Below are positions 1 through 45,925 of a DNA stretch of 45,925 nucleotides, piece after piece. The stretch lies in the NCBI GenBank assembly GCA_002788395.1, contig PFRF01000056.1:1-45925 (forward strand). Reading direction: 5' to 3'. Numbering within the stretch: position 1 is the stretch's first letter; the number at the start of each line of letters is the position of its first letter. Origin of the DNA: Candidatus Levybacteria bacterium CG_4_9_14_0_2_um_filter_35_21 (GTDB lineage: Bacteria > Patescibacteriota > Microgenomatia > Levybacterales > UBA12049). Below the pieces are notes generated by a model. It did not search any database. It saw nothing but the letters and a program-made list of their open reading frames with translations, and was not told the DNA's origin. A program made the position numbers and the translations under genes.

Positions 1-1165
1 TATAATTTCTAAGCAATATCTTTTCCGTTGCAGCTAATTTTAAAACTTCCGGTTTTATTTTTATATTAAAACCTAACACTACCGCTCCAACAGATTTTGC
101 AAACAATACGTCCGAAGATTCAATGTCTCCCGGTTTTGACGAAGCAACTCTAAGCTCTTTTGGCAATGCTTCCAAAATTGCCTCAAGCGATCCATAAGTA
201 TCAGTTCTAATAATAAAAATGGGCATACCCTCCTGACTTTCTTCTTCCTGATTAGGACCAATTGGCACCTCTGTCTCCTCTGTTTCTTTTGTCTCCTCTG
301 TCTCCGGTTGAATCTGAACTTGCTCTTTTTGTACTTCATCTGCTTTAGACTTAACTACTCCGCCAACTTTTGGTACGTTTTCAAAGCCTAAAACCTCTAC
401 GGCCTGACCAACGGTTGCTTCTTTTAGCTGTTGTCCTTTGTCATTGATTAAACTTTTAATCTTTGCCTTAATATTATCCGCAAATATTTCCTCACGCACT
501 CTTAATACGCCGTTTTTAATTATGACTGTGGCTTTTGGACCTGATTTTTGATCTAATCTGGATTCTATTACCATTGCTTCAAGCGGATTTTTTGCAGAAA
601 AAGGGAATTTATCGTAATTTATGTCATAAACCAAAAGAATTAAATCCAAAAGCTCTTTAATGTTGTGATTTACTTTTGCAGAAACCTCAATAACTGGCAC
701 ATCTCCGCCGTAGGCTTCCAGAGTAATTTCTTCTTTTAGAAGCTGTTGTTTTACTTTTTCTGCATTTCCATCCGCTAAATCGGATTTTGTTAAAACAACA
801 ATGAAAGGAATTTTCGAGGCTTTTAAAAGACCAATACTTTCTTTTGTTTGCGGCATTACTCCGTCTGTTGAAGAAATAATTAAAAGAGCAATGTCTGCTG
901 CCATTACCCCTCTGCCGCGCATGTTTGCAAAAGCCTCATGTCCGGGAGTATCTATAAAGGTTATTTTTCTTTTTTTACCTTCATGAGCGATTTCTATTTC
1001 CGAAGCTCCAATTTTTTGGGTAATTCCACCCTGCTCTCTTAACGCAATATTTGTTTTCCTGATTGTATCTAGAAGTGAAGTTTTACCGTGATCAACATGC
1101 CCTAATACGGCAACTACCGGGGGATATTCTGATAAACTGCTCTTTTTCTTGCTCTTACTGTCCAT
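1..1165 (-). CDS. infB: Translation initiation factor IF-2, 3' end beyond the window, very short N-terminal region
   Basis: Minus-strand translation begins MDSKSKKKSSLSEYPPVVAVLGHVDHGKTSLLDTIRKTNIALREQGGITQ with G-domain motifs (GHVDHGKTS, DTPGHEAF, TKSD); open to the window edge. Not in the ORF track because it is truncated. Confidence 0.95.
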   Translation of the reverse strand, partial: MDSKSKKKSSLSEYPPVVAVLGHVDHGKTSLLDTIRKTNIALREQGGITQKIGASEIEIAHEGKKRKITFIDTPGHEAFANMRGRGVMAADIALLIISSTDGVMPQTKESIGLLKASKIPFIVVLTKSDLADGNAEKVKQQLLKEEITLEAYGGDVPVIEVSAKVNHNIKELLDLILLVYDINYDKFPFSAKNPLEAMVIESRLDQKSGPKATVIIKNGVLRVREEIFADNIKAKIKSLINDKGQQLKEATVGQAVEVLGFENVPKVGGVVKSKADEVQKEQVQIQPETEETKETEETEVPIGPNQEEESQEGMPIFIIRTDTYGSLEAILEALPKELRVASSKPGDIESSDVLFAKSVGAVVLGFNIKIKPEVLKLAATEKILLRNY

Positions 1166-1220
1166 AATCGTTTTTCTAAATTAAGCTCAAACTCAAAATT
1201 TAAAGTTAAAAATCCCATAT

Positions 1221-2372
1221 TCAGGCTTCTTTTACTTTGGCTTTAGACTTAGCTTTAGTTTTGGTTTTAACTTTTGCAGTTTTTTTAGTTTTTTTTGTTT
1301 GCTTTTCTGGCTTGTCCTTTAAAACTTTTTTAGCCTCTACTGCAAATTCCGCCGCTTCGGGGAAGCTAGTCCCCTTGGGGGATGTTTCTTGTGGCTTATC
1401 TTTAGACACTTCGGCAGCTAGAACTTCGTTTCCTTCTATTTCGATTCTATATCCTGTTAATCTGGAAGCAAGTCTCACGTTTTGTCCTTCTTTTCCGATT
1501 GCCAAAGATAATTCTTCCGAATTAACTGTAACATGAGCTATTTTTTCTTTTTCATTAATTTCTACTTTAACGTCTTTTGCAGGAGATAATGCTTGTGCAA
1601 TGTAATTTTTTGGGTTTTCTTGCCATTGAATTATGTCTATTTTTTCAATTCCATTAAATTCCTGCAAAACTGCCTGCACTCTTACTCCTTTTTGACCAAC
1701 ACAGCTTCCAACAGGATCAATTCCCGATTGGTTTGAAAAAACTGCAATTTTGCTTCTTACACCCGCTTCTCTGGCAACTTCTTTTATTTCTACCGATCCT
1801 TGTGCAATTTCCGGCACTTCTCTTTTGAATAATCCTTCCAAAAGCCCGGGAGCAGATCTGGAAACAATTATTTCGTCTCCCCTTAGTCCTTCTTTAATTT
1901 CCAACAAATAAACAGATAGTCTTTGGTTTAAATGATATTTTTCGTTTTGAATTTGTTCTTGGGAAGGCATAATCGCTTCTGTTTTACCAACGTCAATAAT
2001 TATATTTGAGCCCGCAAACCTTAATATCATTCCGTTTATAATTGTTCCAGTTTTAAGCTTATATTCGGTCATTATTGCTTCTTTTTCTTTTTCACGGATT
2101 TTTTGTAAAATTACTTGTTTGGCGGTTTGTGCGGCAATTCTTCCAAAGCCCGGCGGTGTTACGTCTTTTTTGTTGTGGAAGACTTTAGCTTCTCCTGTGT
2201 TATTATCTAAAGTAGCTGTAAATTCTGTAATTTCTGCTCCAGGATGGTCTTTTCTGTAAGCCGCTAAAATAGCATTTTTGACGGTATCTAAAACCAATTC
2301 GGGATCTATCCCCCTTTCGGTGGCGACTTGATTTAGTGCTAATGCGAATTCACTTCTTTGTATTGCCGGCAT
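1221..2372 (-). CDS. nusA: Transcription termination/antitermination factor NusA, Lys-rich tail
   Basis: N-terminal NusA domain, S1 segment, KH motifs (SCVGQKGVRVQAV, LAIGKEGQNVRLASRLTGYRIEI); adjacent to infB as is common. Confidence 0.95.
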   Translation of the reverse strand: MPAIQRSEFALALNQVATERGIDPELVLDTVKNAILAAYRKDHPGAEITEFTATLDNNTGEAKVFHNKKDVTPPGFGRIAAQTAKQVILQKIREKEKEAIMTEYKLKTGTIINGMILRFAGSNIIIDVGKTEAIMPSQEQIQNEKYHLNQRLSVYLLEIKEGLRGDEIIVSRSAPGLLEGLFKREVPEIAQGSVEIKEVAREAGVRSKIAVFSNQSGIDPVGSCVGQKGVRVQAVLQEFNGIEKIDIIQWQENPKNYIAQALSPAKDVKVEINEKEKIAHVTVNSEELSLAIGKEGQNVRLASRLTGYRIEIEGNEVLAAEVSKDKPQETSPKGTSFPEAAEFAVEAKKVLKDKPEKQTKKTKKTAKVKTKTKAKSKAKVKEA

Positions 2373-2456
2373 ATATTAATTTTAAAAATGGTGGGCTTAA
2401 CTTCCCACCATCTCAAATACCTCTTAATTGAATTCATTTTAGCAGATTTAAGCCTT

Positions 2457-3490
2457 TCAGTCAACCAAGTGTGCGGGACCTATACATAGAGAACGGTTCG
2501 TTCTCCTCTCTTTTGTAATAGCATTACTAACATATTCCCATGGTGTTTTGTAGCCAAGGCTTTTATGGAATCTCTTAGTGTTGTATTTCGTATTAAATTC
2601 CATACATCTTTGATTAATCATTTCCAAATCGTCCAGAAGATCATCTTGGTAATTAAAATATTCATATTCAGCTGTTTGGTGGAATCTTTCCACTCTGCCG
2701 TTCTGCTTGGGGCAATGTGGGTCAGTAAAAAAATGAGGAATACCCCAGGAGATTATCTCTTTGTGAAACTCAAAGAGATATTCAGAACCATTGTCGGTAT
2801 TAATAGCGGAAATTGAAAAAGGGAAATATTCCCTGACTCTTTTGATAAAGTCTTTACCTGATGCAGAGGAAATTGTTTTGTAGCAGTAAATAAACCCATA
2901 TCTTGATTTGCAATCAATGGCTGAAAATATATAGAATTTCCCTTTTAAAACATAGAAATATTTAGTATCAACCTGAACCAGTGAACCCAAATCCTTCTCT
3001 CTGAGCTCAATTGCAGCTTTAACTCTGGTAATCGAGCGATTTCTGTTTTTTCCGACATTCTTTTTGTGTTGGGTATTTAAAAGCTCAGGGATGTTTGTTA
3101 ATTGTCTTTTGAATTACGTTATGGGCAACTAAAACTCCTTCTCTTTTTAATTCTTCATGAATCTCGTATTTGCTTTTTTTCAGGATCAAGAAGGCGGAAG
3201 TAGTAGATTTTCTGAAGAATCCATAAAGGAGTTGTCATCTCACGAACATTATGGGGTCTTTTGGTTTTAGCATCAAACTCTAAGCTCTTAAGATTTCTCC
3301 TGTCGAACCTATTAAACCACCTATAGAATACGCTTTTTGATATCCCAAAATGTCTGCAGGTTAACTCAGCATTTTTCCCATTAGAGGAATACCAATCAAT
3401 CCAGGTTAATCTTCTTAATGCATCTTTTGATAAAGATGCTGCTTAAATAACAGGAACCGGTAATATTTTGAATGCTTGCATGTACGAGCC
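2457..3490 (-). pseudogene. IS481-like DDE transposase, frameshifted
   Basis: C-terminal core VQVDTKYFYVLKGKFYIFSAIDCKSRYGF...INTDNGSEY...CPKQNGRVERFHQT...YNTKRFHKSLGYKTPWEY. N-terminal pieces (DALRRLTWIDWYSSNGKNAELTCRHFGISKSVFYRWFNRF; KYEIHEELKREGVLVAHNVIQKTINKHP) lie in other frames. Confidence 0.85.
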
Positions 3491-3546
3491 ATTATATGAT
3501 CCTTTCAAAACTTATCAACCGTTCTTTATGTATCGGGTCCTAGACA
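2470..3546 (-). mobile_element. Decayed IS481-like insertion sequence with terminal inverted repeats
   Basis: Left end TGTGCGGGACCTATACATAGAGAACGGTT; right-end reverse complement TGTCTAGGACCCGATACATAAAGAACGGTT. Encodes an integrase-core transposase broken by several frameshifts. Confidence 0.85.
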
Positions 3547-3720
3547 CTAAGGGGCAGTTCTGTTGGCAGTTATTTTTTAACCAAATTTCAAATGAAAACT
3601 TAATTTTTCTATCTTAAGATTGCAGATTCAAAATTATCAATAAACTAACAAATGCTTGTAAATTATACCTCAATGCTTTTGAATATTAAAGTAAACTTAA
3701 TAACAATTGTCTATGTAAAT

Positions 3721-3746
3721 AGTTCAATGATTTGAACCATTGAACT
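3721..3746. promoter_or_regulatory. Interrupted palindrome, family A (AGTTCAATGATTTGAACCATTGAACT)
   Basis: Near-identical to palindromes at 5782-5807 and 31574-31599 and to a diverged copy at 31090-31112. Confidence 0.6.
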
Positions 3747-3999
3747 GAAATAATTTTGATAATTTTAACTATTAAAACTAAAGACGAGGGTTTTATTCCG
3801 GAGATAAAAAATGAATTATAAACACTTAATTCTTCTGTCTTAAAACTGCGGGAATGTTTTATCCTGAGCTTGCCTTATTTACCCTGAATTTTACTGAAGG
3901 GAATTTTCCGAAAGGATCCTGCCGAAGAACCAAGACATCTCTTGTTTCTAGCTTCTTTTTCTAGAAAAACATGTAGATAAAATCTAATCCCTTTAGAGG

Positions 4000-4734
4000 T
4001 TAGGGTTTCCAACCTTCGTAGGCAAAGTAATTTCCGTTTTGCATAACACAAATAAAAGGGGTATCTGCCCGCATGTTTTCGGCATGAGGACCAGAATTAA
4101 TCCATATATCTACAACATCCATATAGTTAGAGTTCATGGCAATATTTTCCGTTACATGACTATAGCTTGAGTACGGAAGGGATTTTGAATTGATTCTTTG
4201 CGTAAATCCATCGTGATTAAAATTAGAAGCTATTTCTTCTGCTCTTGTTTTTGCAAAAGAACAGGTTTCCGAATTAGAAGAGACAGCGAAAAGACCTTTA
4301 GAAGCTCTGTAAGCATTAATTTTATCTAAAATAAAACTATTGCTATCCCCTGCTGAATTATTACTAGTAACTTTTTCCACTACTGAATTTTGAACTTGGG
4401 TAAGTTGTGGTATATTTTCTTGTTTTGTTAATTGTGTTGGAGTTGGAACAGAAATAGAAACAGGAGTTGGTGTTAATGCAAGCAACGGTGTTGAAGTTGA
4501 TGTTGGAACTAGAGTTGGAATCGGAGATGCTTCAGCTGCGTTTGCTTCAGCCGCGTTTGACGCGGACGCGGGAGATGGAATTTTATATTCCTCAATGTTT
4601 GCCCCAAGGACGCCCTTTGAGGTTTTTTTAGAAATCTGCGCTTCTGACTTATATACGGAAAGCATCCATGAGGCAGAATAGATGACCGAAAGCGCAACGA
4701 TAAAAAAATAAACGCCCTTGCCAAATCGTTGCAT
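4000..4734 (-). CDS. Secreted/membrane-anchored CAP (SCP/PR-1) domain protein with Pro/Thr-rich linker
   Basis: N-terminal hydrophobic segment, PTP-rich linker, then ILDKINAYRASKGL...FNHDGF...SHVTENIAMN...IWINSGPHAENM...FAYEGW typical of CAP domains. Confidence 0.8.
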   Translation of the reverse strand: MQRFGKGVYFFIVALSVIYSASWMLSVYKSEAQISKKTSKGVLGANIEEYKIPSPASASNAAEANAAEASPIPTLVPTSTSTPLLALTPTPVSISVPTPTQLTKQENIPQLTQVQNSVVEKVTSNNSAGDSNSFILDKINAYRASKGLFAVSSNSETCSFAKTRAEEIASNFNHDGFTQRINSKSLPYSSYSHVTENIAMNSNYMDVVDIWINSGPHAENMRADTPFICVMQNGNYFAYEGWKP

Positions 4735-4814
4735 TTATTTAAATATACAAAATAAAATAGGCTGTTGTCAATTTTTTTATAGGCTTTGTATATTTAGGAT
4801 ATATTTTGTATATA

Positions 4815-4844
4815 TTGACAGAAATATATTAAGTGAACTATGAT
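4815..4844 (+). promoter_or_regulatory. Sigma70-type promoter (TTGACA, 18-bp spacer, TATGAT) for the 5063 gene
   Basis: TTGACA at 4815-4820 and TATGAT at 4839-4844, read directly. Confidence 0.65.
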
Positions 4845-4960
4845 TTTTACTAATCAAAGGCAGGATAAATATCAAATAGTGCCAATCTGTCCTCTGATTA
4901 TTATTTCGACCGTAAACGGAGAAATATGATAGCTGCTCAAATTAATTTTAGGAAAAATAT

Positions 4961-4992
4961 AAGCCTGATATAGAAATATATGGGCTTTTTTT
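4961..4992 (+). terminator. Intrinsic terminator/attenuator in the 5' leader of the 5063 gene
   Basis: AAGCCTGATATAGAAATATATGGGCTTTTTTTG between the promoter and the start codon; a GTGTGA...TCACAC hairpin follows. Confidence 0.6.
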
Positions 4993-5062
4993 GTGTGAAG
5001 ACCTGCCTATCACACAAGCCGAGTCTGCGGGGCATTGCGGACAAGAAGGGGGGTGAAAAATA

Positions 5063-5659
5063 ATGAAAACAAAAATAACAACAGCTTTAGTAACCGGCGC
5101 TCTGCTCGCAGCAACTGTTCTGCCTGCAGCTGCATTTGCAGACAGCGTTACAATTCAAGGAAATGGAGCAGAATCGACTAATGTTGCGGGAATTTTAAAT
5201 ATTAACGCAACTTCTGTTTCGCAAACCAATGAAACCGTTGCGATAACTTTGGTAAGTTCGAAAGCAAACACCGGTGGAAATACTGCCAATGGAAACACAG
5301 GAGGAAATGTTTCCGTAGATGCCGGCAATGCAACTTCAACAGTAAATACCACTGTTAGAGGCTCGACAAACTACGCTGCTATTCCTTGCGGCTGTTCCGA
5401 GGGAACAACCGATATTAAGGTAAAAGGTAACGGCGCAGACTCAACAAATATAGCAGGAGCGGCAAATATAAATCTGTCTAAAACTAGACAGAAAAATAGA
5501 ACTTTTGCAGTCACAGCTGTAAGATCAAGAGCAAGAACCGGAGGCAATACTGCCAATGGAAATACAGGTCCAGGAAGCGTAACTGTTGGAACAACAGGTA
5601 ACGCAAGTTCTACTGTATATACTACAGTAGGAGGAAGTTCAAACACACTTAATCCATAA
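5063..5659 (+). CDS. Secreted Asn/Gly-rich repeat protein (two GNGA(E/D)STN repeats)
   Basis: Signal peptide MKTKITTALVTGALLAATVLPAAAFA; repeats GNGAESTN...TGGNTANGNTGG and GNGADSTN...TGGNTANGNTG; CGC linker; RBS-like aaggggggtg upstream. Confidence 0.8.
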   Translation: MKTKITTALVTGALLAATVLPAAAFADSVTIQGNGAESTNVAGILNINATSVSQTNETVAITLVSSKANTGGNTANGNTGGNVSVDAGNATSTVNTTVRGSTNYAAIPCGCSEGTTDIKVKGNGADSTNIAGAANINLSKTRQKNRTFAVTAVRSRARTGGNTANGNTGPGSVTVGTTGNASSTVYTTVGGSSNTLNP

Positions 5660-5696
5660 TTGGGATTGAGTAAGTTTAACCGATCCGTTTAACAAA

Positions 5697-5738
5697 AGAA
5701 AAACCTTTCCCAGACGGGAAAGGTTTTTCTTTTACTTT
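5697..5738 (+). terminator. Rho-independent terminator after the 5063 gene (potentially bidirectional)
   Basis: AGAAAAACCTTTCCC-AGAC-GGGAAAGGTTTTTCT, perfect 15-bp stem with T-rich tail. Confidence 0.85.
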
Positions 5739-5781
5739 TTAAAGAATTTTTATTTAAGTCATTTCTGCTCTTTGATTATAT

Positions 5782-5807
5782 AGTTCAATGATTCAAATCA
5801 TTGAACT
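5782..5807. promoter_or_regulatory. Palindrome, family A (AGTTCAATGATTCAAATCATTGAACT)
   Basis: Exact reverse complement of 31574-31599 (28 bp including flanking T/A). Confidence 0.65.
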
Positions 5808-5879
5808 ATTAAGTGTCTATTTTCAAAGGCTGTAAAAAAGACAAACTAATCCTATTTTGAGGCTCTGTCTCTATTTTTA

Positions 5880-6452
5880 CTATTTTATCGGGACGGCAAA
5901 AACCAGAAGCCGCATTAAAGAAGTCCCGATAGGAGTACAAGTTTGTAAGATTAGCTTATTTTCCTGATTTTTTTCCAAATATTTAATTTCGTTTGGCCAA
6001 ACGGTTTTTTTATCCATAACTTTATAGTTATACTGTTTTCCTTTATCAAAAATTTTAACAATATCTCCTTTTGTTAATTCCCCCAAACGCAAAAAGATGG
6101 TGTTATATCGAGCTATACGCCATGGTAAATCCGATGAATGTGCAAATATGTAGATTGTTCCGTTTTGAGGCGGAAATGCTGTTCCCTTTGCCTGTGCGAC
6201 TCCTTTTTCCAAAACCGGTCTGTAATCCGCTTCTTTCCAGGGATTAATATCTTTAAAAATAGGTGCTTGAGCATTAATTTTAGGAATTTGAATATAGGTA
6301 CCGTTTTTAATAATATTGTTATCGACTTTAGGAGTAAAAACAAAAAGCATTATATATGGATAATAAATATACAAAAGGAGAAGTGCGGAAAAAAGCATTA
6401 ATAAATTTCCGATATAAAAAGCGAATGGTTTTTTAGGTTTCTTTTGTTTCAT
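5880..6452 (-). CDS. Sortase family transpeptidase
   Basis: N-terminal TM; catalytic-type motifs IYIFAHSS (His), ILQTCTPIGTSLMRLLVFA (Cys, Arg). Confidence 0.85.
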   Translation of the reverse strand: MKQKKPKKPFAFYIGNLLMLFSALLLLYIYYPYIMLFVFTPKVDNNIIKNGTYIQIPKINAQAPIFKDINPWKEADYRPVLEKGVAQAKGTAFPPQNGTIYIFAHSSDLPWRIARYNTIFLRLGELTKGDIVKIFDKGKQYNYKVMDKKTVWPNEIKYLEKNQENKLILQTCTPIGTSLMRLLVFAVPIK

Positions 6453-6494
6453 TGGGTCTTATTATAACGAGGAACTTTGAGGAGTCAAGAAGTA

Positions 6495-7652
6495 TTAAGC
6501 TACAGTCACTCCTGGAGAATTCCCCGAGTGTAGTCGCAGAAATAATCCAGTAAAAAACATTATTAGTGCTCCAAGAATCATTAGGAATAACCAATAACCT
6601 CCACCTGTTGCCGGAAGCATTGCGCCAAGCACTGCTTGAGCAATATTGCTTCCACTGCTTCCGCCATCGCTTCTACCATCACTTCGTCCGTCGCCGCCGC
6701 CGCCACCATTCCCGCCGCCACCCGGTGGTGGTGGAGGTGGAGGAGAGGTTACAGGTGGTGGTGGAGGATTAACCGGCTTCTTACAGGAAAAGCAGGAAAA
6801 GTCAGAATTGTTAATATCTTCGTTACTAATATTAATTGTGCTATCTATGTTTCCTGTTGTAATTAGTACACTGCCGTTATTGTTATCGGCAGAATTGTTA
6901 CCTGTATTTGTATCATCAACTACATTGTTTAAAATGTTGGCAATATTTATAACGGAGTAATCTAATTCGTTTGTACAAGATGCAAAAATATTATTAAATG
7001 ACCCTTCCCCGTTTCCGGAAATTTTATATAAAAACAAACCGTTATTTGTTCCCTGCGGATCACTGTTTTGGTTAATGTTTTTATTATTAATGTTTATCTT
7101 GTCCGTAATATTCCCCGTTATGATTGTTACGTCTCCGTTATTGTTATCGGCTGTATTATTTCCAGTATTAGCATGAACCTCAACATTATTAACGATATTA
7201 ACATTATTGGATTGGGAAATGTTTACAGATGTTCTATTACCAATGTCAATGTTGTTGTTTGAATCGGAGCCATTACCGGTTATTATTACCTCTCCACTCT
7301 CGCAAGGACCTGAACATTCGCATCCGCCGCAATCTTTATTGCTAAAATTATTAGTGTTGATATTTTGGTTTTGAATATCTGTCGTAGTTGTAATATTTCC
7401 TGTTGAAATATTGGTATCTCCAGAGTTTGAGTTTGCAGTGTTATCTCCGGTATTAGCATCTGAATTTACCTGATTATTAATATCCGCATTATTGGATTGA
7501 TTTACAGTTGTAGCATTTTGTACCGAAACATTAACCGCATTCTGCGAGGAATCTCCATTACCTTCTATAGAAAGCACGGTTTCTGCTCCCGCAACTTTTG
7601 GCGAAACAATAAATAATACTAATGACAGAAATAAAATACTTATCTTTTTCAT
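6495..7652 (-). CDS. Secreted Asn-rich repeat protein with Pro/Gly-rich stalk and LPATG sorting signal
   Basis: Signal peptide; GNGDSSQN/GNGSDSNN/GNGEGSFN repeats; PPPPPVTSPPPPPPPGGGGNGGGGG stalk; C-terminal LPATGGGYWLFLMILGALIMFFTGLFLRLH. Confidence 0.85.
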   Translation of the reverse strand: MKKISILFLSLVLFIVSPKVAGAETVLSIEGNGDSSQNAVNVSVQNATTVNQSNNADINNQVNSDANTGDNTANSNSGDTNISTGNITTTTDIQNQNINTNNFSNKDCGGCECSGPCESGEVIITGNGSDSNNNIDIGNRTSVNISQSNNVNIVNNVEVHANTGNNTADNNNGDVTIITGNITDKININNKNINQNSDPQGTNNGLFLYKISGNGEGSFNNIFASCTNELDYSVINIANILNNVVDDTNTGNNSADNNNGSVLITTGNIDSTINISNEDINNSDFSCFSCKKPVNPPPPPVTSPPPPPPPGGGGNGGGGGDGRSDGRSDGGSSGSNIAQAVLGAMLPATGGGYWLFLMILGALIMFFTGLFLRLHSGNSPGVTVA

Positions 7653-7675
7653 ATTAGAAGACTTTTAAAATTTAT

Positions 7676-9817
7676 TTATTTTAAAAATCGGGGCAGATTT
7701 TTTATTTTCTTACCCAGGACAAGGAGCAGGACAATTCCCGGGATCAGAACAATTAACCACGCTGCGTTGATCTTAATTGCTTTTGTATCGGTTTTACCAA
7801 GCACATTTTTGGCAAGAATATTTTTTGCCTGATCAGAAACTCCGGCTACCAATACGCTGGTAAAAGAACCACCGTTGTTTACTAAAGCGTTCGAAGTAAC
7901 CGAAGCAGCAACAGCTCCGCTTTGCCCGTTGTCGCTATTTGAGTTATTATTTGATCCGCCGGAATTTCCATTGTTTAAATTATTGTCTTGATTCTGAACA
8001 GCTGCAGTCTGTGTTTGCTGATTATTGTTTTCTGTTTTTTGCTGTTTTGTTTGGCCGGGAGCTATAAAATCTCCAAGCCAGCTGCCAAAAACATTAATAA
8101 CCGTTACAACTAACTTCCCATTGCTGGCTATATTGTTGTTAACAAAATTAACAATATTTGCAATTATTTTTGCATCACCAGTAACAATACCTGAATTCCC
8201 ACCGGTATTAAAGTTTGATGTATTATTACCCGTATTCGCAGATAAATTAAGGGCGTTATTTACATTTGCAGTATTGCTTTGAACAACGGTATTATTCGTT
8301 GTTTGATTTGCGTTACTTGAATTGGATGAATTTGCGCCATTTGCATTATTTATTGCTGTAACTTCCCCTGTAACAGGATCTACTGCAAATTCTGTTCCCG
8401 CAGATCCGGCAAAAGTGGATCCGTCCGGAGAGCCAATGATTTGACCAAACCATTGCCCTGCTCTATTAACTATTACCAACCACCAATTACCGCCGTCAAT
8501 ATTGGAATTTGCAATATTCAAGACGTTTGCGTCTACCTCCGCATTGCCTGTTTTAATAGTTGAATTGCTATCCGTGTTAAAGTTTGTATCGTTATTTCCT
8601 GTTTGAGCATCTAGCACAAGCGCATTATTAATGGATGCGTCGTTTGATTGAAAAGTGTTGTCATTGGTTATGCTCGTTGCGCCTGCAGTGTTATTAGAAC
8701 CTGCGCCATTATCTGTATTTACGGCTACTGCCGAACCGCCACAGCTTCCCCCGCAAATTTTATTTATTGCATCTTCTGTGAGTATAATATTTCCAATTAA
8801 ATCCCCGAAAATATTAACAACTCCATAGATGATGTTTCCTGCAATATTATTGTTAACAAATGTTAAAGCATTAGCAGAAACATTAGCATCGCCTGTAACA
8901 ATATCTGAGTCGCCTCCGGTGTTAAAGCTTGCATCATTATTACCTGAATCTGCGCTAAGAGTGAGATTGCTGGATACACCTGCATTATTTGTTTGAGTGG
9001 TGTTATTATTCGTGGTGCTATTGCTATCTGATTGATTAGTGGAGCCTGCTCCGTTTCCTGTGTTTGAGGCAGTCGTTGAACCTGAACCGCATCCGTTTAC
9101 ACAGTTTGCGCCAAAATCTAAAACTATATCTCCAACGTGATCATCTGCAATGTTAAACTCCGCTACCGCTACGCCGTCTACATTAGTATTAACTGCTGTA
9201 ATAACTGTTCCGGAGGTATTAGCATCGCCTGTTTTAATAGATGAATCCCCGACATTAAAAGAAGTATTATTTTGTCCGGTAACAGTCGCCTGATTTAAAT
9301 TATTATTAACAGTTGCGCTGTTTCCCTGAGTTATATTGTTGTTATCAATAACTGATGCAGAAGCGTTATTGGAAGAATCTGCTCCGTTTCCGGTATTTGA
9401 AACCGAAACACTTTCACCATCTCCATTACCTGCTGCCGCGAGGTTTGAATTACCGGTTGTTAATAATGAAGTATCATTGGTTGCATCTCCGGTAACGATT
9501 GCTGGATCTCCCGTACCCCCACTGATAGACGTTTCCTGCTCTGGATTTGTACTATTAATCGTCGCTGTTGGAGCAGTCGGAGCTTCGGGTGCTGTTGGAG
9601 CTTCCGGTGCTGTTGGTGCAGTTGGAACCGATGGAGCCGTTGGAACGCTTGGAGCTGTCGGAGCTTCGGGTGCAGTCGGAGCCTCCGGAGCCGTAGGCGC
9701 TGTTGGAGCCGTAGGCGGCGTCGGGATATCTTCCGCATAAACCGGCACAATGCGTGTAAACAGCATTGCTGTTATTAATAGTATAGTTATATATTTTTTA
9801 ATATTTATAATTTTCAT
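7676..9817 (-). CDS. Large secreted Asn-rich repeat protein with Ala/Pro/Thr repeat stalk and C-terminal TM anchor
   Basis: Signal peptide; ([16 protein letters not shown])n block; repeats [32 protein letters not shown] with TGNN.. and TGDA.. motifs; C-terminal [28 protein letters not shown]. Confidence 0.8.
9560..9730 (-). repeat. Tandem short repeat encoding the (A/E/S)(V)PTAP stalk
   Basis: Repeated ggagc(c/t)gt(t/c)gg / ggagcttcgggtgctgttgg units visible in the DNA. Confidence 0.75.
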
Positions 9818-9859
9818 TTTAAATTTTTAACTTTGAACTTTTAATTTTTAACTTGTCTC

Positions 9860-9913
9860 AGGGTACAGAGTGCTTCTGTCGAAGTGTTTTAACAAAAAGC
9901 ACTCTGTAACCCT
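9860..9913. other. Long stem-loop in the spacer between two repeat-protein genes
   Basis: AGGGTACAGAGTGCTT ... AAGCACTCTGTAACCCT (16-bp stem, one bulge); no T-run. Confidence 0.6.
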
Positions 9914-9919
9914 AAAAGA

Positions 9920-11164
9920 TTAACCCATGTGCAAGAATGCCCAAAGAGCTGCAAAATTGAATGAAAATTCAACATTTGGCATCTCTGGCCAATCAATACC
10001 CATTAGGTCACCTACTACGTTTACGTTTCCGGAATTATTTACACCTGTATCAACAAGCGCGTCTCCGGTAACGATTGCTGGATCTCCTCCTTCGACACTA
10101 CCGGTGTTTGACTCAACGTCATTTTTACCGGTCTTAGCATCTAGATCTTTAAGATCGTTTCTAAGGTTAGACAAATTTCCCTGACCAACAGCTTGTAAGC
10201 TATTAAGAGTCAAGGTAATAATATTGTCTGCCCTGTCGAAATCGGGCTCTGCTCCGTTTCCGGCAATTTTTGCCAGAACATCCCATGTGCATCCGCAATC
10301 AACATCTGCGTAGTTGAAGTTAACCGCATTATCAATATCGGCTTCGACTGTTGCATTTCCGGTGCCAATGATTACATCGCCTCCTGTATTAAAGTTTGCG
10401 TCATTTTCACCTGTTTCTGCGTCTGCATCAACATTGTTGGTAACGTTTGCTACATTGTTTTGCGAAACGCTGGTAACTTTAGCAAGAGCTGCGGTAATAT
10501 AATTACCGCTTCCCGCGCCGTTTCCAGTTATTACAAATGAAGCAGATGGGTTCGATGCTCCAAGAGCGGATCCTACTTTAGTAGAATTAACATTTGCAGT
10601 AGTTGAAATGTTAGTATCTACCTTAGCGTCTCCGGTTACGATCATTACATCGCCTCCGGTGTTCATATTTGCATCGTTTTCACCTGTTTCTGCGTCTGCA
10701 TCAACATTGTTGGTAACGTTTGCTACATTGTTTTGTCTAACAGCCGTAGTTGTTGTTTGATCAAGTTTTACTCCGTTGTCGGAATATGCTCCGTTTCCGG
10801 AGATTTTGACATCGGTTGAACCTGCTGCGCAACAATCTACTTGTGCTGCGTTGCTGTTAAGCGTATTTACAATGTCCGCTTTAACTGTTGCTTTCCCCGT
10901 GTCAACAACTACAGTTCCTCCGGTATTGAAGTTTGCGTCATTGTCACCTGTTTTTGCGTCTGCATCAACATTGTTGGTAACGTTTGCAGTATTGTTTTGC
11001 GTAACTGTTGTTGTGTTACTTTGAGTAACATTTGCCCAGTTATCAGAACCTGCTCCGTTTCCGGAAATAACCACGTTTGTTTCTGCGAACACTATTGGGG
11101 TTAAAACATTAAGTAAAATTGCTGATGTAGCAATTCCTGTAACTATTCTTCTTTTTAAATTCAT
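9920..11164 (-). CDS. Secreted Asn/Asp-rich repeat protein, four ~90-aa repeats
   Basis: Signal peptide MNLKRRIVTGIATSAILLNVLTPIVFAE; repeats GNGAGSDN/GNGAYSDN/GNGAGSGN/GNGAEPDF with QNNVANVTNNVDADAETGENDANFNTGGDV; no obvious C-terminal anchor. Confidence 0.8.
   Translation of the reverse strand: MNLKRRIVTGIATSAILLNVLTPIVFAETNVVISGNGAGSDNWANVTQSNTTTVTQNNTANVTNNVDADAKTGDNDANFNTGGTVVVDTGKATVKADIVNTLNSNAAQVDCCAAGSTDVKISGNGAYSDNGVKLDQTTTTAVRQNNVANVTNNVDADAETGENDANMNTGGDVMIVTGDAKVDTNISTTANVNSTKVGSALGASNPSASFVITGNGAGSGNYITAALAKVTSVSQNNVANVTNNVDADAETGENDANFNTGGDVIIGTGNATVEADIDNAVNFNYADVDCGCTWDVLAKIAGNGAEPDFDRADNIITLTLNSLQAVGQGNLSNLRNDLKDLDAKTGKNDVESNTGSVEGGDPAIVTGDALVDTGVNNSGNVNVVGDLMGIDWPEMPNVEFSFNFAALWAFLHMG
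10380..11005 (-). repeat. Three near-identical DNA repeat segments, ~270-bp period, inside the 9920 gene
   Basis: tttgcgtcattttcacctgtttctgcgtctgcatcaacattgttggtaacgtttgctacattgttttg recurs near 10397, 10670 and 10936 with few changes. Confidence 0.8.
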
Positions 11165-11249
11165 TTATATTCACCTCCCCTCTTTTATATATTTCCTTCG
11201 ATCTTTCGAAAGATTACACTTCTTTCTCCGTATCTTTTTTTTCGTGCCT

Positions 11250-11316
11250 AAGCCCGAAAAACAAAAAACGGAAACTTCTTCACACAACCTTAATTTGTGT
11301 AAAAAAGTCTCCGTTT
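11250..11316 (-). terminator. Intrinsic terminator/attenuator in the 5' leader of the 9920-11164 gene
   Basis: Minus strand AACGGAGACTTTTTTACACAAATTAAGGTTGTGTGAAGAAGTTTCCGTTTTTTGTTTTT: outer stem AACGGAGACTT/AAGTTTCCGTT, inner ACACAA/TTGTGT, then T-run. Confidence 0.65.
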
Positions 11317-11336
11317 GCGGTCGACCTATTTCGTTA

Positions 11337-11365
11337 TTTATAACTCGAAACTACCTTTTTGTCAA
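11337..11365 (-). promoter_or_regulatory. Sigma70-type promoter (TTGACA, 17-bp spacer, TATAAA) for the 9920-11164 gene
   Basis: Minus strand TTGACAAAAAGGTAGTTTCGAGTTATAAA. Confidence 0.75.
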
Positions 11366-11373
11366 TATCCAAT

Positions 11374-11634
11374 TTACTCAGGGCTTATGACATTTTTCGT
11401 ACTTTTTAGAGCTTCTATTCTGCTATTGCTGCTAATTGTAATGTTTTGAATATTTTGCACCCGCTTTTTCTCCGCTTGACCAACTTCCATGCTAGTTTTT
11501 CTAATATTTCTGACTGTTATTTGAGTTACTTTACGGTCGCTTACATAAAGCTCCACACTGCCGAAGACTATATCTGACAAGGCTCTTTCTATTTCTCCTA
11601 ATAAACTAACTTTATCCTTTTGCGAATAAACCAT
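11374..11634 (-). CDS. Small protein, possible YezD/DUF2292-like
   Basis: LLGEIERALSDIVFGSVELYVSDRKVTQITVRNIRK resembles the YezD-type core; family recalled, not searched. Confidence 0.5.
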   Translation of the reverse strand: MVYSQKDKVSLLGEIERALSDIVFGSVELYVSDRKVTQITVRNIRKTSMEVGQAEKKRVQNIQNITISSNSRIEALKSTKNVISPE

Positions 11635-11635
11635 A

Positions 11636-12409
11636 TTATTTAAGTTTTAATTCAATGATTTCTTTTTTGCCGTCAATTTCTCCGATTTGCAACCTCAAAC
11701 TACTACTTATTTCATTTATTGGAAAACCCAACCTTGTTAACTTAGTAGAAATTGCCTGGACTTCTACCGGGTCATTATGAATATCTGCTGCAATCCACTC
11801 ATTTTGATTATTTACGGAAAGTCTTACGTAATCTTTGCTATTTATTTGCACCCCCTGAGAGTTATCGTTTATTATTTTAATATTTAGAATAAGAAATATT
11901 CTTCCCTTTACAGCCCTTGCCCTTTGTCCCTTAACTATTATTGAATCCTGAAGCTCTGCGGTTTCAATTTTATAGGTTAGCTCTCCGACCTTTTTTCCTT
12001 TTTCATTTTTTAGAGGAAAATTAAATTTTTTATTTAGTTCCTGTTTGGCCAGTGTTGTTGCAGGAAGAGGCCTACTATTCTCAGCGCTATTATTACTATT
12101 ATTGACTTGCCCTTGACCAAAAGATTTACCAATATAAAAAGTAGTTATGATGACGATGACAATTCCTAAAGCAGGATAAAAATATTTTTTGTATTTTCTA
12201 AAGTTACCATTTCTAAATTTATTTGTTGAGCTGGCAACCCGTTGTTTAAACTCGGCGCTTTTTATTTGTCTTTTTGTTTTGTGGAAAAAATTCCAAAAAG
12301 CTTTTTTTTGTTTTTCTCCAAAGTTATTTTTCTCTTCTTTTTGCTCCGCGGCTGAAGATTCGTTATCCGGATTACTTAATATAGGCGTAGATAAATTCAG
12401 TTCTTCCAT
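11636..12409 (-). CDS. Single-pass membrane protein, extracytoplasmic DUF4352-like domain possible
   Basis: TM YFYPALGIVIVIITTFYIGKSFG; likely start MEELNLSTP at 12409 rather than 12442 of the ORF track. Confidence 0.5.
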   Translation of the reverse strand: MEELNLSTPILSNPDNESSAAEQKEEKNNFGEKQKKAFWNFFHKTKRQIKSAEFKQRVASSTNKFRNGNFRKYKKYFYPALGIVIVIITTFYIGKSFGQGQVNNSNNSAENSRPLPATTLAKQELNKKFNFPLKNEKGKKVGELTYKIETAELQDSIIVKGQRARAVKGRIFLILNIKIINDNSQGVQINSKDYVRLSVNNQNEWIAADIHNDPVEVQAISTKLTRLGFPINEISSSLRLQIGEIDGKKEIIELKLK

Positions 12410-12431
12410 AAAAATTGCCCCAATATGGGGC
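12409..12431 (-). terminator. GC-rich hairpin plus T-tract abutting the 12409 start codon
   Basis: Minus strand GCCCC-ATATT-GGGGC-AATTTTTATG. Confidence 0.6.
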
Positions 12432-12496
12432 AGGTTTTTCAATATTTAAGCTAGAGAGCAGATATTAGCACCAACTTTTTGACTTGTCAATAGTGA

Positions 12497-13000
12497 TTAA
12501 TTGAGATTAACAACTAAAACCTTAATCCTAACTACTTGTTCTCCTGCTTTTTTATTAATCTCAATATCTATTTTTTCTTTCCCGTTTGCTGCAACTAATT
12601 TATTTAAAACGTTATCGTTAGTTTTGGTTTGTACAAACGACTTTGCACTCATTCCCATACTTTCTATTTTTTGTTTATACCAATCGGTTATTTTTCCAGG
12701 GTCGTCGTTACTCTCTAATAAAAGGGTGTTGTCTAAACTTCCTATTTGCTTTGAATTAGGATACACCCAAGCATTATCTGTTGTCGGTTGAGTTTGTTTA
12801 ACTTCTTCTGTTGGAGTAGTATTATTTTGAATTCCAGTAACTGTCAAGATCGGGGTTGGAGTTTTTGTTTCTACCTTTATTATAGTAGGCTTACCCTGCG
12901 ACGTTTTCTTGATAAGTTGTTTTGTAATAGAATTTCTGGAAAAAATTAAAAATATTAAAACTAAAATCAAAAGAATTTTAAAGGTCTTCATAAAGGTCAC
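12497..13000 (-). CDS. Secreted/membrane-anchored protein of unknown function
   Basis: N-terminal hydrophobic segment, PTP linker, then a compact domain (AWVYPNSKQIGSLDNTLLLESNDDPGKITDWYKQKIESMGM). Confidence 0.5.
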   Translation of the reverse strand: MTFMKTFKILLILVLIFLIFSRNSITKQLIKKTSQGKPTIIKVETKTPTPILTVTGIQNNTTPTEEVKQTQPTTDNAWVYPNSKQIGSLDNTLLLESNDDPGKITDWYKQKIESMGMSAKSFVQTKTNDNVLNKLVAANGKEKIDIEINKKAGEQVVRIKVLVVNLN

Positions 13001-13024
13001 ACTATTATAGAGGATACTGTCAAG

Positions 13025-15406
13025 TTAGTTAATTTTTATGAGAAGCTGACTATCTTCGTCTACAGTTAAGGCAACTTTATCTCCTCTTTTAATTTCTCCC
13101 GAAAGAATTTTTTTTGCAATTAGGTTTTCTACATTATCTTGTATATAATGTTTTAGCGGACGGGCACCAAATTGCTGGTCGAATCCTTCGCTTGCAATTT
13201 TTAAAACTATTTTTTCATCAAAGGTTATTGTAATATCTTTTTCCTTCATCATTTTGGAAAAACTTTCTAACAAAAGCTTTGTAACCTGTGTTACTTCTTC
13301 TGGAGTTAACGGCTTAAAAACAATTGTATCGTCAAACCTATTAATAAGTTCAGGTTTAAAAATTCCTTTTGTTTGCAGAAAATCAAATAATTTCTCTTTA
13401 AAGCTTTTATCCAAATTAGGAGATTTTTTTACCTCCTCCCGGATCATTTCCGAAGCAGCATTTGATGTTGCAATAATAATTGCGTTTGCAAAAGAAACTG
13501 TCTTTCCCTTATTATCCGTTAATCTTCCGTCGTCAAAAACCTGTAAAAATAAATCGTGAATTTTATAATTAGCTTTTTCGAATTCATCCAAAAGAATTAA
13601 GCAATATGGATTGTCATAAACCTTGTCTGTTAATTCCCCTTTTTCCGAACCCTCGCCCGGCATTGCGCCAAGCAATCTTTTTACCCCATCTTCCGAAGAA
13701 TATTCGCTCATATCAAGCCTTATCATTGTTTCTTCCGATCCGTAATAAATTTCGGCCAGAGCCTTTGCCGTTTCCGTTTTTCCAACTCCTGTTGGTCCTA
13801 AGAATAGAAATGATATCGGTTTTTTCTGATCGGAAAGACCCGACCTTAACCTTCTCATTGCTTCCGAAACTGCTAAAACAGCTTCATCCTGACCAATAAC
13901 TCTTTTATGCATTTGTTCTTCCATATGCAGTAATAATTCTTTTTCTTTTTCTTTTGGCACACCAACGGAAACGCTCATTTTTCTTTCTACTTGGGCAATA
14001 ATATCCTCTTCTTCCAATTCTTTTTTTCCGGAAATAGATATTGCGGTCGAGGCATCGTCCAATAATCTTATCGCAGATCCCGGTAAAACCAAATCTTTAT
14101 TGTATTTATCTGCAAATTTTATCGCCTTAAGAAGCGCCCTGTAGCTAATAAAAATATTTTTGATCTTTTCAATATGCCAAGCATTGTTAAAAAGCATTAA
14201 TTTTGTTTTGTCTTCGTCCGGTTCTTCTAATTTAATCGTTTGCAAAGACGACAATAATTCGTGCATCGGCTCTACGTATTGTTTAAAAGCCCCCGGAGTA
14301 ATAGTTGCAACTATCCTAACTATTCCTTTTTCTATATACGGAACAAGTGCTCCGGAAATATCCAAGTGGAAAGCCGAACTTCCCAAAATATTTTCAAAAT
14401 TTTTAATAAAAATTATTACGTCTCCTGCATGAGCAACTTCTGCAATTATTCCGTCAAGTCTTGTCTCAAGCTGTCCTTGATTTTCTGCACCTGCCAAAAA
14501 TGCGTCAACCATAAGCTGAAAAAATCTTTGGTGATAAAGATTTCCTTTTAGTTTTCCGGAAAAACTATCTAAAGCAAATGCCTGCATTAAGGATTCTCTG
14601 CCCGAACCGGGATCTCCAATAATAAGTGTGCTTTTATTTACTACTAAAGATTCTATAAGCATTTTGTACTCATCGTTTCTGGCAACCACCGAAGGATTTC
14701 TTTTTGTAATCTCCGAAGTTAAATCGACCATGTATTTTTCGGTTTCGATCGTCCACCCGTTAACCCAGTTTTCGGCCATTCCCTGTCCCCAAAAAACTAT
14801 TTCCGTTTGCTTAGGTTTTTCAAGGTTGGGAAAACTAATCTTTGTCCAAGCTAAGATACTTAACAAGTCTTCATTTTTTAATTGTTTTTTAAAAAGGAGT
14901 TTTGTTTTATCTTCTGTAACTAAAAAGTAGGCTGCAAAAAGATCAGCTTCGGTAACAAAATTACTCCCCAGTTTTTTTGCTAAATCAAAAGCAAGATCTT
15001 TAAGTTGATCTTTATCAAAATCGAGGTTGCTAATTTCTTTTTCTTCCGCATCAATTTTTTTTAAGAGAAATCTGCCGGAGTTATGCTTTTTAAGCTTAGC
15101 CAAAAAATTAACTTTAGGACTTATATATAAAGTTAATGCTTCCATTGTAAAAGACTCCAATAAATTTTCTTTATTCTCTAATGTCTTAATTTTTGGAAAT
15201 TTATTTTGCACTTTTTTCTTAAAGAAAAATTCTATCATTATAAAAATACAAAGAAAAAATAATGGGTATTTTAAATTTGTTAATTTTTGCGGAACAATTA
15301 AAAATTGATTTACGGTTCCTGAAAAAAGCAAAATAAATATTAAAAAGCGAACTAATTTTGCAAAGCCCAAATTATAATAATAAAAAATTTTGGCGTAATT
15401 TATCAT
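13025..15406 (-). CDS. Membrane-anchored Clp/HSP100 paralogue with degenerate NBD1 and intact NBD2
   Basis: Two N-terminal hydrophobic segments; NBD1 GDPGSGRES and VIIFIKNFENIL; NBD2 FLGPTGVGKTETAKALAE and CLILLDEFEKA; ClpB-type C-terminal domain (QQFGARPLKHYIQDNVENLIAKKIL). Confidence 0.85.
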   Translation of the reverse strand: MINYAKIFYYYNLGFAKLVRFLIFILLFSGTVNQFLIVPQKLTNLKYPLFFLCIFIMIEFFFKKKVQNKFPKIKTLENKENLLESFTMEALTLYISPKVNFLAKLKKHNSGRFLLKKIDAEEKEISNLDFDKDQLKDLAFDLAKKLGSNFVTEADLFAAYFLVTEDKTKLLFKKQLKNEDLLSILAWTKISFPNLEKPKQTEIVFWGQGMAENWVNGWTIETEKYMVDLTSEITKRNPSVVARNDEYKMLIESLVVNKSTLIIGDPGSGRESLMQAFALDSFSGKLKGNLYHQRFFQLMVDAFLAGAENQGQLETRLDGIIAEVAHAGDVIIFIKNFENILGSSAFHLDISGALVPYIEKGIVRIVATITPGAFKQYVEPMHELLSSLQTIKLEEPDEDKTKLMLFNNAWHIEKIKNIFISYRALLKAIKFADKYNKDLVLPGSAIRLLDDASTAISISGKKELEEEDIIAQVERKMSVSVGVPKEKEKELLLHMEEQMHKRVIGQDEAVLAVSEAMRRLRSGLSDQKKPISFLFLGPTGVGKTETAKALAEIYYGSEETMIRLDMSEYSSEDGVKRLLGAMPGEGSEKGELTDKVYDNPYCLILLDEFEKANYKIHDLFLQVFDDGRLTDNKGKTVSFANAIIIATSNAASEMIREEVKKSPNLDKSFKEKLFDFLQTKGIFKPELINRFDDTIVFKPLTPEEVTQVTKLLLESFSKMMKEKDITITFDEKIVLKIASEGFDQQFGARPLKHYIQDNVENLIAKKILSGEIKRGDKVALTVDEDSQLLIKIN

Positions 15407-15735
15407 TTAATAAAAAGCAGTAAAATTACTGCAAACGGAAAACAGAAAAACAAAATCGTTGTGATTATTTCCAGAGAAAGTAAAACTAATAACATAAAAA
15501 TATCTGTTAATATTACAAATAGTTTAATAAAAATTCCCATGACAATCGAAAACCCCACCAAACCTTCTCTGTATTCGTTTTTCCAAGGTCTAAAAAAAGT
15601 TTTTATTAAAAGAGGTAATGATACGAGTTGAATAAAAGATTTATTTAAAAAGATAAAAAACTTAAAAACCGAAGTGGGCACTTCTAAAAACCAGAAGCGT
15701 AGAAAAATAAACAGCAGTTCTACGTAAAATAGCAT
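15403..15735 (-). CDS. Small membrane protein, unknown function
   Basis: 110 aa, mostly hydrophobic, overlaps the start of the downstream Clp paralogue (15403 vs 15406). Confidence 0.5.
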   Translation of the reverse strand: MLFYVELLFIFLRFWFLEVPTSVFKFFIFLNKSFIQLVSLPLLIKTFFRPWKNEYREGLVGFSIVMGIFIKLFVILTDIFMLLVLLSLEIITTILFFCFPFAVILLLFIK

Positions 15736-15781
15736 AATTTAAGTTTAGGAAGTTTTATATTTAATTGCAAATCCGGCAATT

Positions 15782-17623
15782 TTATTTTTTAGTGCATTTA
15801 AGCGGGCAAAACTGAATTTGACCTTGATTTAATGCACAGCTTGGATCAAAAACGCAATTATAAAAGATCGGTATTGTTGTTGTAGTAGTATCTTCTTCAT
15901 CCGGATCCGGCGGAATAGTTGTAGTTGTAGTTGTAGTTGTAGTTGAGTCTCCACCGGAACCAGATATTATTTTAAAATCAGCTGTTCTAATCATGTTTGT
16001 TGCCATAGAAAACAAGGAACTTGGATTAAAATTAACAGATCCTGCCACAGCAGATATTGTGTAATCTCCAACCGGAAGATTCGGAAAAAAGAATTTACCC
16101 AAACTATCCGTTGCGATACTCCCATTAAAAGGTCCTGCTATAGCAACTGATGCTCCTTGATACCCCTCTCCGGGGTCAGGAGTATTGTTTGTATTTAAAT
16201 CCGTATAGACTGTGCCTTGCAGTAATGGCGTTTGAGAATTTCCTCCGCCACTCACTATCGTAGTTGATGTCGTTTCTCTGGGAATAGTAGTTGTAGTGGT
16301 AATTGGAGGAAGACCGGAACATGCGTTTAAAGTTTTAAAAGCATTTAGTCTTGGGCCAATCGGTTTATCGGTAGAAATCGGATCTGCATTGTCTACTAGA
16401 CAACTTTTTACTTGACTCGGAGAAAGGCCGGGATTAACCGACAAAAGTAAGGCCGCAACTCCCACGACATGAGGAGTGGCCATGCTTGTTCCCTGTAGTA
16501 CTTGATAAGAGCCCCCGGGAGCGGTCGATAAAATTGTATTAGCGGCGGTTTTTGCTGCGCCATTACTATTACCTCCGGGAGCAGCAATATCAACTATCGA
16601 TCCAAAATTTGAGTAAACTGCCCTTTCATCATTTGGACCGGTTGCGCCAACTACCAAAACCCCTTGACATGATGCCGGACTGAAGTTTGATGCATTCATA
16701 TTACTATTTCCTGCTGCAACAATAACCGTTGTTCCATTATTTATTGCAAAATTTATTGCATCCTGCTCCATAGATGAACATGCATGAGCTCCTCCCAAAC
16801 TTAGATTAATTACCCTTGCTCCATTTTCGGAAGCAAAAATTATTCCCGAAACTAATGCCGTTCCACTTCCCGTTCCTTGAGAATTTAGCATCTTGGCTAC
16901 AATAAAATTAATATTCCAATTAATACCGGCTACTCCAACTCCATTATTAGTAGCGGCACCAATCGTGCCGGCAACATGAGTGCCGTGATACGAATTATCC
17001 GTTGCCGTCGAATCTACACAGGTTCCGGAAGCACAATCTGCCGCCAAAGAAATTCTGCCATTAAATTCCGGATGACTTCCGTCAACCCCCGTATCTACTA
17101 CTGCAACTTTAGTTTCCGACGTTCCTGTTCCGATAATCCATGCGTTTGGCATGTCAATTTTTTGAAGCGCCCATTCCTTGGGATAGCTTGGATCATTTGG
17201 CTCTGCTTGTGCAGAAAAAATATAATTTGGCTCTGCTTTTTCAAGCTCATTAAATTTCGATAATTCCTTAACTACACTTTTAACATCTATCCCCTGTTTT
17301 AATTTTAAAATGTAATATTTTGATAAGCTTGGATTGGTTGATGTTTTATACACTTTTTCCTGAGAAATTACTCCAAGACTTGTCAATTTTTGCTTAAATT
17401 CAACACTTTGACTTAAATCAACTTTATATTTAATAATCACCTGATCTTTAACAAACGGCCCTGAAATTTCTTTTGTTTTTGTATCTTTAGAAAAAGAAGC
17501 AAAGATTCCTAACGTAATTAAGAAAAGCAAGCTAGTTATGCCAATTATTGACAATGTTTTTTTCTTTTTATATAAATTTTTGAATTTATTAATTAGCTCT
17601 ATTGATGTAATTTTTTTCAACAT
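15782..17623 (-). CDS. Membrane/secreted S8 subtilisin-like protease with propeptide, SdrD B-like domain and Thr-rich tail
   Basis: Catalytic motifs VAVVDTGVDGSHP (Asp), YHGTHVAGTIG (His), GTSMATPHVVGVAALLL (Ser); GTVYTDLNTNNTPDPGEGYQGASVAI; TTTTTTTTTIPPDPDEE. Confidence 0.9.
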   Translation of the reverse strand: MLKKITSIELINKFKNLYKKKKTLSIIGITSLLFLITLGIFASFSKDTKTKEISGPFVKDQVIIKYKVDLSQSVEFKQKLTSLGVISQEKVYKTSTNPSLSKYYILKLKQGIDVKSVVKELSKFNELEKAEPNYIFSAQAEPNDPSYPKEWALQKIDMPNAWIIGTGTSETKVAVVDTGVDGSHPEFNGRISLAADCASGTCVDSTATDNSYHGTHVAGTIGAATNNGVGVAGINWNINFIVAKMLNSQGTGSGTALVSGIIFASENGARVINLSLGGAHACSSMEQDAINFAINNGTTVIVAAGNSNMNASNFSPASCQGVLVVGATGPNDERAVYSNFGSIVDIAAPGGNSNGAAKTAANTILSTAPGGSYQVLQGTSMATPHVVGVAALLLSVNPGLSPSQVKSCLVDNADPISTDKPIGPRLNAFKTLNACSGLPPITTTTTIPRETTSTTIVSGGGNSQTPLLQGTVYTDLNTNNTPDPGEGYQGASVAIAGPFNGSIATDSLGKFFFPNLPVGDYTISAVAGSVNFNPSSLFSMATNMIRTADFKIISGSGGDSTTTTTTTTTIPPDPDEEDTTTTTIPIFYNCVFDPSCALNQGQIQFCPLKCTKK

Positions 17624-18116
17624 TTTCTATCTCCGGCAATGCTTTTAACTCTAACATTACTTCTTCTAGTTTTAATTTTGTCTTTAAATTAAGCAAGTAA
17701 TAATTTTTAAACGCCGAATTCGATGCTTCAAAAGCCCTTTTTTCCGAAATTACTCCTAACTCTTTATATACTTTTCCTATTTCCGTTTTTCTTTCCTTAG
17801 ATATTTCATCCGGCCCCATTCCCATTTTGTATTTAACTATCAACTCATTCTGGACAAATTCAGGAGTCGGTATTGGCATATCGGTTGGAGTTACTAATCT
17901 TGAAGCGGTTGGTGTCGGAGTTATTATTGGACTGGATTGGCTGAGTTTTCCGTTAATTATCGACGAAATAGAAAACCAAAGCATTAAAGCTCCAATTATA
18001 ATAAATATAATTATTATTCCGGTTTTGTTGATTTGAGACAAAGCATTAAAGTAATTTTCTAATTTACTTATAAATCCTTGCGGTTTTTCTTCTTGCACTG
18101 GTATTTCTGGATCCAT
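17589..18116 (-). CDS. Stand-alone membrane-anchored subtilase-propeptide-like protein
   Basis: ELIVKYKMG...KVYKELGVISEKRAFEASNSAFKNYYLLNLKTKLKLEEVMLELKALPEIENVEKNYI parallels the propeptide of the adjacent subtilase; no catalytic domain; overlaps the subtilase start by 35 bp. Confidence 0.7.
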   Translation of the reverse strand: MDPEIPVQEEKPQGFISKLENYFNALSQINKTGIIIIFIIIGALMLWFSISSIINGKLSQSSPIITPTPTASRLVTPTDMPIPTPEFVQNELIVKYKMGMGPDEISKERKTEIGKVYKELGVISEKRAFEASNSAFKNYYLLNLKTKLKLEEVMLELKALPEIENVEKNYINRAN

Positions 18117-18119
18117 ACG

Positions 18120-20888
18120 TTAACCAACAGCTCCATTCAGAGTGCCATTTGCAGTCGGGCTACTGTCTGTAGTAGCTTGCGCTTGTCCAAATCCGGCAGG
18201 CGGAAGAGAAGAATCAAATTTAACTGTTTGTGTCTGATTATTTGCCTGAGCAATTAAATCCTGCTCGGGAGTATTAACAGAAGGAACAGGCGGAACCGGA
18301 GGAAGTTGCTCTTGAATAACCGGATTTACGGGAGGTTCTACCTGACTAGCTTGTCCACTTGTTGGCAATGGGCTCTGATCCGAAGTTTTTTGTGATTGAG
18401 CCTGAGAAGCCGGAGCGACAACGGCTTTGGTAAATTTAAACTCTTCCGTTTGTCCGTCGTAATCGATTAAAATTTTATCCCCTTGAATAAAGGTTTTTTT
18501 AATCATTAAAAGCGCAATTGGATTCTCGATTGCAGTCTGAACAAGCCTTCTTAAAGGTCTTGCTCCATAGATTGGATCATACCCTTCTTTTGCAAGTCTT
18601 GCTAAAGCTGCTTCGCTTGCTTCTAAATCAATTCCCTGCAAGAGTAATAATTTTTTGGTGGAATTTATTCCAAGTCTTGCAACTTCCATCATATTTTTCT
18701 CACTTAATGGCTCAAAAACCACAAGTCCATCAAACCTGTTAAGAAGTTCCGGTCTAAAGAATTTTCTAAGTTCTCCCATTAAAATCTTTGTTAATTCTTC
18801 AAATTTCTCCTTTGTATTATCCGGTTCTTTTTGCTGACCCTGCTGCCCATTGGCTTGTCCCTTAATTTTTATTTCTGCTTTCTTTGCAGCATCAACATTA
18901 TCTTGTAATTGCTGTTGAATTAATGCGCTTCCAATATTAGATGTTGCGATAATAATCGTGTTTTTAAAAGAGATTGTATTACCTTTATTGTCCGTTAATC
19001 TTCCGTCTTCCAAAAGTTGAAGAAGAATGTTAAACACATCCGGATGAGCTTTTTCTACTTCATCCAAAAGAACTATTGAATATGGCTTTGCTCTAACTGC
19101 TTCTGTTAATTGTCCTCCTTCTTCATACCCCACATATCCCGGAGGTGCCCCTATTAACTTTGCTACCTCATGTTTTTCCATATATTCACTCATATCAAGC
19201 CTGATCATGGCGTCTTCTTTGCCAAAAAGAACCTCTGCTAAAGTTTTAGCCAACTCCGTTTTACCAACTCCTGTAGGACCGAGAAAAATAAACGAGGAAA
19301 TTGGCCGGTTTACACTTGAAAGTCCAATTCTTCCTCTTCTTACAGCTTCTGCGACTAAGGTTACGGCATTTTCCTGATTTATTAATCTCTTATGAATTGT
19401 GTCTTCCAAATGAAGTAATTTTTCGCTCTCGTTTTCGGTTAATTTCGTAATCGGAATTCCTGTCCAACTACTGACAATTTTTTCTATATCTTCCTCTTTT
19501 ATTTGGTTACTTTCTTTTTTACCTTCATTTAACTCTAATCTAACTTGTGCCGAAGCTTCATCTAGAAGATCTACTGCCTTGTCCGGAAGGTAACGTTCCC
19601 CGATGTATCTCTTAGAGAGCTTAACTGATGCTTCAATTGCCTCAGGTGTTACAACAACTTTATGGAAACTTTCGTATTTTGGCGCTAAAACTTTTAGCAT
19701 TTCTATCGCTGCTTCTTCGCTTGGCTCATCTGCGATAACGGGCTGAAATCTTCTCTCAAATGCTTTGTCTTTTTCAAAATATTTACGGAATTCAGCTGTT
19801 GTAGTTGTGCCAATAATTTGTAACTGCCCACGCGCCAAGAAGGGTTTTATAATATTTGAGGCATCAAGTGCCCCCTCGGTGTCTCCGGCACCGATTATTG
19901 AATGTATTTCATCAATAAATAAAATTATATTTCCGGCTGCTTGGGTTTCTTTTATAACAGATCTTAATCTTTCTTCGAATTCCCCTCTATGAGAAGCCCC
20001 TGCAATTAACGACGAAAGATCAAGTTGGATTATTTTTTTATCCGCTAAATCCTTTGGAGCTTTTCCGGTAATAATATTTTGAGCAAGTCCCTCGACAATT
20101 GCCGTTTTACCAACACCTGCTTCGCCGATAATAATTGGGTTATTTTTAGTTCTTCTTAAAAGAATATGGGTAAGCCGCTCAACCTCCCGGTCTCTTCCCG
20201 TTATGGGATCTAATTCACCATTTTTTGCCTGCTCCGTAAGGTCAATGCCAAATTGTTCAAGGGTTGATTTTTTTCCGTAAACAAAAGTTGAGGATTTAGA
20301 TAATTGTTTTTCTACCTTTTCCTTATCTAGTCCCTTAGCTTTTAAAAAGTCCGAAGCAGCGATATTTTGGGAAAAAATTGTAACTAATAAATCTTCGGGG
20401 GAAATAAACTCAACTCCTCTTGATTTAACTGTGGAGTAGGCTTCTTCGAAAAGACGTTTTGAATTCTCCGAAAGCGTTGGTTGCCCCTCAAAAGTTCCTG
20501 TTTGTTCTTTGCTTTGAAGTTCTTGGGATAATTTTGCGACATCAACTGAAAATTTTGCTAAAAGCTGAAAGATGTCCGAATCAAATGCAAGACCTATTAA
20601 GAGTTGTTCCGGCTCTATTAGCGCCTGCTTTATTTTTTTTGCCTCTTGCTGAGCCTGATTTAGTGCTTGTGAAGTCCTACTGTCAAGATGTGACATAACC
20701 GACAAATCCTGTCTTTGGTTTGGCTGCATAGAAGAACCAACTAAATTATCTGACGCTGCTACCTGTGGCGGCGGAAATGGCGGCGGCGGTTCTTGAGCAG
20801 GCTGGGCAGGATTTGCCTGCTGAACATCTTTATGTTCATCATCACTGTCTGTGGTTAAATGTTTTAAATTAAATAAATTTCCCAACAT
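18120..20888 (-). CDS. ClpC/ClpB-type AAA+ unfoldase with Pro/Gln-rich N- and C-terminal extensions
   Basis: NBD1 GEAGVGKTAIVEGLAQ, LFIDEIHSIIGAG; NBD2 LGPTGVGKTELAKTLAE, GAPPGYVGYEEGGQLTEAVRAKPYSIVLLDEVEKAHPDVFN; short middle linker. Confidence 0.93.
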   Translation of the reverse strand: MLGNLFNLKHLTTDSDDEHKDVQQANPAQPAQEPPPPFPPPQVAASDNLVGSSMQPNQRQDLSVMSHLDSRTSQALNQAQQEAKKIKQALIEPEQLLIGLAFDSDIFQLLAKFSVDVAKLSQELQSKEQTGTFEGQPTLSENSKRLFEEAYSTVKSRGVEFISPEDLLVTIFSQNIAASDFLKAKGLDKEKVEKQLSKSSTFVYGKKSTLEQFGIDLTEQAKNGELDPITGRDREVERLTHILLRRTKNNPIIIGEAGVGKTAIVEGLAQNIITGKAPKDLADKKIIQLDLSSLIAGASHRGEFEERLRSVIKETQAAGNIILFIDEIHSIIGAGDTEGALDASNIIKPFLARGQLQIIGTTTTAEFRKYFEKDKAFERRFQPVIADEPSEEAAIEMLKVLAPKYESFHKVVVTPEAIEASVKLSKRYIGERYLPDKAVDLLDEASAQVRLELNEGKKESNQIKEEDIEKIVSSWTGIPITKLTENESEKLLHLEDTIHKRLINQENAVTLVAEAVRRGRIGLSSVNRPISSFIFLGPTGVGKTELAKTLAEVLFGKEDAMIRLDMSEYMEKHEVAKLIGAPPGYVGYEEGGQLTEAVRAKPYSIVLLDEVEKAHPDVFNILLQLLEDGRLTDNKGNTISFKNTIIIATSNIGSALIQQQLQDNVDAAKKAEIKIKGQANGQQGQQKEPDNTKEKFEELTKILMGELRKFFRPELLNRFDGLVVFEPLSEKNMMEVARLGINSTKKLLLLQGIDLEASEAALARLAKEGYDPIYGARPLRRLVQTAIENPIALLMIKKTFIQGDKILIDYDGQTEEFKFTKAVVAPASQAQSQKTSDQSPLPTSGQASQVEPPVNPVIQEQLPPVPPVPSVNTPEQDLIAQANNQTQTVKFDSSLPPAGFGQAQATTDSSPTANGTLNGAVG

Positions 20889-20892
20889 ATTA

Positions 20893-22275
20893 TTATTGTG
20901 AGCACGTAAACGGATGTCGCAGGTCCATTTTTACCATTCCTCCCCATTCCACAGCCGTAAAGCCTACTCTCTTCGGAGTAACGATTAGAGGATTCGATAT
21001 TGATATTTTTTTATTTAAAGCTTCAAAATAAATTCTAACTCTAATGAAGGTATCCGGAACAGGATTAAATAAAACCGGTTCTATAGAATCGATACTTTCT
21101 TTATCCATAACTCCTACAAAATAGTACGGAGAAGATGGTAAAACCTTTTCCCAATAATCTTTAAATTCCACACTTTCCTTTTGGTTTAATCCTAACCTTG
21201 GAAGCAAATCATCGAATAATAAAGAGAGTTCTGATTGTTTAACAACAAATCCTTTTTCCGGCTTTTTTACTAATTGATCCGGAATTTCAGACTCATAATA
21301 CAGGTATGGATAAAAATTATTGTTTGAATTAATTAAACCGCCTTTATTTGCGATTACCGTCCATCCGTCTTGCGGATAATCCGGAATTGTTAAAGTTAAT
21401 CTTCCCACTGTATTTACTTTTACGTTAACCGGTTGAGTTTCTTCCGGATATAAATAAATCGCAGGTTTACAAGAAGGAGTCCACCATGAGACATTACTTG
21501 TCGTAACAAACTGTACTTTTTTAAGCTGCAATGATTTATCACCGACCGGAATAGGAGGAATCGGTACATTTGTAGCCATATATTCATAAGCATCTTGTCC
21601 ATCTATTAAATAGATCGTGCCAAGATGCAGTAATAATTGATATGATCTATTTCTTGATTTAACAAATAAGGTTCCTATCTGGGAAACTTCCAGTGACTGA
21701 ATGGAACTTGCCGGAGGATTATTTCCGTCATGAATATATGCAATTCCTACCGACGGATCATTTGCTCCGACTCCGGATATTTCTGTTTTATTAAAACCGT
21801 ACGGTGGAAATGTAGCTGTGTCCTGAATTACAGTTACTGTTCCTCCGGAAGCTTTGCAGTTTTTAATATAATCAGGAAGTGCTGTTCCGCTCTTAAAATA
21901 TACATCAAACCAGCTATCTGTGTTACCGGCCGGAGCAGAATCCGGTGTTATAATTGCCTTATAAACAACATCTGTAATTTGCTGGCCGTACCAGTTTCCC
22001 GAAGTCATAATCCAGAGGTTTTGAGCAGTATCAACCTGTTTCATTTCATTTATTTTAGATTTGGAAATTGAAATCTGTTTTTTAATTAAACCGTAGGTAA
22101 ATCCTCCATAAGAAACTGTAATTGTAGTATCCGGAGGATCAAAATCAACACAAGAAGCGCTAGCAGAAATAGGAACAAAATCTTGATTCTTATTTGGACT
22201 AAGCGAAAATAAACCTGCCAGTCCAATTCCCGCAATTATTACAAAACCCAAGACAAGAACTATAAATTTGTTCAT
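20893..22275 (-). CDS. Membrane-anchored protein of the CKPAIYLYPEE type, unknown function
   Basis: N-terminal TM; SWWTPSCKPAIYLYPEETQPVNVKVNTVGRLTLTIPDYPQDGW. Confidence 0.6.
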   Translation of the reverse strand: MNKFIVLVLGFVIIAGIGLAGLFSLSPNKNQDFVPISASASCVDFDPPDTTITVSYGGFTYGLIKKQISISKSKINEMKQVDTAQNLWIMTSGNWYGQQITDVVYKAIITPDSAPAGNTDSWFDVYFKSGTALPDYIKNCKASGGTVTVIQDTATFPPYGFNKTEISGVGANDPSVGIAYIHDGNNPPASSIQSLEVSQIGTLFVKSRNRSYQLLLHLGTIYLIDGQDAYEYMATNVPIPPIPVGDKSLQLKKVQFVTTSNVSWWTPSCKPAIYLYPEETQPVNVKVNTVGRLTLTIPDYPQDGWTVIANKGGLINSNNNFYPYLYYESEIPDQLVKKPEKGFVVKQSELSLLFDDLLPRLGLNQKESVEFKDYWEKVLPSSPYYFVGVMDKESIDSIEPVLFNPVPDTFIRVRIYFEALNKKISISNPLIVTPKRVGFTAVEWGGMVKMDLRHPFTCSQ

Positions 22276-22302
22276 AAATTTATTGTAACACTATTATTTA
22301 AT

Positions 22303-24555
22303 CTACGAAAGATCCTTTTCCGGTCCTTCGGAAATCTCTGCCTTTTCCGTCATTTCTTTTGCTTTTTCTTCTTTTTCTCGTACACCAAGCATTGTGTCTT
22401 CTTCTTCCTGATTTTGCTTTAGTTTCCCGACAATTGATTTTGCCGCTTCAAGTTTTGCTTTAAGATAAGCAATAACTTCGGTTTGAGAAAAACCGCCAAT
22501 TAAGAGGAAGGGCAAAATATTTCCAACTGATTCCATACCCTTCTTAACATTTTGAGGATCGGTAGAAACGAGCAAATTAATAGCTTCTGTAATTTTATTA
22601 ACATCATTATTAATCCATTCATTTCTATCTTGTTGTTTCGGAGGTTCAAGATGTTGATAATTTTCCTCCCACATTTTTCTAACAGATTCGTAATCATCAA
22701 GGCTAACCTGCTGAACTCTGTTTACAACAGGGAATGGTCCGGCGGAAAGATTGGAAATGTCTGTTAGCCCTGCCTCTTCAAGAACCATCGATGCAACAGA
22801 ATTACCTTTATCTTTTGCCTCTTTTAATTTTTCCTTAAGTGACTCATCTACATTTTCCCTTTGCATTGCGTTAAGCACCGATATCGCTAAAGGATCTCCT
22901 GCCTCCTGAGCCTTTTTCAGTTGGTCTTTTACCGTAAGCAGTTTTTGTCTTTCCTGAATATTTGCGCTGTTTGGATTTGCCAATTTTTGTAAGGCAGTAT
23001 TGAGCCTAAAGGTCTCTTTCTGGGCTTGAACAACCTCCTCCGGTTTATTTATCGCATTTGCAGCCGTAAGCACCGAGTTGGCAAAATTATTGCCTTTTTG
23101 ACCCTCTTGAACTAACTTATCTTTTATGGAAGTAAACTTTTGTCTTTCTATAGATGAACTAATTTTCTTTGGATCCGCAATTCTTTCCAGTGTTTCATGG
23201 TATTTTGCAAGCTCTGCCCTTTTATCCATGTTTGTGCTTATTGAGGCTGTTTCAAACTTAGCAATATCTCTCATTGTTGGTAGACTAATATTGGTAAGTC
23301 TCATAACATCCGATTGCATTGACCTTAAATTTGCCACATTGGCATTAATACTTTGTGTTTTAATTTCGGGGATAGATATTTTAGAACTAAACGGAATTGC
23401 TCTTGCCATGCCCGAAGGCTGATGTGACGAAGGAGGTGTTCCCGGAGGAGAAGACGGCGGAGGCTTAGAGATAAATGATGATCCTCTTTCCAAAAGTTGT
23501 CTAACTGTGGAATTTTCATTAAGAGAAAATGTTTTTAAGTAATCAAGAAAAATCTGAAGCAGTAAAAACGGCAAAATTATTACAACCCAAAGCATTAAAA
23601 GCGCTACTATGTAAAGCGCAAAAGTATCTTTATTATTTACACTGTTTGTTAAAGATAAAGTCTGTTGCGGACCCCCTAATAAAATATTAATTGCAGTTGG
23701 ATAAATAACATCACTGTTTTTTGCAAAATTAAGCGGTATGTTTGCGCTGGATCTCCAAATTCCTACCAATCCTGCTAAAAATATTGCAAAAAGCGGACCA
23801 TATAAGAGCCAACGGAAAAATTCTCCAACCCAAATCTTACCGGTATTTCTAATAGGTGCATATAAAAGAAGCAATGGAAAGATTGGAGAAATAATTATAA
23901 AAAACCACAAAATTATTTTCCTAATTAAAAGAACGCCCGACATTACATAATAGGTTGCTGCAGTAAGCTTAACCAAAAGAATAGAAATAAAAGCCGATTC
24001 GTCAAAAGCAACACCATATTTGCGGTAACCCAAAAAATCTTGATATTTAAAACTAATACTTAAAAGGTTTTTTTGGGAGATAAATCCGGCTCCATCGGGA
24101 TTTTTTAAGAAAAATCCTTGAATTACGTCTATTATTTGGTAGATGAATTGAATAAGTGCAAAAGAAAATGTAACCAAAAGAATTATTAAAACAAATCTGG
24201 GAACAAAACGCATTACGGTAATGTTTCTACCCCGGGATATGATCATAATAAAGGCTGTTATAAGGATAAATATGGCAAAAAAAGCATAAACTATATTCCT
24301 AATTTGTGACCAGAAATCAGCCAACGGATTTTGAGCACCGGGGGATACATAAGACCAACTATAGTTACTAATTGTCCAGTCTAAAAATTGACCGGATCTG
24401 GCTCCTACTTTTCCCACAAAAGTAACATCGGAATCACTTACCCAGGTGTCTTCCGCAGGAGGTAAAGTCGTAGTAGTTGCAGCAAAAACAGGAGAAACAA
24501 AAAATAGCTTAAGAGCTGTTAAAAAAAGAAGCAAAACGAGCAGAATTTTCTTCAT
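22303..24555 (-). CDS. TrbL/VirB6-like polytopic membrane protein with long cytoplasmic helical tail
   Basis: Signal peptide, multiple TMs, then a 400-aa charged helical tail; directly after a TrbC/VirB2-like gene. Confidence 0.65.
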   Translation of the reverse strand: MKKILLVLLLFLTALKLFFVSPVFAATTTTLPPAEDTWVSDSDVTFVGKVGARSGQFLDWTISNYSWSYVSPGAQNPLADFWSQIRNIVYAFFAIFILITAFIMIISRGRNITVMRFVPRFVLIILLVTFSFALIQFIYQIIDVIQGFFLKNPDGAGFISQKNLLSISFKYQDFLGYRKYGVAFDESAFISILLVKLTAATYYVMSGVLLIRKIILWFFIIISPIFPLLLLYAPIRNTGKIWVGEFFRWLLYGPLFAIFLAGLVGIWRSSANIPLNFAKNSDVIYPTAINILLGGPQQTLSLTNSVNNKDTFALYIVALLMLWVVIILPFLLLQIFLDYLKTFSLNENSTVRQLLERGSSFISKPPPSSPPGTPPSSHQPSGMARAIPFSSKISIPEIKTQSINANVANLRSMQSDVMRLTNISLPTMRDIAKFETASISTNMDKRAELAKYHETLERIADPKKISSSIERQKFTSIKDKLVQEGQKGNNFANSVLTAANAINKPEEVVQAQKETFRLNTALQKLANPNSANIQERQKLLTVKDQLKKAQEAGDPLAISVLNAMQRENVDESLKEKLKEAKDKGNSVASMVLEEAGLTDISNLSAGPFPVVNRVQQVSLDDYESVRKMWEENYQHLEPPKQQDRNEWINNDVNKITEAINLLVSTDPQNVKKGMESVGNILPFLLIGGFSQTEVIAYLKAKLEAAKSIVGKLKQNQEEEDTMLGVREKEEKAKEMTEKAEISEGPEKDLS

Positions 24556-24567
24556 AACTTTCTCTAC

Positions 24568-24867
24568 TTATTTAAACCCGGGAATATGTAATATGTCAAT
24601 AGCAATTACTTGTATAAAAACATAGCCAAAAATCGCTAGTAACAATCCTATTATAGCGTATAAAATATAACTCTTGCCATCGTTAATTTTTTGCGGATTA
24701 CCTTGAGAAACAAGTATAAGATATCCCCCATAAATAATATAGAGAAGAGATACTCCTCCAATTAATCCTAAACCAATAGCATAAAATTTTGCTACAAAAC
24801 CAACAGGATCATTAGGGATACATCCCAGATCTGTAGAAGTTTCCGAAGGTAAACATGTTAATGCCAT
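24568..24867 (-). CDS. TrbC/VirB2-like small membrane protein (putative pilin)
   Basis: 99 aa, two TMs (FYAIGLGLIGGVSLLYIIYGGYLILVSQGNPQKINDGKSYILYAIIGLLLAIFGYVFIQVI). Confidence 0.7.
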   Translation of the reverse strand: MALTCLPSETSTDLGCIPNDPVGFVAKFYAIGLGLIGGVSLLYIIYGGYLILVSQGNPQKINDGKSYILYAIIGLLLAIFGYVFIQVIAIDILHIPGFK

Positions 24868-24941
24868 AAATTGATCGTAGCATATCGGAGATTTTAAAAC
24901 CAGCTTTTTTGTATCATTCTCAGAACTGATATAATTTATTC

Positions 24942-25403
24942 ATGCTTATTCATTTTGTTTGCAAAGGAAATACTTATAGAAGCAGACTTGCCGGAACATA
25001 CTTAAACTTGAGACAAATCCCAAACCTTAAAGCAACTTCTTCCGGAATTGAAGCCAAACAAAACATAAGCGGCATAATAACCTGGGAAGCGCAAAGAATT
25101 ATCCAAAACAACAAATTGACTGACTTTGAAAGCCATGTTTGGCATGAAACAACTAAAGAATTATTAGACAAAGCTGATCTAGTTGTTTTTATGCAACAAA
25201 TGCACCATAAATATTGCAAGGAAAAACTCGGGTTCAGAAAGAAAAATTTTAAGATATTTAACGTAAAGGATTTCGGAGATTATGGTTTTGGTGACGAATA
25301 TGTTTCTTTAGAAGATGACATTGAAAGAATTAAATTAAGCGAAAAAACTTTTGAGGAAATAAAGGAAAAAGTAGATAATTTGGTTAGAGAATTGGGATTT
25401 TAG
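24942..25403 (+). CDS. Low-molecular-weight protein tyrosine phosphatase-like protein
   Basis: P-loop FVCKGNTYRSRLA (CX5R) and LLDKADLVVFM. Confidence 0.75.
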   Translation: MLIHFVCKGNTYRSRLAGTYLNLRQIPNLKATSSGIEAKQNISGIITWEAQRIIQNNKLTDFESHVWHETTKELLDKADLVVFMQQMHHKYCKEKLGFRKKNFKIFNVKDFGDYGFGDEYVSLEDDIERIKLSEKTFEEIKEKVDNLVRELGF

Positions 25404-25515
25404 AACCAACCATGTTTTACTTTCTTTCCTTCGAGCTCTTTAAGCAGATTACCTTCTAAGGTTGTTTTTCAAACGCTCTTAATTTATCAACCTGTCTAAT
25501 AAATTGTCTCTCGGG

Positions 25516-26196
25516 TCACCTTTGCACTCCGGGGTAGATTTTTGTTTGGTTTGCCAAAAATTCATGGCGGTAAAGGGGTCCTAGTTCGTCGTCGCCAAAT
25601 GGTTCTGGGACAAAATTAAAACCAGCCGTTTTAAAAACCTCTAGAAAACGATGGGGTGTGTCCTCATTACCTACGAGGTAGTATTCGAAAAAACTTCGAT
25701 CCATTTGTGTTGCTACCTCATAAGTTTTTAATGAATTTGGAATATCATCCCTTGTGTTCGAAGATTCAAAAGTAAGGAAAGTAAAGTCGGCCAGATGAAA
25801 AGTAAGATTTGAAGGAAGACCTTCCTCATTTGGTGGGGAAAATAAAACATAAGTCCCTGGGTTTTCTTCGTCAAAGCAATTCAATAAAATTTTGTAATCG
25901 CTTTCTGAACCTCCCCCGCGATCATTAAAACCAAGTAATAAGCTGGGTCGTTTGTAAAATGTTTTCTCACCCTCTCGAATAGGTTCACCTGGATCGTCTT
26001 TATTTACAAATTCAACAACTACAGCCGCTTGACCAAGCATTAATTCGGCTGCTAAAAATACACCGTCACAATCTTTAGATTCACCGCGTTTCTTCTCAAT
26101 TGTGCAGTTCCAAACTTCTATTGGGTAACCAAAGGCATTAGGAACTTCCTTAATTTCTCCTTTGGGAATTAAAATAGATCTCTCAGTTTCTGGCAT
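25516..26196 (-). CDS. Hypothetical protein
   Basis: 226-aa ORF without recognised motif; no strong overlapping alternative. Confidence 0.5.
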   Translation of the reverse strand: MPETERSILIPKGEIKEVPNAFGYPIEVWNCTIEKKRGESKDCDGVFLAAELMLGQAAVVVEFVNKDDPGEPIREGEKTFYKRPSLLLGFNDRGGGSESDYKILLNCFDEENPGTYVLFSPPNEEGLPSNLTFHLADFTFLTFESSNTRDDIPNSLKTYEVATQMDRSFFEYYLVGNEDTPHRFLEVFKTAGFNFVPEPFGDDELGPLYRHEFLANQTKIYPGVQR

Positions 26197-26271
26197 AATT
26201 TGTGGATTATATCAAACTATAACAACGGTTTTCAAATTGAGGCAAAAATCGGACTTCGGAAAATAGGGGTG

Positions 26272-27174
26272 TTAAAACCAGCTTTTTTTGGAGCTGCCTT
26301 CTTTATCGAATTCTTTAAGAAGTTCTTTTTGTTGATGAGTAAGGTTTTTAGGAATGCTAATCTTGATTCGCACGTAATGACTTCCTTTTCCTGATCCTCT
26401 TGGATTAGGCACACCCTTTTGCGCCAATCTAAAAACTGTTTCAGGCTGAGTTCCTGTAGGAATCCTTAACTTTACCAAACCGTCTATTGTTTCTACTTCT
26501 ATAACGTCACCTAGGACTGCTTGGGAAAAAGAAATTTCTTTTTCCGAAACAATATCTTGTCCCTGCCTTTGGAATTTAGCACTCGGTCTTACGTCAACAA
26601 CAACATCATAATTCCCAAATCTAATTCTGGATCCATCATCAACTCCGGCAGGAATTTTTATTTTTTGAGTTTTCCCTTCAATTCTAACCTGTTTTTCTAC
26701 TCCCTTAACTGCCTCTATAAAATCTATCGTTATGGAATAAGTTGGTCTTTTCTGTCTTTGTGCACCAAAAGGAGAGCCTCCGCCGAAAAATTGAGCAAAT
26801 ATTTCAAACGGGTCGGAAAATCCTCCAAAATCCGCTCCTTCACCATTTCCGCCTCCCGATGTATAAGTGTAGGTAAATGGTCCATATTGACCACCCTGTG
26901 CCCCACCAAAAGGATTACCTCCACCAAAAGGTCCCTGACCACCTCCGGCACCTTGTTCAAAAGCTGCAGCACCAAACTGATCGTAAGCCTGCCTTTTCTG
27001 CGGATCTGATAACGCTTCGTAGGCTTTACTTACTTCTTTGAACCTTTGCTCACCATCTTTGGTTTTATTTTTATCCGGATGGAATTGCACAGCAAGCTTT
27101 CGATAAGCCCGTTTTATTTCATCTTGAGTAGCTGTTTTTCCAACACCTAAAATTTTATAGTAATCCTTATCCAT
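26272..27174 (-). CDS. dnaJ: DnaJ/CbpA-type co-chaperone lacking the Cys-rich zinc domain
   Basis: J domain MDKDYYKILGVGKTATQDEIKRAYRKLAVQFHPDKN; G/F region; C-terminal DnaJ domain without CXXCXGXG motifs. Confidence 0.9.
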   Translation of the reverse strand: MDKDYYKILGVGKTATQDEIKRAYRKLAVQFHPDKNKTKDGEQRFKEVSKAYEALSDPQKRQAYDQFGAAAFEQGAGGGQGPFGGGNPFGGAQGGQYGPFTYTYTSGGGNGEGADFGGFSDPFEIFAQFFGGGSPFGAQRQKRPTYSITIDFIEAVKGVEKQVRIEGKTQKIKIPAGVDDGSRIRFGNYDVVVDVRPSAKFQRQGQDIVSEKEISFSQAVLGDVIEVETIDGLVKLRIPTGTQPETVFRLAQKGVPNPRGSGKGSHYVRIKISIPKNLTHQQKELLKEFDKEGSSKKSWF

Positions 27175-27189
27175 AATCTGCTTATTATA

Positions 27190-27214
27190 TTATAAAAGCG
27201 CGTTTACCGCGCTT
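27190..27214 (-). terminator. Hairpin with T-containing tail between dnaK and dnaJ
   Basis: Minus strand AAGCGCGGTAAACGCGCTTTTATAATAT. Confidence 0.5.
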
Positions 27215-27261
27215 GATTTTTGATCTTTATCTTGAGCTTGCCGAACGGATGATCTTTGATT

Positions 27262-29199
27262 TTAGTTTACTACTTCTCCTTCTACAGGTTCGTCGGCAGA
27301 AGTTTTGCCATCTTCTTCTTTTTCTTCTATTTTTTCTTCTTTTTGACCATTTGTTGTTGATTCCTGATCCTGTGTTGCTCCAGGCTGCTTACCTTGTGCT
27401 GAATCTTTCGAAGCATACATTGCTTGTCCAACTTTTTGCAATGATTCGGAAAGCTCTTTAGTTTTCGTCTCTAAATCTTCCTTCGAACCTGAGTCTAAAA
27501 CTCCCTTAAGGGCAGTTATTTTTTCTTCGATTTCCTTTTTTACATTATCATTAACCTTATCTCCTGCATCTTTAAGTGTTTTTTCTGCGGTAAAAATTAA
27601 TGAATCTGCTGCATTTTTTGATTCAACTTTTTCCTTTTTTTTGGCATCCTCGGAAGCATGCATTTCGGCTTCTTTGGTCATTTTTTCGACCTCTTCTTTA
27701 GTTAGCCCTGTTGATCCGGTAATTTTGATACTTTGTTCTTTTCCGGTCGCTTTGTCTGCTGCCTTAACATTTAATATTCCGCTTGCATCTATATCAAATG
27801 AAACTTCTACCTGTGGTACTCCTCTTGGAGCCGAAGGAATTCCGTCTAAGATAAATCTTCCGAGTGATTTATTGTCTGCAGCCATTGGTCTTTCTCCTTG
27901 CAAGACATTAATTTCTACCTGGGTTTGATTATCTGCCGCTGTTGAAAAAACTTGAGACTTAGAAGTTGGAATCGTCGTATTTTTGGTAATAAGCGGGGTC
28001 GAAACGCTTCCGAGTGTTTCTATTCCTAAAGTAAGTGGAGTTACATCTAATAATAAAACATCTTTAACTTCTCCCCCTAAAACGCCGCCTTGAATTGCTG
28101 CTCCCACTGCAACTACTTCGTCCGGATTAACCGATTTATTAGGCTCTTTGCCAAAGAATTTTGTAACTGATCCAATTACCTTTGGCATCCTGGTCATTCC
28201 ACCAACCAAGATAACTTCATCTATATTGGATTTACTAACCTTTGCATCTTTTAAAGCAACCTCTACCGGCTTTAAGGTTTTTTCTACTAAAGGCTCCACT
28301 ATTTGCTCTAACTTGGCTCTGCTTAAGCTCATTGTTAAATGGAGAGGACCATCTTTACCTTGAGTTATAAATGGTTGGTTAATTTGCGCTTCCTGCGAAC
28401 TTGAAAGTTCGATTTTTGCCTTCTCCGCAGATTCTCTTAATCTTTGTAAAGCCTGCGAATCTTTTCTTAAATCTACACCATTTTCTTTTTGGAATTGATC
28501 CGCGATGTAATCAATAATTACCTTGTCAAAATCATCTCCTCCCAAATGAGTATCTCCGTTTGTTGATTTTACCTCGTAAACTCCGTCTCCTAACTCAAGT
28601 ATGGAGATATCAAACGTTCCACCACCAAGATCATAAACCGCAATCGTGTGGGCATTTTTTTTGTCTAATCCATAGGCCAAAGCCGCTGCTGTTGGTTCGT
28701 TAATTATACGAAGAACCTCAAGTCCTGCAATCTCCCCAGCCTGTTTTGTTGCCTGACGCTGAGAATCGTCAAAATATGCAGGAACCGTAATTACAGCCTG
28801 GGTTACTTTTCCCCCCAAATAAGCCTCTGTATCTGCTTTAATTTTTTGCAAAATTATTGCCGATACTTCTTGAGGAGTAAACATTCTTCCTTCTACTTCG
28901 ACATCGGCCATCCCGTCCCGTCCTGATTTAATTGTGTAGGGAAGCCATTTTGCATCGAATTGAACAGATTCATCTTTAAACTTTTTGCCCATCAATCTCT
29001 TTATTGAGAAAATTGTGGTTTTTGGTTTTAAGACCATTTGTCTTTTTGCCACGTCACCCACGACGTGCGAAATCGGATCCACAACCGAAGGGATTGTATT
29101 TCTGCCTTCCGCCGAATGGATTACTTTTGGACTTCCGCCTTCCATCACTGCTACACAGGAATTTGTTGTTCCTAAATCTATTCCAATTATTTTTCCCAT
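27262..29199 (-). CDS. dnaK: Chaperone DnaK (HSP70)
   Basis: [50 protein letters not shown]. Confidence 0.98.
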
Positions 29200-29286
29200 A
29201 TTTCTCCTAAAATTTTAATATTTTTTTAATTAATTTTCAATATCCTTTTTTGTAATTTTGAATTTTAAATTCTGAATTTTAAATTG

Positions 29287-29766
29287 TTATTGTTGCTTTC
29301 CAACAATAACTTGTGCCGGTCTTAATATTCTATCATATAAAGTGTATCCTGCTTTTATCTCTTCTACCACTTTTCCTTCTCCTTGTCCTTGTCCTGAACC
29401 TGCCGAAGGATCTACCTCTGCCACATGCACACATTCCATTGTATTCGGATCAAAATCTTTTCCCACAGTTTCTATTTTTTTAATTCCTTCCTGCCCAAAT
29501 GCGTCTAAAAATGTTTTTATGCTTAGTATTACCCCTTCGTCTTTAGTGTGCTTCTCTGCCAAAATTAGAGAATCAAGAGCCGGAAGAATGCGTAAGAGTA
29601 ATTGCCTATTTGCTAATTTTACCCACTCTATTTTATCTTCCGCAACTCTTTTTTCTAAATTTTGATAATCTGCCAATGTGCGTTTAACCTGGTGTTCAAG
29701 CTCTTCGTTTTTTTTAATTAGCCCCTGGTCTTTATTCTCCTTTTTTTCTTCATTCTTTTTTTTCAT
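29287..29766 (-). CDS. grpE: Nucleotide exchange factor GrpE
   Basis: LADYQNLEKRVAEDK...FDPNTMECVHVAEVD...EEIKAGYTLYDRILRPAQVIVGKQ. Confidence 0.93.
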   Translation of the reverse strand: MKKKNEEKKENKDQGLIKKNEELEHQVKRTLADYQNLEKRVAEDKIEWVKLANRQLLLRILPALDSLILAEKHTKDEGVILSIKTFLDAFGQEGIKKIETVGKDFDPNTMECVHVAEVDPSAGSGQGQGEGKVVEEIKAGYTLYDRILRPAQVIVGKQQ

Positions 29767-29799
29767 TTTAAACTTTTAACTTTAAATTTTTATTTCTTG

Positions 29800-30531
29800 T
29801 TACCACCCTTTTGCTATTTCCTCTATTAAACCTCCAAAATATCTAACGGTAGGTACTACATTCGTATAATCAAGCCTGGTTGGACCAACAACTCCGATTT
29901 CTCCCGAGAGTCTCATTGGGGTCTGATATCTTGTAAAGACAAATCCATATGGACCTTGAAGTCTCGGACCCAATTCTTCACCGATCAAGACATGAATTTC
30001 TTCATCGTCTAAAACGTGAGAAAAAATATCTTTTATATATTCAAACTCATCGATTACGGAAAAAAGACTTTTAGTAACATCTATATCAAAAAATTCCGGA
30101 ACATCAAATATATTAGCATATCCTGCACAAAAAACATTACCGTCATCTGTTGTGGTAATTGCTAAAGATTTTGTTTTATCAGCCAAATTTTTTGTAAGCT
30201 GCTTCAAAAATATCTGTTCCTTATCTCTTACGTCCCAAACATTCTCCTTCAGCCCAACTTCTTCTGCTACGGACAATTCTTTTTCTTTCATAAGCTGTTT
30301 TACATAAAATTTCATTGCCTGTGAAGTTGGAACCCGTCCTGCAGAAGTATGCTGTTGTTTAAGATAACCAAGTTCTGCTAGCTTAACCATCTCGTTTCGG
30401 ATTGTTGCAGGAGATGCGGAAAGATTGTGCTTTTTTTCCAAGGTTTCCGAGCCAACAGCTTCCGCAGTATTAATGTATTCCTCAATAAGATTTCTTAAAA
30501 TTTCTACTTGTCTTTGTGTTAAATCGTGCAT
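29800..30531 (-). CDS. hrcA: Heat-inducible repressor HrcA (short form)
   Basis: N-terminal winged helix LTQRQVEILRNLIEEYINTAEAVGSETL...SPATIRNEMVKLAELGYLKQQHTSAGRVPT; C-terminal GVVGPTRLDYTNVVPTVRYFGGLIEEIAKGW; first gene of hrcA-grpE-dnaK-dnaJ. Confidence 0.93.
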   Translation of the reverse strand: MHDLTQRQVEILRNLIEEYINTAEAVGSETLEKKHNLSASPATIRNEMVKLAELGYLKQQHTSAGRVPTSQAMKFYVKQLMKEKELSVAEEVGLKENVWDVRDKEQIFLKQLTKNLADKTKSLAITTTDDGNVFCAGYANIFDVPEFFDIDVTKSLFSVIDEFEYIKDIFSHVLDDEEIHVLIGEELGPRLQGPYGFVFTRYQTPMRLSGEIGVVGPTRLDYTNVVPTVRYFGGLIEEIAKGW

Positions 30532-30578
30532 ATTCTTGTAAAGATGAATAATACACCCCGCGGTGCGTCATTAGCAGT

Positions 30579-30607
30579 ATAATAACACGACTGCCAATTC
30601 TTGTCAA
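30579..30607 (-). promoter_or_regulatory. Sigma70-type promoter upstream of hrcA
   Basis: Minus strand TTGACA-17 bp-TATTAT. Confidence 0.75.
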
Positions 30608-30721
30608 GAAGTAAATTTTGATCTACGATGAGAATTTTACATACACGCCTCTGGCGAAAGAGAATTCAATAAAAATAATTATCAGGAAGTAAACTTTCAA
30701 TAATCATGTTAGACTAATTTT

Positions 30722-31054
30722 ATGCGGAAAAAAAGAAAAATTATACCTTTTCTAATTAGTCTTATCTTTTTGGGGATAACTACTTATATTATTGTTAATT
30801 ACCCTCCTACGTTATCATTTTCCATTTTAAATTACAAATTTTCAATTTTTTACATTCTTTTTGTTTCTCTTTTTTTATTTGTAACTTGTTTTGTTGCCTA
30901 TTTTCTTAAAAATTTAAGGCGGGGTTTTTTTACAGCTCTTTTCGTGGCTGGATTTTTATTATTGAATTTTTACAAACTTGGACAACCGATTTTCATAATT
31001 CTTCTTATCACAATCTTCGTAGTTTTAGAGCTTCTCTTTACCAAAAGTAAATAA
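30722..31054 (+). CDS. Small membrane protein
   Basis: 110 aa with about four hydrophobic segments. Confidence 0.5.
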   Translation: MRKKRKIIPFLISLIFLGITTYIIVNYPPTLSFSILNYKFSIFYILFVSLFLFVTCFVAYFLKNLRRGFFTALFVAGFLLLNFYKLGQPIFIILLITIFVVLELLFTKSK

Positions 31055-31089
31055 TTAATTAATAAAAATAAATTATTGACAAATATCGA

Positions 31090-31112
31090 TTCAATGATTC
31101 AAACTATTAAAC
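31090..31112. promoter_or_regulatory. Diverged family A palindrome directly upstream of the TrpR-like gene
   Basis: TTCAATGATTCAAACTATTAAAC against TTCAATGATTCAAATCATTGAAC; ends 4 nt before the ATG. Confidence 0.6.
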
Positions 31113-31116
31113 TATA

Positions 31117-31575
31117 ATGGCAAAAATTTCAAAGCGGATTATCAACAAACACTTAGAGGGTCACATCTTTGAAGTTTTTATAAAAACACTGGCACAAACC
31201 AGTAACCCTGACGAGGTAAAAAATCTTATAGAGGATCTTCTTTCTCCTACTGAAAAAGTGATGCTTGTTAAAAGACTTGCAATCGCGGTTCTATTATCAA
31301 AGGGCTATACTTATAGCCAAATTGATAGCTCCCTAAAAGTTTCTCGTCCCACAATTATGACTGTTTCTTACTGGCTCAAAAATGGAAGAAGTGGTTATAG
31401 AAAAGCTGTAGAAAAAATTTTAAATAACCAGAAAAAGCAGACATTAATTGACGACATTGAGGAAATTGTATTACAGATAACTCCGCCAAAAATACACGAC
31501 AGCATTGCGTTTAAAAAGAAACAAAAACAAGGGAAAGAACTTTTTAAAAAAAAATTTAAAAAGAATTCTCTTTAG
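31117..31575 (+). CDS. TrpR-like/YerC-YecD family regulator (paralogue 1)
   Basis: LIEDLLSPTEKVMLVKRLAIAVLLSKGYTYSQIDSSLKVSRPTIMTVSYWLKNGRSGYRKAVEKIL matches the TrpR-superfamily HTH pattern. Confidence 0.8.
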   Translation: MAKISKRIINKHLEGHIFEVFIKTLAQTSNPDEVKNLIEDLLSPTEKVMLVKRLAIAVLLSKGYTYSQIDSSLKVSRPTIMTVSYWLKNGRSGYRKAVEKILNNQKKQTLIDDIEEIVLQITPPKIHDSIAFKKKQKQGKELFKKKFKKNSL

Positions 31576-31599
31576 TTCAATGATTTGAATCATTGAACT
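31574..31599. promoter_or_regulatory. Family A palindrome overlapping the stop codon of the TrpR-like gene
   Basis: AGTTCAATGATTTGAATCATTGAACT. Confidence 0.65.
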
Positions 31600-31694
31600 A
31601 ATAGTGAAGTTATTATAAATAATAGTAGAAAAAAGTTGTTGTTAAGATATCCGGCTTCGTTGTTTCATCCCTCCCTTTCTGTTAAAATTAGGCT

Positions 31695-33107
31695 ATGAAA
31701 AAATTTTATATAACAACTGCTATTGATTACGTTAACGACACTATTCACATAGGGCATGCTTTCCAAAAAATTGCAGCTGACAGCTTAGCTCGTTATTATC
31801 GGTTAAAAATTGGAGATGAAAACGTTTTTTTTCTAACCGGAACCGATGAATATGGGCAAAAAACCGAAAAGGCAGCCAAAAGCGCAGGCATTACTCCAAC
31901 TGAATTGGTAAAAAAGATTTCGGATTCAGATCAGAGGCAACAAGATAGTTTAAATATTTCTTACAACCGTTTTATTAGAACAACCGATCCTGATCATATG
32001 AAAGTTGCCCAAAAAATTTGGAAAAAAGTAGATACGTCAGGGGATATTTATCTGGGAGAATATAGCGGGCTTTATTGCGGGGGGTGCGAAGCATATTATA
32101 CCGAAGATGATTTAATAAACGGTCAGTGCCCATTTCATCCGAATCTAAAAATACAAAAAGTTACCGAAGAAAATTACTTTTTCCGCTGGAGTAAATATAA
32201 AGATTTTTTAATTAACTATATTAAAGATAATCCTAATTTTATTTTTCCCAAACACCGTGCCAACGAAATGCTGGAGTTTGCCAAAAACATTAAAGACATT
32301 CCAATCTCCCGCAAGCATTTTAAATGGGGTATTCCTGTTCCGGAGCACCCTGAGCAAGTTATTTATGTTTGGTTTGACGCTTTAATAAACTATATTTCGG
32401 GTATTGGATACTTGGAAAATAAAAAATTATTTGAAAAATTCTGGCCGGCAGATATCCACATTTTAGGCAAGGATAACTTGCGTTGGCACTCTCTTTTATG
32501 GACAGCAATGTTAAAATCCTCCGGAATTGATCTTCCAAAAACAATTATTATTAACGGATTTTTAAATATTAACGGGCAAAAAATTAGCAAATCTTTAGGT
32601 AATGTTATTAAACCAACCGATTGGATAGAAAAATACGGCGCCGATGCAGTCCGTTATTATCTTTTAAGATACACTGTTTTAACCGAAGATGGTGATATTT
32701 CCGAAAAAAAATTAATCCAAGCTTACAACTCCGACTTGGCAAATGGCTTGGGAAATTTATGCTCAAGAGTTGCAAAGCTTGCGGAAAAAGTAGGATTGGA
32801 GATGGAAAATGGGGAGAAAAAATTAGATCCTAAAGTAGAAAAAGCAATCGAAGATTTTCAACTTCATGAAGCTTTAAAAATCATTTGGAGAAAAATAAGT
32901 GAAATAGATAAAAAATTAAATCAGGAAGAACCTTGGAAAATTTTAGACGAAAAAATACTTAAAGAAAAATTAATTAACTACTCAAAGGGAATTGTAGAAG
33001 CAGTTGTTAATCTAAAACCATTTCTCCCTGAAACTGCTAAAAAAATACTAAATCAATATGATGGAAAAATTACTTCCCAACCTCCTTTATTTCCAAGAAT
33101 TAAATAA
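31695..33107 (+). CDS. metG: Methionyl-tRNA synthetase
   Basis: YITTAIDYVNDTIHIGHAFQ; FLTGTDEYGQK; KDNLRWHSLLW; GQKISKSLGNVI. Confidence 0.95.
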   Translation: MKKFYITTAIDYVNDTIHIGHAFQKIAADSLARYYRLKIGDENVFFLTGTDEYGQKTEKAAKSAGITPTELVKKISDSDQRQQDSLNISYNRFIRTTDPDHMKVAQKIWKKVDTSGDIYLGEYSGLYCGGCEAYYTEDDLINGQCPFHPNLKIQKVTEENYFFRWSKYKDFLINYIKDNPNFIFPKHRANEMLEFAKNIKDIPISRKHFKWGIPVPEHPEQVIYVWFDALINYISGIGYLENKKLFEKFWPADIHILGKDNLRWHSLLWTAMLKSSGIDLPKTIIINGFLNINGQKISKSLGNVIKPTDWIEKYGADAVRYYLLRYTVLTEDGDISEKKLIQAYNSDLANGLGNLCSRVAKLAEKVGLEMENGEKKLDPKVEKAIEDFQLHEALKIIWRKISEIDKKLNQEEPWKILDEKILKEKLINYSKGIVEAVVNLKPFLPETAKKILNQYDGKITSQPPLFPRIK

Positions 33108-33111
33108 GTTT

Positions 33112-33906
33112 ATGATAGATGCACATTGTCATTTAAATTTTCAGACCTTTGTAAGTGATGTTGAGGAAGTTATAGGAAGAGCAAAAGATAAAGATATAAA
33201 TATTATTAATGTTGGTACCGCTCTCGACTCTAGTAAAACCGCAATTGAGCTTGCCGAAAAATATCCTGGGCTTTATGCAACAGTCGGAATTCATCCTCAT
33301 CATGCAGATAAATTAGAACTCAACTGGGAAGTTGAATTTGAAAAATTGGCAAAACATCCAAAAGTTGTTGCAATCGGAGAAACAGGAATTGACTATTTCC
33401 GTTACGAGTCAAATGGCATTACCAACAAAAATTTACAAAGAAAACTTTTTGCAAAACAAATAAAAATTGCACATAGATTAGATCTTCCTTTAATGATTCA
33501 TAACCGTCAGGCTGGAGAAGATATTTTGAAAGTTTTAAATGAAAATAAACCTCTCTTAAAAAATCTTCCCGGACTTTTTCACTGTTTTTCCGGAGACGTT
33601 GAGTTTTTAAAAAAAGTCTTAAACCTTGGTTTTTATGTTGGTTTTGATGGAAATATAACCTATCCCGGAATTGCCAAAGGAGAAACAACTGCTCTTTTTG
33701 ATCTAATAAAATATGCTCCGATAGATAAAATAATTTCCGAAACAGATTCGCCATATCTAACTCCAATTCCCCACCGTGGAGAAAGAAACGAGCCTTCTTT
33801 TGTAAAGTTTGTTGTGGAATTTATTGCCGAAGTTAAAAATCTTACGAAAAAAGAAGTAGCAGAAAAAACAAGCAAAAATGCTACAAATCTGTTTAGGCTT
33901 TCTTAA
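33112..33906 (+). CDS. tatD: TatD family metal-dependent hydrolase/DNase
   Basis: MIDAHCHLNF; ATVGIHPHHAD; AIGETGIDYFR; IHNRQAGEDIL; ETDSPYLTP. Start at 33112 preferred over 33058. Confidence 0.9.
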   Translation: MIDAHCHLNFQTFVSDVEEVIGRAKDKDINIINVGTALDSSKTAIELAEKYPGLYATVGIHPHHADKLELNWEVEFEKLAKHPKVVAIGETGIDYFRYESNGITNKNLQRKLFAKQIKIAHRLDLPLMIHNRQAGEDILKVLNENKPLLKNLPGLFHCFSGDVEFLKKVLNLGFYVGFDGNITYPGIAKGETTALFDLIKYAPIDKIISETDSPYLTPIPHRGERNEPSFVKFVVEFIAEVKNLTKKEVAEKTSKNATNLFRLS

Positions 33907-35121
33907 AAACACTAAGATACCATTTAATATAATTAGGAAGCCATTTAAGTAATTTAAAATTTGACTTACCCTCTTCACGATCTCTCCAGACTGTTGGAAT
34001 TTCAGTAATTTTATATCCTAATTTATGTGCCTTCAACAATATCTCGAGTGAATACTCAAAACCGCTGGTACTTTCAATTTTTATATTTTTAAAAATTTCT
34101 TTTTTATACATCTTATAAGCGTTCGTTGGATCAAGAGTAGAAATTTTAAATATATAATGAAGTGTAAATCCTGCCGTTTTTGACAAAAAAGTTTTTAAAC
34201 GAGGTCCTCCAATTTTTCTTCCCTTTGGCATGTAACGAGAAGCACATATTACATCAAATCCTTCTTGTGATAATTTATACATTTGGTCAATTTGCGTAAT
34301 ATCATCCGATAAGTCTGCCATTAAAACCACAATTACTTCTCCTTTTGATTTTTTAAAACCTGTTCTAATGGCATTCATTACTCCTCTACCATTTCTTGAA
34401 TTATTTTTAATTAGGAAAATGTTTTTTAATTTATTGTTTTTAATGTAATTTGTAGCAATTATTACGGTTGGATCATTATCTAAATCGTATATTATGAGGA
34501 TTTCGCAAGACGTTTTTACTTCCTTCCCAACCTTTGCGCGCTCTTCTCCTATTCCAACACAATTGAATTGACGAACAATCGTATAGGGTAACTTATATTG
34601 TTCCCAAGCACCCTTAGCAAAATATTCACAGGCAAATTTTTGGAATCCATATGTCGACAAGGGTGGAGGTATTTTGGAGACCTCATCTTCTTTTGTCGGG
34701 AATTTATCCGTCAATTCATAAACCATACTCGAAGAAATTACGGTTATTTTTTTCAATTTTTTATTTAAAAATGCATCAATTGCGACGTCAAAAGTAGAAG
34801 CAATAATACGCTCGTTTTCTGCAATAAGATCATAAGCAAATTCATGAAAATAACTAATTCCACCGATTTTTGCCGCACCCGCAATTAGATGATCGCAATC
34901 TTTTAAGAGCTCTTTTAATAATTTTGTATTTTTTATGTCTCCCTTTACAAGGGAATAACGAGGATTTTTATCATAGCTCTTTTCGATTAACCCATATTTG
35001 GAAAAATTATCTATACCAATAACCGTATTTCCCCTCTTAAGTAATTCTTCTACAACATATCCGCCTATAAAGCCTGCAGATCCCGTAACGAGTATTTTTT
35101 GCCTGATTTTCCTTTATTCAT
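33893..35121 (-). pseudogene. Chimeric ORF: NAD-dependent epimerase N-terminus fused to an N-terminally truncated GT2 glycosyltransferase
   Basis: Frame open 33893-35113: KILVTGSAGFIGGYVVEELLKRGNTVIGID...SSSMVYELTDKFPTKE...STYGFQKFACEYF...NCVGIGEERA runs into EILIIYDLDNDPT...GRGVMNAIRTGFKKSKGEVIVVLMADLSDD. ATG at 35121 joins only across an A6 run. Confidence 0.7.
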
Positions 35122-35258
35122 AGCCCCTTACTAAATATTGATTTTAAGATTGGTATAGTCTAAGATCTTTATGTCAATAAATCAAGCTATAAAGGTAGTC
35201 TTTTAGACATAAGCTTATTGAAAAATCATCAGAAAACGCTCATACTTTATTTTATACA

Positions 35259-36752
35259 ATGACCAGTTTTTTTCAAAAAATTTTTTCTCGTTATCCCGTA
35301 AAAACAACCAGAGTTTTAGAAATAATTCCGGGATTTTTGTCGTGGACACTTATCCTTTTCCCTGTCTGGGGATCACTTCTTATTCCCTACACTGTTGCCT
35401 ATTTTATTCTTTTTTATGACGTTTATTGGTTTTACAAGTCCTTTTCCCTAGTAATTAACTCTTATATTGCTACTAATAAAATAAAAGAGGCAGAACAAAT
35501 AAATTGGCTTAAAAAAGCAGTTGAATTTGAAAACTTTAATAAAATTTCACACGTAGTTGTAATTCCGAATTATAGAGAAACCTTAAATAAACTTAGAGAA
35601 ACTCTAGCTGCAATTTCCGAGCAGACTTTCCCAACAGAAAAAATTTTTATAGTATTGGGAATGGAAGAACGAGAGAAAAATATTAAGGAAAAAGCAAATA
35701 TTTTAATAAATGAGTTTAAAGATAAATTCGGCGATGTTATCGCAACTTATCATCCGGATATCGAGGGCGAAGTTAAAGGCAAATCTTCCAATGAGGCATA
35801 CGCGGGAAAATACGCTTACAAAAAATTAGTTGAGGAAAAGGTTATAGAAATTGATTATGCAACGATTTCTTCCGTTGATGCAGATTCAATTTTTGATAAA
35901 CAATATTTTGCCTACTTAGCTTATTTATTCTTAAAAGACGACAAACCTTACAATAAATTTTGGCAATCTGCCGGAGTTTTTTATAATAACTTTTGGAAAG
36001 TTCCCGCTCCTGTAAGAGTAATTTCTTTTTTTGGTAGTCTTTGGAGAATAGCTGTTTTGGTTCAGAAGGACCGTTTAGTTGCGCATTCCACATATTCACT
36101 CTCTTTTAGAATGCTTCATGAAATCGGCTATTGGGACGTGGACGTAATACCTGAAGATTATAGAGTATTCTATAAAGCATTTTATATGCGTAAAGGGGAA
36201 CTTTGGGTGGAGCCAATTTTTTTAAAGACTTCTATGGATTCTCCGCTTGCCTCGACTTACCTGAAAACTTTAAAGACAAAATATGAACAAGAAGAACGCT
36301 GGTCTTGGGGAGTATCGGATAATCCCGTTTTTATAAAATGGTGGCTGACCGTACCTGATGTCCCTTTTGTCAGAAAAACAATGATGCTTTACCATGTCCT
36401 ACTGGATCACTTACTTTGGCCCGTTAACTGGTTTATTATTACTATTGCTGCAAACGTAATGCCCTTTATAAATCCTATTTTTTCCAGAACTGCTCTTGGA
36501 TACAATCTTCCCAAACTTGCCGGATTTATTCTAACTTTCTGTTTATTTGCTCTTCTTGCTATGATTGTAATAGATTTTAAAAATAGACCAAAAAAATATT
36601 CTGCTTCTATGACAAGACAATTTTTATTTCCGCTTGAATTTATGCTTTTACCCATTGCCGGATTTTTTCTCTCCACACTACCTGCAATAATTTCCCATAC
36701 TAAACTTATGCTTGGAAAAAGGTTAGAATATAAGGTAACAGAAAAAATATGA
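35259..36752 (+). CDS. Membrane-bound glycosyltransferase family 2-like protein
   Basis: SHVVVIPNYRETLNKLRETLAAISEQ; ISSVDADSIFD; IPEDYRVFYKAFY; C-terminal TMs. Confidence 0.75.
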   Translation: MTSFFQKIFSRYPVKTTRVLEIIPGFLSWTLILFPVWGSLLIPYTVAYFILFYDVYWFYKSFSLVINSYIATNKIKEAEQINWLKKAVEFENFNKISHVVVIPNYRETLNKLRETLAAISEQTFPTEKIFIVLGMEEREKNIKEKANILINEFKDKFGDVIATYHPDIEGEVKGKSSNEAYAGKYAYKKLVEEKVIEIDYATISSVDADSIFDKQYFAYLAYLFLKDDKPYNKFWQSAGVFYNNFWKVPAPVRVISFFGSLWRIAVLVQKDRLVAHSTYSLSFRMLHEIGYWDVDVIPEDYRVFYKAFYMRKGELWVEPIFLKTSMDSPLASTYLKTLKTKYEQEERWSWGVSDNPVFIKWWLTVPDVPFVRKTMMLYHVLLDHLLWPVNWFIITIAANVMPFINPIFSRTALGYNLPKLAGFILTFCLFALLAMIVIDFKNRPKKYSASMTRQFLFPLEFMLLPIAGFFLSTLPAIISHTKLMLGKRLEYKVTEKI

Positions 36753-38221
36753 GAGTATTAAAAAAACTTGAAAAAAAATTTGGGACATGGTTTTTAATTT
36801 TTGTTTCGTTTATCTTTTTTGTATTTCGTCTCCCATCTCTTTTTGAACCATATTGGTATGGAGACGAAGGCATTTATCAAACACTTGGCATTGGCATAAA
36901 TCACGGCAGACTTTTATATAGAGATATTTTCGACAATAAACCTCCTCTTCTTTATCTTCTTTACAGCTTTTTTAGTTCCGATCAGTTCATGGTTAGATTG
37001 GCAAACCTTTTTTTTGGAATTCTGGCGGTAATTATTTTCTTTATTTTAGTAAATAAACTCTTTAAAAGTAAACTATCCGTATATTCATCTACCGGATTCT
37101 TTGCTTTTTTACTTGCCATTCCTTTACTTGAGGGGAATATCGCAAATGCCGAAAATTTTATGCTTTTCCCTTTAATTCTGGCCGGGTATTTAATTTTTTC
37201 TGCCTGTCAAAAATTAAATTATAAAGTTTTTTTTGTTTCAGGACTTTTAGTTGGAATTGCATTTCTTTTTAAAATCGTTGCTATTTTTGATTTTGCAGCA
37301 TTTTTTGTTTTTTTACTTTTTTCGGATATTAATTTTAGATTTTCCAAATTAATAAACAAAAAATATCTTATTTGTCTTTTAGACAAAGCTTTCCTTTTTA
37401 TTCTTGCCTTTTTAGTTCCCATTTCTCTGACTATTTTATTTTTTTATATTTCAGGTGGATTTTCCTACTTTTTAAAAGCAACTCTTTTTTCTAATGTTGG
37501 ATATGTTGGATATGGCAATCGTTTTATAATTCCACAGGGACTTTTGATCCTAAAGCTTTTAATACTCGCTTTTTTTTCTTTTTTTGTTTTTGCAAAAAGA
37601 AAAAGTTTAGAACTGGAGGGGGTATTTATTTTTCTTTGGCTTGGATTTTCTTTATTTAATGCTTTCTTCTCTCAACGACCTTATACACATTATCTTTTAG
37701 TTTTACTACCAAGTTTTTCTCTTTTGATCGGATTTATTTTTACTAATAAAAAATGGCGGAATTCTTCTACTGTTCTTCTTTTGCTAATTGCCTACCTTGT
37801 ATTTAATAATTTTTATCTTTTTAATAAAGTCGTACCTTACTATGAAAACTTTCTAAATTTTGCTGATGGAAAAAAGAGCTTAAGCGCATATCAGGGATTC
37901 TTTGATAGAAGAACCCCAATAGATTATCAGATTGCAGATTATCTTAGACCAAGATTAAAAGAAAATGACAATGTTTTTATTTGGGGTAATAACGCTCAAG
38001 TTTATAAATTATTAGAAAAATTACCACCCGGAAGATATGCTGCTGCATATCATATCTCTAACTATAAAGATGGCATGGATGATACAGCCGGAGGGCTTGC
38101 GAAAAATAAGCCTAAATTTATTATTTTAATGCCAAATGTAAAAGCATATCCTTTTTTACTTTCGGACTTTAAGCAGAGTATTATACTTTACGACGTCTCT
38201 ATCTATGAAAAGATTTTTTAA
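36749..38221 (+). CDS. GT39/ArnT/PMT-like polytopic glycosyltransferase
   Basis: FRLPSLFEPYWYGDEGIYQTLGIGINHGRLLYRDIFDNKPPLLYLLY plus multiple TMs; ATGA overlap with the previous gene. Confidence 0.75.
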   Translation: MRVLKKLEKKFGTWFLIFVSFIFFVFRLPSLFEPYWYGDEGIYQTLGIGINHGRLLYRDIFDNKPPLLYLLYSFFSSDQFMVRLANLFFGILAVIIFFILVNKLFKSKLSVYSSTGFFAFLLAIPLLEGNIANAENFMLFPLILAGYLIFSACQKLNYKVFFVSGLLVGIAFLFKIVAIFDFAAFFVFLLFSDINFRFSKLINKKYLICLLDKAFLFILAFLVPISLTILFFYISGGFSYFLKATLFSNVGYVGYGNRFIIPQGLLILKLLILAFFSFFVFAKRKSLELEGVFIFLWLGFSLFNAFFSQRPYTHYLLVLLPSFSLLIGFIFTNKKWRNSSTVLLLLIAYLVFNNFYLFNKVVPYYENFLNFADGKKSLSAYQGFFDRRTPIDYQIADYLRPRLKENDNVFIWGNNAQVYKLLEKLPPGRYAAAYHISNYKDGMDDTAGGLAKNKPKFIILMPNVKAYPFLLSDFKQSIILYDVSIYEKIF

Positions 38222-38558
38222 AGACATAGTGTCTGATAATATAACACAAAAGGGTTTTTCTGCTTGCTTTATAATTATTTTATTATCGTTTATATATGCT
38301 GTTTTTTATTTTTACAGCTTGCCACCACTTCTTCCCCTTTTTAATCAACTGCCTTGGGGAGAGCAAAGACTTGTGAATACAACAGGAATTTTTATTCCTC
38401 CAATTATAGCTTTTTTAATTTTAACAATAAATTTAATTTTTTCCTCTTTGGTTTATAAAAAAGCCCCCTTGCTTTCCAGAATACTGGCGGTTACAAGTCT
38501 TTTAATATCCGTGCTTACTTTTCTTTTTGTAATTAGAACTGTTCAGGCTGTTTTATAA
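38205..38558 (+). CDS. Small membrane protein, unknown function
   Basis: 117 aa, about three TMs, overlaps the upstream gene end. Confidence 0.55.
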   Translation: MKRFFKDIVSDNITQKGFSACFIIILLSFIYAVFYFYSLPPLLPLFNQLPWGEQRLVNTTGIFIPPIIAFLILTINLIFSSLVYKKAPLLSRILAVTSLLISVLTFLFVIRTVQAVL

Positions 38559-38559
38559 A

Positions 38560-39627
38560 ATGTTTAATTTCTCCACAACTATAATTTTGCCATTTTTTAT
38601 TGCCTTTATATTGACCGTAATTGCTACTCCAATTTCTTTAATTTTTATTAAAAAAGCAGGTCTTATCGATGATCCAAAAAAACGTCATCATCCCGCTACA
38701 CTTCATACTAGACCAATTCCAAGAAGTGGTGGAATTCCTTTTTTTCTAGGTATTGCAATAACGGGGATTATTTTTTTACCTGTAGAAAAAATAACCGTTG
38801 CTTTATTTATCGCCGGACTTATTTCTCTAACTATCGGTGTTTTAGATGATAAGTATGATATTTCACCGTACTTTAGATTTTTAATAAATATTATTTCTGC
38901 TTCTATTGTTGTTTACGCCGGCGCAAATATTCCTTTTATTACAAATCCTTTCGGAGGAATTCTTTATTTAAATGCATTAAAATTGTCTTTTCTTCCGGTC
39001 GGAGTTCCTTTCTTCTTTTCTTATGCGATTGCCATACTTTGGATCGTCTGGATTATGAATATGCTAAATTGGAGCAAAGGCGTAGACGGACAAATGCCCG
39101 GAATCATTGCAATTTCTGCCATTGTAATCGGCATTTTAAGTTTACGTTTCCCCGTAATTGATCATTATAGCTTAATAAGTGCAAAGCTGTCTTTTATGAT
39201 CGCAGGTGCAGCAATTGGTTTCTTACTTTTTAATTTTTATCCCGCTAAGATTTTTCCCGGATATGGAGCAACCTCTATATATCTTTTATTAAGCGTTGTT
39301 TCTATTTTAGCAAGTACAAAACTTGCAACGGCAATTTTGGTAATGGGTGTTCCAATCGTAGATGGAATTTTTACCATAACCAGAAGAGTTCTTTCCGGAA
39401 AATCTCCCTTCTGGCACGATAAAAAACACTTGCATCATCTCTTATTGAAAAGGGGTTATGGACACAGAAAAATAGCATTGTTTTATTGGTTAATTTCTGC
39501 TATATTAGGGTCGCTTGCCCTAGTTCTATCTAGTAAGGGCAAATTGTTTGCTATTGTTATGGTTGCAATAGTTGTAAGTGGAATAATATTGTTCCTACAA
39601 TTAACAATAGAGGATCCAGATGATTAG
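38560..39627 (+). CDS. WecA/MraY-family polyprenyl-phosphate sugar-1-phosphate transferase
   Basis: LIDDPKKRHHPATLHTRPIPRSGGIPFFLG; GVLDDKYDISPYFRF; MNMLNWSKGVDGQMPG; HDKKHLHHLLLKRGYGHRK. Confidence 0.9.
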   Translation: MFNFSTTIILPFFIAFILTVIATPISLIFIKKAGLIDDPKKRHHPATLHTRPIPRSGGIPFFLGIAITGIIFLPVEKITVALFIAGLISLTIGVLDDKYDISPYFRFLINIISASIVVYAGANIPFITNPFGGILYLNALKLSFLPVGVPFFFSYAIAILWIVWIMNMLNWSKGVDGQMPGIIAISAIVIGILSLRFPVIDHYSLISAKLSFMIAGAAIGFLLFNFYPAKIFPGYGATSIYLLLSVVSILASTKLATAILVMGVPIVDGIFTITRRVLSGKSPFWHDKKHLHHLLLKRGYGHRKIALFYWLISAILGSLALVLSSKGKLFAIVMVAIVVSGIILFLQLTIEDPDD

Positions 39628-40564
39628 ATTTGCTTTCGAGGTCTTTAGACTACTTCGTCCCAGGCAATGGATAAAGAATTTCGCACTCTTTGCTGCAATT
39701 CTTTTTGCGGGAGAATTGTTTGATCAGCTAATTTTTGAAAAAGTTTTTGTAGCATTTTTTGTTTTTTGCGGCTTATCTTCGGCAACCTACATAGTTAATG
39801 ATCTATTTGATATTAAAAAAGACAGGATGCATCCGTTTAAACGATTTAGACCGTTGGCGGGCAATAAAATTTCCGTTAGTGCTGCCATTCTAACTGCTGC
39901 TATTTTAATTTTTATTTCACTCTTTGTCAGCACAACTATAACTCCGGCATTTTTTATAATTTGTCTGGTCTATTTGTCCATCCAATTTCTTTATTCGCTT
40001 TTCCTTAAGTCACTTGCTGTTGTTGATATTCTAGCAATTGCAACAGGATATATACTTAGAGTATACGCAGGAGAATTTGCCAGCGGATTTCATATCTCGG
40101 TTTGGCTTTTATTAACAACAATCTCTATTTCTTTATTTCTTGCAATTGGAAAAAGGCGCTCGGAGCTTACCCTTTTGTCTGCAAACAAAAAGAACCTTAT
40201 TCAAGAAACCAGAGAGTCACTGTCTCGTTATTCCGAACGATTACTGGATGTTTATGCATCAATCTTTGCAACTTCAACTTTTATTACCTATTCTCTTTTT
40301 ACGTTTTTGGAAAACCCAAGAGGGATTAAGATTAGCCTTGGAGTTTTGATGCCAGAATTTCTACCAACTTTTTTTCAAAGAAAATGGCTCATGATAACTA
40401 TATTACCCGTTGTTTACGGGCTTATGAGATACCTTCAGGACATTTATGAAAAAAACGAAGGAGAAAGCCCTGAAAGAGTACTTCTATCTGATAGACCACT
40501 CCTTATAACAGTTGTTTTATGGGTAATAATGGTTATTCTTATAATTTATTTTATCGGTCCTTAA
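39620..40564 (+). CDS. UbiA-superfamily prenyltransferase, decaprenyl-phosphate phosphoribosyltransferase-like
   Basis: LLRPRQWIKNFALFAAILFAG; YIVNDLFDIKKDRMHPFKRFRPLAG; AIGKRRSEL. Confidence 0.8.
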   Translation: MIRFAFEVFRLLRPRQWIKNFALFAAILFAGELFDQLIFEKVFVAFFVFCGLSSATYIVNDLFDIKKDRMHPFKRFRPLAGNKISVSAAILTAAILIFISLFVSTTITPAFFIICLVYLSIQFLYSLFLKSLAVVDILAIATGYILRVYAGEFASGFHISVWLLLTTISISLFLAIGKRRSELTLLSANKKNLIQETRESLSRYSERLLDVYASIFATSTFITYSLFTFLENPRGIKISLGVLMPEFLPTFFQRKWLMITILPVVYGLMRYLQDIYEKNEGESPERVLLSDRPLLITVVLWVIMVILIIYFIGP

Positions 40565-40568
40565 TCAA

Positions 40569-40955
40569 CTAATCTTCGAGAAAAATAATTATTAATTTTA
40601 TATCTCTATTGTTGGTTTTACTCCAATAGCGTTGGATACCATATTTAGGAATATTTTCTTTATAATGAGTAAATGAATGATAGCTTTTTATCCCATCCTC
40701 TATTGTTTCTCCGCCTGAACGCACATTCTCAACCCCTTCTGTTTCTAACATAGTTAGAACATCCGGATAGTGATGAATATAGAGCACATTTGTGATTGTT
40801 TTTTCTCCAGTATCTTCATTTACAAAATGAATAGTATCTCCTGCTTTCATTTTGTGATATAGAGTAGTATGTCGAAAAACCCGACCTTCTACTTTTTTCT
40901 TGCCATTTTTAATGGCCTTCCACGACCTCTCGGGAAGATGTAATAGATAATGCAT
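40569..40955 (-). CDS. ASCH-domain-like protein
   Basis: ERSWKAIKNGKKKVEGRVF...KMKAGDTIHFVNEDTGEKTITNVLYIHHY. Confidence 0.6.
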   Translation of the reverse strand: MHYLLHLPERSWKAIKNGKKKVEGRVFRHTTLYHKMKAGDTIHFVNEDTGEKTITNVLYIHHYPDVLTMLETEGVENVRSGGETIEDGIKSYHSFTHYKENIPKYGIQRYWSKTNNRDIKLIIIFLED

Positions 40956-40989
40956 GTAGATATTGTATCAAGAGGTCCGAATCCTCTAC

Positions 40990-42037
40990 TGGGTTGTATG
41001 CGTCACGCACTTTTCGGACTTTTGGATTGTATAAAGTTCATAGGCGACATGTATTTAAGTGATGCATGTGGCCTCTGGTAGTTGTACCAGTATAGATACT
41101 TTGTAAGCTCTTTTGCAAATGCTTTGTGATCATAGTAAATTTCATCATTTCTTAAGATAAATTCTTCCTGTATGGTTCTATTAAATCTCTCTATGAAAGC
41201 ATTGATCTTTGGCATTCTGGGATAGATAAATTGGTGCTTAATTCCTTGTTCTTCCAGATACATGTGGAATGACTTGAGAAACTCCGACCCATTGTCTGTC
41301 TGTACTGTATGAATGGAGGTTGATGTTAATTGCTGAAATTGCTTGAATACTTCTCTTGCTGTTGCTGATGAGAGGTTTTGTACATAAACAAATACTTCTC
41401 GTAATTAATATATACGACAATTGAATCCATTTGGATAAACCCGGGAGTTGTTACTCTTGGTGATTTACGTGTTCTTAGCTTTTTGAACTTGTTTGCCTGT
41501 TTTTTTGCATATACTTTCTTCTCAAATGTCAGATGTCTTCTCTTAATAACCTTCCCGATCGTACTTGTCGCAAGGGTTTTAATATCAAGTTCTTTTGCAT
41601 ATGCATCAACGAATGGTTTGAGCATGCTTTTACCAATGTTTCCATGCTCTTTTCTCATCTCCTTAATGAAGGCGATAATTCTCCAGTCTGTTTCCATCCT
41701 TCTTACATGAAGAGGTCTGGTTTGGTGAGGTACTAAACTAATGATTCGTCTCCCGGATCTCTCATAAAGGATCTTCCAATCATAGAAGGTGCTTCTTTTT
41801 ACCTTGAATGCATCAAGAGTTCCCCGCAAACCATATTTGTAGTAGTGGTTGATTACATGAATACGAAATCCTGCTACGTCTGATATCTCTAGAGCTAATC
41901 CATCCTGCATCATTTTCATCAGGATATGATAACCCTTTTTAGAGTATTTCGGTCGAAAGTATCTTACCCGCTTAAAATCACTCGGCATACATTTCTTTTC
42001 CTTAATCGTCCGAAATGTATCGTGACTTATTCATGGG
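40990..42037 (-). mobile_element. Second decayed IS (integrase-core transposase) with imperfect terminal inverted repeats
   Basis: Left TGGGTTGTATGCGTCACGCACTTTTCGGAC (40990-41019); right-end reverse complement CCCATGAATAAGTCACGATACATTTCGGAC (42008-42037). Confidence 0.75.
41003..41988 (-). pseudogene. Integrase-core (DDE) transposase, frameshifted
   Basis: N-terminal part MPSDFKRVRYFRPKYSKKGYH...TTPGFIQMDSIVVYINYEKY; C-terminal part in another frame VQNLSSATAREVFKQFQQLTSTSIHTVQTDNGSEFLKSFHMYLEEQGIKHQFIYPRMPKINAFIERFNRTIQEEF. Confidence 0.85.
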
Positions 42038-42040
42038 TCG

Positions 42041-42080
42041 CGAGGACTATCCTTTTTTCACGTATTGGGAGCTGATCTAA
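42041..42080 (-). repeat. 40-bp remnant duplicate of the 3' end of the 42832 gene
   Basis: 33/40 identity to 42826-42865, all seven differences transitions; encodes ISSQYVKKG* against ISSQYAKKE*. Confidence 0.7.
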
Positions 42081-42187
42081 TTACTCGCTAATCGACTTTA
42101 TTTTACAGATTATTAAGTTTACCGTCTGGTAAAAATATTCCGGAAAAAACATTTAGATAGAACAACATTCAGTAATCCATTAACCAC

Positions 42188-42221
42188 TAACACTCTAATG
42201 ATACGTATCATTAGAGTGTTA
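42188..42221. promoter_or_regulatory. Perfect 34-bp palindrome, family B, downstream of TrpR-like paralogue 2
   Basis: TAACACTCTAATGATACGTATCATTAGAGTGTTA equals its own reverse complement. Confidence 0.75.
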
Positions 42222-42266
42222 AAAATAATTTTTAATTGAACTAATAACTATAAACAAACTTAAAAA

Positions 42267-42710
42267 TTAGAAAGGTTTTTTGTTTTTTCTTTTTTTATAC
42301 TCGTGCTCTTTCCGCCAATACGACCAATCGTGTCCTTTTAAAGGAGGAACATCTGTTAATTTCGTTTCTATCTTTTGCCAGAATTCATTCATTTTTTCAT
42401 CACGCAGAATCTTTTCAACGATTTTTCTGTAGCCTTTGTCCGAGTATTTTAAATTTAAACTAACATTGGAAATTGTACTTGGGGTAACTCTGAGCATTTG
42501 TCTTATTGATGGATATGAATAACCCTTTGCTAAAAGTACAGCAATGGAAATTCTTTTTGCCAACATTATTTTTTCTACCGGAGAAAGAAACTCTTCAAGA
42601 AAATTCTCAATATCCTCGGAATCTCTTAAAGCAGAAATAGTATTTTTAAACACTTCAAATATTCTTTTTTCTACATCTTTATGGACCGGATAACGAGAGA
42701 CTTGAGCCAT
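42267..42710 (-). CDS. TrpR-like/YerC-YecD family regulator (paralogue 2)
   Basis: FLEEFLSPVEKIMLAKRISIAVLLAKGYSYPSIRQMLRVTPSTISNVSLNLKYSDKGYRKIVEKIL, collinear with the 31117 protein. Confidence 0.8.
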   Translation of the reverse strand: MAQVSRYPVHKDVEKRIFEVFKNTISALRDSEDIENFLEEFLSPVEKIMLAKRISIAVLLAKGYSYPSIRQMLRVTPSTISNVSLNLKYSDKGYRKIVEKILRDEKMNEFWQKIETKLTDVPPLKGHDWSYWRKEHEYKKRKNKKPF

Positions 42711-42713
42711 ATC

Positions 42714-42739
42714 ACTATGATGATAAGTATCATTAGAGT
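42714..42739. promoter_or_regulatory. Family B palindrome directly upstream of TrpR-like paralogue 2
   Basis: ACTATGATGATAAGTATCATTAGAGT against ACTCTAATGATACGTATCATTAGAGT, 23/26; 3 nt separate it from the start codon. Confidence 0.7.
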
Positions 42740-42831
42740 TGTCAAGATAAATAAATTAATTTTGCATTTATGATTTCTAAAACCTTTGAGGCATTGTTTA
42801 TAACTCCAGTTTTTAGGGGTCTGTCCGAGGA

Positions 42832-43677
42832 CTATTCTTTTTTTGCGTATTGAGAACTAATCCAACCTATTTTGCCATCTAACAGCTTAATCTGAAACCA
42901 ATTTTCTTCTTCCGAAACAAGTTCATAACTTTCCCCAGGATTTACGAGCGCTACTTGAGCCGATGATATTGAATTGCTCTCTCTAACTCTTAAAAATCCT
43001 GTTGGAGTAGTCAAAATGGTAATTTTTTTTACAGATGGTGTTGGAGTTAGTGTAATACTTGGGGAAGTTGGTATAGCAGCAGCACTGGCACCAACATCCT
43101 GATTTATGCTTAGAAAAATTATACCTTCAAGTTTGTATCCAACAATTGTTCTAATTCTAATTGCTTTTTCTTTATATCCGTCTTTAGAAAGCTTAACTTC
43201 GTGATCGGATTCCGTAATATTTTTTAATAAAAGTGGACTTGTTCCGGAAAGATTGTTGTCTAAGGAAACTTTAGCTTTATCCGGAAAAGAAACAATTAAT
43301 ACTTGAGCATCTTTCTTATCGTCAATCGGAATAAGATTAATTATACTTCCATGCGAAAGACCTCCTTGTCCAAAAGATCTATCGACAACGGTTAATGTTC
43401 CGGAAGAAATAGTAATCTTACTTTCAAAATAAGAAAAATCTCCCTGAAACGGAACCAACTTAATTGTGTATTCTCCGGTTGTAATCATGTTATTTTGATC
43501 ACACTTACAAAGCGGCGTTTCTCCAATTAATTTTCCATTCAGATAGACTTTGCTTTTTGGCACAGAGGTAACTTGTAGACCGCCTTTATTTGAAGTTTTG
43601 TTTAAAATAATTGTAACCGTTATAAAAATTAATATCGCTATAAGAGGGGGAACAACAATAAAAAGAATTTTTTTCAT
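42832..43677 (-). CDS. Membrane-anchored PEGA-repeat protein with C-terminal SH3b domain
   Basis: TM; PEGA-type GGLQVTSVPKSKVYLNGKLIGETPL and VLIVSFPDKAKVSLDNNLSGTSPLLLKN; SH3b GFLRVRESNSISSAQVALVNPGESYELVSEEENWFQIKLLDGKIGWISSQYAKKE. Confidence 0.8.
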   Translation of the reverse strand: MKKILFIVVPPLIAILIFITVTIILNKTSNKGGLQVTSVPKSKVYLNGKLIGETPLCKCDQNNMITTGEYTIKLVPFQGDFSYFESKITISSGTLTVVDRSFGQGGLSHGSIINLIPIDDKKDAQVLIVSFPDKAKVSLDNNLSGTSPLLLKNITESDHEVKLSKDGYKEKAIRIRTIVGYKLEGIIFLSINQDVGASAAAIPTSPSITLTPTPSVKKITILTTPTGFLRVRESNSISSAQVALVNPGESYELVSEEENWFQIKLLDGKIGWISSQYAKKE

Positions 43678-43709
43678 GTTTAGTAATTATATTACACTAA
43701 AAACTCTGT

Positions 43710-43738
43710 GACAATAAAAAACCGCGTCTTACGCGGTA
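43710..43738 (-). terminator. Rho-independent terminator after groEL
   Basis: Minus strand ACCGCGT-AAG-ACGCGGTTTTTTATTGT. Confidence 0.85.
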
Positions 43739-43769
43739 AACTTTCAACTTTGAACTTTCAACTTTGAAC

Positions 43770-45437
<1,668 letters not shown>

Positions 45438-45463
45438 TTAATTGAAAATTAAAAATCCGATTA

Positions 45464-45760
45464 TTAATTAATAATCGCAAGTATATCTTTTTGCTCTATT
45501 ATTGTCCATTCTTCGTTACCAACTTTAACTTCATTTCCACCCCATTTTTTATACATAACTTTTTGTCCTACTTTTATAATCATTGGAATTTTTTCTCCTT
45601 TTGGGGTAACATCACCGGGACCAATTGCCATTACTTCTCCCGCCTGTGATTCTTTCTTAGCAGTATCCGGAAGGATAATACCACTTACAGTTTTTGCTTC
45701 TGCTTCAAGCGGTTTGACTAAAACATTTCCGAAAAGTGGTTGAATTTTTATATTTTTCAT
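45464..45760 (-). CDS. groES: Co-chaperonin GroES
   Basis: MKNIKIQPLFGNVLVKPLEAEAKTVSGIILPDTAKKESQAGEVMAIGPG. Start at 45760 preferred: the ORF-track start at 45814 would place the promoter and operator inside the gene. Confidence 0.95.
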   Translation of the reverse strand: MKNIKIQPLFGNVLVKPLEAEAKTVSGIILPDTAKKESQAGEVMAIGPGDVTPKGEKIPMIIKVGQKVMYKKWGGNEVKVGNEEWTIIEQKDILAIIN

Positions 45761-45774
45761 AAATTGGGCAAAAA

Positions 45775-45801
45775 ATATCACTTGTAAGAAGTGAGTGCTA
45801 A
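45775..45801 (-). promoter_or_regulatory. CIRCE-like HrcA operator upstream of groES
   Basis: Minus strand TTAGCACTC-ACTTCTTAC-AAGTGATAT: left arm identical to CIRCE consensus, N9 spacer, right arm 6/9. Confidence 0.8.
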
Positions 45802-45802
45802 G

Positions 45803-45831
45803 TTTATACAACAAAAATCTTTAAGTGTCAA
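45803..45831 (-). promoter_or_regulatory. Sigma70-type promoter of groES-groEL (TTGACA-17-TATAAA)
   Basis: Minus strand TTGACACTTAAAGATTTTTGTTGTATAAA. Confidence 0.85.
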
Positions 45832-45925
45832 GAACCTATAGTTGAGTCCTTTAACACTTGACACGTGAGTCTCAGTTACTATACGATAATTTCAGTGCAC
45901 TAATATGTCCTTATTTTCGGGCAAA

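Follow-up and report, generated by a model that had tools for sequence, protein, structure and literature searches.

A TrpR-like gene bracketed by matched palindromes in Patescibacteria: a candidate repeat-plus-protein cassette

Why should a gene for a small TrpR-like protein be enclosed by two copies of one palindrome, the first immediately ahead of its start codon and the second behind its stop codon? This question is raised by one gene in the window, i.e. the whole 45,925-nt stretch of DNA analysed here, and by a second TrpR-like gene in the same window. Our reading, held with a probability of roughly 0.6, is that the TrpR-like gene and its two palindromes constitute a self-contained repeat-plus-protein cassette similar to REP/RAYT, in which a repressor replaces the nuclease. 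The features concerned are as follows.

42267-42710, minus strand: TrpR-like gene, paralogue 2 (ORF, ATG at 42710, 147 aa)
Protein of paralogue 2: HTH at residues 66-89, recognition helix at residues 77-89, basic C-terminal helix at residues 129-143
42713-42738, no strand: upstream palindrome of paralogue 2 (putative operator), 10/13 pairs, 3 nt before the ATG
42188-42221, no strand: downstream palindrome of paralogue 2, 45 nt beyond the stop, perfect over 34 bp, unlike a terminator
31117-31575, plus strand: TrpR-like gene, paralogue 1 (ORF, 152 aa, Pfam)
31088-31113, no strand: upstream palindrome of paralogue 1, degenerate, 7/13 pairs
31572-31601, no strand: downstream palindrome of paralogue 1, overlapping the stop codon, perfect save for the central 2 nt
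3724-3743, no strand: solo copy of palindrome 1, intergenic
5785-5804, no strand: solo copy of palindrome 1, between convergent genes

The layout of paralogue 2 given in a preliminary description of this DNA was recovered almost to the nucleotide. The perfect 34-bp palindrome, claimed at about 46 bp past the stop, begins 45 nt past it and consists of two 17-nt arms (42188-42204 and 42205-42221), which are 100% complementary and have no spacer. The copy ahead of the start, ACTCTAATGATACTTATCATCATAGT, lies at the claimed distance and shows the claimed identity of 23/26 to the downstream copy; over a 41-nt alignment the two copies are 80% identical. With up to three mismatches, the core of palindrome 2 occurred twice in the window (0.01 expected) and nowhere else in the 898-kb genome, hence there is no solo copy, and a reversed control pattern gave no match. 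When the downstream palindrome was folded as single-stranded DNA, a z of -8.4 was obtained that no shuffle matched. Chance palindromes were ruled out by the shuffles and the reversed-pattern controls. The same layout with other arms, which had been claimed for paralogue 1, was also found, and the recognition helices of the two proteins differ (KVSRPTIMTVSYWLK in paralogue 1 vs RVTPSTISNVSLNLK in paralogue 2). Palindrome 1 has six copies in the genome at up to three mismatches, two flanking the gene and four solo; a seventh, asymmetric match was set aside as noise, the control pattern having also given one.

The palindromes might be transcription terminators, or RNA hairpins located at gene ends by chance, and a perfect palindrome after a stop codon would indeed form a strong hairpin. 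However, the stretch at 42188-42221 is AT-rich, lacks a T-run and was not called as a terminator, and a matched copy stands before the start with arms that are specific to the locus; this is the least probable of the accounts considered here. No Rfam match was obtained within 30000-45925 of the window.

The protein of paralogue 2 matched Pfam Trp_repressor (PF01371; 6.6e-13, 49 bits against a cut-off of 27), whereas it scored below the curated cut-offs for TrpR (33.9 vs 42.2 bits) and YerC/YecD (19.6 vs 67.25 bits). Its AlphaFold2 model was all-helical with a mean pLDDT of 79, and the top solved structures found by Foldseek were 3kor, 3frw, and 3g1c (putative TrpR/HisR), followed by E. coli TrpR. 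The protein thus has a TrpR fold with an HTH. A Y1/HUH domain was absent, the profile search having returned Trp_repressor/HTH families only, and no catalytic domain (transposase, recombinase, or nuclease) was detected by profile search, AlphaFold2 model, or Foldseek.

Residues were related to those of TrpR by our own alignment. Among 89 bracketed homologues, R53 and T79, equivalent to Arg54 and Thr81 of TrpR, were invariant or nearly so, whereas residues 77, 78, 81, and 82 (Ile79, Ala80, Thr83, and Arg84 equivalents) were highly variable. Judged by Arg54 and Arg84 of E. coli TrpR, a tryptophan corepressor pocket is unlikely in these proteins, because the Arg84 equivalent is an Arg in only 20 of the 89. 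No trp or his operon was seen among the neighbours and solo-site genes examined, which offer a partial look at the regulon. Near or beside some more distant TrpR-like genes there is a tRNA-Trp gene (L024 501-572, L063 2772-2843, and L064 2815-2886), and this branch may therefore be truly tryptophan-related.

Subsequently, bracketing was examined across the family. Since a loose consensus is common to the flanks of all family members, which invalidates pairing between members, neighbouring genes were used as the control, with the same windows and the same score as for the TrpR-like loci. Matched palindromes bracketed 86 of 139 related genes in Patescibacteria vs one of 377 neighbouring genes. 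That single control gene is most likely an AAA_33 kinase beside a TrpR-like gene, because a wider scan found this kinase bracketed with the same score. In the core subfamily (profile scores of at least 150) the bracketing rate reached 80%. Family-wide, the end of the upstream 26-mer lies at a median of 6 nt from the start codon, and the downstream palindrome begins at a median of 4 nt from the stop. A matched pair was missing at several homologues (e.g. L006, L009, L015, and L018). Bracketing by matched palindromes is a family trait, and the arms are specific to each locus. The preliminary description had named two findings that would tell against its proposal of paralogue-operator co-divergence, palindromes absent around homologues and identical palindromes around both paralogues; neither was encountered, as most homologues have palindromes and those of the paralogues differ.

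Relatives of the TrpR-like gene were present in 37 of 60 genomes of relatives and in 217 of 374 genomes of the class, patchily and in up to 10 copies per genome. Among the named carriers are Levyibacteriota, Gottesmanbacteria, Roizmanbacteria, Curtissbacteria, Daviesbacteria, Woesebacteria, Shapirobacteria, and some Parcubacteria. A viral or plasmid origin was set aside: neither IMG/VR, at the sensitivity used, nor the PLSDB plasmids contained a relative, and PHROG gave only weak matches. Likewise, anti-phage defence was dropped as PADLOC gave no match for the TrpR-like proteins, and tRNA-targeted insertion as the window contains no tRNA and tRNAs lie near few loci. A literature search returned no paper that treats TrpR-like genes together with palindromes in Patescibacteria.

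If the protein reads its own palindrome, the two should change together, as had been proposed for the paralogues and their operators. The homologues and palindromes of the 89 bracketed loci were compared as the preliminary description had suggested. After removal of overall protein divergence, the 9-residue window that best predicted the divergence of operator half-sites was the recognition helix, and it came first in all four strata (all pairs and pairs of >35, >45, and >55% identity) with r of 0.30-0.41 against a median of 0.03-0.06, the locus pairs not being independent. In the >55% stratum, windows around residues 56-70 were nearly as good. A stricter test with 28 disjoint sister pairs gave the same sign without significance (partial rho 0.18, p 0.36). 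Mutual information, which is confounded by phylogeny, placed recognition-helix residues in its leading pairs (I80 and base 3 of the half-site). Co-divergence of regulator and operator is thus supported, since operator divergence tracks the divergence of the recognition helix (residues 75-87) better than that of other stretches of the protein; the two paralogues may form orthogonal modules, as had been proposed.

What the upstream copy might do is indicated by a predicted promoter.

42717-42745, minus strand: predicted sigma-70 promoter, TTGACA-17-CATCAT, straddling the upstream palindrome

The predicted start site is at about 42710, i.e. at the ATG, which begins seven bases beyond CATCAT. When at least 9/12 matches were required for a call, a promoter was found over the upstream palindrome at 28 of 89 loci, compared with 4 of 89 when a control position lying 70 nt upstream was scored, and the predicted leader had a median of 3 nt family-wide. 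These predictions support the earlier suggestion of a very short or leaderless transcript. The upstream copy is likely positioned to repress this transcript, because it overlaps the predicted promoter. At the downstream palindromes of the 89 loci, no enrichment of the first promoter hexamer was observed on either side; therefore, another role is needed for the downstream copy. The earlier treatment of both palindromes as operators fits the upstream copy better than the downstream one.

An ordinary autoregulator of the HisR/TrpR type with a small regulon, whose palindrome pair may loop over the gene and whose solo palindromes are target operators, would account for much of this. HisR/YerC and TrpR bind palindromic operators of ~20 bp with lineage-specific sequence and are often autoregulated (PMC9413887). 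The present family resembles them (PF01371) in fold, in the position of the DNA-contact helix, and in a palindromic, lineage-specific operator over its own promoter, which is predicted here. On the other hand, its members exceed them by about 50 aa and end in a basic C-terminal tail, and the family adds a second palindrome behind the stop codon, solo copies, passenger genes, and up to 10 paralogues per genome.

The solo copies bear most directly on this alternative. Two palindrome families were scanned in 12 genomes with cognate genes, and 34 + 23 = 57 sites were found, while the reversed-pattern control gave none in any genome. By our count, 24 sites flank TrpR-like genes and 31 are solo copies; the remaining 2 mark the outer limits of passenger brackets. 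Each genome has 1-10 sites, all symmetric and without a GTAG/CGTC tag. Solo copies are tied to the gene: in 20 genomes without a strong homologue there were only two weak matches to the first pattern, one of them in cysS of G007. Solo-site genes were named by sequence inspection, and zwf, mvk, and a methyltransferase also by PDB relatives. Some sites occupy tight spacers between housekeeping genes (gatA/gatB, pyrD/pyrF, purE, hisS, and ahead of rdgB and tsaE in two genomes each). Several solo sites precede a start codon by 3-30 nt, and further ones are found between convergent genes or at 3' ends. Intragenic sites with the frame kept were found in zwf and lysS (two each, at matching places), mvk, and the methyltransferase; those of zwf and lysS are at the same place in two genera.

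Sites shortly before start codons, and the repeated occurrences at rdgB and tsaE, would fit an autoregulator with a small regulon, which is the nearest rival and a possible explanation, above all for the sites before start codons. However, it does not readily explain sites inside the four coding genes, between convergent genes, or at 3' ends, downstream copies without a promoter signature, or passenger genes bracketed on both sides, and the targets have no obvious common pathway. Plain autoregulation suits the upstream copy and falls short for the solo copies and bracketed passengers, which point to a repeat-element or cassette role; as a full account we consider it rather unlikely. The few copies per genome and the conserved places within zwf and lysS would also suit chromosome-organising or maintenance sites of a small parS/Noc-type system. 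Against that, presence is patchy, there are up to ten paralogues, specificity changes fast, and passengers are bracketed, making such a system very improbable.

Some solo sites may preserve traces of their arrival. In 20 of 30 relatives gatA adjoins gatB directly, but in G393 the two are separated by about 50 nt of additional DNA that surrounds the palindrome; by majority polarity this is an insertion. For the palindrome in the lysS linker, an insertion is plausible from sequence comparison. At mvk an insertion was not supported: relative to relatives, the perfect site is an ungapped replacement, and simple insertion therefore does not account for all sites.

The same palindromes also bracket genes adjoining the TrpR-like gene, namely a methyltransferase (L147), an Exo_endo_phos phosphatase/nuclease fold (L115), an AAA_33 kinase (L102/L230), and a 258-aa gene of no assigned family (L101). 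A DNA_alkylation (AlkD-like) passenger at L093 has a weaker bracket, and at L216 a NUDIX gene separates the TrpR-like gene from a palindrome. The L101 and L120 loci share synteny and their TrpR-like proteins are 94% identical, yet the extra bracketed gene is present only in L101. Within the window, the solo copies of palindrome 1 at 3724-5804 enclose genes for a secreted CAP-like protein of 244 aa and a 198-aa repeat protein, and this stretch may be another bracketed passenger unit.

Similar cassettes are found in unrelated flanks: L088 and L170 have 82% identical gene DNA and both palindromes in common, and no similarity was detected between their outer flanks. Among 19 pairs whose proteins are at least 70% identical, 9 have no neighbour gene in common and 10 do; movement and vertical inheritance thus both appear to occur, and same-place pairs (L101/L120, L154/L156, and L150/L153) represent vertical inheritance. 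Mobility of the cassette is thereby indirectly supported from sequence comparison. No transposase, recombinase, or nuclease was consistently linked to the TrpR-like gene at the loci examined, and no exact empty site for the whole cassette was found.

These observations could also mean that the palindromes are sites of an unlinked recombination or transposition enzyme, the TrpR-like gene being merely its commonest passenger, which regulates the enzyme or protects the sites. The TrpR-like protein has no catalytic domain and other genes are bracketed too, as this would require. Yet the palindrome sequence tracks the recognition helix of the TrpR-like protein, and genomes without the gene have hardly any of the palindromes; therefore, the linked protein is probably what reads them, and the unlinked enzyme is improbable. 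Integron attC sites and pdif modules are short recognition sites that bracket single genes and are served by a tyrosine recombinase. The present loci share the single bracketed genes and arrays such as palindrome-kinase-palindrome-TrpR-like-palindrome, whereas their sites are symmetric and correspond to the TrpR-like protein, and the loci examined showed no linked tyrosine recombinase.

RAYT is a HUH nuclease, and REP occurs at >100 sites per genome, with a GTAG/CGTC tag and in REPIN pairs. The REP/RAYT (TnpA-REP) system, the subject of PMC2817692 and PMC3116915, comprises a palindrome-flanked gene with scattered extragenic palindromes, co-divergence of repeat and protein, and patchy distribution. 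The TrpR-like loci agree in having two cognate palindromes around the gene and additional copies elsewhere in the genome (the latter not for palindrome 2), in cognate palindromes within tight extragenic spaces, in co-divergence, and in patchy spread. They differ in a repressor fold instead of the HUH nuclease, in 1-10 sites per genome instead of >100, in lacking the tag, and in symmetric palindromes instead of REPIN pairs. By analogy, the cassette would work like REP/RAYT; it is not a member because the HUH nuclease is absent.

In the cassette that we favour, the TrpR-fold protein, probably as a dimer, would bind its own palindrome through the fast-changing recognition helix, and binding at the upstream copy, over the promoter of the nearly leaderless transcript, would repress the gene; from the sequences, such binding and repression are likely. 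The palindrome would also be the outer mark of the cassette, with the second copy closing the 3' end. Further copies bracket passenger genes, and solo copies lie between or inside unrelated genes of genomes with the cognate gene. We infer that movement would proceed by some recombination that uses the palindromes; a host recombinase may be responsible, or homologous recombination. A bolder form, to which we give slightly less than even odds, is a selfish element in which a TrpR-family protein without its own transposase owns and spreads a private palindrome that serves as operator, cassette ends, and passenger docking site, each new paralogue evolving its own specificity. If the cassette reading is true, repeat-plus-protein partnerships like REP/RAYT need no nuclease partner, and strongly reduced genomes have a route to gain accessory genes. 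The 89 bracketed loci are a large natural repressor-operator set for reading the code between TrpR recognition helix and operator bases; should autoregulation be all, they would still provide a clean collection of lineage-private regulator/operator pairs whose transcripts are leaderless.

Several minor observations were made along the window. A 40-bp direct repeat, 83% identical (42041-42080 and 42826-42865), flanks the whole paralogue 2 unit; its right copy is the 3' end of a PEGA/SH3 gene (42832-43677) and its left copy is a remnant beside transposase fragments. It could stem from an insertion that duplicated the gene end, or be what is left of another SH3 gene. At 41003-41988 and 2457-2990 there are integrase-core (rve) transposase fragments that seem to be broken copies, and one of them directly adjoins the paralogue 2 unit. 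A metG-tatD-glycosyltransferase block is common to 31117-38221 of the window and 194-8443 of L110, and TrpR-like genes of different subgroups occur at different junctions near metG (also in L036 and L225/L100); the surroundings of metG are possibly a hot spot for these genes. An epimerase fragment and a glycosyltransferase family 2 domain are encoded by one ORF at 33893-34756, either a fusion or a decayed gene, and 5063-11164 holds a cluster of related secreted proteins in which GNGADS-type motifs recur. A PSAGSGQ-type stretch is present in both GrpE (29287-29766) and GroEL (43770-45434) and seems to be a further short interspersed repeat within coding genes; comparable repeats of the HPE/HSE type were seen in lysS and gatB of relatives.
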